64,000 bases of DNA from assembly GCA_963576785.1 (NCBI GenBank), contig OY756139.1, forward strand, positions 1,984,001 to 2,048,000, given 5' to 3'. Every line of letters begins with the position of its first letter. Position 1 is the first letter of the stretch. Positions 1 to 64,000 of this stretch are shown in pieces. The notes under the pieces are model-generated. The model was given only the letters and a program-made list of their open reading frames with translations. It was not told the origin of the DNA and ran no database searches. The translations under genes were made by a program, and so were the position numbers. Source of the DNA: Chlorophyllum brunneum. Its lineage: Eukaryota > Basidiomycota > Agaricomycetes > Agaricales > Agaricaceae.

Positions 1-3000
1 TTGAGGCCGCGGTTCACGCCGTTGCGGAGGCCTTCTCCACCGCGTGGGAAGCCCATGCAGTGGACATCATGATCACTCGCCGCTCTAAGCCCTGGTGGAA
101 CCAGGAATGCCACGAAACTTTCGGGAGATATCGTGAAACTCGTTCTCACGATGATTACTCTGATTTTAGACGTGCTAAGAAGCGCGCAAAGCGCAACTTC
201 TTTGATGCTCGCATCGAGGAGATTGCTTCTACAAACAAGCGACCGTGGGACCTTATGGAATGGGTCCAAAAGCGGAAGCTTCCACCCTGCGAGGCTATCC
301 AGTTCAATGGAGAGCCGTGCCACGTGCTCCCGGATCTCTGGGATGCACTCCACAATACCTACAACTTGGCTTCTGGCCGAGCTGTAGATGTTTCTGTTCT
401 TGATCCACTGCCAAGCCTTACGGTGCGGGAGTGGGTCCAATTCTCAGCCTTAGAGCTGATGGATGCCCTTAGTGCATGCTCGGGTGTGTCCGCCCCAGGG
501 CCGGACCATGTAACATGGACCCACCTCAAAGAGATCACCGAGGACCCCGATGTCCTTCGGCTATTCATCGGGATAGCCAATGCCTGCATGAGTGTGGGTC
601 ATTGGCCGTCTCACTTTAAGGAAAGCTTGTCGGTTATCATACCGAAGCCGGGCAAGCCGTCCTACTCAACACCCAAGGCGTTCAGACCCATTGTGCTCTT
701 GAACACCTTCAGTAAACTCATCGAGAAGATGGTCTCGAATCGCCTCCAGTTTGACTCTGTCAAGCATGGAGTTTTTCATCCAAATCAGCTCGGTGGTATC
801 CGTCAGAGGTCCACTGATGATGCTGGGATGCTCCTAACCCACATCGTTCGCGCGGGGTGGGCCAAGGGCCTCAAGACTAGCGTTGTCGCGTTCGACATTG
901 CTTAGTTCTTTCCTTCGCTCAACCACTCTATGTTGTTGGCGATTTTACGGAAGCAAGGATTCGACCCCTGTGTGGGCAGATTCTTTGCCTCTTATTTGGT
1001 TGGCCGCTCTACGCAATATGCGTGGGGGGACCACAAGTCTGATCTCAGGCAGGCGGACGTTGGGGTCAGTCAGGGCTCTTCGCTCTCTCCTGTCCTCTCC
1101 GGCCTCTATCTTGCTCCCTTCATGAAGCTTTATGATAGGGAGGCAACCGCCCTTGGGAGCACCTTGCTCTCATACGTCAACGATGGCCTTGTCATCGCCC
1201 AAGCCAAGACTTGGGAACCTAATTTGGTGTGCCTCAGACAGGCATACCAGATTATTTATCGCCTGACTACGTCGTTTGGGCTTGCCGTCGAGCACGACAA
1301 GTCCGAAGTTTTTCATTTCTCCCATAAACGGGAAGACGACAACCCACCGCTGGATCTGGGGTATGCTCCCCATACCGGCGATACTCCGCTTCACCCTAAG
1401 ACCCATTGGAGGTACTTAGGCTTCTTTTTCGTCGATCGCTCTCTTACGTTTAAAGAGCACGTTTGGCATTACGCTACTAAGTCTTTGTCCATGGTCAAGG
1501 CCATGGCCATGCTTGGTAACTCTTCACGAGGCCTTCTTCCTTCCCAGAAGAGGACCCTGTACCACTCATGCGTAGTGCCCATCGCTACGTATGGGTTTCG
1601 ACTCTGGTTTTATGAAGGTGCCCATAACAAGGCCCTTCTGAAGCAACTTCACGCTATGCAGCGCAAAGCTGCATTGTGGATCACTGGTGCGTTCCGCACC
1701 AGCCCTACCAGAGGAGCTGAAGCCTTGGCTGGCCTCATCCCCATCCACCTTCATCTCAGGAAGTTAGCTGCCCGTGCCGTCCACAGGGTGGCTACGCTTT
1801 CTGATAATCACCCTGTTCGTTCCGTTATGGGGCGTCAGTATATAGGGGGTTGTGTTCCACACCCCAGATCAATCGCTCTCATGACCCCCGCCCAGGCGGG
1901 TAAGGTCAAGGGGCCGGTCACGGAGGCAAACTCTCGCTTGCCAGACTTAACGGAGATATTCGAGCCGTTTGCGCTCGAGGCGTCGCCAGGTTCTCGTCTC
2001 ATGGACCGCTTCGCAGCCCAGGTGACTTTTAAAACGTATGACGCCTCGCTCGGTGGAAACCCTGCGGGTCGTCAGGTGGATTTGCTCAACGATACCATTC
2101 GTCGGTATCGCAAGGATAGACAGGTTGTCTACGCAGCGACGGACGCAAGTCTGCCACTGGGTGGAGACTTCCAGGCAGTTTCTGCTGCCCATGTTTATAG
2201 GGGGACACGCTTGCTTCATGCAACGCATCACCCAGCTGGCAAGGTTACAGCCCCAGATGCTGAACTCTTCGCCATTCATATGGCCTTGGGGACTGCTGTC
2301 GCAGTCTCGGAGGCTGTACACATTGCGGTCTTCACAGACTCAATTGGTTCTGCCAAGCGAGCTCTTGACCCGTCCGTACACTCTGGCCAGGGATACTCCC
2401 TGGCTGTGTGTCGACTTTTGTTGGAGTAGTTCAGGAATCGTCCTGACCGCTCCCTCACTTTCTGGTCCGTTCCGTCATTGGCGAAATGGTCCATTCATCA
2501 GGGTGTGCATGTATTTGCCACCGATTTACAGGTTGCCGCTGGACGCCGTCCAGCGACATCAATTGATTCGCTGCGTAAGGTCAACGTAGCAGCTATTCAG
2601 AAGGCCTGGAAGGTCACTTTCCAGGACTCCTCTTATCGCGGTTCGAACTTCCTTGTTCTCAAGGATAGTAAGGACAAAGTTCTACAGCCGACGTACCTCC
2701 ATGGGGGTTCTTGGCTTCCTTCTTTTCCCTCTCAGTCTATTGCGACGAGAGCGAACCGTGCCATCCTCAGGCACACTCCAACCGGCGAGTATCGCTCCTG
2801 GTTCCATCCTCTAGAGCCTATTGGCTGCGGGTGTGGGGCTTCTCTGGAGACCCGCACTCATATCTTGTGCTCTTGTCCTTTGTACAAGAGACGCCATGGC
2901 CTGCCGGTCTTTATCGACCAGCTGGTTAATTTTCTTAAGCGCAATCCTTCTGCGTTCGCGTTTAAGGCCAACACACCGCTTGCGGGAGTTGGATAACGCA

Positions 3001-3310
3001 GCGCGACCCCTGCTAGCTTCCCACGTCGTTGGCGTGTGTAGAAGTTAATTGCGAATTGATGCATACTCTTCTTAGGGAGGGGAGGCAAGGGGTTGCTCTA
3101 CATATCTGGTCTAGGACTTGCGCGTTCGTGCATGTTTCCGCGACCGTTCACCCAGACTGCCTGTCGGCAGTCTAGTTCGGCCAGGGGAGAGCCTATCTTC
3201 GTATATCCTTACATTGTAGCCTACATGTCACAGTAGATACAGGTGGACTGCGATCGTGCACCACCTTAAACATGACGAATTTAAAAAATAAAAAATAAAA
3301 AATAAAAAAA
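1..3310 (+). mobile_element. LINE family A, copy A1 (start beyond window)
   Basis: Non-LTR retrotransposon copy whose start lies left of the window. It holds ORF2 from the end of the endonuclease domain onward, a 3' UTR of about 280 nt, and a periodic tail of AAAAAT units (about 3285-3310). The 3' UTR contains the family-A terminal hairpin and is nearly identical to those at 12487-12800 and 16518-16821. The tail runs straight into B1 on the minus strand, so A1 probably inserted into B1, whose 3' part would then lie left of the window. The matching left TSD is out of view. Confidence 0.9.
3..2996 (+). pseudogene. A1 ORF2: EN tail, RT, RNase H polyprotein, two nonsense codons
   Basis: The reading frame is continuous from base 3 to the TAA at 2994-2996, apart from TAG at 903-905 (a CAG Gln codon in copy A4, just after FDIA) and TAG at 2427-2429 (TGG Trp in A4). 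Visible RT motifs are APGPDHVTW, the broken FDIA(Q)FFPS block and the catalytic box, which reads YVND instead of YVDD (the Asn codon is 1179-1181). RNase H follows, with TDAS, DAELFAI and FTDSIGSAKRALD, then a Cys/His finger starting GCGCGASLETRTHIL. The GQG motif of RT block 4 reads SQG. Two stops and the lost catalytic Asp make this copy dead. Confidence 0.88.
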
Positions 3311-3311
3311 G

Positions 3312-4393
3312 AAGAATCGGTGCTTGGCAGCTGTGCGAGCCCGCCTAAATTCCCCCCAGTCACCCCGACTACGAGAGTCCTGGTACCTGGAGAAGGAGGT
3401 AGCACACGCCTTGTCCCACCAGGGACGCGTGCGGCGCGTAATCCGGATCTCCTTCGAGTGGAGTGTCCACGCGTCGGAGAAGGTGTCAGCCACGGCCAAA
3501 GCCAAGGCATCCACTTGATCCGGGGATTCTGGAGAGGGATGATCGGAGAGATCAGTCACCTTACCAATAACATGTTCCAAAAAGGCCTCCTCTTCATCAG
3601 AGCCCCTTGGTAGGACAGATTTGACAACCCCGACGTCAACGGGGGTGATGGGAAGGGTGACGGTCAGTGGAACATGATCCGAAGTGCCCTGCAGAGATAT
3701 GTCCCGATAAGGAAAGGTCCTTGATGCATCGGGAGATGAGACAAACACCAGATCAATCACCGATGGGCGGAGATCTGGGTTGTGGGAAACAAACGTCGGC
3801 CCCGGGTTGGTCGGCATAACCAAATCAAGGCCAAGATCACAGCTCATTTCCATGAGTCTATGAGCTGTCGTTCGATGATGCAGAACCTCAGGGTCCCACT
3901 CCGAAGAATGACAGTTAAAGTCCCCACTCATAAAGTCAAATGGGGGAAGAACATCAACCTTCCCATGAAGGAAGTCAATGGCAGTATGCTGATCATCTGA
4001 GTAGACGTTCAGGAAGTTAAGGGCCTTTGCATCAGTGAAGAGTGTCAGCGCCAAGATATCAGGGTGATCCACAAGGTCCCTCCTCATTGATGGCCTTAGA
4101 CATTGCAGCCGAGTGTGTACATACGCCATCACTCGGGGCAGGGATCCCTGGGTAGGGGGACGCACCACCATGAGCCAGTCAGGGTGCTTAGGTGTGCCAG
4201 TAACGTCATCCCCTTCCACGTCAGTGGTCAAGGGAGTGGTGCAGATGAACCTCCACGGAGGTTCTTGGAAAAAGAGAATGTCAAAATCATCTTTCAACTT
4301 CTCGAGCAGAGTGTCAACGTATACATAAGATTTAGCGACGTTAAACGAAAATACCCTAATGCCCTCCAGATGGTCCAGGTTGTTCCTAGACAT
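3312..4393 (-). pseudogene. B1 ORF2 fragment: APE-type endonuclease
   Basis: I place the start at the ATG at 4393-4391, which overlaps the ORF1 stop within ATGTCTAG. An upstream in-frame ATG at 4438 also exists, but it lies inside the ORF1 coding sequence. The product begins MSRNNLDHLEG. It shows the hallmarks of apurinic-like LINE endonucleases: FFQEPPW near residue 40 (catalytic Glu), GDFNCHSSEW near residue 155 (Asp/Asn) and SDHVPLTVTLP near residue 235 (catalytic Asp-His). This enzyme would nick target DNA to prime reverse transcription. The frame is open until it runs into the A1 tail near 3312. No RT is left, so the fragment cannot support movement alone. Confidence 0.85.
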
Positions 4394-6365
4394 AAGGGGG
4401 GTTATGAGGGGGGATGGGAGAGCGACAACGTCTGTCACGCACCTCTCGATAACGGGCTGTCAGCCAGGCCCGGTCGTGTTTGTGGTTCCAGAAAGCGTAC
4501 TTCCTGGAATCAGTGGGATGCTCCTTCTTGCAGTTACAACAATGAGGAGGATGGGGGCACGGTTGACCAGAAGGGGTAGCAGGAACTGGAGGCATAGCCT
4601 TCAGTTGCCCCTTACAACACAGTGCAAAAGTGCAGTGGTTAGCACGAGAGTGCGCCCCACCACAGTCGGGACATGCAGGGCCATCGGCCTTGCACCAGGA
4701 GGAGGCGTGGCCCCACTTGTAGCAGCGGGTGCACAATGACTTGTTGCAGCGAGGGTTAGCAGAGAGTATAATGCACTGCTTGTTCCCAAACATGATCTTC
4801 TTATTTAGAAGACCGAGGGCTTGGGTACCCCTCATGGAGTCCCAGATGTCAAAGAATGCCATACATGAGTCAGACGTCTTGGAGTTGCGCACCAGCCTAG
4901 GGGGACCCTTAAGGCTGATAAGAGAAGCATGCACCGACGAGGTAAGAACCTCCTCGACGTCTGCTGGGGTACACTGAACTCCGGCGGCAGAGTTCTTGAG
5001 ATACGGGACGTCGATCACACGGAGGTACAACACCGAAGATGGGAGTCCAATCCAGAAGGGGACTCCTGGAGAGGACAGACGTTCAACCAATGCCCTAAGG
5101 ATCTCAATATCCTTGGTTGTGGCGAGTTTGTTGGTGGCCATGGAGTAGCCATTGTACGTGAGCGTGGCACCTTCCACGATCAGAGAGCTTCTCCCAGCCT
5201 TCAACACCTTACAGGCCTGCTGGGTAAGAGTATGGAGACCAGCCGAGGCATTCGACTTGTCTTCATAGGAAACTAGGACCTGCTTTCACGATGGCCCAGG
5301 AATCATGAACGCTGGCTTCTTAGGGCAAGCATTCGACGAGGGAGATTGCTTTGCAGCCTCAGCTTGCAAATGAAAACTGAGGAGCTGCTCTGCAGAGAGA
5401 TGGGGGAAGGCCACTTTCAACGCAGAGAGCGGTTCTACCTCAGGTTTGGATGACGCCGGTTGTTTCGCTGCAGCCGAGTAAGCCTTCTGTCCTGGCTTGG
5501 GCTTCGAAGTGATAATAGAGGGAGGAGGTCCAGAGGGCCTCTCGTAGGGGACCTGAGGCTTTGTAGGGGCCTTAACAGGTCGGACAGGCGCCTTTCCCTT
5601 GGGGTCCATGCGCGGGCGTTTGACCGGAGTCTTCTCTGGATCCATAAGATCGTCCTCCTCCTGCACAGAAGCTCTGCGCTGGGGGGGGCCAAGGATAGAA
5701 GGTCCTGGTACCCTGGGAGGGGTAGCCGGGGGCCTATAAGTCACCACTGGGAGAGCAGGAAATGCCGAAGCGATTGAGTCCCTCAGGGAGAGAGAGTCAC
5801 TCGCCCCTGTGTAGGTTTCATGCCACATGGGGGAGGATGCGACCATCTGGACTATCTTGGATAGTCGAGAGGCGATGGGATGGAAGGACGGAGCATCCTC
5901 CTGAGGGATGAGATGTGCCGTCTTCATGAAGTTGGCCACAATCTCGAGCGACCATTGGATCACATCGGCGTCCTCTCTGGCACTAATATTAATGCCCAGG
6001 ATAGAGAGGGGGGTGGCGGTAGGCTCCTCCTGGTTGTCCTGTTCCATGTCCTCCGGAGAGGCGGGAGGAGGGGAAGACGGGGGGAGGGACGAAGCCCTGG
6101 CTTCTGCACCAGGAGCTGGGATAGGTCGAGAGGGGGTTGGGGACCCATGTCGTGACGGAGTGCATCCCCTCTGCTGAAGGGGAACTGCGGGGGCATAGGT
6201 ATCCCTGGTACTGCTACCGTAGGGGGGGATACCCAGAGAGTAAGGGCCTGGGGTGGACCTGGGGGGGGGACCGGCTGCTGCCTCAAAGGCAGTGGCCATG
6301 TCGTCATCATCTGAGGAGGCCTCACGATGGGCGCTCGTCCTCCTCCTCGAACTGCGAGTAGGCAT
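4386..6365 (-). pseudogene. B1 ORF1: gag-like protein with three zinc knuckles, one TGA
   Basis: 660 codons from ATG 6365 to TAG 4386-4388, interrupted only by TGA at 5286-5288 (about codon 360). The N-terminal half is Pro/Ser-rich and low in complexity, starting MPTRSSRRRTSAHRE. The middle carries PYERPSGPPPSIITSKPKP and a conserved FPHLSAEQLLSFHLQAEAA helix. The C-terminal third has three knuckle-like motifs: CTRCYKWGHASSWC, CPDCGGAHSRANHC and CNCKKEHPTDSRK (its last Cys is Tyr here, Cys in B2). In other LINEs such proteins bind element RNA. The same TGA occurs in B2, so it was probably already present in the source copy. Confidence 0.82.
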
Positions 6366-6450
6366 GGGGGCTAGGGGCCCGTACGGAAATCCACGCTAAG
6401 AGCGCTCACTGTCTTGGATGTGTAGGACGTTAAGAGTGTCGATGAAGGGG

Positions 6451-6464
6451 TGATCACGTGATCA
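6451..6464 (-). promoter_or_regulatory. 14-bp palindrome with CACGTG in the 5' UTR of B1
   Basis: The perfect palindrome TGATCACGTGATCA lies about 30 nt from the 5' end of the element. Its CACGTG core is the classic E-box recognised by bHLH proteins. The same site is at 18658-18671 in B2. B6 and B5 have decayed versions with CACATG and CATATG. LINE promoters are internal and 5'-proximal, so this is a plausible promoter element, but nothing beyond position and conservation supports that. Confidence 0.4.
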
Positions 6465-6493
6465 ACAGGTGGGAGTTCCGGGAAAAGAAGCGA

Positions 6494-7420
6494 TGGAACA
6501 CAACCCCCTATATACTGACGCCCCATAACGGAATGAACAGGGTGGTCCTCAGAAAGCGTAGCGACCCTGTGGACAGCACGGGCAGCCAACTTCTTGAGAT
6601 GAAGATGGATGGGGATGAGGCCAGCCAAGGCCTCAGCTCCTCCGGTAGGGCTGGTGCAGAATGCACCAGTGATCCACAATGCAGCTTTACGCTGCATGGC
6701 GTTAAGTTGCTTCAGAAGGGCCTTGTTACGGGCACCTTCATAAAACCAGAGTCGAAACCCATACGTAGCAATGGGCACTATGCATGAGCGGTACAGAGTC
6801 CTCTTCTGGGCAGGAAGAAGGCCTCGCGAAGAGTTACCAAGCATGCCCATGGCCTTGACCGTGGACAGGGACTTAGTAGTGTAATGCCGAACGTGCTCTT
6901 TGAACGTAAGAGCGCGATCGAAAAAGAAACCTAAGTACCTCCAATGGGTCTTAGGGTGAAGCGGGGTATCGCCGGTATGGGGAGCATACCCCAGATCCAG
7001 CGGTGGGTTGTCATCTCCCCGTTTATGGGAGAAATGAAAAACTTCAGACTTGTCGTGCTCAACGGCAAGCCCAAACGAAGTAGTCAGGCGATAAATAATC
7101 TGGTACGCCTGCTTTAGACACACCAAATTAGGTTCCCAAGTTTTAGCTTGGGCGATGGCAAGGCCATCGTCGACATATGAGAGCAAAGTGCTCCCAAGAG
7201 CGATTGCCTCCCTATCATAAAGTTTCATGAAGGGGGCAAGATAGAGGCCGGAGAGGACAGGAGAGAGCGAAGAGCTCTGACCGACCCCAACATCCGCCTG
7301 CCTGAGATCAGACTTGTGGTCCCCCCCTGCATATCGCATAGAGCGGCCGACCAAATAAGAGGCAAAGAATCTACCCACACAGGGGTCAAATCCTTGCTTC
7401 CGTAAAATCGCCAACAACAT
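6494..7420 (-). pseudogene. LINE A copy A2: RT fragment with intact YVDD
   Basis: Family-A RT segment, truncated at both ends. On the minus strand it runs from MLLAILRKQGFDPC (7420) through the polymerase blocks to GRQYIGGCVP, where B1 begins. The catalytic box YVDDG is encoded near 7166-7178 and is intact, but the GQG of block 4 reads GQS. The frame is open for the whole fragment. At 7420 it meets copy A3 out of order (A3 encodes a later part of ORF2), so A2 is probably a 5'-truncated insertion into A3. Confidence 0.82.
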
Positions 7421-7817
7421 ACATCATATGTCTTGTAAGTCACCTGGGTTGCGTAGCAGTCCAGGAGATGAGAACCTAGGGACACCTCGAGTGCAAAAGG
7501 CTCGAATGTCTCCGTTAAGTCTGGCAAATGAGAGTTTGCCTCTGTGACTGGCCCCTTGACCTTAACCGCCTGGGTGGGGGTCATGAGAGCGATCGATCTG
7601 GCATGTGGAATACAACCCCCTATACACTGATGCCCCATAACTGAGTGAACAGGGTGGTTCTCAGACAAGGTGGCGACCCTGTGGACAGCACAGGTAGCCA
7701 GCTTCTTGAGATGAAGATGGATGGGGAGGAGGTCAGCCAAGGCCTCAGCTCCTCCAGTAGGGCTGGTGCAGAATGCTTCAGTGATCCACAACACAAATTT
7801 ACACTGCATAGTGTTAA
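7421..7817 (-). pseudogene. LINE A copy A3: RT C-terminus to linker fragment
   Basis: A fragment of family-A ORF2 on the minus strand, running from the thumb-like region LNTMQCKFVLWITEAFCTSPTGG to ATQVTYKTYD. The frame is open. It is bounded by A2 on the left and by a tRNA-like head at 7818 on the right, so its two ends were separated by later insertions. Neither flanking TSD could be resolved inside the window. Confidence 0.78.
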
Positions 7818-7923
7818 AGTTGGCCTAATGGTCGAGTGGTTTGGGTGTAGGTTTAATTCCTACCAGGCTGCTTGGCTAGAAGGTCCTGGGTTCGAAACCT
7901 GTAGGGGGGGATTTATTCTCAAC
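7818..7923 (+). promoter_or_regulatory. M3: tRNA-like head with pol III A and B boxes
   Basis: This sequence starts AGTTGGCCTAATGG and has an A-box match TGGTCGAGTGG (7829-7839) and a perfect B-box GGTTCGAAACC (7889-7899), about 50 nt apart as in tRNAs with a longer variable arm. The same head opens modules M1 (35539) and M2 (57593), where a longer structured core follows. Here it stops at ...TTTATTCTCAAC, where the oligo-T of B8 begins. It is tRNA-derived or tRNA-like, in the manner of SINE heads. I did not fold it fully and assign no anticodon. Confidence 0.65.
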
Positions 7924-8956
7924 TTTTTTTTTTTTTTTTTTTTGAATCATGGCCTAAGGCCGATTTATTACGCAGCGCTCGAACACAGCCCGCAGCTGGA
8001 ATACAAATGAGTACTCTAGTGGGTATCTACGGAGAAGTGGTAACTACGCCCTACCAAGCAAAAGTACCGTTGCCCAAAACCAATGGTAGGAGGGATTGCA
8101 TCCTACTCCCGAGCCTGGAGGGCGAGGGGAGTGGACGCCAGAGGAGGCGAGTGGGCAGGGAGGTCCCCCAACCAGCAACCCAGTCCAAAGACCAGGCCCA
8201 GTCAGTAGGTGTTAATTCACTGTAAATGCCCGGCGGTGGAGACGTACCCAGTTACTAGCCCAGCTAGGCCCCAACTCCCTTTTACTAAGACCCAGTCCCC
8301 CAGCCATGGTCACCCTTGCCAGAGTAATTGACTGCACCATTTGTGTGGCTATCGGCATCTTCACCACACCTAGTCGCCGAAGGGGACAACTCCGTTCATA
8401 GAACTCCGAGAGTCTTCACTGGACTTTCACCAGAGTTCTCTGGCACCGGACAATAACCCACCTACCCTGAGCCAGTTATCCAATTCCCTGAGGAATGGAT
8501 GGGAAGGCGAACACCTGAGGGTTTGCTTTCAAGAACTTGACAAGGGCATCCGGTGTGGCAGGGTACCCCCAAGAGGTATCAAACTGACTACAGTTGGTAA
8601 GAATATGCACACGAGACTCGAAGGGAGCCCCGCATGGACACCAAAATGGTTCGTCCTGGAAGAACCGAGATCTATAGGCCCCGATAGGCGCATGGTTGAG
8701 TATAACCCTACACATGCGGGTGGACAGCAAGTTGGGCTCTGCTGCAGCAAAAGGCAGCCACGAACCTCCATGGAGGTAAGTGGGCTGGAGGGGCTTACCG
8801 TTGCGCCCTTCGAGAGCCATAAACTGGCTACCCGAGTAAGTAGGATCCTGGAATCGAGTGACCCAGGAATCCTGGCAGGATTTGACAACCCTCTGACGAA
8901 GGGAGTCAAGGGAGGTTTGTGGACGGGAACCCGCAGTGACCTGAAGTTTGGTGCAG
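7924..8956 (-). mobile_element. LINE family B, copy B8, 5'-truncated
   Basis: Minus-strand family-B 3' end. It comprises a 20-nt oligo-T (the complement of the A tail, 7924-7943), the B 3' UTR up to about 8475, and the C-terminal part of ORF2 up to about 8955. At 8955 the B sequence switches to family A (+) at TACTTACGCTAC. The left flank (TTATTCTCAAC) and right flank do not match, so no TSD supports a simple insertion; a rearrangement or lost flank is likely. Confidence 0.8.
8476..8955 (-). pseudogene. B8 ORF2 C-terminus (RNase H end plus Cys/His finger)
   Basis: On the minus strand the frame encodes the end of the RNase H region, then MALEGRNGKPLQPTYLHGG and a Cys/His finger (CPCGAPFESRVHILTNC), ending VPQGIG-like with TAA at 8476-8478. 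This is the normal C-terminus of family-B ORF2, as in B2 and B3. No catalytic RNase H residue remains, so the fragment has no predicted enzyme activity. Confidence 0.78.
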
Positions 8957-9072
8957 TACTGGTGTACTTACGCTACTAAGTCCCTGTCCACGGTCAAGGC
9001 CATGGGCATGCTTGGTAACTCTTCACAAGGCCTTCTTCCTATTCAGAAGAGGACTCTGTACGACATGTCTAT

Positions 9073-12000
9073 ATGGGCGGCGATTTCAATTGCCATTCTG
9101 AGCGATGGGACCCGAATTATGGCTCCCACTCAGGTACCGCGCAGTCTCTGATCTCCATCGGGACAGACATCGGTCTAGACCTCGCCCTTCCGGTCGAGCC
9201 TGGGCCTACTCACATTCCACACAATGAAGATCTTTGTCCTTCGGTCATTGATCTTGCATTTGTTCAATCGGACCTGTCTATCTCCCATAGACCCAGGTTG
9301 GATTACTCCCTTAGGGGTTCGTCAGACCACGTTCCACTGGTTCTGACATTGCCAGTCACTCCCACGATAGTGGAGACTCACAGGAAAACCCTGCCGCATG
9401 ATGGTGGCGAAGAGGTAGCCCTCTTCCTCACTGATATTATTTGGGACCTCCGTGAAGTAGCTAGACTTCCGGAACCTACCACTACTGATGAGGTTGAAGC
9501 TGCGGTTCACGCCGTGGCAGAGGCCTTTTCCACCGCGTGGGAAGCCCATGCAGTGGACATCATGATCACTCGCCGCTCTAAACCATGGTGGAACCAGGAA
9601 TGCCGCGAAACTTTCGGGAGATATCGTGAGACTCGTTCTCACGATGACTACTCTAACTTTAGACGTGCTAAGAAGCGCGCCAAGCGCAACTTCTTTGATG
9701 CTCGCATCGAGGAGATTGCTTCTACGAACAAGCGACCGTGGGACCTTATGGAATGGGTCCAAAAGCGGAAGCTTCCACCCTGCGAGGCTATCCAGTACAA
9801 TGGAGAGCCATGTCATGTGCTCCCAGATCTCTGGGATGCACTCCACAATACCTACAACTCGGCTTCTGGCCGAGCTGTGGATGTTTCCGTTCTTGATCCG
9901 CTGCCCAGCCACACGGCTCGGGAGTGGGTCCACTTTTCAGCCTTAGAGCTGATGGACGCCCTCAGCGCATGCTCGGGTGCGTCCGCCCCGGGGCCGGACC
10001 ACGTAACGTGGACCCACCTCAAGGAGATCACCGAGGACCCCGATGTCCTTTGGCTATTCATCGGGATAGCCAATGCCTGCATGAGTGTAGGTTATTGGCC
10101 GTCCCATTTCAAGGAAAGCTTGTCGGTTATTATACCAAAGCCGGGCAAGCCATCCTATTCAACGCCCAAGGCGTTCAGACCCATTGTGCTCTTGAACACC
10201 TTCGGTAAGCTCATCGAGAAGATGATCTCGAACCGCCTCCAGTTTGACTCTGTCAAACATGGAGTTTTTCATCCAAATCAGCTCGGTGGTATCCGTCAGA
10301 GGTCCACTGATGATGCTGGGATGCTCCTAACCCACATCGTTCGCGCGGGGTGGGCCAAGGGCCTCAAGACTAGTGTTGTCGCTTTTGACATCGCTCAGTT
10401 CTTTCCTTCGCTCAACCACTCTATGTTGTTGGCGATTCTACGGAAGCAAGGATTCGACCCCTGTGTGGGTAGATTCTTTGCCTCTTACTTGATTGGCCGC
10501 TCTACGCAGTATGCGTGGGGGGACCACAAGTCTGATCTCAGACAGGCGGACGTTGGGGTCGGTCAGGGCTCTTCGCTCTCTCCTGTCCTCTCTGGTCTCT
10601 ATCTTGCCCCCTTCATGAAGCTTTATGACAGGGAGGCAATCGTTCTTGGGAGCACCCTGCTCTCATACGTCGATGATGGCCTCGTCATCGCCCAAGCTAA
10701 AACCTGGGAACCTAATTTGGTGTGCCTCAAGCAGGCATACCAGGTTATTTATCGCCTGACTACTGCGTTTGGGCTTGCCGTCGAGCACGACAAGTCTGAA
10801 GTCTTTCATTTCTCCCGTAAACGGGGAGACGACAACCCTCCGCTGGATTTGGGGTATGCTCCCCATACCGGCGATACTCCGCTTCGCCCCAAGACCCATT
10901 GGAGGTACTTGGGTTTCTTCTTCGATTGCGCTCTTACGTTTAAGGAGCACGTTCGGCATTACGCTACTAAGTCTCTGTCCACGGTCAAGGCCATGGGCAT
11001 GCTTGGTAACTCTTCGCGAGGCCTTCTTCCTATTCAGAAGAGGACTCTGTACCGCTCGTGCGTAGTGCCTATCGCTACGTATGGGTTCCGACTCTGGTTT
11101 TATGAAGGGGCCCGTAACAAGGCCCTTCTGAAACAACTCAACACTATGCAACGTAAGGCTGCACTGTGGATCACTGGTGCATTTCGCACCAGTCCTACCG
11201 GAGGAGCTGAGGCCTTAGCTGGCCTCATCCCCATCCATCTTCATCTCAGGAAGTTAGCTGCCCGTGCTGTCCACAGGGTGGCTACGCTTTCCGACAATCA
11301 CCCTGTTCATTCCGTTATGGGGCGTCAGTATATAGGGGGTTGTGTTCCACACCCCAGATCGATCGCTCTTATGACCCCCACCCAGGCGGGTAAGGTCAAG
11401 GGGCCGGTCACGGAGGCAAACTCTCGTTTGCCAGACCTAACGGAGACGTTCGAGCCGTTTGCGCTCGAGGCATCCCCAGGTTCTCGTCTCTTGGACCGGT
11501 TCTCGGCCCAAGTGACTTACAAGACGTATGACGCCTCGCTCGGTGGAAACCCTGCGGGTCGCCAGGTGGATTTGCTCAACGATACCCTTCGTGGGTATCG
11601 TGAGGATAGACAGGTTGTCTACGCAGCGACGGACGCAAGTCTACCGCTGGTGGGGGACTTCCAGGCAGTTTCTGCTGCCCACGTTTATAGGGGGACACGC
11701 TTGCTTCGTGCGATGCGTCACCCAGCCGGCAAGGTTACAGCCCCAGATGCTGAACTGTTCGCCATCCGTATGGCTTTGGGGACTGCCGCGGCAGTCTCTG
11801 AGGCTGTGCACATTGCGGTCTTTACGGACTCGATTGGTTCTGCCAAGCGAGCTCTTGACCCGTCCGTACACTCAAGCCAGGGTCATTCCCTGACGGTGTG
11901 TCGTCTGTTGTTGGATTGGTTCAGGGATCGCCCTGACCGCTCCCTCACCTTCTGGTCCGTTCCGTCATCAGCGAAATGGTCCATTCATCATGGTGTGCAT

Positions 12001-12486
12001 GTATTTGCCACCGATCTTCAGGTTGCCGCCGGACGTCGTCCAGCGACATCTATTGACTCGCTGCGTAGAATCAACGTGGCAACTATACAGAAGGCCTGGA
12101 AAGTCACTTTCCAGGACTCCGCCTATCGCGGTTCGAACTTCCTTGCTCTCAAGGATAGTAAGGACAATGTGCTACAGCCAACGTACCTCCACGGGGGTTC
12201 TTGGCTTCCTTCCTTTCCCTCTCAGTCTGTCGCGACGAGAGCGAACCGTGCCATCCTCGGGCACGCTCCAACCGGCGAGTATCGCTCCCGGTTCCATCCT
12301 CTAGAGCCTACTGGCTGCGAGTGTGGGGCTCCTTTGGAGACTCGCACTCATATCTTGTGCTCTTGTCCTCTGTACAAGAGACGTCGTGGCCTGCCGGTCT
12401 CCATTGACCAGCTGGTATCTTTTCTTAAACGCAATCCTTCTGCGTTTGCGTTTAAGTCCAGCATACCGCTTGCGGGAGTTGGATAA
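9073..12486 (+). CDS. A4 ORF2: uninterrupted partial EN, RT, RNase H polyprotein (1137 codons)
   Basis: Open from 9073 to TAA 12484-12486 with no stop or frameshift. The EN N-terminus is missing (5' truncation), but GGDFNCHSERW (residues 2-12) and SDHVPLVLTLP (about 84) remain. RT motifs are APGPDHVTW (about 306), FDIAQFFPSLNH (about 438), GVGQGSSLSP (about 497) and catalytic YVDD, with Asp codons at 10672 and 10675 (residues 534-535). RNase H shows TDAS (about 852), DAELFAI (about 893) and FTDS (about 919). A Cys/His finger, CECGAPLETRTHILCSC, follows near residue 1082. It would copy LINE RNA at nicked DNA, but without the catalytic Glu part of EN it is probably inactive in mobilisation. The ATG at 9073 is simply the first in frame, not the native start. 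Confidence 0.9.
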   Translation: MGGDFNCHSERWDPNYGSHSGTAQSLISIGTDIGLDLALPVEPGPTHIPHNEDLCPSVIDLAFVQSDLSISHRPRLDYSLRGSSDHVPLVLTLPVTPTIVETHRKTLPHDGGEEVALFLTDIIWDLREVARLPEPTTTDEVEAAVHAVAEAFSTAWEAHAVDIMITRRSKPWWNQECRETFGRYRETRSHDDYSNFRRAKKRAKRNFFDARIEEIASTNKRPWDLMEWVQKRKLPPCEAIQYNGEPCHVLPDLWDALHNTYNSASGRAVDVSVLDPLPSHTAREWVHFSALELMDALSACSGASAPGPDHVTWTHLKEITEDPDVLWLFIGIANACMSVGYWPSHFKESLSVIIPKPGKPSYSTPKAFRPIVLLNTFGKLIEKMISNRLQFDSVKHGVFHPNQLGGIRQRSTDDAGMLLTHIVRAGWAKGLKTSVVAFDIAQFFPSLNHSMLLAILRKQGFDPCVGRFFASYLIGRSTQYAWGDHKSDLRQADVGVGQGSSLSPVLSGLYLAPFMKLYDREAIVLGSTLLSYVDDGLVIAQAKTWEPNLVCLKQAYQVIYRLTTAFGLAVEHDKSEVFHFSRKRGDDNPPLDLGYAPHTGDTPLRPKTHWRYLGFFFDCALTFKEHVRHYATKSLSTVKAMGMLGNSSRGLLPIQKRTLYRSCVVPIATYGFRLWFYEGARNKALLKQLNTMQRKAALWITGAFRTSPTGGAEALAGLIPIHLHLRKLAARAVHRVATLSDNHPVHSVMGRQYIGGCVPHPRSIALMTPTQAGKVKGPVTEANSRLPDLTETFEPFALEASPGSRLLDRFSAQVTYKTYDASLGGNPAGRQVDLLNDTLRGYREDRQVVYAATDASLPLVGDFQAVSAAHVYRGTRLLRAMRHPAGKVTAPDAELFAIRMALGTAAAVSEAVHIAVFTDSIGSAKRALDPSVHSSQGHSLTVCRLLLDWFRDRPDRSLTFWSVPSSAKWSIHHGVHVFATDLQVAAGRRPATSIDSLRRINVATIQKAWKVTFQDSAYRGSNFLALKDSKDNVLQPTYLHGGSWLPSFPSQSVATRANRAILGHAPTGEYRSRFHPLEPTGCECGAPLETRTHILCSCPLYKRRRGLPVSIDQLVSFLKRNPSAFAFKSSIPLAGVG

Positions 12487-12800
12487 TGCGGCGCGACCCC
12501 TGCTAGCTTCCCACGTCTCCGACGTATGTAGAAGTTAATTGCGAATTGACGCATACTCTCCTTAGGGAGGGGAGGCAAGGGGTCGCTCTACATATCTGGT
12601 CTAGGACTCACGCGTTCGTGCGCGTTTCCGCGACCGTTCGCCCAGACCGCCTGTCGGCGGTCTAGCTCGGCCAGGGGAGAGCCAATCTTCGAATACCATT
12701 ACTTTTGTAGCCTACATGTCACAGTAGATACAGGTGGACTGCGATCGCGCACCACCTTAAACATGTTGATTTAAAAAAAAAATAAAAAAAAATAAAAAAA
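12487..12800 (+). other. Family A 3' UTR, terminal hairpin and A-rich tail (A4)
   Basis: Non-coding end of A4, the best-preserved family-A 3' UTR. A 5-bp stem GGTGG (12733-12737) / CCACC (12752-12756) encloses the 14-nt loop ACTGCGATCGCGCA, about 20 nt before the tail. Families B and C carry a closely related 14-nt loop in the same place. The 3' end of LINE RNA is where the element's own RT begins copying, so a conserved hairpin here is a reasonable RT recognition element (inference). Confidence 0.6.
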
Positions 12801-14017
12801 AGAGGACTCTGTACTGCTCATGTGTAGTGCCTATCGCTACGTATGGGTTTTGACTCTGGTTTTATGAAGGTGCCCGTAACAAGGCCCTCCTGAAACAACT
12901 CAACACTATGCAGCACAAGGCTGCATTGTGGATCACTGGTGCATTCTGCACCAGCCCTACTGGAGGAGCTGAGGCCCTTGCTGGCCTCGTCCCCATCTAT
13001 CTTCATCTCAAGAAGTTGGCTGCCCGTGCTGTCCACAGGGTCGCTACACTTTCTGAGGACCACCCTGTTCATTCCGTTATGGGGCGTCAGTATATAGGGG
13101 GTTGTGTTCCACACCCCAGATCGATTGCTCTCATGACCCCTGCTCAGGCGGGCAGGGTCAAGGGGCCAGTCACAGAGGCAAACTCTCGCTTGCCGGACTT
13201 AATGGAGATGTTCGAGCCGTTTGTGCTCGAGGCGTCGCCAGGTTCTCGTCTCATGGACCGCTTTGTGGCCCAGGTGACTTATAAAACATATGACGCCTCG
13301 CTCCGTGGAAACCCTGCGGGTTGTCAGGTGGATTTGCTCAACGATACCCTTCGTGGGTATTGTGAAGATAGACAGGTTGTCTATGCAGCGATGGACACAA
13401 GTCTGCCACTGGTTGGGGACTTCCAGGCAGTTTCTGCTGCCCACATTTATAGGGGGACACGCTTGCTTCATGCAATGCGTCACCCAGCTGGCAAGGTTGC
13501 AGCCCCGGATGCTAAACTTTTTGCCATTCGTATGGCTTTGGGAACTGCTGCAGCAGTTTCTGAGGCTGTACATATTGCGGTTTTTACAGACTCGATTGGT
13601 TCTGCCAAGCGAGCTCTTGACCCGTCCGTGCATTCTGGCCAGGGACACTCCCTGGCTGTGTGTCATCTCTTGTTGGAGTGGTTCAGGAATTGTCCCGACT
13701 GCTCCCTCACTTTCTGGTCCATTCCGTCATCGGCAAAGTGGTCCATTCATCAGGGTGTGCATCTATTTGCCACCAACCTCCAAGTTGCCACTGGACATAG
13801 TCCAGCGACGTCTATTGATTCGCTGCGTAAGATCAACGTAGCAACCATTCAGAAGGCCTGGAAAGTCACTTTCCGGGACTCCTCTTATCGTGGTTCCAAC
13901 TTCCTTGATCTCAAGGATAGTAAGAACAAAGTTTTACAGCTAACGTACCTCCATGGGAGTTCTTGGCTTCCTTCTTTTCCCTCTCAGTCTATTGCGATGA
14001 GAGCGAACCATGCCATC
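12801..14017 (+). pseudogene. A5 ORF2 remainder: RT C-terminus and RNase H, with TGA
   Basis: The frame resumes after A4. TGA at 12851-12853 replaces the CGA Arg codon of GFRLWFYEG (a CpG-to-TpG change). After that it is open through RNase H (AMDTSLPL, with the TDAS Thr-to-Met change, DAKLFAIRM with the catalytic Glu replaced by Lys, FTDSIGSAKRALD) until it enters N1 at 14017. The Glu-to-Lys change in the RNase H core would abolish catalysis. Confidence 0.8.
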
Positions 14018-15453
14018 CCCGCGCCGCTCCTTGACTTGTTACCACCACCACCACTTTTTCCACTTCCTTTCCCCATTGCACCATTTGTCTCCTGGGCTCT
14101 CTCTCATGGGCCTGGGTCTTTTCTGAGCCTTCGCTGGCTGTAGGGGGGCAGTCCGTGTGGCAACGTTACTTGGTCGATGGGCGGCGCGCCCTTGGTAAAG
14201 GCGATTAAAGGTGGGTATATCCCCACCATTCATCTGACTGACGCCTATACGCACAGATCGACGAGGCGGCCCCTTGGTAAAGGGTCTTAAAGGCTGGGAT
14301 ACTGGCCACCTCGCTCGCTTGCGCTCGCTGGGTCACCAGTGGTGGCGGCCCTTCTATTAATCCAATGGAGTTGCAGTCCCGTATAGGGTTTGCATGGCGG
14401 TTTTAACCCCTGCTGCAGCTCAAGTCCGGCTAGCATCTCGAGGCTGGGTTATCCTGGCTGACGACGGACGTCCGGGCCTACCCCTAATCGTGCTTGCACG
14501 TCGGTGGGGAGCGTGCTGAAAAAAGCCGCCCCGTCACACCCGAAAGGGACCGAAAGGATAAGGGACGGTAACAGGGGGTATGGAGGTGAAAACAAGCCGA
14601 CCGAAAGGACAGGCCACCCCCCACCAGTGTCACCATGCCTTCAGGAACCCCTCTGGGGGTAGCGCCTGGTCATTAGTAGGGATACGCCAAACTCCAGGAC
14701 ATCGGGCGGGTGCGGATTGACATGGGGAAACTCGGGTTGATTGGCGCTCGTCCCGCGGATTGCTTAGTAACCCGTTCCGCGGGTTGCTTATGTGATCCAA
14801 TGTGAACACCACCCTGGTAGCGCCCCCTGCGAGACGGAGATCCCCGCCAGTATTAGCACGCGGATCCGCGCCCAAAGACAAGTCGCCTCCTCTGGGGGTA
14901 GGGCATAGCAAAAGCGGCTGCGGGGGAACGGGAAGCTAGTCCAGGGGTCGCGCCTTGGAGGTACGCCTTTGTGGCCTCTGCCTGCCCAACTAGTGGACCG
15001 TAGCGGGCTGTTTACTGGGAGCGTGCTGGAAAAAGCCGCCCGGTTACCGAGAAGGAGCGGCCCGGCTCGAGAGGTCTAGATCCTCCGTCGATGGGTCTCC
15101 GCCAACAACGGAGTGTACCCGTTTAAGTTGATACCACGTAAGTAGTCTGGATTTGGGGTGGCGATGTGCGCAGTCATGCGGTGAGATCCCGTCCATACAC
15201 CATATAGGAAGGATGCCTCAAGCGAACGGTGGGCCGGTCCTCAGGGATACCGTGCTCTCTCAGTAGCGGGGTGTCTGCCCAAGCTAAAGGCTTTACCTCT
15301 TAGGAGGGAGGGGCAAAGTCCCCGCAACATGGCCGGATGCGACACCAATATGGGAGCCTGGGAACATGCTGGGCATCCTACGGGCACATATCGTCTCAAG
15401 ACCCCCGTCTCTGGGCTGCTAGGAGTATGCCTGCAAGGGACTCTGTGTACGGG
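14018..15453 (+). repeat. Module N1: structured non-coding core, copy 1
   Basis: About 1.43 kb without a credible ORF. It opens with CGCTCCTTGACTTGTTACC, the N start found in N2-N4. Internal duplications are visible: CCTTGGTAAAGG...TTAAAGG at 14188-14215 and 14270-14300; CCTCTGGGGGTAG at 14649 and 14888; CCGCGGRTTGCTTA at 14752 and 14776; and a 20-mer GCGTGCTGAAAAAAGCCGCC at 14511-14530, repeated with one change at 15021-15040. Many short inverted repeats suggest a folded RNA. The block 14815-14873 aligns with 36101-36160 of module M1. I do not recognise it as any RNA family with confidence. Confidence 0.7.
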
Positions 15454-16517
15454 CTCGCTTGCCAGATCTGACGGAGACGTTCGAGCCGTTTGCACTCGAA
15501 GTGTCGCCAGGTTCTCGTCTCATGGACCGCTTTGCGGCCCAGGTGACTTATAAAACGTATGACACCTCGCTCGGTGGAAACCCTGCGGGTCGTCAGGTGG
15601 ATTTGCTCAACGATGCCCTCCGTGGGTATCGCGAGGATAGACAGGTTGTTTACGCAGCGACGGATGCAAGTCTGTCACTGGTTGGGGACTTCCAGGCAGT
15701 TTCCGCTGCCCATGTTTATAGGGGGACACGCCTGCTTCGTGCGACACGTCACCCAGCCGGCAAGGTTACAGCCCCAGACGCTGAACTCTTTGCCATCCGT
15801 ATGGCCTTGGGAACTGCTGCGGCAGTCTCTGAGGCTGTACACATTGCGGTCTTCACAGACTCGATTGGTTCTGCCAAGCGAGCTCTTGACCCATCCGTAC
15901 ACTCTGGCCAGGGACACTCCCTGGCTGTCTGTCGACTTCTGTTGGAATGGTTCAGGAATCGTCCTGACCGCTCCCTCACCTTCTGGTCCGTTCCGTCATT
16001 GGCGAAATGGTCCATTCATCAGGGTGTGCATGTATTTGCCACTAGTCTTCAGGTTGCCGCTGGACGTCGTCCGGCGACATCAATTGATTCGCTGCGTAAA
16101 ATCAACGTGGCAACTATTCAGAAGGCTTGGAAAGTCACTTTCCAGGACTCCTCTTATCGCGGTTCAAACTTCCTTGTTCTCAAGGACAGTAAGAACAAAG
16201 TTTTGCAGCCGACGTACCTCCATGGGGGTTCTTGGCTTCCTTCTTTTCCCTCTCAGTCGGTTGCGACGAGGGCGAACCATGCCATTCTCGGGCACGCTCC
16301 AACCGGCGAGTATCGCTCCTGGTTCCATCCTCTAGAGCCTATTGGCTGTGAGTGCGGGGCTCCTCTGGAGACCCGCACTCATATCCTGTGCTCTTGTCCT
16401 CTGTACAAGAGACGTTGTGGCCTGCTGGTCTCCGTTGACCAGCTGGTATCTTTTCTTAAACGCAACCCTTCTGCGTTCGCGTTTAAGGCCAACATACCGC
16501 TTGCGGGAGTTGGATAA
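15454..16517 (+). pseudogene. A6 ORF2 C-terminal fragment: RNase H and finger, open frame
   Basis: Open from the junction with N1 to TAA 16515-16517. RNase H shows TDAS, DAELFAI and FTDSIGSAKRALD with all three acidic residues present, and the finger CECGAPLETRTHILCSC follows. RT and EN are absent. A stand-alone RNase H domain could in principle fold, but there is no sign that it is expressed on its own. Confidence 0.8.
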
Positions 16518-16821
16518 CGCGGCGCGACCCCTGCTAGCTTCCCACGTCTCCGATGTGTGTAGAAGTTAATTGCGAATTGACGCATACTCTCCCTAGGGAG
16601 GGGAGGCAAGGGGTCGCTCGTTTTTCTGGTCTAGGATTCGCGCGCCCTGCGTGTTTCCGCGACCGTTCACCCAGACCGCCTGTCGGTGGTCTAGTTCGGC
16701 CAGGGGAGAGCCTATCTTCGTACATCCCTACATTGTAGCCTACATGTCACAGTAGATACAGGTGGACTGCGATTGCGCACCACCTTAAACATGACAATTT
16801 AAAAAAAAAAAAAAAAAAAAA

Positions 16822-17735
16822 CTTACTTGGGTAGCCAGTTCATGGCTCTCGAAGGGCGCAACGGTAAGCCCCTCCAGCCCACTTACCTCCATGGAGGTTT
16901 GTGGCTGCCTTCCGCTGCAGCAGAGTCTAACTTGCTGTCTGCCCGCATGTGTAGAGTTATTCTCAACCATGCGCCTATTGGGGCCTATAGGTCTTGGTTC
17001 TTCCAGGACGAACCATTCTGGTGTCCATGCAGGGCTCCCTTTGAGTCTCGTGTGCATGTTCTTACCAACTGTAGTCGGTTTGATGCCTCTCGGGGGTACC
17101 CTGCCACGCCAGGTGCCCTTGTCAAGTTCTTGAAAGCAAACCCTCAGGCGTTCGCTTTCCCATCCGTTCCTCAGGGAATTGGATAACTGGCTCAGGGTAG
17201 GTGGGTTATTGTCTGGTGCTGGAGAACCCCGGTGAAAGTCCGGTGAAGACCGTTGGAGTTTTGTGAATGGAGTTGTCCCCTTTGGCAACTAGGTGTGGTG
17301 AAGATGCTGATAGCCACACAAATGGTGTGGCCAATTACTCTGGCAAGGGTGACCGTGGCCGGAGGGATGACTCTCAGTAAGAAGAACTCTGGGAGCTAGT
17401 AGCTAGACCGGTAACTGGGGGTTTCTATTGCCGGGCATTTGTGGTGAAGTAACACTTACTGACTAGGCCTGGTTTTCGGACTGGGTCGCTGGTTGGGGGA
17501 CCTCCCTGCCCACTCGCTTCTTCTGGCGTCCACTCCCCTCGCCCTCTGGGCTCGGGAGTAGGACGCAACTCCTCCTACCGTTGGTTTTGGGCAACAGTAC
17601 TTTTGCTTGGTAGGGCGTAATTACCACTTTCTCCGTAGATACCTGCTAGTGTACTCGTTTGTATGCCAGCCGCGGGCTATGTTCGAGCACCATGTAATAA
17701 ATTGGCCTTAGGCCACGAAGAAAAAAAAAAAAAAT
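16822..17735 (+). mobile_element. LINE family B, copy B3, 5'-truncated
   Basis: The last 120 codons of family-B ORF2, the full B 3' UTR (17187-17719) and an oligo-A tail of about 14 nt. It starts directly after the tail of A6 at CTTACTTGGGTAGCC. The right flank is family-C ORF2 (C3), so B3 probably inserted into C3. Its left TSD is not visible, since N1-A6 adjoins it. Confidence 0.82.
16827..17186 (+). pseudogene. B3 ORF2 C-terminal fragment with Cys/His finger
   Basis: Open to TAA 17184-17186. It encodes LGSQFMALEGRNGKP, then CPCRAPFESRVHVLTNC (the third finger residue region reads CRA instead of CGA), ending VPQGIG. This is the normal family-B C-terminus. It lacks any catalytic domain. Confidence 0.8.
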
Positions 17736-17742
17736 AGAAAGG

Positions 17743-18631
17743 ATGACAATTCCTAAAGGCTCGGAGGAAGAAACCAAATTTCTTGCAGACATCATGGAGG
17801 GTATAAATGCTACGAACTGGCTGATGAACAGCGTGGAAGAGCTGGAGATAGCTGTAGCTGAATTGGGAGTTTTGTTTAACAGGTCCTGGAATTGCAATGT
17901 GAAGAAGGTCAAGATCACCACTAGGTCCAAAACCTGGTGGAACGAAGACTGCTCCAAGGCACTAGCGGAACACCATGCAGACTGAAGAAACAAATGAAAA
18001 TGGAATGCATTTTGCAAGTCTACGAGGATTGCAAAAAGAACCTACTTCGACAAGAAGATACAGGAAATTTGGTCGACAATTGATGCCCATGGGACCTCAT
18101 GCCCTGGGTCAAAGGCTGAGCTCTACCAGCTACTGAAGCCATTCATCACAATGGTTGACCTTGTCTCACCATGGGTAGCCTATGGAATGCCCTCGATCAC
18201 CACTATAATTCAGCTCAGGACAGACCAGTCAATGCAGCTGTCCTAGATGAACTTCCACCACCAATCAGGACTGAGAATAGGACTTGGGTTGATTTCTCTC
18301 TCTTAGAAATGATGGAATCACTCAAGGATAGCTCGAATTCCTCTGCCCCTGGCCCCAACCATATTTCCTGGTCCCATCTCAAACAAATTACTGCTATAGA
18401 TACTTGCACCAATCTCTTACTGAAAATCAGTTGTGTATGCCTATCTCTTGGACACTGGCCATCACACTTCAAACAATCCATGTTGGTCATCATACCTAAA
18501 CCAAACAAACCTGACTACTCTACTCCGAAGGCCTTTAGGCCCATCGTCCTTCTCAATATGCTAGGTAAACTGGTAGAAAAGATGTTAGCTAAATGACTTC
18601 AATTCGAGGTGGTGAAATTCAAAGTTTTCCA
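17743..18631 (+). pseudogene. C3 ORF2, first piece: EN end and RT start, with stops
   Basis: Encodes MTIPKGSEEETKFLADIMEG, TTRSKTWWNEDC, then, after a TGA at 17983-17985 and further breaks, VDFSLLEMMESLKD, APGPNHISWSHLKQI and KAFRPIVLLNMLGKLVEKM. TGA at 18594-18596 is an Arg codon in other families (SNRLQF), consistent with CGA-to-TGA decay. The fragment is cut by B2 at 18631 and continues at 25801. Confidence 0.8.
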
Positions 18632-18657
18632 CTTCTTTGCCCGGAACTCCCACCTGT

Positions 18658-18671
18658 TGATCACGTGATCA
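18658..18671 (+). promoter_or_regulatory. Palindrome TGATCACGTGATCA in the B2 5' UTR
   Basis: A perfect 14-bp palindrome with a CACGTG core, 27 nt from the 5' end of the full-length element and 86 nt before the ORF1 ATG. It is identical in B1. Its position suits an internal pol II promoter element; the function is inferred. Confidence 0.4.
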
Positions 18672-18756
18672 CCCCTTCATCGACACTCTTAACGTCCTAC
18701 ACATCCAAGACAGTGAGCGCTCTTAGCGTGGATTTCCGTACGGGCCCCTAGCCCCC

Positions 18757-20736
18757 ATGCCTACTCGCAGTTCGAGGAGGAGGACGAGCGCCCATCGTGA
18801 GGCCTCCTCAGATGACGACGACATGGCCACTGCCTTTGAGGCAGCAGCCGGTCCCCCCCCCAGGTCCACCCCAGGCCCTTACTCTCTGGGTATCCCCCCC
18901 TACGGTAGCAGTACCAGGGATACCTATGCCCCCGCAGTTCCCCTTCAGCAGAGGGGATGCACTCCGTCGCGACATGGGTCCCCAACCCCCTCTCGACCTA
19001 TCCCAGCTCCTGGTGCAGAAGCCAGGGCTTCGTCCCTCCTCCCGTCTTCCCCTCCTCCCGCCTCTCCGGAGGACATGGAACAGGACAACCAGGAGGAGCC
19101 TACCGCCACCCCCCTCTCTATCCTGGGCATTAATATTAGTGCCAGAGAGGACGCCGATGTGATCCAATAGTCGCTCGAGATTGTGGCCAACTTCATGAAG
19201 ACGGCACATCTCATCCCTCAGGAGGATGCTCCGTCCTTCCATCCCATCGCCTCTCGACTATCCAAGATAGTCCAGATGGTCGCATCCTCCCCCATGTGGC
19301 ATGAAACCTACACAGGGGCGAGTGACTCTCTCTCCCTGAGGGACTCAATCGCTTCGGCATTTCCTGCTCTCCCAGTGGTGACTTATAGGCCCCCGGCTAC
19401 CCCTCCCAGGGTACCAGGACCTTCTACCCTCGCCCCCTCCCAGCGCAGAGCTCCTGTGCAGGAGGAGGATGACCTTATGGATCCAGAGAAGACTCCGGTC
19501 AAACGCCCGCGCATGGACCCCAAGGGAAAGGCGCCTGTCCGACCTGTTAAGGCCCCTACAAAGCCTCAGGTCCCCTACGAGAGGCCCTCTGGACCTCCTC
19601 CCTCTATTATCACTTCGAAGCCCAAGCCAGGACAGAAGGCTTACTCGGCTGCAGCGAAACAACCGGCGTCATCCAAACCTGAGATAGAACCGCTCTCTGC
19701 GTTGAAAGTGGCCTTCCCCCATCTCTCTGCAGAGCAGCTCCTCAGTTTTCATTTGCAAGCTGAGGCTGCAAAGCAATCTCCCTCGTCGAATGCTTGCCCT
19801 AAGAAGCCAGCGTTCATGATTCCTGGGCCATCATGAAAGCAGGTCCTAGTTTCCTATGAAGACAAGTCGAATGCCTCGGCTGGTCTCCATACTCTTACCC
19901 AGCAGGCCTGTAAGGTGTTGAAGGCTGGGAGAAGCTCTCTGATCGTGGAAGGTGCCACGCTCACGTACAATGGCTACTCCATGGCCACCAACAAACTCGC
20001 CACAACCAAGGATATTGAGATCCTTAGGGCATTGGTTGAACGTCTGTCCTCTCCAGGAGTCCCCTTCTGGATTGGACTCCCATCTTCGGTGTTGTACCTC
20101 TGTGTGATCGACGTCCCGTATCTCAAGAACTCTGCCGCCGGAGTTCAGTGTACCCCAGCAGACGTCGAGGAGGTTCTTACCTCGTCGGTGCATGCTTCTC
20201 TTATCAGCCTTAAGGGTCCCCCTAGGCTGGTGCGCAACTCCAAGACGTCTGACTCATGTATGGCATTCTTTGACATCTGGGACTCCATGAGGGGTACCCA
20301 AGCCCTCGGTCTTCTAAATAAGAAGATCATGTTTGGGAACAAGCAGTGCATTATACTCTCTGCTAACCCTCGCTGCAACAAGTCGTTGTGCACCCGCTGC
20401 TACAAGTGGGGCCACGCCTCCTCCTGGTGCAAGGCCGATGGCCCGGCATGTCCCGACTGCGGTGGTGCGCACTCTCGTGCTAACCACTGCACTTTTGCAC
20501 TGTGTTGTAAGGGGCAACTGAAGGCTATGCCTCCAGTTCCTGCTACCCCTTCTGGTCAACCGTGCCCCCATCCTCCTCATTGTTGTAACTGCAAGAAGGA
20601 GCATCCCACTGATTCCAGGAAGTGCGCTTTCTGGAACCACAAACACGACCGGGCCTGGCTGACAGCCCGTTATCGAGAGGTGCGTGACAGACGTTGTCGC
20701 TCTCCCATCCCCCCTCATAACCCCCCTTATGTCTAG
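18757..20736 (+). pseudogene. B2 ORF1: gag-like protein, two nonsense codons
   Basis: 660 codons in one frame, broken by TAG 19168-19170 (TGG Trp in B5) and TGA 19834-19836 (shared with B1; TGT in the 49.8-kb copy and CAT in B6, all explicable by CpG decay of a CGN codon). The layout is a Pro/Ser-rich N-terminus, a conserved helix FPHLSAEQLLSFHLQAEAA near 335-353, a central domain LKAGRSSLIVEGATLTYNGYSMATNK (RRM-like position, unproven), and three knuckles: CTRCYKWGHASSWC, CPDCGGAHSRANHC and CNCKKEHPTDSRKC. It would be the RNA-binding partner of ORF2. The stop overlaps the ORF2 start. Confidence 0.82.
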
Positions 20737-23700
20737 GAACAACCTGGACCATCTGGAGGGCATTAGGGTATTTTCGTTTAACGTCGCTAAATCTTATGTA
20801 TACGTTGACACTCTGCTCGAGAAGTTGAAAGATGATTTTGACATTCTCTTTTTCCAAGAACCTCCGTGGAGGTTCATCTGCACCACTCCCTTGACCACTG
20901 ACATGGAAGGGGATGACGTTACTGGCACACCTAAGCACCCTGACTGGCTCATGGTGGTGCGTCCCCCTACCCAGGGATCCCTGCCCCGAGTGATGGCGTA
21001 TGTACACACTCGGCTGCAACGTCTAAGGCCATCAATGAGGAGGGACCTCGTGGATCACCCTGATATCTTGGCACTGATGCTCTTCACTGATGTGAAGGCC
21101 CTTAATTTCCTGAACGTCTACTCAGATGATCAGCATACTGCCATCAACTTCCTTCATGGGAAGGTTGATGCTCTTCCCCCATTTGACTTTATGAGTGGGG
21201 ACTTTAACTGTCATTCTTCGGAGTGGAACCCTGAGGTTCTGCATCATCGAACGACAGCTCATAGACTCATGGAAATGAGCTGCAATCTCAGTCTCGATTT
21301 GGTTATTCCAACCAACCCAGGTCTGACATTTATTTCCCACAACCCAGATCTCTGCCCATCGGTGATCGATCTGGTGTTCATCTCATCTCCTGATGCATCA
21401 AGGACTTTTCCTTATCAAGATATATCTCTGCAGGGCACTTCGGATCATGTTCCACTGACCGTCACCCTTCCCATCACCCCCATTGACATTGGGGTTGTCA
21501 AATCTGTCCTACCAAAGGGCTCTGACGAAGAGGAGGCCTTTCTGGGACATGTCATCGATGAGGTGACTGATCTTTCTGATTGTCCCTCTCCAGAATCCCC
21601 GGATCAAGTGGATGCCCTGGCTTCGGCCATGGCTGAAGCCTTCTCCAATGCGTGGACCCACCACTCGAAGGAGATCCGGATTACTAGCCGCACTCGTCCC
21701 TGGTGGGACAAGGCGTGCTCTACCTCCTTCTCCAGGTACCAAGACTCTCGTAGTCATGGTGACTGGGGGGACTTCAGGCAGGCTTGCACAGCTGCCAAAC
21801 GATGATTCTTCGATTCTAAGATTGAGGAGATTGCCTCCACTAACAAGCGGCCATGGAACCTCATGGAATGGGTCAAGGCATGCAAGTTACCTCCCTGTGA
21901 GGCTATCCAGTTTAATGGACGGCCTTGTCATGGTATGGACTCCCTCTGGGATGCCCTCCACTCAACGTACAACTCCGCTGCTGATCGGCGGTGTGATATG
22001 TCTGTCCTCGACCCCCTCCCAGACCTTCCAGTCTGGGAGTGGGCCCCCTTCTTAGTGCTGGAACTCAAGGAGGCTCTGTCCTCCTGTTCTAATACGTCCT
22101 CTCCAGGGCTGGACCATGTTACGTGGTCCCACCTTAAGTACATCGTCATCGATGAAGATTGTTTGATGGTGTTCCTGTGCTTGGCCAATGCCTGCCTCAT
22201 GGTTGGGCACTGGCCTCGCAGTTTCAAGGAGTCGCTTTCGGTTATCATTCCAAAGCTGGGGAAGCCCTCCTACTCTACCCCCAAGGCATTCAGGCCAATT
22301 GTCCTCCTGAACACACTTGGTAAACTGGTTGAGAAAATGATTTCCAACCGCATCCAGTTTGATACCATTAAGCATGACATCTTTCATCCCCATCAACTTG
22401 GAGGCATTCGCCAACGTTCCACTGAGGACGCCGGGTTGTTCCTTACCCACCTAGTTTACGCTGGGTGGGCTAAAGGTCTCAAGACGAGCATGGTTGCTTT
22501 CGACATCGCTCAGTTTTTCCCCTCTCTTAACCATGAGATGCTCATGGCTATTCTTGCCAAGCAGGGGTTCCCACCTAATGTGCAAACCTTTTTTGCTTCA
22601 TACCTAGTGGGCCGTTCCACTGTTTACACATGGAACAGCTTCTCCTCTGATCCCCGGGGTGCAGACGTGGGTATCGGACAGGGCTCTGCCATGTCCCCTG
22701 TCCTCTCTGGCCTCTATATCACGCCTCTCATGAAGGTTTTCGACTTGCGGATCACTTCCCCTGGAAGTACTCTGCTGTCATACGTTAATGACGGTACCGT
22801 CATTGCCCAGGCTAAGACCTGGGACGAGAACTTGGATACCCTCAAGGGGGCGTACATCGTTCTCTTTAATCTTTTTGTAGTGTTTGCGCTTGTCATGGAG
22901 CATGACAAGTCCGAGCTCTTCCACTTCTCCAGAAAGCCTGGAGACATCAATCCCCCCCTTGACTTGGGCTTTGGTCCATTCACAGGGGACACCCCCCTCC
23001 GCCCTAAGACCTATTGGAGGTACCTGGGCTTCTACTTCGATCATGCCCTGAATTTTCAGGAACATGTTCGACATTATTCTACCAAGGCCCTCTCCACTGT
23101 GAAAGCAATGGGGATGCTGGGTAACTCCTCCCGCAGTCTGACCCCCAAGCAGAAGTGGCTCCTCTTCAGGTCATGTGTCATGCCTATTGCGACGTATGGC
23201 TTCCGTCTGTGGTACTTTGATAAGGGCCGGTGTAAGGGCCTCCTCAAATCCCTGAACACTATGCAACACAAGGCTGCGTTGTGGATCACTAGTGCGTTCC
23301 GCACCTGTCCCTCTGGTGGCACCGAAGCCCTCGCTGGTCTCATCCCCATCCACCTCCATCTGAAGAAGTTGGCCTCAAGAGCGAACTACCCGCCGGGTGC
23401 CCTTGTCAAGTTCTTGAAAGCAAACCCCTAGGCATTCGCCTTCCCATCCGTTCCCCAGGGAATTGGATAACTGGCTCAGGGTAGGTGGGTTATTGTCCGG
23501 CACCAGTGACCCCTGGCGAAGACCTGGCGACAGTTCCGATGACCGATGAATGGACCTGGGCCCTACAGCGACTAGGTGTGGTGAAGATGCCGATAGCCAC
23601 ACAAATGGTGCGGTCAATTACTCTGGCAAGGGTGACCGTGGCTGGGGGACTGGGTCTTAGTAAGGGGGGTTGGGGCTTAGCTAGGCCAGTAACTGGGTGC

Positions 23701-24001
23701 GTCTCCACCGCCGGGCATTTACAGTGAATTAACACCTACTGACCGGGCCTAGTCTTTGGACTGGGTCGCTGGTTGGGGGACCTCCCTGCCCACTCGCCTC
23801 CTCTGGCGTCCACTCCCCTCGCCCTCTGGGTTTGGGAGTAGGACGCAATTCCTCCTACCGTTGGCTTTGGGCAATGGTAATTTTGCTTGGTAGGGCGTAG
23901 TTACCACTTTCTCCATAGATACCTGCTTGTTTACTCTTTTGTACTCCGGCCGCGGGCTGTGTTCGAGCACCGCGTAATAAATCGGCCTTAGGCCATGAAG
24001 G

Positions 24002-24035
<34 letters not shown>

Positions 24036-25248
24036 GAACTACCGTCTCTCCACCCTCTCTGATACTCATCCTCTCTGATCCCTCCTCGATTGTCCGAACA
24101 CCAAGGGTGCCCCCCCGCACCCCCTCTCCATCTCCCTCCTGTCTGACCATCTTGCCAGACAGGTCAAAGGTTCCCTTATGGAAGCCGTCTCCGTGCTCCC
24201 ATCTCTTACTGAGCAGTTTGACCCCTGCGTTGCAGTGGCTCAGCCTGGTCACCATCTCCTGGACCGCTTTGCAGCCCAGGTCTTCTTCCACGACTCTCCT
24301 TGTTCTCGTGACGAGAGGGCCATACATATAAGGCATCTGAATGGCACCTTGGAACGTGCCAATGCTGATCCCTGGGTTCTCACTGTGGCCACGGATGCCA
24401 GTCTACCGCTGCGGGGGGAACTCCAGGCAGTTTCTGCTGCCCATATCTACCGGTCAGGCCTGCGTGTCTTCCAGACGAGACATGTGGCAGGTCGGGTGAT
24501 GGCTCTGGATGCGGAGCTGTACACTATCAGGATCGCAATTGGAAAGGCCACCGGCCTTCCTGACTGCGATTCCATTGTCCTGTTCACCGACTCCCTTGGT
24601 TCTGCCAAGAGAGCGGTGGACCCCTCCATTCACTCGGGTCAGGCTCATTTGCTTGCCGTGTATAGCGCTCTTATGGAGTGGTTCGAGGGTCACCCCGAAC
24701 GCTCCATTCACATCTGGCACACCTACTCTTCGGAGAAGTGGGCCATTCATGGTACTGTATACCAGTACTGCACAAAACTTCAGGTCACTGCAGGTTCCCA
24801 TCTGCAAACCTCCCTTGACTCCCTTCGTCAGAGGGTTGTCAAATCCTGCCAGGATTCCTGGGTCACTCGATTCCAGGATCCTACTTACTTGGGTAGCCAG
24901 TTCATGGCTCTCGAAGGGCGCAATGGTAAGCCCCTCCAGCCCACTTACCTCCATGGAGGTTCGTGGCTGCCTTTTGCTACAGCAGAGCCCAACTCGCTGT
25001 CCGCCCACATGTGTAGGGTTATACTCAACCATGTGCCTATCGGGGCCTATAGGTCTCAGTTCTTCCAGGACGAACCATTTTGGTGTCCATGCGGGGCTCC
25101 CTTCAAGTCTCGTGTGCATATTCTTACCAACTGTAGTCGGTTTGATATCTCTTGGGGGTACCCTGCCACACCGGATGCCCTTGTCAAGTTCTTGAAAGCG
25201 AACCCTCAGGTGTTCGCCTTCCCATCCGTTCCTCAGGGAATTGGATAA
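20729..25248 (+). pseudogene. B2 ORF2: EN, RT, RNase H, interrupted by a nested B fragment
   Basis: Starts at ATG 20729 inside ATGTCTAG, overlapping the ORF1 stop (20734-20736). EN shows FFQEPPW, GDFNCHSSEW and SDHVPLTVTLP. RT shows FDIAQFFPSLNH, GIGQGSAMSP and a catalytic box mutated to YVND (Asn codon 22787-22789). RNase H shows TDAS, DAELYTI and FTDSLGSAKRAVD, and the finger reads CPCGAPFKSRVHILTNC. Breaks are TGA 21803-21805 (Trp in the related copy B5), the nested insertion 23391-24030 and TGA 24076-24078 (CGA in B7). The protein ends VPQGIG at 25248. Dead copy, but the full domain order is clear. Confidence 0.87.
23391..24030 (+). mobile_element. B fragment nested in B2 (3' end only)
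   Basis: A 640-bp, strongly 5'-truncated B copy with the last 26 codons of ORF2, the 3' UTR and an oligo-A tail of about 29 nt, inserted in the same orientation. The TSD AGAGCGAACTACC lies at 23378-23390 and 24031-24043. Its 3' hairpin is well preserved: stem CGCGG (23951-23955) / CCGCG (23970-23974), loop GCTGTGTTCGAGCA. Confidence 0.9.
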
Positions 25249-25800
25249 CTGGCTCAGGGTAGGTGGGTTATTGTCCGGTGCCAGAGAACTCTGGTGAAAG
25301 TCCGGCGAAGACTCTCGGAGTTCTATGAACGGAGTTGTCCCCTTCGGCGACTAGGTGTGGTGAAGATACCAATAGCCACACAAATGGTGCAGTCAATTAC
25401 TCTGGCAAGGGTGACCGTGGCTGGGGGACTGGGTCTTAGTAAAAGGGAGTTGGGGCCTAGCTGGGCTAGTAACTGGGTACGTCTCCACCGCTGGGCATTT
25501 ATAGTGAATTAACACCTACTGACCAGGCCTGGTCTTTGGACTGGGTCGCTGGTTGGGGGACCTCCCTGCCCACTTGCCTCCTCTGGCGTCCACTCCCCTC
25601 GCCCTCCAGGCTCGGGAGTAGGATGCAATCCCTCCTACCGTTGGTTTTGGGCAACAGTACTTTTGCTTAGTAGGGCATAGTTACCACTTCTCCATAGATA
25701 CCTGCTAGAGTACTCATTTGTATTCCGGCCACGGGCTGTGTTCAAGTGCCGCGTAATAAATCGGCCTTAGGCTAGGAAAAAAAAAAAAAAAAAAAAAAAA
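25249..25800 (+). other. Family B 3' UTR and tail (B2)
   Basis: About 530 nt of non-coding sequence conserved in B3, B7, B8 and the nested fragment, ending TAATAAATCGGCCTTAGG before the A tail. GCCTTAGGC forms a short palindrome next to the tail. The 14-nt hairpin loop related to families A and C is decayed here. Confidence 0.7.
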
Positions 25801-27890
25801 AATTCAAAGTTTTCCATCCTCATCAACTGGGAGCTATCTGACAAAGGTCCACTGAACATGGGCCTATTTCTCACCCACATCATCCGGGGAGCATAGACAA
25901 AGAAAAAGAAAATGTCAGTTCTAGTATTCAACGTCGCCCAATTTTTCCCCTCCCTTAATCACGACCTCCTTACCGACATTCTCACACGACAAGGTTTTCC
26001 CCCCCAAATTGCGATGTTCTTCAATAATTACCTCAAAGGACGATGCACCATATATCTATGGAATAATGAAAGTTCCCCGGAATTTGATGCAGCAGTGGGT
26101 GTTGGCCAAGGCTCAGCCCTCAGCCCCATTCTTTCAGCCCTATACCTTGCCCCTCTCCTTTGAATCTTTGACATTCACATGGAAGACAGTCGAGACAAGT
26201 GGGACTTTGATATCCTTTCATTCGTAGATGATGGTACCCTCGTCACACAATCCCCCTCCCTCGAAAAGAATGTCGAGATCCTCCAACACATGTACCATGA
26301 AATGGAGTGGCTCATGAACAAATTCAGACTTGTGATTGAACACAATAAATCCGAGATTTTCCATTTCACATGCACGAGGCAAGACTCCAATCCATCTATT
26401 GATCTGGGTTCCCCCTCTTCATGGGCCATACTCCCCTTAAGCCGAAAACCCATTGGTGATACCTGGGGTTCTATTTCGACAAGATACTGTCCTTCAAAGA
26501 ACATGTCCATTATTACTCTGCCAAAGCCATATTGATGATCAAAGCAATGAAGATACTAGGCAACTCTGTCCGTGGCTGATCCCCTTGAAACAAAAGACTC
26601 TTATACCATTTGTGTGTTGTACCAGTGGCGATATATGGATATCGACTATGGTTTCATGATAAGTCCCATACAAAGGGGACCTGTGAAATCCTTAACAAAA
26701 TGCAATGAAGAGTGGCCCTCTGGATAACAGGAGCTTTCCATACTTCCCCCACTGGCAGTGTTGAGTCCCTCGCAGGGCTCATGCCTATCAAACTCCATCT
26801 CCAAAAGTTGGCTGAACAACAAATGTCAAGGCTTCATACATTGGGCGATGAACACACACTGGCAAGATTGATGAGAGAATATCATTCTTCCCCCCACCAA
26901 CTTCACACCAAGAACTTTACGGAGATTCAGAAGAAGACACTTGGAGCTGTGATGGATGTTTCATGCCCTATCTCTGAGACTCGTTATGTAGAATCTTTCA
27001 ATTCTGTTTCCAAAACTCTCTGGCCTGGATGTAGGTTACTTGACCACTTCTCTACTAATGTATCTTTCATAGGATTCAACTGGGACAATCCCCACCTCTC
27101 GAAGATGCTTTGGGATGATGTAACAATGAAAGTGATGACGGACCCCAAGTCCATTATCATAGGCATGGATGACTCAGTCCACCCCAACCCTAACCCACTT
27201 GCTAGCCAGTTCACAGTGGCAGCCACTATTCAACACTTAGATGGAGGAAACTCTATCATGAAAAGGCTCAGAAGAACTACATCTACTGATACAGAACTAG
27301 TTGCGCAATACCTAGGAATCACCAAGGTACTCGCCACTGATGACTATGACTAGGTTGAGCACATCCATGTGTTCACCGACTCCCTTGCAGCCTCCAAGCT
27401 ATTACTCGACTGCTCAACACACTCCTGCCAGTGACAGTCCATTCTTACCTTGAAGGCACTTCTGGCTTGGTTCAACAAGTCTGACCAACATTGCCTCTTA
27501 TTCTATCACACTCTGTCTAAGTGCAAATATGGAATCCAGCAAGCCATGCACGACTGGATCCAAACAGTTGTCTGGCCCAACTGGGGTCAGAATCACTGAG
27601 TACCAAACTCCATTGCCTACTTATGCAAAAAGTCCGCCAAATGCACCATTCACACATGGCAAGCCATGTTTGGGTTCAAGAAATACAGTGGTGGCTCCTT
27701 CCTCCATCTTCCAGTATGAGTGAATGGGGCCTCTGCTTTACCATCACACATCAACTCTGGCCCTTGGATATGAGAATGCGGATACCAGCTTGTTGCACTA
27801 TACTATGTCATGCCCCAATTGGAGAATACCACCTCAGGTTCTTCCCCACTGAGGACTTATCTTGCCACCACTGCGGTAATCAACTGGTTC
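25801..27890 (+). pseudogene. C3 ORF2, second piece: RT and RNase H, many breaks
   Basis: RT block FNVAQFFPSLNH, GVGQGSALSPIL and an intact catalytic FVDD (Asp codons 26227 and 26230) are visible, then a decayed RNase H (MDDSVHPN, ATSTDTELVAQY-like acidic block, FTDSLAASK). At least ten stops or frameshifts interrupt it, for example TGA 26161-26163 and TAG 27351-27353. It is cut by N2-A7 at 27890 within CHHCGNQLVQTR, the start of the C-terminal finger. Confidence 0.8.
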
Positions 27891-28196
27891 TTTTTTTTTT
27901 TTTTTTTTTTTTAATCAACATGTTTAAGGTGGTGTGCGATCATAGTCCACCTGTATCTACTGTGACATGTAGGGTACAAAGAGGGTAGTATATGAAGATG
28001 GGCTCTCTCCTGGCCAAACTAGACCGCCGACAGGTGGTCTGGGTGAATGGTCACAGAAACACGGACGGACACACAAATCCTAGACCAGAAAAATAAGCGA
28101 CCTCTAGCCTCTCCTCCCTAAGGAGAGTATGCGTCAATTTGCAATTAACTTCTACACACGCCAGAGACATGGGAAGCTAGCAGGGGCCACGCCGCG

Positions 28197-29796
28197 TTAT
28201 CCAACTCCCACAGGCAGTGCGTTGGACTTAAATGCAAACGCAGAAGGATTGCGCTTAAGGAAACCTACCAGCTGGTCAATAGAGACTGGCAGGCCATGAC
28301 GTCTCTTGTACAAAGGACAAGAGCACAAGATATGAGTGCGAGTCTCCAAAAGAGCCCCACACTCGCAGCCAATAGGCTGTAGAGGATGGAACCAGGAGTG
28401 ATACTCACCGGTCGGTGTGTGCCCGAGGATGGCACGATTCGCTCTCGTCGCAATGGACTGAGAGGGGAAAGACAGAAGCCAAGAACCCCCATGGAGGTAC
28501 GTTGGCTGTAAAAGCTTGTTCTTACTATCCTTGAGAGCAAGGAAGTTCGAACTACGATAAGAGGAGTCCTGGAAAGTGACTTTCCAGGCCTTCTGTACAG
28601 TTGCAATGTTGAGTTTATGCAGCGAATCAATAGACGTCGCTGGACAACGTCCAGTGGTGACCTGAAGGTCGGTGGCAAATAAATGCACCTCCTGATGAAT
28701 GGACCACTTCGCCAAAGACGGAACGGACCAGAAAGTGAGGGAGCAGTCAGGACGATCCCTGAACCACTCCAACAAGAGACGACAAACAGCCAGGGAATGT
28801 CCCTGGCCAGAATGTATGGACGGGTCAAGAGCTCGCTTGGCGGAACCAATCAAGTCTGTAAAAACTGCAATATGTACAGCCTCAAAAACTGCTGCAGTGG
28901 TTCCCAAAGCCATACGAATGGCGAAAAGTTCAGCATCTGGGGCTGTAACCTTGCCAGCTGGGTGACGCGATGCACGAAGCAGACATGTCCCCCTATAAAC
29001 ATGGGCAGCAGATACTGCCTGGAAGTCCCCAACCAGCGGCAGACTTGCATCCGTCACTGTGTAGACAACCTGTCTATCCTCATGATACCCATGGAGGGTA
29101 TCGTTGAGCAAATCCACCTGACGACCCGCAGGGTCTCCACCAAGCGAGGTGTCATACATTTTGTAGGTCACCTGATCTGCATAGCGGTCCAGGAGATGAG
29201 AACCTGGCGACGCTTCGAGCGCAAATGGCTCGAATGTCTCCGTTAAGTCTGGCAAACGAGAGTTTGCCTCTGTGACTGGCCCCTTGACCTTGACCGCCTG
29301 CGCGGGAGTCATGAGGGCGATCGATCTGGGGTGTGGAACACAACCCCCTATGTACTGATGCCCCATAATGGAGCAAACAGGGTGATTCTCAGAAAGTGTG
29401 GCAACCCTGTGGACGGCACGGGCAGCCAGCTTCTTGAGATGAAGATGGATGGGGATGAGGCCAGCCAAGGCCTCAGCTCCTCCGGTAGGGCTGGTGCAGA
29501 ATGCACCAGTGATCCACAATGCAGCCCTATGCTGCATAGTGTTAAGTTGTTTCAGAAGGGCCTTATTACGGGCACCCTCGTAAAACCACAAATGAAACCC
29601 ATACGTAGCAATAGGCACTATGCATGAGCGATAAAGGGTCCTCTTTTGAGCAGGAAGAAGACCTCGTGAAGAGTTACCAAGCATGCCCATGGCCTTGACC
29701 GTGGACAGAGACTTGGTAGCGTAATGTCGAACATGCTCTTTGAACATAAGAGCACGATCGAAGAAAAAACCCAAGTACCTCCAATGGGTCTTAAGG
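28197..29796 (-). pseudogene. A7 ORF2 C-terminal fragment, open frame (over 525 codons)
   Basis: Uninterrupted from the joint (KTHWRYLGFFFDRAL) to TAA at 28197. It includes the RT thumb region, RNase H (VTDASLPL, DAELFAIRM, FTDLIGSAKRALD) and the finger CECGALLETRTHILCSC. The polymerase active site lies upstream of the joint and is absent. The lack of stops shows a relatively young insertion. Confidence 0.82.
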
Positions 29797-31239
29797 CATA
29801 ACGCCCACGTACAGAGCCCCTTGAGGGAATAAAGCTCCTAGAGGCCCAGAGATGGGGGTCTTGAGATATCGTGTGCCCGTAGAATGCCCAGCATGTTCCC
29901 AGGCTCCCATATTGGTGTCGCATCTGGCCATGTTGCGGGGACTTTGCCCCTCCCTCCTAAGAGGTAAAGCCTTTAGCTTGGGCGAACACCCCGCTACTGA
30001 GAGAGCATGGTATCCCTGAGGACCGGCCCGCCATTCGCTTGAGGTATCCTTCCTATATGGTGCATGGACGGGATCTCACTGCTTGACTGTGCATGCCGCC
30101 ACCCCAAAACCAGACCTCTCGCATGGTAACAACTCAAATAGGTATACCCCGATCTTCACAGGGACCCACCGACAGAGGATTTTGACCTCTCGAGCCAGGC
30201 CGCTCCTTCTCGGTAACCGGGTGGCTTTTTTCAGCACACTCCCAGTAAATGGCCCGCTACGGTCTACTAGTTGGGCAGGCAGAGGCCACAAAGGCGTACC
30301 TCCAAGGCGTGACCCCTGGACTAGCTTCCCGTTCCCCCACAGCCGCTTTCGCTATGCCCTACCCCCAGAGGAGGCGACTTGTCTTTGGGCACGGATCCGC
30401 GTGCTAATACTGGCGGGGATCTCTGTCTCGCAGGGGGCGCTACCAGGGTGGTGTTCACATTGGATTACCTAAGCAACCCGTGGAATGGATTACTTAAGCA
30501 TTCCGTGGAATGGGTGCCAATCAACCCAAGTTTTCCTGAGTCAACCCAAACCCACCCATGCCCTGGAGTTTGGTGTATCCCTACTAATGACCAGGCGCTA
30601 CCCCCAGAGGGGTTTCCGAAGGCATGGCGACACTGGTGGGGGGTGGCCTGTCCTTTTGGTCGGCTTGTTATCACTCCATTCCCCCTATTATTGTCCCCTA
30701 TCCTTTCAGTCCCTTTCAGGTACAACAGGGTGGCTTTTTTCAGCATGCTCCCCACCGATGTGCAAGCATGATTGGGGGTGGGCCTGGATGTCCATTGTCA
30801 GCCGGTATAGCCCAGCCTCGAGATACTAGCCAGACTTGACCTGCAGCAGGGGTAAAAACCCATATGCGAATCCTATACAGGACTGCAAGCCCATCTAATT
30901 GGTAGAAGGGCCGCCACCACTGATGACCCAGCGAGCGCAAGTGAGCGAGGTGGCCAGTATCCCAGCCTTTAAGACCCTTTACCAAGGGGCCGCCTCGTCG
31001 ATCTGTGCGTATAGGCATCAGTCAGATGAATGGTGGGGATATGCCCACCTTTAATCGCCTTCACCAAGGGTGCGCTGCCCATCGACCAACTAACGTTGCC
31101 ACCCAGACCGCCCCCCTACAGCCAGCGAAGGCTCAGAAAAGACACGAGCCCATGAGAGAGAGCCCGAGAAACGAATGGTGCAATGAGGAAAGGGAAGTGG
31201 AAAAGTGATGGTGGTGGTAACAAGTCAAGGAGCGATGGC
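29797..31239 (-). repeat. Module N2: structured non-coding core, copy 2
   Basis: Full module. On the minus strand it starts CCATCGCTCCTTGACTTG (31238 downward) directly after the TSD and ends CCCTCAAGGGGCTC...ACGTGGGC at about 29797. It has the same internal duplications as N1, including both 20-mer copies (complement TTTTTTCAGCA near 30230 and 30735). N2 and N3 end on the same LINE-A codon. Confidence 0.75.
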
Positions 31240-31918
31240 AATCAACTGGTTCAAACCAGGTCACATATCCTCTATTGGTGTCAATACTTTGATTACCACC
31301 ATGGCATAGACAATATCAAGAAGTTTACCAACTTCCTACATCGCAATCCCACGGTATTCAGCTTCCCTCCAGAACCTGATTGCCCTCATATCTGCGCTGG
31401 ATCAATACCTGCATTACATCATCGTCAAGCCTATTGGAGGTTCAGGTCTGTACCCGTGTGAGTCCTTTCTTCTAAAGATTTTTTCTTGTGCTTCCTTGGT
31501 TATGGACTTCAATTCCATTTCTCTATCTTACCCATCCTCACTCATCTACTGTTTTAATATAGTTTTTATTCAACATCCATCTTTCCTGTGGTGTCTGGGC
31601 AATGCCCCTCCACATGCTAGTACTGTTTGTTGTTCCCCCTTGTGTTTGCAAGTCGATAGTTTCTTTTCTATCAATTTTTCTCTCTTACTCTCTCTTTTCC
31701 AGTTTCCTTCTCTATCTCTCTTTTCCACTGTTCAACTTAGGTACCAAATCTCTCTCTAGTGTATGTGCTAGATGGCATCGAGTCTCATGGGATTAGCGTA
31801 CTTTTATCTACTTTCCTTACTCTGAACATTCTGTACATTCTACCTTTGTATGTATGTACATGTGGACTGCGATCGAGCACTGCTATATAAATTGTTGATT
31901 AAAAAAAAAAAAAAAAAA
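31240..31918 (+). pseudogene. C3 ORF2 end, 3' UTR and tail
   Basis: The frame resumes NQLVQTRSHILYWC (second half of the Cys/His finger) and ends FRSVPV with TGA 31459-31461. The remaining 450 nt are the pyrimidine-rich C 3' UTR with the 14-nt loop ACTGCGATCGAGCA at 31866-31879, then TATATAAATTGTTGATT and 18 A. Confidence 0.82.
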
Positions 31919-32964
31919 CGGAGATATTCGAGTCTTTTGTGCTCAAAGTGTCACCAGGTTCTCACCTCCTGGACCACTATGCGGCCCAGGTGACTTTTAA
32001 AATGTATGATGCCTTGCTTGGTGGAAACCCTGCAGGTCATCAAGTGGATTTGCTCAACAATACTCTTTGTGAGTATTGTGGGGACAGACAGGTTGTCTAC
32101 ACAGTGACAGATGCAAGTCTGCCATTGTTTGGGGACTACCAAGTAGTTTTGGCTGCCCATGTTTATAGGGGGACATGTTTGCTTCATGCATCACATCACC
32201 CAGCTGGCAAGGTTACAGCCCCAGATACTGAACTATTCACCATTCATATGGCTTTGGGAACCACTATGGCAGTTTCTAAAGCTGCACATATTGTAGTCTT
32301 TACAGACTCAATTGGTTTGGCCAAGCAAGCTCTTGACCCATCCATGTATTCTGGCCAGGGACATTCCCTGGCTGTTTGTCATCTTTTGCTGGAATGGTTC
32401 AGGGATTGACCTGACCATTCCCTCACATTCTGGTCTGTTCCATGCTCAGCAAAATGGTCCATTCATCAGGATGTGCATCTATTTGCCACCAACCTCCAAG
32501 TTGCCACTGGACATAGTCCAGCAATGTCTATTGATTCACTACATAAACTCAACATAGCAACTGTACAGAAGGCCTGGAAAGTTTCTTTCCAGGACTCCTC
32601 TTATCGTGATTCGAACTTCCTTGCTCTCAAGGATAGTAAGAACAAGCTTTTACAGCCAATGTACCTCCATGGAGGTTCATGGCTCCCTTCCTTTCCCTCT
32701 CAGTCCATTGCAACAAGAGCAAATCGTGCCATTCTCGGACATGCACCAACTGGCAAGTATCACTCCCGGTTTCATCCTCTAGAGCCTATTGGCTATGAGT
32801 GTGGGGCTCCTCTGGAAACCTGCACTCATATCTTGTGCTCTTGTGCTTTGTACAAGAGACATTGTGGCCTGCCAGTCTCTATTAACCAGCTAGTAGATTT
32901 CCTTAAGCACAATTTCTTGGTGTTTGTGTTTAAGTCCAACACACTGCTTGCAGGAGTTGGATAA
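31919..32964 (+). pseudogene. A11 ORF2 C-terminal fragment, RNase H decayed
   Basis: Single frame with TGA at 32407-32409 (CGT in other copies). RNase H residues read VTDASLPL, DTELFTIHM and FTDSIGLAKQALD, and the finger reads CECGAPLETCTHILCSC. It ends at TAA 32962-32964. Amino-acid changes are mainly those expected from CG-to-TG/CA transitions (Arg to His or Cys, Ala to Thr). Confidence 0.8.
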
Positions 32965-33270
32965 GATGATGCAGTCCCTGCTAGCTTCCCACATCTCCAA
33001 CATGTGTAGAAATTGACACATACTCTCCTTAGGGAGGGGAGGCAAGGGGTCGCTCATTATTTTGGTCCAGAATTTGCACGTTCATGCATGTTTCCATGAC
33101 CATTCACCCAGACCACCTGTTGGTAGTCTAGTTTGGCCAGAGGAGAGCCCATCTTTGTATATTACCCTTTTTGTAGCCTACATGTCATAGTAGATACAGG
33201 TGGACTGCAAATCGTGCACCACCTTAGACATGATAATTTAAAAATAATAATAATAAATAATAATAAAAAG
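31919..33270 (+). mobile_element. LINE family A, copy A11: heavily CpG-depleted
   Basis: 5'-truncated family-A end, starting within the LTEIFE codons directly after the C3 tail and ending in a tail of AAT/AAAT units (33239-33270). Many CpG sites present in A4 are TpG or CpA here. No TSD was found; the left flank is the C3 tail and the right flank B4. Confidence 0.82.
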
Positions 33271-33707
33271 ATGGTGTCCAAGTTCTCATCCCAAGTTTTA
33301 GCCTGGGTAACAACAGTGCCATCGTCAACATAAGACAACAGAGTACTCCCAGGGGAAGTAATCTGTAAATCAAAAACCTTCATAAGAGGGGCAATATAGA
33401 GGCCAGAGAGGACTAGGGACATGGTAGAGCCCTGTCCAATGCCCATATTTGCACCCCAGAGATCAGAGAAGAAGCTGTTCCATGTATAAACAGTAGAATG
33501 GCCCACCAAATACGAAGCAAAAAAGATCCTCACATTAAGTGGGAACCCCTGCTTGGCAAGTATGGCCATGGGCATCTCATGGTTCAGGGAGGGAAAGAAC
33601 TGAGTGATGTTGAATGTGACAATACTCATCTTGAGACCCTTGGCCCACCCAGTGCAAACCAGGTGGGTAAGGAACAATCCAGCATCCTCAGTAGAACATT
33701 GGTGGAT
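33271..33707 (-). pseudogene. B4 RT fragment with intact YVDD
   Basis: Minus-strand frame MFLTHLVCTGWAKGLKMSIVTFNITQFFPSLNHEM, GIGQGSTMSLVLSG, then SYVDDGTVVTQAKTW (catalytic codons near 33321-33332), without internal stop until it runs into the A11 tail. The first catalytic block reads FNITQFF, with Asn for the expected first catalytic Asp (FDIAQFF), so the enzyme would be inactive. Confidence 0.78.
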
Positions 33708-34023
33708 GCCTCTGAGCTGATTTTTTTATTTTATTTTAAAATCATCATGTTTAAGGTGGTGCATGATCATAGTCCACCTGTATCTACTATGACATGTAGG
33801 CTACAAAGAGGGAAGTATATGAAGATGGGCTCTCTCCTAGCCAAACTAGACTGCCAACAGGTGGTCTGGGTGAACAGTCATGGAAACCCGCACGAGCATG
33901 TGAATCCCAGACCAGAATGATGAGTGACCCCTAGCCTCCCCTCCCTAGAGAGAGTATGCATCAATTTGCAATTAACTTCTACACACGTCGAAGACATAGG
34001 AAGCTAGCAGGGGCCGCATTGTC

Positions 34024-35538
34024 TTATCCAACTCCCACAAGTGGTGTGTTGGACTTGAATGCAAATGCTAAGGGATTGTACTCAAGAAAATCTACCAGCT
34101 GGTCAATAGAGACCAGTAGGCCATGACATCTCTTATACAAAGCACAAGAGCACAAGATATGAGTGCGAGTCTCCAAAGGAGCCCCACACTCGCAGCCAAT
34201 AGGCTCTAGAGGATGGAACCAGGAGTGGTACTTGCCGATTGGTGCATGCCCGAGAATGGCATGGTTTGCTCTTGTTGCAACAGACTGAAAGGGAAAGGAA
34301 GGAAGCCAAGAACCTCCACAGAGGTACATTGGCTGTATAACTTTGTTCTTACTATTCTTGAGGGCAAGAAAGTTAGAACCCTGATAAGAGGAGTCCTGGA
34401 AGATAACCTTCCAGTCCTTCTGAATAGTTGCTACATTAAGTTTACACAGTGAATCAATGGACATCGCTGGACAACATCCAGTGGCAACCCAAAGGTCGGT
34501 GGCAAATAAATGCACATCCTGATGAATGGACCATTTTGCTGATGATGGAATGGACCAGAAAGTGAGAGAATGGTTAGGACGATCCCTGAACCATTCCAAC
34601 AGAAGATGACACACAGCCAGGGAATGTCCCTGACCAGAGTGTACAGATGGGTCAAGAGTTTGCTTGGCAGAACCAATTGAGTCTGTAAAGACCACGATAT
34701 GTACAGCCTCAGAAACCACCACAGCAGTTCCCAAAGCCATATGAATGGCAAAAAGTTCAGTATCTGGGGCTATAACTTTGCCAGCTGGGTGACGTGATAC
34801 ACAAAGCAAATGCATCCCCCTATAAATGTGGGCAGCCAAAACTGCCTGGTAGTCCCCAATCAATGGCAAACTTGCATCTATCACTGCGTAGACCACCCAT
34901 CTGTCCTCACAATACCCACAAAGAGCATCATTGAGCAAATTCACCTGATGACTTGCTGGGTTTCCACTGAGTGAGGCATCATATGTCTTGTAAGTCATCT
35001 GGGCCACGTAGCAGTCCAGGAGACGAGAACTTGGGAACGCTTCGAGCACAAATGGCTTGAACATCTCCGTTAAGTCTGGCAAACGAGCATTTGCCTCCGT
35101 GACTGGCCCCTTGACCTTAACTGCCTGAGCAGGGGTCATGAGAGTGATTGATCTGGGGTGTGGAACACACCCCCCTATATACTGACATCCCATGACAGAA
35201 TGAACAGGGTGGTTCTCCAAAAGTGTGGCTACCCTGTGGATGGCATGGATAGCCAGTTTCTTGAGATGGAGGTGGATGGGGATGAGGCCAGCTAAGGCTT
35301 CAGCTCCTCCAGTAGGGCTGGTGCAGAAAGTACCAGTAATCCACAATGCAACTTTATGCTGCATAGTGTTGAGTTGTTTCAGAAGGGCCTTATTATGGGC
35401 ACCTTCATAAAACTAGAGTCAAAACCCATATGTAGTGATAGGTACTACACACGAGCAGTAGAGAGTCCTCTTCTGAGAAGGAAGAAGTCCTCACAATGAG
35501 TTACCAAGCATGCCCATAGCCTTGACCATGGACAGGGA
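34024..35538 (-). pseudogene. A9 ORF2 C-terminal fragment with stops
   Basis: The frame continues from 37966-37865 (FFFNRALTFKVHVQHYATKSL) across M1-A10. TGA and TAG occur in GF*L*FYEG near 35410-35425 (CGA and TGG in A4). From 35364 it is open to 34024. RNase H reads VIDASLPL, DTELFAIHM and FTDSIGSAKQTLD. It is moderately CpG-depleted. Confidence 0.78.
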
Positions 35539-35640
35539 AGTTGGCCTAATGGTTGAGTGGTTTGGGTGTAGGCTTAATTCCTACCAGGCTGCTTGGCTAG
35601 AAGGTCCTGGGTTCGAAACCTGTGGGGGGAGATTTATTCT
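35539..35640 (+). promoter_or_regulatory. tRNA-like head of M1
   Basis: A-box TGGTTGAGTGG (35550-35560) and perfect B-box GGTTCGAAACC (35610-35620). No TTTT pol III terminator occurs on the sense strand in the rest of M1 (to 36430), so a pol III transcript could run through the module. Confidence 0.65.
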
Positions 35641-36430
35641 CAACCGTGGGAAGTACCAGTACACGAGGCGTGGTTGCTTAGCAATATTCCCGGGTGACAC
35701 TGGATTAGGTTGTGTGGTCCTATTTGGCATTGTTTGGTGCTGTCACAGGCTAGCGTGGGAGTTGTCACACCTAGCCACATAGTAAGTCACATAGTGACGT
35801 CACACTGTCACGGTGTGACCCAGCTATGTGCATTGCCCAAGTCCAATATTGGCCAAAGGTGGTGGTGCCCTAATGTCGGGGCCTAACTTGGGAGGATTAC
35901 CTAAGTCACTGCTGGAGATAGGGCATTATAAGAAGGGGAATGTCGTGATAACAGTCCAACTCGGGGCATGCTGAAAAAAGCCGCCGAGATAGGATACCCC
36001 TCCCAGTCCGCTTCAGCATAGTTCTGGTAGTTAGTAGACATAACCCAATCTCCAGATTGAGGATGCTGACTAAGTTGGCTTAAAATAACCTCAGGACCAA
36101 TCTGGTAGCGGTGTCTGCAAGGTGTAGATCTCAGACAGTTAAGCACGGGGATCCGGGCCGTAAGGCATACCGAACCGACTGCTGAGGAATGGGAAGCAAC
36201 TCCGGGATAGCGCTTGGGTGAAGTTGTGGGCCGTAGTAGGTGATGTACTGGGGTGTGCTGAAAAAAGCCGCCAGTTATCAGAGAATACTCACCTAGCTCG
36301 AGAGGACTAAATCCTACATTGGTTGGCCTGGTACAGGAAAAATAGCCAGGTTCCAGCTCAAGTTGATTCCATGTCACCATTGGCTAAGGCTGGTGGTAAA
36401 AGACCCCTCAAGGGGCTCCGTAGACAGGTT
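35539..36430 (+). repeat. Module M1: tRNA head plus structured core
   Basis: About 890 nt. After the head come short inverted repeats with a TGACGTCA palindrome (35795-35802), then the 20-mer GCATGCTGAAAAAAGCCGCC at 35966-35985 and a near copy at 36253-36272. Between them, 36127-36220 resembles a 5S rRNA (GATCTC...GTTAAGCA...CGGGCC). The end, CCCCTCAAGGGGCTCCGTAG (36405-36424), matches the ends of N2-N4. The antisense frame is open for 159 codons and conserved in M2, but DNA identity explains that. Confidence 0.72.
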
Positions 36431-37552
36431 GCCCTCATGACTTCTGTGCAGGCGGTCAAGGTCAAGGGGCCAGTCACAGAGGCAAACTCTTGTTTGCCAG
36501 GCTTAACGGAGACGTTCGAGCTGTTTGCGCTCGAAGCGTCGCCGGGTTCTCATCTCCTGGACCGCTATGCGGCTCAGGTGACCTACAAAACATATGATGC
36601 CTCGCTCAGTGGAAACCCTGCAGGTCGTCAGGTGGATTTGCTCAACAATACCCTTCGTGGGTTTCATGAGGATAGACAGGTTGTCTATGCAGCGACGGAT
36701 GCAAGTCTGCCGCTGGTTGGGGACTTCCAGGCAGTTTCTGCTGCCCACGTTTATAGGGGGACGCGTCTGCTTTGTGCATCACATCACCCAGCTGGCAAGG
36801 TTACAGCTCCAGATGCTGAACTTTTCGCCATTCGTATGGCTTTGGGAACTGCTGTGGCAGTTTCTGAGGCTGTACATATTGCAGTTTTTACAGACTTGAT
36901 TGGTTCCACCAAGCGAGCTCTTGACCCGTCCATACATTCTGGCCAGGGACACTCCCTGGCTGTTTGTCGTCTCTTGTTGGAGTGGTTCAGGGATCGTCCT
37001 GACCACTCCCTTGCTTTCTGGTCCGTTCCGTCTTCGGCAAAGTGGTCCATTCATCAGGAGGTGCATTTATTTGCCACCGACCTTCAGGTCGCTGCTGGAC
37101 GTCATCCAGCGACAACTATTGATTCGCTGTGTAAACTCAACGTGGCAACCGTTCAGAAGGCCTGGAAAGTTACTTTCCAGGACTCCTCTTATCGTAGTTC
37201 GAACTTCCTTGCTCTCAAGGATAGTAAGGACAAACTGTTGCAGCCAACGTACCTCCATGGGGGTTCTTGGCTTCCATCTTTCCCCTTTCAGTCCATTGCA
37301 ACGAGAGCAAATCGTGCCATCCTTGGGCATGCACTGACTGGCAAGTATCACTCCTGGTTCCATCCTCTAGAGCCTATTGGCTGTGAGTGTGGGGCTCCTT
37401 TGGAGACTCGCACTCATATCTTGTGCTCTTGTCCTTTGTACAAGAGACGTCGTGGCCTACCGGTCTCTATTGACCAGCTGGTAGGTTTCCTTAAGCGCAA
37501 TCCTTCTGCATTTGCGTTTAAGTCCAACACACCGCCTGCAGGAGTTGGATAA
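36431..37552 (+). pseudogene. A10 ORF2 C-terminal fragment, open and fused in frame to M1
   Basis: No stop from 36323 (inside M1) to TAA 37550-37552, giving a 409-codon frame of which the first 35 are module sequence. RNase H has ATDASLPL, DAELFAIRM and FTDLIGSTKRALD; the finger is CECGAPLETRTHILCSC. The fusion is probably fortuitous, since no native start or promoter is evident. Confidence 0.75.
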
Positions 37553-37966
37553 TGCGACGCGGCCCCTGCTAGCTCCCCACGTCTCTGATGTGTGTAGGAG
37601 TTAATTGCAAATTGACGCATACTCTCCCTAGGGAGGGGAGGCTAGGGGTTGCTCATTTTTCTGGTCTAGGATTCGCGCGTCCGTGCGTGTTTCCGTGGCC
37701 ATTCACCCAGACTGCCTGTCGGTGGTCTAGTTTGGCCAGGGGAGAGCCTATCTTCGTATATCTTTACATTGTACCCTACATGTCACAGTAGATACAGGTG
37801 GACTGCGATTGCGCACCACCTTAAACATGTTGATTTAAAATAAAATAAAATAAAAAAAAAAAAAGACCATGGATAGGGACTTAGTAGCATAGTGTTGAAC
37901 GTGCACCTTAAAGGTAAGAGCTCGATTGAAGAAGAAACCCAAGTACCTCCAATAGGTCTTAGGGCA

Positions 37967-39395
37967 TAACACCCATGTACGGAGCCCCTTAAGGGAATAG
38001 AGGCCCAGAAATGGGGGTCTTGAGATGTCATGTGCCTGTAGAATGCCCAGCATGTTCCCAGGCTCCTATATTGGTGTTGCATCCAGCCATGTTGTGGGGA
38101 CTTTGCCCCTCCCTCCTAAGAGGTAAAGCCTTTAGCTTGGGCAAACACTTTGCTACTGAGAGAGCATGGTATCCCTGAGGACCGGCCTACTGTTTGCTTA
38201 AGGTGCTCTTCCTATATGGTACACAGATGGGATCTCACCGCAAGCTGCGCATGCCACCACCCCAAAACCAGACCTCTCACGTGGTAACAACTCAAATGGG
38301 TACACCCCAATCTTCACGGGGACCCACCAACAGAGGATTTTGACCTCTCGAGCTGGGTCGCTCCTTCTTGGTAACTGGACAGCTTTTTCTAGTGTGCTCC
38401 CAGTAAACAGCCTACTACAGTCCACTAGTTGGGCAGACAGAGGCCACAAAGGCGTACCTCCAAGGCACGACCCCTGGACTAGCTTCCCATTCCCCTGCAG
38501 CCACTTTCGCTATGCCCTACCCCCAGAGGAGGCGACTTGTCTTTGGGCACGGATCTGCATGCTAATACTGGCGGGGATCTCCATCTTGCAGGGGGCGCTA
38601 CCAGGGTGGTGTTCACATTGGATTACCTAAGCAACCCACGGAACGGGTTACTTAAGCATTCCGCAGAACAGGCGTCAATCAACCCAAGTTTCCCCGAGTC
38701 AACCCAAACCCGCCTGTGCCCTGGAGTTTGGCGTATCCCTACTAACGACCAGGCGCTACCCCCAGAGGGGTTCCCGAAGGCATGGCGACACTGGTGGGGG
38801 GTGGCCTGTCCTTTCGGTCAGCTTGTTATCACTCCGTTCCCCCTATTATCGTCCCCTATCCTTTTGGACCCTTTTGGGTGTGATAGGGTGGCTTTTTTCA
38901 GCATGCTCCCTACCGATGTGCAAGCACAATTGGGGGTGGGCCTGGATGTCTGTCATCAGCCGGTATAGCCCAGCCTCGAGATACTAGCCAGACTTGACCT
39001 GCAGCAGGGGTAATAACCCACATGTGAACCCTATATAGGACTGCAAGCCCATCTAATTGGTAGAAGGGTCACCACCACTGACGACCCAGCAAGCGCAAGC
39101 AAGTGAGGTGGCCAGTAGCCCAGCCTTTAAGACCCTTTACCAAGAGGCCACCTCGTTGATCTGTGCGTATAGGCATCAGTCGGATGAACAGTAGGGATAT
39201 GCCCACCTTTAATTGCCTTCACCAAGGGCATACTACCCATCGACTGACTAATGTTGCCACCCGGACCACCCCCCTACAGCCAGCAAAGGCTCAGAAAAGA
39301 CATGGGCCCATGAGAGAAAGCCCAAGAAACAAATGGTGCGACGAGGAAAGAGAAGTGGAAAAGTGATGGTGGTGGTAACAAATCAAGGAGTGATG
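37967..39395 (-). repeat. Module N3: structured non-coding core, copy 3
   Basis: Minus strand, starting CATCACTCCTTGATTTG next to the TSD (39395) and ending CCCTTAAGGGGCTCCGTAC at about 37975. It aligns along its whole length with N2 and N4. More CpG sites are lost than in N2. Both 20-mers are recognisable (complement near 38390 and 38895). Confidence 0.74.
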
Positions 39396-39537
39396 GCCTC
39401 TGAGCTGATGGGGGTGAAAGATGTCATGTTTAATGGCATCAAACTGGATTCAGTTGGAAAGCATTTTCTCAACCAATTTACCAAGGGTGTTCAGAAGGAT
39501 GATAGGCCTGAATGCCTTGGGAGTAGAGTAGGAGGGT

Positions 39538-40272
39538 AAGATAAGCAATGATGAAGAAGTTGTTTGATTGAACAAGATGCAGAACTTGGTCTGTTACATG
39601 GGGCTTATATACATGTCAGAATATAGATGAGTCATACTACATAAAATACTAGGAATACATAGAATGTTCCTTATGACTCCTACTAACTGTGGCATAGTAC
39701 CTGCGGAGTACTGTGGAACATATTATACTAGTCATTGGAACTATTTAGAATAATCTATCAAGTACCAATTAACATTATGACTCTCATCATATGTAGAGCA
39801 ACTCATAGGGAGTTACTATGGATTGAAGTTACTGGAAAGTAATGGATTAGTCTATTATTATCATAATGAATTCATAGTCTATTTCTAGAATATGTCCAAA
39901 ACTTCAACATAGATATTTCATCTACCACAATTATACTGATGTGAAGAAGATAGTCAGTCAAGACCTTGTCACAGGCCTTAAACTTGACTCTACCACTGCT
40001 TCAGACCCTATTTGCGAGCTATGCCTGGCAGGAAAGATGCATACAAACCCATTTCCCTCTTCTCTCAGTCACAACTGCTCCCCACTCAATCTGGTACACA
40101 CAGACCTCCATGGACTGCTCCCAGTCAGCACAGTCTAAGGTTACAAGTACTGGATCTCATTTATCGATGATTCTACATGTTTTCAAGCAATTTATCCACT
40201 CAAGGCCAAGTCTGAGGCCTTTGAAGCATTCAAGGTCTACAAATCATGAGCTGAGAACCAGTTGGGTATGCA
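39538..40272 (+). mobile_element. Ty1/copia fragment: LTR-side or spacer DNA plus integrase start
   Basis: The only non-LINE element seen. 39538-39907 is AT-richer DNA without an ORF (possibly LTR or pol spacer; no LTR pair found). 39908-40270 encodes gag-pre-integrase and the start of the integrase core: HNYTDVKKIV, CELCLAGKMHTNPFP (zinc-binding Cys pair), VHTDLHG (first catalytic Asp), then TAA, GYKYWISFIDDSTCF and YPLKAKSEAFEAFKVYKS. TAA at 40137 and TGA at 40246 break it. It is cut by B6. Confidence 0.82.
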
Positions 40273-41519
40273 TCACTTCTTTTCCTGGAACTCCCACCTG
40301 TCAATCACATGATCACCCCTTCATCGACACTCTCAACATCCTCCATGTCCCAGACAGTGAGCGCTCTTAGCATGGACTTCCATATGGGCCCCTAGCCCCC
40401 ATGCCTTCTTGCAGTTCAAGGAGAAGGATGAGCACTCATCACTTGGCCTCCTCAGAAGATGACAACATGGCCACTACCTTCGAGGCAGCAGTCAGTCCTC
40501 CCTCAGGTCCATCCCAGGCCCTTACTCCCTGGGTATCTCCCCCTACAGCAGCAGTGCCAGGAATACCTATGCTCCCACAGTTCCCCTTCAGTAGAGGGGA
40601 CACACTCCATTGTGACACAGGTCCCCAACCCCCTCTTGACCTACACCAGCTCCTGGCACAGAAGCCAGAGCTTTGTCCCTCCCCCTGTCTTCCCCACCCC
40701 CTGCCTCTCTGGAGAACATGGAGCAGGATGACCAGGAGGAGCCTACCACTGCCCCCCTCTCTATCCTGGGCATTAACATTAGTGCCAGAGAGGATGCTGA
40801 TGTAATCTAATGGTTGCTTGAGATTGTCGCCAACTTCATGAAGATGGTGCATCTCATTCCTCAGAAGGATGCTCCATCCTTCTGTCCTATCACCTCTAGA
40901 CTATCTGAGATAGTCCAGATGGTTGCATCCTCCCCCATGTGGCATGAAACCTACATAGGGGCAAGTAACTCTCTCTCCCTGAGGGATTTGATTGCTTTGG
41001 TGTTTCCTGCTCCCCTAGTAGTGACCTTCAGGCTCCCGGCTACCCTCCCAAGGGTACTAGGACCTTCCGCTCTTGGCCCCCTCTAGCGCAGGCCTCCTGT
41101 GCAGGAGGAGGACAATCTCATGGACCCAGAAAAGACTCTGGTCAAACGCTTGCACATGGACCCTAAGGGGAAGGCACCTATCTAACCTATTAAGGCTTCT
41201 ACAAAGCCTCAGGTCCCCTATGAGAAGCCCTCTAGACCTCCTCCCCCCATGCTCACCTCAAAGCCCAAGCCAGGCCAGAAGGCTTACTCGGCTGCAGTAA
41301 AACAACCGGCTTTGGCCAAACCTGGGGTGGACCCACTTTCCTTGTTGAAAGTGGCCTTCCCCCACCTCTCTGTGGAGCAGCTCCTTGGTCTTCATGCGTA
41401 AGCCAAGGCTGCAAAGCAACCCCCCTTGTCCAACGCATGCCCTAAAAAGCCAGTGTTCACGATTTCTGGGCCCTCGCATAAGCAGGTCCTAGTTTCCTAT
41501 GAAGACAAGTCAAACATTG
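40273..41519 (+). mobile_element. LINE family B, copy B6: 5' end and ORF1 only, cut by B5
   Basis: Starts with the family-B 5' end CATCACTTCTTTTCCTGG inside the copia fragment and runs to GAAGACAAGTCAAA in ORF1, where B5 begins with its own 5' end. The two B starts are thus in tandem, about 1.25 kb apart. The continuation of B6 would lie beyond B5, right of the window. Confidence 0.8.
40401..41508 (+). pseudogene. B6 ORF1 fragment, frameshifted
   Basis: Begins MPSCSSRRRMSTHHLASSEDDNMATTFEAA, then shifts frame near 40500 relative to B2. TAA 40809-40811 replaces the CAA of VIQW. Later blocks LEIVANFMKMVHLIPQ, TLVKRLHMDPKGKAP and FPHLSVEQLLGLHA are recognisable across three frames. It ends GPSHKQVLVSYEDKSN, where the His codon CAT stands in place of the TGA of B1 and B2. 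Confidence 0.72.
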
Positions 41520-42471
41520 CTTCTTTTCCCAGAACTCCCATCTGTTGATCATATGATCACCTCTTTGTTGACACTCTTAACATCCTACACATCCAAGGCA
41601 GTGAGCGCTCCTAGCATGGATTTCCATATGGGCCCCTAGCCCCCATGCCTCCTTGCAGTTTGAGAAGGAGGACGAGTGCTCATCACACAACCTCCTCAGA
41701 TGATGACAACATGGCTACTGCCTTCGAGGCAGTGGTCAGTCCTCCCCCCAGGTCCACCCCAGGCCCTTACTCCCTGAGTATCCCCCCTACGGCAGCAGTG
41801 CCAGGGATATCTATGCCCCTGCAGTTCCCCTTCAGCAGAGGGGATGCACTCTGTCGTGACATGGGTCCCCAACCCCCTCTTGACCTACCCCAGCTCCTAG
41901 CATGGAAGCCAGAGCTTTGTTTCTCCCCCTGTCTTCCCCACCCCCTGCCTCTCTGGAGGACATGGAGCAGGACAACCAGGAGGAGCCTACCGCCACCCCT
42001 CTCTCTATCCTGGGCATTAACATTAGTGCCAGAGAGGATGCCAATGTGATCCAATGGTTGCTCGAGATTGTTACCAACTTTATGAAGATGGCACATCTCA
42101 TTCCCCAGGAGGATGCTCCGTCCTTCCATCCCATTGCCTCTTGACTATCTGAGATAGTCCAGACAGTCACATCCTCCCCTATGTGGTGTGAAACCTACAT
42201 AGGGGTGAGTGACTCTCTCTCCCTGAGGGACTTGATCACTTTGGCATTTCCTATTCCCCCAGTGGTGATGTTCAGGCCTCTGGCTACCCCTCCAAGGGTA
42301 CCAGGGCCTTCTACCCTCGGCCTCCCCCAGCACAGGCCCCCTGTGCAGGAGGAGAACAATCTTATGGACCTAGAGAAGACTCCAGTCATCCCTTTTTTGA
42401 CTCTTACCACCACCATCAATTTGTTAAAAGTCGATTACATGGTTGAGAGTACAAGTACTAGGATAAATAAC

Positions 42472-44292
42472 ATGCCTGCATTACGCTCTGATCTCTCTTG
42501 CAGAGATCCTGCATCTGATAGTGAGGAGGACGTCTTTGGGTACTCACCACATGCCCCCGTCCCCTCCCTCTTTGTGGCCTCAATGGCTCTGCCCCCTCCC
42601 TCTTTGCGGCCTTAACGGCTCCGCTCCCTCCTGGTATCCTGCTCACCAGGGCGTCGGCCGCTACTGGCCCCTTCCCTTTAGTGGGCTTGGCACCCACCAG
42701 AACCCCTGTGGCCGCTCCGACTACCCCTCTCTCGCCCACGGTCCCTGTTGCTGGTGCCGTGGCGAAGACCCCCCATCGCTCCTCCAAACGCCCCAGGAAA
42801 GAGGGCGACCATTACTACTCCGGCGAGGCTGGAAAGGACAAGGACTGGGCTGAGCAAGTAGAGGAGGAATTGGCCCCAAAGACTGATAATGACACTGGGG
42901 AGCACAAAGGCTCCCCTGAGGAATTCTATGATGACGCCGTACAGGAGGTCGGCAAGATCTCTGCCTGGGTCAAGGCATGCAGCACATTCAACATGAGTGG
43001 CAATGATGGGCTTGCTTTCGGACAGGCTTTCACAGAACTAATGGGCACCTTGATGAAGGTGGGATGGCTCAAGGTTGCTGTCGATGAGCAAAAGAATGAC
43101 CTCCATGGTTGGCTGGGGGTAAACTTTGGAAAAATAGTGGTCTGCACAGAGGAAACCCCCCAGCCTGACCTTTCCCCTCTTCAACGGGGCCCCGGAGGCC
43201 CCACGCACAAGCCTGACGACGTCTGCATGGAGGTTGTCAAACAGATAATCACCCCAGGCATCGCCGAAGATGCCAAGAACAAGCCAGACGGCCCAGATGA
43301 GGATGTTCTGATGATAACTGAGGCAGAGTTCCAGACTGTCTCACACAAGAAGCCGTCCAGGGCACGGCGCACTAAGGCCACCCGGCCCGAGCCCCCAAAA
43401 ACCCCCAAGACAACCCCATCTGGCAGTGCGCCCTCCAAGGCCACTCCGGCACCTAAGGCTGCCCCTGCCACCACTAAGGCCCCGGCCCCTCAACCCAAGC
43501 CCTTCTATGCCACTGCTGCAGCTGGGGGGAAGAAGCCCCCTCCTACCACCACTGGACAGGACCCCCTCAAACTCCTGGAACTTGCTAGCAAGTTCCCGGA
43601 ACTAGCCCATGAGAAAGTCGTCACCATGTACGATGCTGCCTTCTCCCTCTCCCCCCCTGTGGACAAAAAGCCAGCCAGGAAGGCCACCACCTTCCGCTCG
43701 ACACTCAATGGTCCCTCGCATAAGCAGGTGATCATTCCCCTCCTTACCAGCCTGACTTCCCCCAACTTCGGCGCCATAATCGACTCCCTCAACACATGCC
43801 TTATTGCGGGAAAATCCAAAACACAGGTCATCGCCACCTCGCAGAGTAAGCTGGGCCTCATGGTCCACACCTCGGAGGTGTTGACTCTGACTGAGCTAGA
43901 CGCCGTCAAGGCCTGGCTCAAGCCCCCTCTCCCCACTCGTCTACTATTTTATGTAGCTTTCATTCGACTTTCATCTCTCCCGTGGTGCCTGGGTAAATAC
44001 CCACCCACATGCTATGTACTGTTTGATGTTCCCCCTTGTGATTGCGAGTAGATAGTTTCTCGTCTATCAATTTTCTCTCTCTCACTCTCTCTCTTTCCGA
44101 TTTCCTTTACTTCTCTCTTTTCGCTGAACATCGTAGGTACCAAACATCTCTCTAGTGTATGCGCTAGATGACAACGAGTCTCGTGGGGTTAGTTTACTTG
44201 TAGTTTACTCTCCCTTCTCCGAACATTCTGTACATTCTGCTTTTGTATGTATGTACACACAGACTGCATTCAAGCACCACTATATAAATTGT

Positions 44293-44331
<39 letters not shown>

Positions 44332-45055
44332 CTGGCTCAAGGACAAGTTCAAGGGAACTACCATGGGTGAGGCCTCCTTCCCAAAGTTGAAATCGTTTGT
44401 GAAGGTCACGGACATCTCCTACATCACCCCCCGTGGCCAGGTCCTGACAGCTGAAGATGTCACCTCCAGCATCCGTAGCTCTATCCACTCAGATACCATC
44501 CAGCTCGTGTCGCCCCCTAGAGTGCAGTGCAACTCTAAACACTCGGACACCTGCACGGTGTGGTTCAAGATCTGGGACTCCAAGGCGGGGACCAATGTTA
44601 ACAAGATCGAGGACAAGTTCCTCAATATCTACGGCGGGCTCTTCCGCATTAGAAAGGCCACTACCAACCCGGGTGTCCCATTCTGCAGCAAGTGCTGCAG
44701 GTGGGGTCACCCACTTGTTTGATGCCGTGCTAGGCTTTACACGTGCGCGCACTGCAGGGGCCCTCATTCGGTCACCAACCACTGCTCTTTCGCTAGCTGC
44801 TGCAAGGGCAACGACAAGGCTGACCCACCAGTCGCAGCCACCCCTATCGGGGAACCATGCCCCCACAAGCCATTGTGCCCCAACTGTGGCAAGGAGCATC
44901 TCACCACAGATCGCAAGTGCCTATTCTGGAAGAAATGCTTCGACCAGAACTGGCACGCTAACAAAGCCCTCGAGCTCAGGGCCAACAAGGGAGTTCCGCT
45001 CGCCCCCCCTTCCTCATCCCCGGCTGGTCAAAGCCAGACCAACCCCCCCCAATGA
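42472..45055 (+). pseudogene. C1 ORF1: gag-like protein, broken by a 32-bp duplication and an insertion
   Basis: Starts MPALRSDLSCRDPASDSEED. A 32-bp tandem duplication (42568-42599 / 42600-42631) shifts the frame. From 42681 it is open through EFYDDAVQEVGKISAWVKAC and NDGLAFGQAFTEL, a Pro/Ala/Lys-rich linker and PLKLLELASKFPELAHEKVVTMYDAAF, until the nested C fragment at 43923. After it come FVKVTDISYITPRGQ, CNSKHSDTCTVWFKIWDSKAG and knuckles CSKCCRWGHPLV..., CAHCRGPHSVTNHC and CPNCGKEHLTTDRKC. TGA 44720-44722 is CGT (Arg) in C2. It ends at TGA 45053-45055. Confidence 0.83.
43923..44328 (+). mobile_element. C fragment nested in C1 ORF1 (3' UTR only)
   Basis: A 406-bp C 3' end (ORF2 stop region, pyrimidine-rich UTR, oligo-A of about 30 nt) with TSD GGCCTGGCTCAAG at 43910-43922 and 44329-44341. 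It carries no complete coding domain. It shows that the family-C machinery also produces extreme 5' truncations. Confidence 0.88.
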
Positions 45056-48000
45056 ATAACACACCTGACAAACAAGACAGGCCACCTCACTCACTGCTGA
45101 GGGAGTTGAAGGTCTGCTCTCACAATGTTGGAAGATCATATGGAGTGATGGAGACAGTCCTTACACATAGAGGTGATGTCGACCTCCTCCTCATACAAGA
45201 ACCCCTCTGGAGATACCTCCACAACATTCCCTCCCCCATCTCTGATGACAGAGTCCCTCTCATAGGAGGCCCAATCCACCCGGATTGGACACTCCTTTCC
45301 TACCCTCCCCCCACCAATGAAGTCCTCCAAGTTGGACGCCGGCACTACCCCGAACGTGCGGTTGACCTAAACTATCATACCATACCACATGTCTTGGCCT
45401 TCGCCCACAAAAGGCTCAAGAAACTTCGGCTGTCCATTCGACGGGATATAATTGACCATCGAGACCTCCTGTATGTATCGCTATACGCGGGAGGAGAGGA
45501 ACTGCTACTGCTCAACATTTACAATGACAGTCACAACACCATGCTCCACTTCCTCGAGGAGTGGCTCTTTGAACTACTGCCATTTGTGCTAATGGGGGGC
45601 GACATCAATATCCAGTCAGAGCTATGGGACCCTTCGATGGCACAACATCCGGCGAGTGTGAACCGTCTGCTCATGATCACCAAAGCCCTCAACCTTGTGA
45701 GGACAACTCCGACTGTGGCCATTCCAACATGATATGCTGTGGATCCTAACCTCCCTGATACGGTCATCAACCTCCTCTTCATATCGGCGATGCTACCTTA
45801 CATCCCCTCCCACACCATCCAAGTGGGCGACCGGTACAACTCGGACCATGCCCCCTGCGTATCAACATTCTGATCCCACACATGGACATTGTCATAGAGC
45901 GATTGACAATGCCCAAGGGCTCGGACAAAGAAACCAGATTCTTAGCAGATATCATGGAAGGAATTAGCAACAAGGACTGGCCGATGAATGATGTGGATGA
46001 GTTGGAGGAATCCGTCAACAAGCTCGGAGGGTTATTTCACAGATCCTGGGACCGTAACGCGAAGAAGACCAAGATTACCACCAGATCCAAGACTTGGTGG
46101 AACGAGGAGTGTGCTACGGCGCTCGCAACACACTGTGCAGACCGCAAAAATAGGCGCAAATGGGCCGCCTTTCGCAAGACCATGAGGAAGGCAAAGAGGG
46201 AGTACTTCGACAAGAAGATACAAGAAATCTCAGTCGACAACAAACAGCCATGGGATTTGATGCCATGGGTCAAGGATCAGGCCCTCCCGGCCATGGAAGC
46301 CATCCGCCACAATGGCCAACCGTGTCTCACCACAGACAGCCTATGGAGAGCCCTGGACCAACACTACAACACCATGCACGACAGACCAGTCAACGTGACA
46401 AGTCTACAGGAACTTCCCCCTCCAACCAGAGTGGAGAGTAGGACTTGGGTTGACTTCTCTCTCCTTGAGATGGCGGAGTTGCTCAAGGATACCTCAAACT
46501 CTTCCGCCCCCGGCCCCGACTATGTCTCCTGGTCCCACCTCAAACAGATTGCCACCATAGACACCTGCACCGATCTCTTCCTTTGAATCAGTCATGCATG
46601 CCTAGCCCTCACATTTTAAAAAGTCGACGTCGGTCATAATTCCTAAACCAAACAAACCCAACTACTCCACCCCGAAGATGTTCCATCCGATCGTCTTGCT
46701 CAACACACTTGGCAAGCTCGTTGAGAAGATGCTGACTAAATGATTATAGTTCGAAGTGGTGAAGTTTAAGGTGCTCCACCCTCACCAATTGGGTGCAATA
46801 TGCCAGCGATCTACCGAAGACACAGGCCTCTTTCTCACCCATCTTACCTGGGGAGCCTGGACAAAGAAGAAGAAGATGTCGGTGCTTGCATTTGACGTCA
46901 CCTAATTCTTCCCCTCCCTCAACCACGCACTTCTCACCGACATCCTTGGATGCCAGGGGTTTTCCCCTCAAATTGCGGCATTCTTCGACAACTATCTCGT
47001 AGGACGGCGTACTTCCTATCGGTGGAACAATGAGACTTCCCCGGAATTCGACACTGTGGTGGGAGTGGGCCAGGGCTCTGCTCTCAGTCCCATCCTCTCT
47101 ACACTATACCTCGCACCCCTCCTCCATATCTTTGATGCACGTATGAAGGAACACTGCCACCGCTGGGACTTTGATGTCCTCTCCTTTGTTGACAACGGCA
47201 CTCTGATTGCCCAGTCCCCCTCCCTCGAACGCAATGTCGAAATACTCCAACACATGTACTGCGAAATGGAGCAGCTCATGGGCAAGTTTGGCCTTGCAAT
47301 CGAACACAGCAAGTCTGAGGTCTTTCACTTCACCCATGCGAAGCAGGACACCAACCCCTCCATCGACTTGGGATCACCTCCATTCACGGGGCATACACTA
47401 CTCAAACCGAAGGCACACTGGCAATATCTCGGGTTCTACTTCGACTGGACACTCACCTTCAAGGAACATGTACGGTACTATGCCGCCAAGGCCATCTCAA
47501 CGGTCAAGACAATGAAGATGCTAGGGAACCCGGCAAGAGGATTGTCCCCTAGCAACAAGAGGCTACTGTACCACTTGTGCGTCGTGCCTGTCGCGACATA
47601 TGGGTATCGACTCTGGTTCCACGACAAGTCCCGGATGAAGGGGACTTGCGACATCCTCAACAAGATGCAGCGTTGCGCTGCCCTCTGGATCACCAGGGCC
47701 TTCCAAACATCCCCCACTGGCAGCGTTAAGTCCCTCGCAGGGCTCATGCCCATTAAACTCCACCTCTGAAAGCTCGCCAAACAACAAACATCAAGGCTAC
47801 ACACTTTGGACAACGAACACGTACTGGCGAGATTGGTAAAAGAGTATCATTCTTCCCCACATTGACTTCACATCAAGAATTTCACAGAGATTCAGAAGAA
47901 GAAGACACTTGGAGCAGTGATGGACGTTTCCCGCCCCACCCCCAAGACTTGCTATGTAGAATCTTTCAACTCTGTTTCTAAGACTCTCTGGCCTGGATGT

Positions 48001-49086
48001 AGGTTACTTGACCAGTTCCCTACTAATATTTCTTTCATAGGTTTCAACTGAGACGAACCCCACCTCTCGAAGACCCTCTGGGATGACGTGATAACGAATG
48101 TGACAATGGACTCCAAGTCCATCATTATTAGTATGGACGGTTCGGTCCACCCCAACCCCAACCCACTCACCAGCCAGTACATGGTGGCAGCCACCATTCG
48201 ACATCTAGATGGAGGAACGTCTGTCATGAAGAGGCTCAGAGGTACCACGTCCACTGATGCTGAGCTGGTCGTGCAGTACCTAGGTATCACCAAGGTCCTC
48301 GCCTCCACCAATTATAACCAGGTTGAACACATCCATGTGTTCACTGATTCCCTCGTAGCCTCCTGACTACTACTCGACTGCTCGCCGCATTCCTGCCAGC
48401 GGCAGTCTATCCTCACTTTGAAGACACTCCTGACCTGGTTCAACAAATCCAGCCAGCACCGCCTTTCCTTCTACCACACTCTGTCTAAATGCAAATACAG
48501 GTTGCAGAAAGCCACTCACGACTGGATTCAAACAGTCGCCTGGCCGAACCGAGGTCAAAACCACTGAGTCCCCAACTCGATCGACTACCTCCGAAAGAAG
48601 TCCGCCGAACGTGCCATTCACACATGGCAAGCCATGTTTGGCTTCAAATCCTACAGCGGTAGCTCCTTCCTCCACCTCCTGGTGTAAGCGAATGGAGCCT
48701 CTGCTCTACCGTCGCACATCAAGTCCGGTCCCTGGATACGAGAATGCGGATACCAGCCACAGCTCTTTGCAAGAGCTTGTTGTGCCATACTTTGCCATGC
48801 CCCAATTGGAGAGTACCACCTGAGGTTCTTTCCCAACGAGGATCTGGCCTACTACCACTGTGACAATCAGATGGTTCAAACCAGGTTGCATGTCCTATTT
48901 CGGTGCCAGAGCTTTGACTACCATTTCGGCATTGGTACAATCAAGGAGTTCACCAACTTCTTGCGCCGCAATCCCTCCACGTTCACCTTCCCCCCTGAAG
49001 TTGAACGCCCTCATATCTGTGCCGGGTCAATCCCCCCGCCATGTCATCATCAGGTCCATCAAAGGTTTGGGTCAGCTCCGGTTTGA
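45052..49086 (+). pseudogene. C1 ORF2: EN, RT, RNase H, many disruptions
   Basis: ATG 45052 overlaps the ORF1 stop (ATGA). EN shows LLIQEPLWRYL, GGDINIQSELWDP and SDHAP. Breaks include TGA 45730-45732, a frameshift near 45868, TGA 46584-46586 followed by a deletion near 46610, TGA 46741-46743, TGA 47767-47769 and several more in RNase H. RT shows GVGQGSALSPIL and a catalytic box mutated to FVDN (Asn codon 47194-47196; FVDD in C3). RNase H reads MDGSVHPN, TDAELVVQY and FTDSLVAS. It ends FGSAPV at 49086. Confidence 0.84.
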
Positions 49087-49502
49087 TTCCTTTCTCTCTC
49101 TCTTTTTCTTTTGCTCTCATGGTTATGGATTTCGCTTCATTTCTCTATCTTTTCCTCCTTCGCTAGTGTACTATTTATATAGTCTTCTTTTCTTCTCCCA
49201 TCTTTCCTGTGGTGCGGGGCTAAAGAACCCTCCCACATGCTAGTACCGTTTGCTGTTCCCCCTTGTGATTGTGAGTAGATAGCTCTCTTTCTATCTCTTT
49301 CTCTCTCTCTCACCCTCTCTCTCAGGACAATGTTGGTACCAAACACCTCTCTAGTGTATGTACTAGATGGCGTCGAGTCTTGCGGGGTTAGTTTAATTTC
49401 CCCTCTCTGAACACTTTGTATGAGTATGCTTTTGTATGTATGTACACGCAGACTGCGAACGAGCACCGCTATATAAATTGATGATTTAAAAAAAAAAAAA
49501 AA
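49087..49502 (+). other. Family C 3' UTR and tail (C1)
   Basis: Pyrimidine-rich non-coding end, conserved in C3 and the nested fragment. The 14-nt loop ACTGCGAACGAGCA lies at 49452-49465, flanked by a weak stem, about 20 nt before the A tail. TATATAAATT precedes the tail in all C copies. Confidence 0.6.
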
Positions 49503-50219
49503 AGAGAAGACTCTAGTCAAACACCCATGCACGGACCCTAAGGGGAAAGCACCCATCCGACCTGTAAAGGCTCCTATGAAGCCTTAGGTCCCCTACAAGA
49601 GGCCCTCTGGACCTCCTCCCTCCACACTCACTTCAAAGCCCAAGCCAGGACAGAAGGCTTATTTGGCTGCAGCAAAACAACCAGCCTCAGCCAAACCTGG
49701 GGTGGACCTGCTTTTTTTGTTGAAAGCTACCTTTCCCCACCTCTCTGTGGAGCAGCTCCTCAGTCTTCATGCACAGGCCAAGGCTGCAAAGCAATCCCCC
49801 TCATCCAATGCTTGCCCTAAAAAGCCAGCATTCATGATTCCTGGACCTTCGTGTAAGTAGGTCCTAGTCTCCTATGAAGACAAGTCAAATGCCTCGGCAG
49901 GTCTTCATACTCTTACCCAGCAGGCCTGTAAGGCATTGAAGACTAGGAGAAGCTCTCTGATCATGGAAGGTGCCATGCTCACATATGATGGCTATTCCAT
50001 GGCCACCAACAAACTTGCCACAACTAAGGATATTAAGATCCTTAGGGTGCTGGTCGAACGTCTGTCCCCTCCAGGAGCCCCCTTCTAGATTGGACTCCCC
50101 TCTTTGGTGTCATACCTCCGTGTGGTCAATGTTCCTTATCTCAAGAACTCTGCCACCAGAGTTCAATGCATCCCAGCTGACATCAAGGAGGTCCTTATCT
50201 CATCAGTTCACACTCCTCT

Positions 50220-51654
50220 CCATCACTCCTTGACTTGTTACCACCACCATTACTTTTCTACTTCCCTTTCCTCATTGCACCATTCGTTTCTCGGGCTCTC
50301 TCTCATGGGCTCGTGTCTTTTCTGAGCCTTCGCTGGCTGTAGGGGGGCGGTCCGGGTAGCAATGTTAGTTGGTCGATGGGCAGTGCGCCCTTGGTGAAGG
50401 CAATTAAAGGTGGGCATATCCCCACCATTCATCTGACTAATGCCTATACGCACAGATCGACGAGGCGGCCCCTTGGTAAAGGGTCTTAAAGGCTGGGATA
50501 CTGGCCACCTTGCTCGCTTGCGCTCGCTGGGTTGTCAGTGGTGGTGGCCCTTCTACCAATTAGATGGGCTTGCAGTCCCGTATAGGATTCGCATGTGGGT
50601 TTTTACCCCTGCTGCAGGTCAAGTCTGGCTAGTATCTCGAGGCTGGGCTATACCAGCTGACAACGGACATCCAGGCCCACCCCCAATCATGCTTGCACAT
50701 CGGTGGGGAGCATGCTGAAAAAAGCTGCCCTGTTGCACCTAAAAGGGACCAAAAGGATAGAGGACAATAATAGGGGGAACGGAGTGATAACAAGCCGACC
50801 AAAAGGACAGGCCACCCCCCACCAGTGTCGCCATGCCTTCAGAAACCCCTCTGGGGGTAGCGCCTGGTCGTTAGTAGGGATACGCCAAACTCCAGGGCAT
50901 GGGTGGGTTTGGGTTGACTCAGGGAAACTTGGGTTGATTGGCACCCATTCCGCGGAATGCTTAAGTAACCCGTTCTGTGGGTTGCTTAGGTAATCCAATG
51001 TGAACACCACCCTGGTAGCGCCCCCTGCGAGACAGAGATCCCCGCCAGTATTAGCACGCGGATCTGTGCCCAAAGACAAGTCACCTCCTCTGGGGGTAGG
51101 GCATAGCGAAAGCGGCTGCGGGGGAACGGGAAGCTAGTCCAGGGGTTATGCCTTGGAGGTACGCCTTTGTGGCCTCTGCCTGCCCAACTAGTGGACCGTA
51201 GCGGGCCATTTACTGGGAGCATGCTGAAAAAAGCCACCCGGTTACCGAGAAGGAGTGGCCTGGCTCGAGAGGTCAAAATCCTCTGTCGGTGGGTCCCCGT
51301 GAAGATTGGGGTGTACCTATTTGAGTTGTTACCATGCGAGAGGTCTGGTTTTGGGGTGGTGGCGTGCGCAGTCAAGCGGTGAGATCCCGTCCATGCACCA
51401 TATAGGAAGGATGCCTCAAGCGAACGGCAGGCTGGTCCTCAGGGATACCACGCTCTCTCAGTAGCGGGGTGTTCGCCCAAGCTAAAGGCTTTACCTCTTA
51501 GGAGGGAGGGGCAAAGTCCCCGCAACATGGCCGGATGCGACACCAATATGGGAGCCTGGGAACATGCTGGGCATTCTACAGGCACACAACATCTCAAGAC
51601 CCCCATCTCTGGGCCTCTAGGAGCTTTATTCCCTCAAGGGGCTCCATACACGGG
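50220..51654 (+). repeat. Module N4: structured non-coding core, copy 4
   Basis: The reference N copy: exact 5' edge at the TSD (CCATCACTCCTTGACTTG) and 3' edge CCCTCAAGGGGCTCCATAC (51631-51649). The 20-mers are at 50710-50729 and 51219-51238. Its start resembles the start of C1 and C2 (both begin CATCNCTYCTTTGACT and continue ACCACCACCATC). No ORF longer than about 130 codons is found on either strand. Confidence 0.76.
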
Positions 51655-52793
51655 CACACCCCAGATTGATCGCTCTCATGACCCCCGCTCAGGCAGTCAA
51701 GGTCAAGAGGCCAGTCACAGAGGCAAACTCTCGTTTGCCAGACTTAACAGAGACGTTCGAGCCATTTGCACTCGAAGCGTTGCCAGGTTCTTGTCTCCTG
51801 GACTGCTACGCAGCTCAGGTGACTTACAAAACGTATGACGCCTTACTCGGTGGAAACCCTGTGGGTTGTCAGGTGGATTTGCTCAACAATACCCTTTGTG
51901 GGTATCATGAGGATAGACAGGTGGTCTACGCAGCGACGGACACAAGTCTGCCGCTGGTTGGGGACTTCCAGGCAGTTTCTGCTGCCCATGTTTATAGAGG
52001 GACACATTTAGTTTGTGCAATGCATCACCCAGCTGGCAAGGTTACAGCCCCGGATGCTGAACTTTTTGCCATTCGTATGGCTTTGGGAACTGCTGCGGCA
52101 GTCTCTGAGGCAGTACATATCGCGGTCTTTACAGACTCGATTGGTTCTGCCAAGCGAGCTCTTGACCCGTCTGTACATTCTGGCCAGGGTCATTCCCTGG
52201 CTGTTTGTCATCTTCTGTTGGAGTGGTTCAGGGATTGTCCTGACCGCTCCCTCACTTTCTGGTCCGTTCCATCTTCGGCGAAATGGTCCATACATCAGGA
52301 TGTGCATTTATTTGCCACCGACCTTTGAGTCACCACTGGACATTGTTCAGCAATGTCTATTGACTCGCTATGTAAGATAAACGTGGCAACCATTCAGAAG
52401 GCCTGGAAGGTTACCTTCCAGGACTCCTCTTATCATGGTTCAAACTTCCTTGCTCTCAAGGATAGTAAGAACAAGCTTTTACAGCCAACATACCTCCATG
52501 GGGGTTCTTGGCTTCCTTCCTTTCCCTCTCAGTCTATTACAACGAGGGCGAATTGTGCCATCCTCGGGCATGCTCCAACTGGCAAGTATCGCTCCCGGTT
52601 TCATCCCCTTGAGCCTGTTAGCTGCAAGTGTGGGGCTCCCTTGGAGACCCGCACTCATATCTTGTGCTCTTGTCCTTTGTACAAGAGACGCCATGGCCTG
52701 CCGGTCTCTATCAACCAGTTGGTAGCTTTTCTTAAGTGCAATCCCTCGGTGTTTGTGTTTAGGTCCAATACACTGCTTGCGGGAGTTGGATAA
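51655..52793 (+). pseudogene. A8 ORF2 C-terminal fragment
   Basis: Single frame with TGA at 52326-52328 (CAG Gln in A4). RNase H residues TDTSLPL, DAELFAIRM and FTDSIGSAKRALD are intact except for an Ala-to-Thr change. It ends TAA 52791-52793. The 3' UTR and tail follow to 53094. Confidence 0.8.
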
Positions 52794-53224
52794 TGCGGTG
52801 CGGCCCCTGCTAGCTTCCCATGTCTCTGGCGTGTGTAGAAGTTAATTGCGAATTGACGCATACTCTCCTTAGGGAGGAGAGGCTAGGGGTCGCTCACTTT
52901 TTTGGTCTAGGATTTGCACGTCCATGCGTGTTTCCATGACTGTTCACCCAGACTGCCTGTCGGCAGTCTAGTTTGGCCAGGGGAGAGCCAATCTTTGAAT
53001 ACCCTCTTTGTGTAGCCTACATGTCACAGTAGATACAGGTGGACTGCGACTGCGCACCACCTTAAACATGACGATTTAAAAAAAAAAAAAAAAAAGTTCA
53101 CACTCCTCTTATCAGTCTCAAGAGTCCCCCTAGACTGGTGTGCAACTCCAAGACATCTGGCTCCTGTACAGTGTTCTTTGACATCTGGGACTCCATGAGG
53201 GGTACCTGCACTCTCAGTCTTCTG

Positions 53225-55027
53225 GTCATCGTCTAAGCTAAAACTTGGGAACCTAATTTGGCATGCCTCAAGTAGGCATACCAGATTATATATCGCTTGA
53301 CTACTTTGTTTGGGCTTGCCGTCGAGCATGACAAGTCCGAAGTCTTTCATTTCTCCCGTAAACGGGGAGATGACAACCCACCACTGGATTTGGGGTATGC
53401 TCCCCATACCAGCGACACTCCGCTATGCCCTAAGACCCACTGGAGGTACTTGGGTTTTTTCTTCGATCACACTCTTACGTTCAAAGAGCACGTTCGACAC
53501 TATGCTACCAAGTCTCTGTCCACGGTTAAGGCCATGGGCATACTTGGTAACTCTTCTTGAGACCTTCTTCCTGCTCAGAAGAGGACTCTTTATTGCTCGT
53601 GCATAGTTCCTATCGCTACGTATGGGTTTTGACTCTGGTTTTATGAAGGCGCCCGCAACAAGGCCCTTCTGAAACAACTTAACACTATGCAGTGAAAGGC
53701 TGTGTTGTGGATCACTGGTGCATTCCGCACCAGCCCTACCGGAGGAGCTGAGGCCTTGGCTGGCCTCATCCCCATCCATCTTCATCTCAAGAAGCTGGCT
53801 ACCTGTGCCATCCACAGGATTGCCACACTTTCTGAGAATCACCCTGTTTGCTCCATTATGGGGCATCAGTACATTGGGGGATGTGCTCCACACCCCAGAT
53901 TGATTGCTCTCATGACCTCCGCTCAGGCGGTCAAGGTCAAGGGGCCTGTCACAGAGGCAAACTCTCTTTTGCCAGACTTAATGGAGATGTTCGAGCCATT
54001 TGCGCTTGAAGCGTTGCCAGGTTCTTGTCTCCTGGACCGCTACGCAGCTCAGGTGACTTACAAAACGTATGACGCCTTGCTCGGTAGAAACCCTGCGGGT
54101 TGTCAGGTGGATTTGCTCAACAATACCCTTTGTGGGTTTTGTGAGGATAGACAGGTTGTCTACGCAGTGATGGACGCAAGTCTGCTGCTAGCTAGGGACT
54201 TCCAGGCAGTTTCTGCTACCCATGTTTATAGGGGGACACGTTTGCTTCATGCAACGCATCACCTAGCTGGCAAGGTTACAGCCCCGGATGCTGAACTTTT
54301 CGCCATTCATATGGCTTTGGGAACTGCTGCGGCAGTCCCTGAGGCAGTACATATTGCGGTCTTTACGGACTCGATTGGTTCGGCCAAGTGAGCTCTTGAC
54401 CCGTCCGTACATTCTGGCCAGGGACATTCCCTGGCTGTGTGTCGTCTCTTGTTGGAGTAGTTCAGGGATCATCCTGACTGCTCCCTCACTTTCTGGTCCG
54501 TTCTGTCTTCGGCGAAATGGTCCATTCATCATGGTGTGCATGTATTTGCCACCGATCTACAAGTTGCCGCTGGACGCCATCTAGAGACATCTATTGATTC
54601 GCTGTGCAAACTTAGTGTAGCAACTGTTCAGAAGGCCTGGAAAGTCACTTTCCAGGACTCCTCCTATCGCAGTTCTAACTTCCTTGCTCTCAAGGACAGT
54701 AAGAACAAACTTCTACAGCCAACGTACCTCCATGGGGGTTCTTGGCTTCCTTCCTTTCCCTCTCTGTCTGTTGCAACGAGGGTGAACCATGCCATTCTTG
54801 GGCACGCACCAACCAGCGAGTATTGCTCCTGGTTCCATCCTCTAGAGCCTGTTGGCTGCAAGTGTGGGGCTCCTTTGGAGACCCGCACTCATATCTTGTG
54901 CTCTTGTCCATTGTACAAGAGACGTCGTGGCCTGCCAGTCTCTGTTGACCAGCTGGTATCGTTTCTTAAGCGTAATCCTTCTGCATTTGCGTTTAAGGCC
55001 AACACACTGCTTGCGGGAGTTGGATAA
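53225..55027 (+). pseudogene. A12 ORF2 fragment, stops mostly from CGA or TGG codons
   Basis: Single frame with TGA 53558-53560 (CGA in A4), TGA in GF*LWFYEG near 53630 (CGA), TGA near 53694 (CGC/CGT), TGA 54389-54391 (CGA) and TAG near 54459 (TGG). The RNase H core reads VMDASLLL, DAELFAIHM and FTDSIGSAK. It ends TAA 55025-55027. The spectrum of stops fits cytosine deamination. Confidence 0.8.
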
Positions 55028-55328
55028 CGTAGTGCGACCCCTGCTAGCTCCCCACATCTCTGATGTGTGTAGGAGTTAATTGCGAATTGACGCATACTCT
55101 CCCTAGGGAGGGGAGGCTAGGGGTCACTTTGCATATCTGGTCTAGGATTCATGCATTCATGTGTGTTTCTGTGACCGTTCACCCAGACTGCCGACAGGCA
55201 GTCTAGTTTGGCCAGGGGAGAGCCCATCTTCGTGTACCCTCTATTGTATGTACATGTCATAGTAGATACAGGTGGACTGCAATCGCACACCACCTTAAAC
55301 ATGTTGATTAAATAAAAAAAAAAAAAAA
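53225..55328 (+). mobile_element. LINE family A, copy A12, 5'-truncated without module
   Basis: A plain 5'-truncated A copy inserted in B5 with TSD ACTCTCAGTCTTCTG (53210-53224, 55329-55343). It begins right after the RT active site (IV*AKTWEPNLA) and carries the rest of ORF2, the 3' UTR and an A-rich tail. It shows that A elements also insert without an N or M module. Confidence 0.88.
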
Positions 55329-57592
55329 ACTCTCAGTCTTCTGAACAAGAAGATTATGTTTGGGAACAAGTAGTGCATAATACTCTCTGCCAACCCCTGC
55401 CACAACAAGTCATTGTGTACCTGCTGTTACAAGTGGGGCCACACCTCCTCCTGGTGCAAGGCTGATGGCCCTGCATGTCCCGACTGTAGTGGGGCACACT
55501 CTTGTGCCAACCACTGCACCTTTGCACAGTGTTATAAGGGGCAACCAAAGGCTACACCTCTGGTTCCTGCTACCCCAGCTGATCAACTGTGCCCCCACCC
55601 TCCTCATTGTTGTAACTGCAAAAAGGAGCACCCCGCCAATTCTAGGAAGTGTACTTTCTGGAATCACAAACATGACCGGGCCTGGCTGACAGCCCACTAT
55701 CGAGAGGTGTGTGACAGATGTTGTTGCTCTCCCATCCTCCCTCATAACCCCCCTTATGTCTAGGAACAACCTGGACCATCTGGAGGGCATTAGGGTTTTT
55801 TCATTTAACGTTGCTAAATCTTATGTATACGTTGACACTCTGCTCGAGAAATTGAAAGATGATTTTGATGTTCTCTTTTTCCAAGAACCTCCTTAGAGGT
55901 TCATCTGCTCCACTCCCTCAACCACTGACATGGAAGGGGATGACATTATTGGCACACCTAAGCACCCTGACTGGCTCATGGTGATGCGTCCCCCTACCCA
56001 GGGGTCCCAGCCCTGAGTGATGGCTTATGTTCACACTCAGCTGCAATATCTAAGGCCATCAATGAGGAGGGATCTCATTGATCACCCTGATATCCTTGCA
56101 CTGATGTTCTTTACTGATGTAAAGGCTTACAACTTCCTGAACATCTATTCAGACAATCAACACACTGCCATCAACTTCCTTCATGGGAAGGTTGATGTTC
56201 TTCTCCCATTCAACTTTATGAGTGGGGACTTCAACTGTCATTCTTTGGAGTGGGACCCTGAGGTTCTGCATCATCGAACAACAGCTCATAAGCTCATGGA
56301 AATGAGTTGCAATCTCGGTCTCGATTTGGTTATGCCAACCAACCTGGGTCTGATGTTTATCTCCCACAACCCAGATCTTTGCCCATCGGTGATTGATCTG
56401 GTGTTCATCTCTTCTCCCGATGCATCAAGGACTTTTCCTTATCAGGACCTATCCCTTCAGGGTACTTTGGATCACATCCCATTGACTGTTACCCTTCCTA
56501 TTGCTCCCATTGACATTGGGATCGTCAAATCTGTTCTCCCAAAGGGCTCCAATGAAGAGGGGGCCTTCTTGGGACATGTCATTGATGAGGTGACCGATCT
56601 TTGTGATTGTCCCTCTCCAGAATCCCCGGAACAAGTGGACACCTTGGCATTTGCTGTGGCTGAAGCCTTTTCCAATGCATGGACCCACCACTCGAAGGAG
56701 ATCTGGATCACTCATTGCACTCATCCCTGGTGGGATGAGGTGTGCTCTACCTCCTTCTCCAGGTACCAGGGCTCTTGTAGCTGTGGTGACTGGGGGGACT
56801 TTAGGCGTGCTCATACAGCAGCCAAACATTGGTTCTTCAATTCTAAGAACGAAAAGATTGCCTCTACTAACAAGCGACCATGGGACCTTATGGAATGGGT
56901 CAAGGCTTGCAAGTTACCCCCCTGTGAGGTTATCCAGTTTAATGGACAGCCTTGTCATGGTATGAACTCCCTTTGGGATGCCCTCCATGCGATGTACAAC
57001 TCTGCTGCTGATTGACAGTGTGATAAGTCTGTTCTCGACCCCCTCCCTGACCTTCCAGTCAGGGAGTGGGCCCCTTTTTCGACACTGGAGCTTACGGAGG
57101 CTTTGTCCTCCTGCTCTAATACGTCCTCCCCGGGGCCAGACCATGTTACATGGTCCCACCTCAAGTACATTGTCATCAATGAAGATTGCTTGACAGTGTT
57201 CCTGTGCCTGGCCAATACCTGCCTTATAGTGGGTTACTAGCCCCACAGCTTCAAGGAGTCACTCTCGGTTATCATTCCAAAACTGGGGAAGCCCTCCTAC
57301 TCTACCCCCAAGGTGTTCAGGCCTATTGTCCTCCTGAACATGCTTGGTAAATTGGTTGAGAAAATGCTTTCCAACTGAATCCAGTTTGATGCTATTAAAC
57401 ATGATATCTTTCATCACCATCAACTTGGAGGCATTTGCCAACATTCTACTGAGGACACTGGGTTGTTCCTTACCTACCTGGTCTATACTGGGTGGGCCAA
57501 GGATCTCAAGATGAGCATTGTCACTTTCGACATCACTCAGTTCTTTCCCTCTTTGAACCATGAGATGCTCATGGCCATACTTGGCAAGCAGG

Positions 57593-58499
57593 TCAGCCTA
57601 ATGGTCGAGTGGTTTGGGTGTAGGCTTAATTCCTACCAGGCTGCTTGGCTAGAAGGTCCTGGGTTTGAAACCTGTGGAGGGGGATTTATTCTCAACTGTG
57701 GGAAGTACCAGTGCACGAGGTATGGTTGCTTAGCAATATTCCTGGGTGACACCGGATTAGATTGTGTGGTCCTATTTGGCATTGTTTGGTGCTGTCACAG
57801 ACTAGCGTGGGAGTTGTCACACCCAGCCACATAGCAAGTCACATAGTGATGTCACACTGTCATAGTGATGTCACACTGTCACAGTGTGACCCAGCTGTGT
57901 GCATTACCCAAGTCCAATATTGGCCAAAGGTGGTGGTACCCTAATGCCGGAGCCTAACTTGGGAGGATTACCTAAGCCACTGCTGGAGATAGGGCATTAT
58001 AAGAAGGGGAATGTCGTGATAACAGTCCAACTCAGGGCATGCTGAAAAAAGCCGCTGAGATAGGATACCCCTCCTGGTCCGCTTCGGCATAGTTCTGGTA
58101 GTTAGTAGACATAACCCAATCTCCAGATTGAGGATGCTGACTAAGTTGGCTTAAAATAACCTCAGGACCAATCTGGTAGCGGTGTCTGCAAGGTGTAGAT
58201 CTCAGACAGTTAAGCACGGGGATCCGGGCCGTAAGGCATACCGAACCGACTGCTGAGGAATGGGAAGCAACTCCGGGATAGCGCTTGGGTGAAGTTGTGG
58301 GCCGTAGCAGGTAATGTACCAGGGCATGCTGAAAAAAGCCACCGGTTATCAGAGAATACTCACCTGGCTTGAGAGGACTAAATCCTACATTGGTTGGCCT
58401 AGTATAGGAAAAATAGCCAGGTTCCAGCTCAAGTTGATTCCACGTCGCCATTGGCTAAGGCTGGTGGTAAGAGACCCCTCAAGGGGCTCCATAGACGGG
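57593..58499 (+). repeat. Module M2: tRNA head plus structured core
   Basis: Closely similar to M1. A-box TGGTCGAGTGG (57602-57612); the B-box has decayed to GGTTTGAAACC (57662-57672). A repeat TAGTGATGTCACACTGTCA is duplicated near 57845-57885 (single in M1). The 20-mers are at 58037-58056 and 58324-58343. The 3' edge CCCCTCAAGGGGCTCCATAG is at 58475-58494. Confidence 0.73.
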
Positions 58500-58500
58500 A

Positions 58501-59757
58501 GCCCTCACTGGTCTCGTCCCTGTCCACCTCCATCTGAAGAAGTTGGCCTCAAGAGCAAACTACCATCTCTCCACTCTCTCCGATACTCACCCTCTCCGAT
58601 CGCTCCTCGATCGTCTGAACACCAAGGGTGCCCCCCCATACCCTCTCTCCATCTCCCTCCTGTCTGACCGCCTCATTAGGTAGGTCAAAGGTTCCCTTAT
58701 GGAAGCCATTTCCGTGCTCCCATCTCTTACTGAACAGTTTGACCCCTGCTCTGCAGTGGCTCAGCCTGGTCACCGTCTCCTGGACCGCTTTGCGGCCCAG
58801 GTCTTCTTCCACGACTCTCCTCGTTCTCGTGACGAGAGAGCTGTACATATAAGGCATCTGAATGGCACCTTGGAACATGCCAATGCTGATCCTCGAGTTC
58901 TCACTGTGGCCATGGACGCCAGTCTACCACTGCAGGGGGAGTTCCAGGCAGTCTTTGCTGCCCATATCTACCAGTCAGGCCAGCGTGTCTTCCAGACAAG
59001 ACATGTGGCAGGTCGAGTGACAGCTCCTGATGCGGAGCTGTATGCTATCCGGATCACGATTGGGAGGGCTACCAGCCTCCCTGATTGTGATTCCATTGTC
59101 TTGTTCACTGACTCCCTTGGCTCTGCTAAGAGAGCGGTGGACCCCTCCGTTCACTCTGGTCAGGCTCATTTGCTCGCCGTGTGTAACACCCTTATGGAGT
59201 GGTTTGGGGGTCACCCTGAATGCTCCCTTCATATCTGGCACACCTACTCTTCAGAGAAGTGGGCCATTCATGGTACCATACATCAGTACTGTACTGAGCT
59301 ACAGGTTGCTGCGGGTTCCTGTCCGCAGACCTCCCTCGACTCCCTTCGTCAGAAGGTAGTCAAATCCTGCCAGGATGCCTGGATCACTCGATTCCAGGAT
59401 CTTACTCACTCGGATAGCCAGTTCATGGCTCTCGAAGGGTGCAATGGTAAGCCCCTCCAGCCCACTTACCTCCATGGAGGTTCGTGGCTGCCTTCTGCCA
59501 CAGCAGAGTCCAACTCGCTGTCCGCCCACATGTGTAGGGTTATACTCAACCATGCACCTATTGGGGCCTATAGGTCTCAGTTCTTCCAGGACGAACCATT
59601 CTGGTGTCCATGTGGGGCTCCTTTCGAGTCTCGTGTGCATATTCTTACCAACTGTAGTCAGTTTGACACCTCTAGGGGGTACCCTGCCATGCTGGGTGCC
59701 CTCGTCAAGTTCTTGAAAGCAAACTCTCAGACGTTTGCTTTCCCATCCATTCCTTAG
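58501..59757 (+). pseudogene. B7 ORF2 C-terminal fragment: RNase H and finger
   Basis: Single frame with TAG 58681-58683 (CAG in B2) and a final TAG 59755-59757 three residues before the normal end. RNase H reads AMDASLPL, DAELYAIRI and FTDSLGSAKRAVD, and the finger reads CPCGAPFESRVHILTNC. The 3' UTR and tail follow (59758-60330). Confidence 0.8.
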
Positions 59758-60299
59758 GGAATTGGATAACTGGCTTAGGGTAGGTGGGTTATTGTCCAGC
59801 GCCGGAGAACTCCGGCGAAAGTCCGGTGAAGACCGTTGGAGTTTTATGAATGGAGTTGTTCCCTTCGGCGACTAGGTGTGGTGAAGACGCCGATAGCCAC
59901 ACAAATGGTGTGGCCGATTACTCTGGCAAGGGTGACCATGGCCGGGGGGTCAACTCTCAGTAAGAAGAACTCTGGGGGCTAGTAACCAGACCAGTAACTG
60001 GGGTGTTTCCACTGCTGGGCATTTACAGTGAATTAACACCTACTGACTGGGCCTGGTTTTTGGACTGGGTCACTGGTTGGGGGATCTTCCTGCCCACTTG
60101 CCTCTTCTGGCGCCCACTCCCCTCGCCCTCCAGGCTCGGGAGTAGGATGCAATTCCTCCTACCGTTGGTCCTGGGCAACGGTACTTTTGCTTGGTAGGGC
60201 GTGATTACCACTTTCTCTGTAGATACCTGCTAGTCTACTCTTTTGTATTCTGGCTGCAGGCTGTGTTCAAGCACTGCGTAATAAATTGGCCTTAGGCCA

Positions 60300-60330
<31 letters not shown>

Positions 60331-61754
60331 TACTTGGCAAGCAGGAGTTCCCACTTAACATGAGGATCTTTTTTACTTCATACTTGATGGGCTGCTCTAC
60401 TGTGTATACATGGAATGGCTTCTCCTCTGATCCCCGGAGTGCAGATGTAGGTGTTGGACAGGGCTCTGCCATGTCCTCTGTCCTCTCTGGCCTCTATATT
60501 GCCCCTCTTATGAAGGTCTTTGATATATGGATTCTTCCTCTGGGAGTACTCTGCTATCTTACGTCGATGACGGTACTGTTGTTGCCCAGGCTAGGACTTG
60601 TAACAAGAACTTGGACATCCTCAAGGGGGCGTACATTGTTCTCTTTAATCTCTTCATAGCATTTGCGCTTGTCATGGAGTATGACAAGTCCGAACTTTTC
60701 CACTTCTCCAGGAAGCCTGGAGATGTGAACCCCCCCCTTGACTTGGGCTTTGGTCCATTCACAGGGGACACTCCTCTCCACCCTAAGACCTATTGGAGGT
60801 ATCTGGGCTTTTACTTCGACTGTGCCCTGAATTTTCAGAAGTATATTCGACATTACTCTACCAAGGCTCTCTCCCCTGTGAAGGTAATGAGGATACTTGG
60901 TAACTCCTCCCACGGTCTGACCCCTAAGCAGAAGTGGCTCCTTTTCAGGTCATGTGTCATGCCTATCGCAACATATGGCTTCCATCTATGGTACTTTGAC
61001 AAAGCTCATTGTAAGGGCCTTCTCAAATCCCTCAATACTATGCAATGCAAGGCTGCATTGTGGATCACTGGTGCATTCCACACCTCCCCCTCTGGTGGCA
61101 CTGAAGCCCTCACTAGTCTCATCCCTGTCCACCTCCATCTGAAGAGGCTGGTCTCAAGAGTGAACTACTGACTCACCACCCTCTCCAATACCCATCCTCT
61201 TCGATCCCTCCTTGATTGTCCGAATGCCAAGGATACCCCCCCATACCCTCTCTCTGTCTCCCTTTTGACCGAACGCCTCATTAGGCAGGTCAAGGGCTCT
61301 CTTATGGAAGCTGTCTCAGTACTCCCATCTCTTACCAAACAGTTTGATCCCTGCTCCACAGTGGCTCAACCTGGTCACCGTCTCCTGGACCACTTTGCAG
61401 CCTAGGTGTCCTTCCACAACTCCTCTCATTCTCATGATGAGAGGGCTGTGCATATAAGGTATCTGAACAGTACCTTGGAGCATGCTAATGCCAATCCTCG
61501 GGTTCTCACCATGGTGATGGATGCAAGTCTACTGCTGCAGGGGGAATTCCAGACAGTTTTGGCTGCCCAGATTTACCAGTCAGGCCAGTGTGTCTTCTAG
61601 ACAAGATATGGATATGTGGCTGGTTGAGTGACAGCTCCTGATGTGGAGCTGTATGCTATACAGATCACAATTGGGAAGGCTACCAGCCTCCCTAGCTGTG
61701 ACTCCATTGTTCTGTTCACTGACTCCCTCAGCTCAGCCAAGAGGGCAGTAGACC

Positions 61755-64000
61755 ATCCCTTCTTTGACTCGTACCACCACCATCGATTTGCAAAACTTGA
61801 TTATACGGTACCAGTCTACAGTACTAGGATACAATTCATGCCTGCACTACGTTCTAATCTCTCTCCGAGAGATCCTACACCTGATGGCGATGGAGACATC
61901 TTCAGGAACACAACATGTGTTCCACTCTCCTCCATATTTGCGGCCTCTACGGCTCTACCCCCCCCTGGTATCCTGTTCCCTAGGACGCCTTCTGTTAATA
62001 GGCCATTTGTACTCACGGACCAGGCCTACAGTGCCACTGTTCCCCCATCAGTCTTTAGCAGCAGGCCGACCACACCACCGGTCCTTTCAAACCCCCTCCA
62101 GGGTGAAGGAGACAAGACAATCTACTGGGCATCCAAACATATGAGGATAGAAGGAGACTAATACTATTCGAGAGAGAACTGGGCTGAGCTGGTCGAGGAT
62201 GAACTCAAGACCAAGGTAACAGTTGTCGATGAGGAAGACGAAGACAACGTGGATCGTGAAGAGGGTCCGGAGGAATTCTATGAGGATGCTGTCAGAGAGG
62301 TGGGTAAAATCTCTGAGTGGGTGAAAGCCTGCAGCACCTACAACATGAGCGGCAATGAGGGGCTGGCTTTCGGGCTGGCCTTCACGGAACTTACGGCGAC
62401 CTTGATGAAAGCGGGATGGCTCAAGGTAGCAGTCAACGAGAAGAAAAATGACCTCCACGGCTGGATAGGGGTCAATTTTGGTAAGATTACCATCCTCGCT
62501 GAGGTTTCCCCCCAGCCGGACATTTCTCCCCTTCGTTGCGTGGCCTCCCAAAGCTCCACGCGCAAACCTGACGATGTCCGCATGGAGGTTGTCGAACACA
62601 TTGTCACTCCAGGTATCACCGATGGCAATGATGTCACTCGTTCGGGTATCTCTGATGATGACATTCAGATGATCTCTGAGGTGGAATTCAAGACCGTCGT
62701 ACACAAGAAGAAGAGTGGAAGAGGCCGAAGGTCCGACAAAGCAGCCGCAAAGACCGCGAGCGCTAACCGGAAAAACCCTAAGGCCCCCACTCCTTCCCCC
62801 CCTACCATGCCTGCCAAGGCTGTCACCCCACCGGCATCTCAGCCAAGCACCAAGGAGGCCAATAAACCCCAAGAGGGTCCGAAGACCTCCTATGCTGCTG
62901 CCACGGCTAAAAAGGGCAAGAGCGCCACTCCCATCTCCTCCCCCTCCTCCAACACTAGGGACCCTCTCAAGCTCTTAGAGTTTGCGAGTAAATTCCCTGA
63001 GCTACCCAACGAGAAGATTGTCGTGATGTACGACGCGGCCTTCTCCACCCCGTGAACCAAAAGCCGGTTAAGAAGGCCGGTGTCATTTGCTCCACCCTCA
63101 ATGGTCCTTTGCGCAAGCAAGTAATCATTCCTCTTCTCACTGGTCCCAACGTCACCAACTTTGGGGCCATCATCGACTCTCTCAATGCATGCCTGATCAT
63201 GGAGAAGTCCAAAACGAGGGTTATCGCTACCTCACAGGGTAAGTTGGGCCTTATGGTCCACACCTCGGAGGTGTTGACCCCTGCTGAGCTCGATGTCGTC
63301 AAGGCATGGCTCAAAGAGAAATTCGGAGGAGTCACCATGGGCAACGTGTCCCTCCCAAAGTCGAAATTGTTCGTGAAAGTCACGGACATTAGTTATATCA
63401 CCCCCCAAGGACAAATCCTCACCGAGGCCGATGTGGTCTCCAGCGTCCAGAGTTCGATCCACTCTGACACCATCCAATTCGCGTCGCAACCCCGCATTAG
63501 ATGCAACTCAAAACACTCAGACACCTGCACAGTGTGGTTTGAAATCTGGGACTCGAAGGCAGGGTCCAACCTGGCGAAGATCGAGGACAAGTTCCTCAAC
63601 ATTTACGGAGGGCTTTTCCGCATCAGGAAGGCGACCGCAAACCCGGGAGTACCATTCTGTGGCAAATGCTGCCGATGGGGACACCCCCTAGTCCGTTGCC
63701 AAGCAAGGCTTTTCACTTGTACACACTGCAAAGGGCCACACTCCACTGCCAACCACCGATCGTTTGCCAACTGTTGCAAGGGGAATGATAAAGCTAACCC
63801 GCCCATCGCAGCCACCCCCACCGGAGAACCATGCCCTCACAAGGCTACGTGCTCCAACTGTGGCAAGGACCACCTTGCTACTGACCGAAAGTGTCAGTTT
63901 TGGAAGAAGCGATTCGACCACGACTGGCATGCAAACAAAGCGCTTGAACTACACGCCAACAAGGGAGCCCCCTTGCCCACCCTCTCCTCATCCCCGGCTA
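61755..64000 (+). mobile_element. LINE family C, copy C2 (runs beyond window)
   Basis: Starts CATCCCTTCTTTGACTCG inside B5 RNase H and contains a 5' UTR and almost all of ORF1. Less decayed than C1. The right end and TSD are outside the window. Confidence 0.85.
61838..64000 (+). pseudogene. C2 ORF1: gag-like protein, one stop and one frameshift
   Basis: Starts MPALRSNLSPRDPTPDGDGD. A TAA after IEGD (62160-62162) and a 1-nt frameshift near 63048 (STP then NQKPVKK) break it; otherwise it aligns with C1. Domains: EFYEDAVREVGKISEWVKAC (about residue 145), a Lys/Pro-rich linker, PLKLLEFASKFPELPNEKIVVMYDAAF, FVKVTDISYITPQGQ, CNSKHSDTCTVWFEIWDSKAG, and knuckles CGKCCRWGHPLVRC, CTHCKGPHSTANH and CSNCGKDHLATDRKC. 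It would bind element RNA. The end is outside the window. Confidence 0.83.

Follow-up and report, generated by a model that had tools for sequence, protein, structure and literature searches.

Two discrete non-coding modules of Chlorophyllum brunneum, N and M, are fused to the 5' side of truncated LINEs, and the LINE triplet lost at the joint follows the type of the module, not the family of the LINE. A complementary triplet lies at one homologous place inside the modules and appears to serve as a guide that selects the joint. We infer that module and LINE are joined at the RNA level, and that this joining is catalysed. N and M are probably SINE-like parasites of LINEs, which have no LINE tail of their own and would take one as RNA.

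Modules N and M and their LINE partners

The analysis covered the window (the whole 64-kb stretch of DNA examined) and the genome of 38.9 Mb in 14 contigs to which it belongs. The window holds four N copies (N1-N4) and two M copies (M1 and M2), which are listed in Table 1 together with LINEs for comparison. Module N is 1.44 kb and module M 0.91 kb long, and their ends are mostly fixed. In most copies N begins at position 1-9 and ends at about position 1435, with a few exceptions; the ends of M are equally sharp, and most module copies terminate in GGG. Sequence comparison bears out the preliminary description of this DNA, in which N and M were said to have a common core and 3' edge and different heads; the core extends from the guide to the 3' end, and the differing heads would fit different promoters. 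It is also correct that within the window M is joined once to LINE A (M1-A10) and once to LINE B (M2-B7). The motif CATGCTGAAAAAAGC occurs at 50711 and 51220 in N4 and at 58038 and 58325 in M2, with variants in other copies; the copy within the core is part of a hairpin.

Table 1. Modules, LINE parts and target-site duplications (TSDs) in the window
Feature	Position	Strand	Details
Left TSD of N4-A8	50206..50219	+	GTTCACACTCCTCT
Module N4, type N-a	50220..51654	+	non-coding, fixed ends
Guide of N4, GGAG	50781..50784	+	directly 5' of UGAUAACA; shared core begins here
Module 3' edge	51631..51654	+	CCCTCAAGGGGCTCC and 3'-terminal ACGGG
5'-truncated LINE A (A8)	51655..53095	+	poly(A) 53078-53095
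Right TSD of N4-A8	53096..53109	+	second copy of GTTCACACTCCTCT
Module N1, type N-b	14027..15453	+	guide GAGG 14583-14586; LINE A from 15454
Module N2, type N-a	29804..31238	-	guide 30674-30677; LINE A 29803-27891; TSD GAACCAGTTGATT
Module N3, type N-a	37972..39396	-	guide 38832-38835; TSD ATCAGCTCAGAGG
LINE A of N3 (A9)	37971-37865 and 35538-33721	-	two parts separated by the M1-A10 insertion
Module M1	35539..36428	+	guide GTCG 35942-35945; LINE A 36429-37864; TSD GACCATGGAYAGGGA
Module M2	57593..58499	+	guide GTCG 58013-58016; LINE B 58500-60330; TSD ATACTTGGCAAGCAGG
tRNA-Leu-like head of M2	57593..57690	+	box A-like and box B-like motifs
Full-length LINE B	18632..25802	+	own 5' end, no module; comparison
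Full-length LINE C	42389..49503	+	own 5' end, no module; comparison
Truncated LINE A	9062..12801	+	no module; comparison
Truncated LINE A	53225..55329	+	no module; comparison

A single TSD pair encloses module and LINE in most of the copies that could be scored. N4-A8 (50220-53095) has the same TSD on both flanks, and 14 of 15 bases agree in the TSD pair of M1-A10; no recognisable TSD was found around N1 (14027-15453). All five single TSD pairs reported earlier (N4-A8, N2-A7, N3-A9, M1-A10 and M2-B7) are present. Among 30 copies with both ends readable, 20 gave a TSD score of at least 10 for a pair enclosing module plus LINE, rather than separate TSDs for the two parts; whereas none of 285 mismatched pairings scored 8 or more. 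The other ten include L020 (score 7), which looks like a mutated TSD, L049- (score 6), which is doubtful, and eight copies with scores of 0-3.

DNA searches of the genome returned at least 49 N matches and at least 44 M matches (40 of 175 and 40 of 92 candidates were scored, respectively). The 3' edge CCCTCAAGGGGCTCC was found at 110 genome sites with at most one mismatch, versus 4 for the reversed control. Joints were read in the window, at the loci of 30 N matches (out of 49) and 30 M matches (out of 44), and in extra short stretches, namely the uncovered sites among the 100 of the 110 edge places that were listed and nine further N matches. L065, L100 and L101 (chance matches to the 3' edge) and L113 and L114 (edge unreadable) were left out before the counts; 121 edges were read, two of which were chance matches, and 119 module 3' ends were analysed. 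In agreement with the claim that the module always lies 5' of a truncated LINE in the same orientation, 118 of the 119 ends continue into a LINE (A, B, C or others), and one into module N. The LINE begins within 30 nt of the edge, mostly at once, in 104 ends, as judged by LINE A DNA or LINE protein matches. Among the remaining 15, LINE B or C was recognised in 14, and the last one (L102) matches an internal part of N; L102 is an M-N chimera, with M joined to N at a CGA site. A genome search for free copies had been suggested as a check, and no solo module was met among these 119 ends. The proposal of a recurrent RNA partner, possibly a dedicated non-autonomous element, is judged right, and the partner is probably dedicated. 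Some joints recur (M at LINE A positions 2303, 2955 and 3437; N at 1820 and 3060), which may mean that whole chimeras are also propagated as units or that certain sites are hot.

Most of the 100 listed edges are concentrated in a single region of about 20-250 kb on each of 13 contigs (C1-C13), with a few outliers; C14 has no module edge among them. These clusters may be pericentromeres. At one locus (L062, C12:1693300-1696100) two M copies enter LINE B at an identical joint, and in one of them the tail is no more than about 45 nt that resemble LINE B, followed by poly(A), so that this copy looks like a classical SINE. Differences of the CpG type (C to T and G to A) were seen by eye to be frequent among module and LINE copies, as if these were methylated.

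The proteins of LINE A are closest to those of Agaricales such as Cyclocybe, Candolleomyces and Psilocybe. In the full-length copies of LINEs B and C, their own 5' sequence begins directly after the TSD, and the 5' terminal sequence of LINE B was also found at seven further places in the sequences examined. These module-free copies contradict, for B and C, the notion of N and M as 5' UTRs native to the LINEs, with the chimeras as internal deletions or splice products. Moreover, a single module type joins several LINE families, and the joints are spread along the LINE; a splice-acceptor AG was rejected, as it precedes none of the 40 distinct LINE A joints (2.1 expected). The notion draws some support from nt 11-37 of N (50230-50256), which resemble the 5' end of LINE C (42397-42422; 85% over 27 nt, E 0.17), and from the failure to reach a full-length LINE A in the four short stretches searched, where nested insertions were met. 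The likeness to LINE C is suggestive only; N may have borrowed a LINE promoter. As far as the tests go, the modules are not native LINE 5' ends, a finding that the preliminary description had named as one that would refute its reading, and we give this origin almost no credence. Four LINE insertions in the window are truncated and yet carry no module. At 31857-31918, the 3' end and poly(A) of a LINE A directly abut another truncated LINE A (31917-33257); no TSD was found there.

Joint triplets and the matching sequence in the modules

Each chimera was compared with LINE copies that run through the joint. The comparison yielded 80 distinct joints from 115 of the 119 copies, the four copies without a LINE reference being left out. 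The triplet just upstream of the joint, which is lost in the chimera, is CTY with N-a, CCT with N-b and CGR with M. For N-a (27 joints), C is found at -3 in 25 and T at -2 in 27, while -1 is C in 17, T in 8 and A in 2; CT occupies -3 and -2 in 25 of the 27 (LINE background 0.087, p 1e-24). For N-b (9 joints), the counts are C in 7 at -3, C in 8 at -2 and T in 7 at -1, with CC in 7 of 9 (p 2e-6). For M (44 joints), they are C in 35 and T in 9 at -3, G in 36 and A in 7 at -2, and A in 26 and G in 8 at -1; CG is present in 28 (p 6e-26), and in 42 counting CA and TG. These p values are binomial against the LINE composition, with the joints taken as independent. Base 0, immediately after the joint, is G in only 1 of the 80 joints and C or T in 66.

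LINE A has C at -3 in 37 of its 40 distinct joints, and N-a and M each retain their own triplet on LINE A as on other LINEs. LINE A thus shows CTY with N-a but CGR with M, which indicates that the module sets the joint site. Some of the counts tell against a guide: the N-b triplet was derived from 9 distinct joints, of which 5 are CCT, and module-less truncated LINEs also have C at -3 in 3 of 4 cases, which are too few to judge. The GCC motif of the Magnaporthe MINE elements was tried as a candidate at the LINE A joints and rejected (0 of 40, 0.8 expected).

The LINE triplets predict guides of GAG for N-a, AGG or GGG for N-b, and UCG for M. At one homologous place, directly 5' of UGAUAACA, the modules carry GAG, AGG and UCG, respectively. 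In each type a G precedes the triplet and matches the C or T at base 0, giving GGAG (N-a), GAGG (N-b) and GUCG (M). The putative guide therefore reads as GNNG, and would pair with CNN|Y across the joint.

The guide was spotted by eye once the triplets were known, and a column scan was done afterwards on an alignment of the N and M cores (1134 columns, 67 copies; L063+ and L057- were left out because the motif finder had misplaced them). The guide column was the best, with 43 fully paired copies; the next column had 34, and the maximum of 200 target shuffles was 31. Among the type consensuses, in which C and G were preferred at 40% or more to undo CpG decay, exactly one of the 1134 columns is complementary in all three types. 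The guide was singled out by the joint scan of the three types only. Scans within N alone or M alone did not single it out, because wobble-tolerant triplets such as GGG and TTG score as high; this counts against a guide.

Taking the copies as they are today, full pairing of a called guide with its own target was seen in 43 of 64 (2 of the 64 calls are misreads), namely 21 of 34 for M, 20 of 23 for N-a and 2 of 7 for N-b. At guide positions capable of wobble (G or U), 27 of 42 cells that are not Watson-Crick are G-U, where one third would be expected, and 9 of the 27 could be CpG decay. This excess points to, without proving, a pairing between two sense RNAs. A pattern scan of the genome found GGAG, GUCG or their CpG-decayed forms at nearly all listed places, although flanking Gs are already part of the pattern, subject to the mismatches allowed. 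With up to three mismatches it gave 286 matches versus 128 in the reversed control, so the weaker matches are partly chance. Two older copies have AGG in register: the joint of L123 (CCT|T) fits the prediction, whereas that of L122 (CTC|C) does so only if the register is shifted by one base. A guide of three or four base pairs is short, which also weighs against it. Two diverged N-like copies (C1:1837870 and C4:2430336) have the guide context ATTGAGGTGA, and they are possibly an older module type.

RNA structure and the tRNA-like head

The common core contains covarying RNA helices. The three type consensuses folded together at -275 kcal/mol, compared with -242 +- 8 for column shuffles. Of the 152 folded pairs, 30 show double-sided changes, while 60 shuffles gave 16.2 +- 3.2 (maximum 26), and 34 of the 152 are broken in some type, against 44 in the shuffles. 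For a conserved 89-nt piece of the core, a structure was drawn by hand. Its helix has four double-change pairs, and 97.6% of the cells pair, while slid controls reach at most 56%. The 31 double-change cells exceed all 500 shuffles (12.1 +- 3.6); whereas the number of double-change pairs (4) is not above the shuffles (3.6). Rfam searches with N and M, in the window and two loci, gave no match at the gathering thresholds and chance-level matches only at permissive ones (E up to 5 and up to 10). The modules thus match no known ribozyme family, which speaks against the mechanism proposed below.

The head of M is tRNA-Leu-like, and that of M2 has motifs which we take to correspond to box A and box B. 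ARAGORN called a tRNA-Leu on an M-type head at 7820-7910 and in two (L044 and L048) of the seven M loci examined; it made no tRNA call on M2 itself (L031) or in three N loci. Runs of four T are absent from M2 and occur four times in N4, and N is therefore unlikely to be transcribed by Pol III at full length. A head derived from a small RNA with a Pol III promoter, as in SINEs, would thus be present in M only. The preliminary description supposed that the module may supply a promoter; the head of M may indeed bring one. An M head of 104 nt, consisting of just the tRNA-Leu-like part, lies at 7820-7943, where it adjoins the poly(T) of a LINE B in inverted orientation; a TSD was not found.

Proposed joining of the RNAs and relation to known systems

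The chimeras, their TSDs, the module-specific triplets and the complementary guide are all read from the DNA sequence. In the mechanism that we propose and consider somewhat more likely than not, the sense RNA of the module would recognise CNN|Y in a LINE RNA by base pairing through the 4-nt guide GNNG. Within the short helix so formed, Y would become linked to the G that ends the module at its 3' side, which corresponds to step one of reverse splicing; the 5' part of the LINE would be released. The LINE protein might finally copy the module and the LINE tail by target-primed reverse transcription. The catalyst of the joining might be the module itself, or an activity of the host or of the LINE. 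With belief and doubt about evenly balanced, we regard N and M as a new kind of mobile RNA, which bears a guide, is probably catalytic, and trans-joins itself to LINE transcripts at a guide-chosen CNN|Y, thereby stealing the LINE 3' tail. The guides of the types change together with their targets, and the WEIRD RNA of the MINEs would belong to the same kind, its guide triplet being predicted as GGC.

Insertions of chimeric LINEs are commonly attributed to chance jumps between templates. In the present case the partner RNA seems to specify where the joint is made, and the three guide-target pairs would be natural compensatory changes. If the joining is RNA-catalysed, N and M would represent a natural trans-joining ribozyme that lives as a retroposon. 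This would be a parasite's route to LINEs beside the mimicry of LINE tails, and the GCC motif of Magnaporthe would be accounted for as well. A guide-chosen joining to LINEs, if true, is a new way for a parasitic RNA to become DNA.

The joint is non-random, its triplet is set by the module type, and the triplet is matched inside the module; plain template switching has therefore become a weaker explanation. The preliminary description referred to it and foresaw neither the absence of free copies among the 119 ends nor the module-specific triplet, while its recurrent partner, its single TSD pair and a promoter in M stand. A modified form, in which the guide only tethers the two RNAs and the enzyme jumps to the GGG end of the module during target-primed reverse transcription, seems unlikely to us. 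It shares its architecture with the U6-L1 and MINE chimeras (a full-length RNA 5' and a truncated LINE 3'), and the M-N chimera resembles a tripartite copy of Magnaporthe; but the position of the joint within the guide helix is constant, base 0 is also pairable (C or T in 66 of 80), and a helix of 4 bp would presumably hardly stop the enzyme after one paired base. More doubtful still is that the guide directs a cut in the LINE RNA and that a host RNA ligase, for instance the fungal tRNA ligase, then seals the ends. It would account for the guide, the exact ends and the RNA-level joining, and the available part of a study of U6/LINE-1 chimeras proposes RNA ligation before retrotransposition (PMC13174262); however, an extra cutting activity and a specific end chemistry would be needed, and nothing here separates ligase sealing from direct transesterification. 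We consider it very improbable that reverse transcriptase has site preferences of its own for leaving the template and that the modules are just abundant RNAs. The shared GCC|A/U of the MINE joints is explained in this way in the part of the MINE paper at hand (PMC2104539), whereas on LINE A the triplet is CTY when the partner is N-a and CGR when it is M, a difference which the reverse transcriptase and the LINE alone would not produce.

The proposed trans-joining can be compared with several known systems. In the reverse splicing of introns, the 3' end of the RNA is joined just 3' of a target that is paired to an internal guide. Group I introns have a 3'-terminal G and a U at -1 that pairs with a guide G; group II introns have domains V and VI and a 3' end of AY. 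The pairing across the joint resembles P1/P10 or EBS1/delta, and the modules also end in G as group I introns do. Differently from group I, there is no constant U-G pair at the joint, since -1 is C, T or A with N-a and mostly A with M, and no Rfam match to the conserved catalytic core was found. Group II is likewise without an Rfam match, and the 3' end is GGG instead of AY. Complete reverse splicing, with a LINE part directly upstream of the module (LINE-module-LINE), was met in none of 59 copies tested.

Typical tRNA-derived SINEs are non-autonomous, with a tRNA-like head and a fixed LINE-derived 3' tail. The modules are non-autonomous too, M has a tRNA-Leu-like head, and the tail is LINE-derived; however, this tail is not fixed and varies by copy and by LINE family (80 distinct joints), and the body is 0.9-1.4 kb long. 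The literature search, in sources available in part, met no precedent for a guided or spliced LINE-SINE fusion. The U6-L1 and other mammalian LINE-1 chimeras similarly have a full-length small RNA in sense on a truncated LINE, with TSDs, and the part of the source at hand proposes RNA ligation or template switching (PMC13174262). There, host RNAs are used occasionally and that part describes no guide; whereas here the partner is itself a repeat family, and it appears to name its own joint.

The closest known elements are the MINEs, in which the WEIRD non-coding RNA is fused to the MGL LINE of Magnaporthe (Gogvadze et al. 2007, PMC2104539). According to the accessible part of that paper, they consist of a full-length 1.1 kb non-coding RNA 5' and a 5'-truncated LINE, with TSDs of 10-20 bp; no solo RNA copies were found, and one copy is tripartite. 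The authors saw no homology between the templates, and proposed a property of the reverse transcriptase together with the template structure. The 18 representative rows of their Table 3, several of which share a site, were counted here as GCC in 11, GTC in 4, GCT in 2 and AGC in 1. Thus 17 of the 18 joints are G-Y-Y, which would pair with GGC if G-U is allowed; against a guide, base 0 (A8, T7, C2, G1) fits no single fourth guide base. As far as the accessible text shows, MINEs involve one RNA with MGL and Mg-SINE as partners, and GCC|A/U is ascribed to the reverse transcriptase with no guide proposed; whereas three module types with type-specific triplets, a matching guide and several LINE families were found here, and M has a tRNA-like head. 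The two systems have the same architecture and a single TSD pair, solo copies were met in neither (here among 119 ends), the joint motif occupies the same positions of the LINE, and the GCC motif of the MINEs, judged from that partial source, fits the guide rule.
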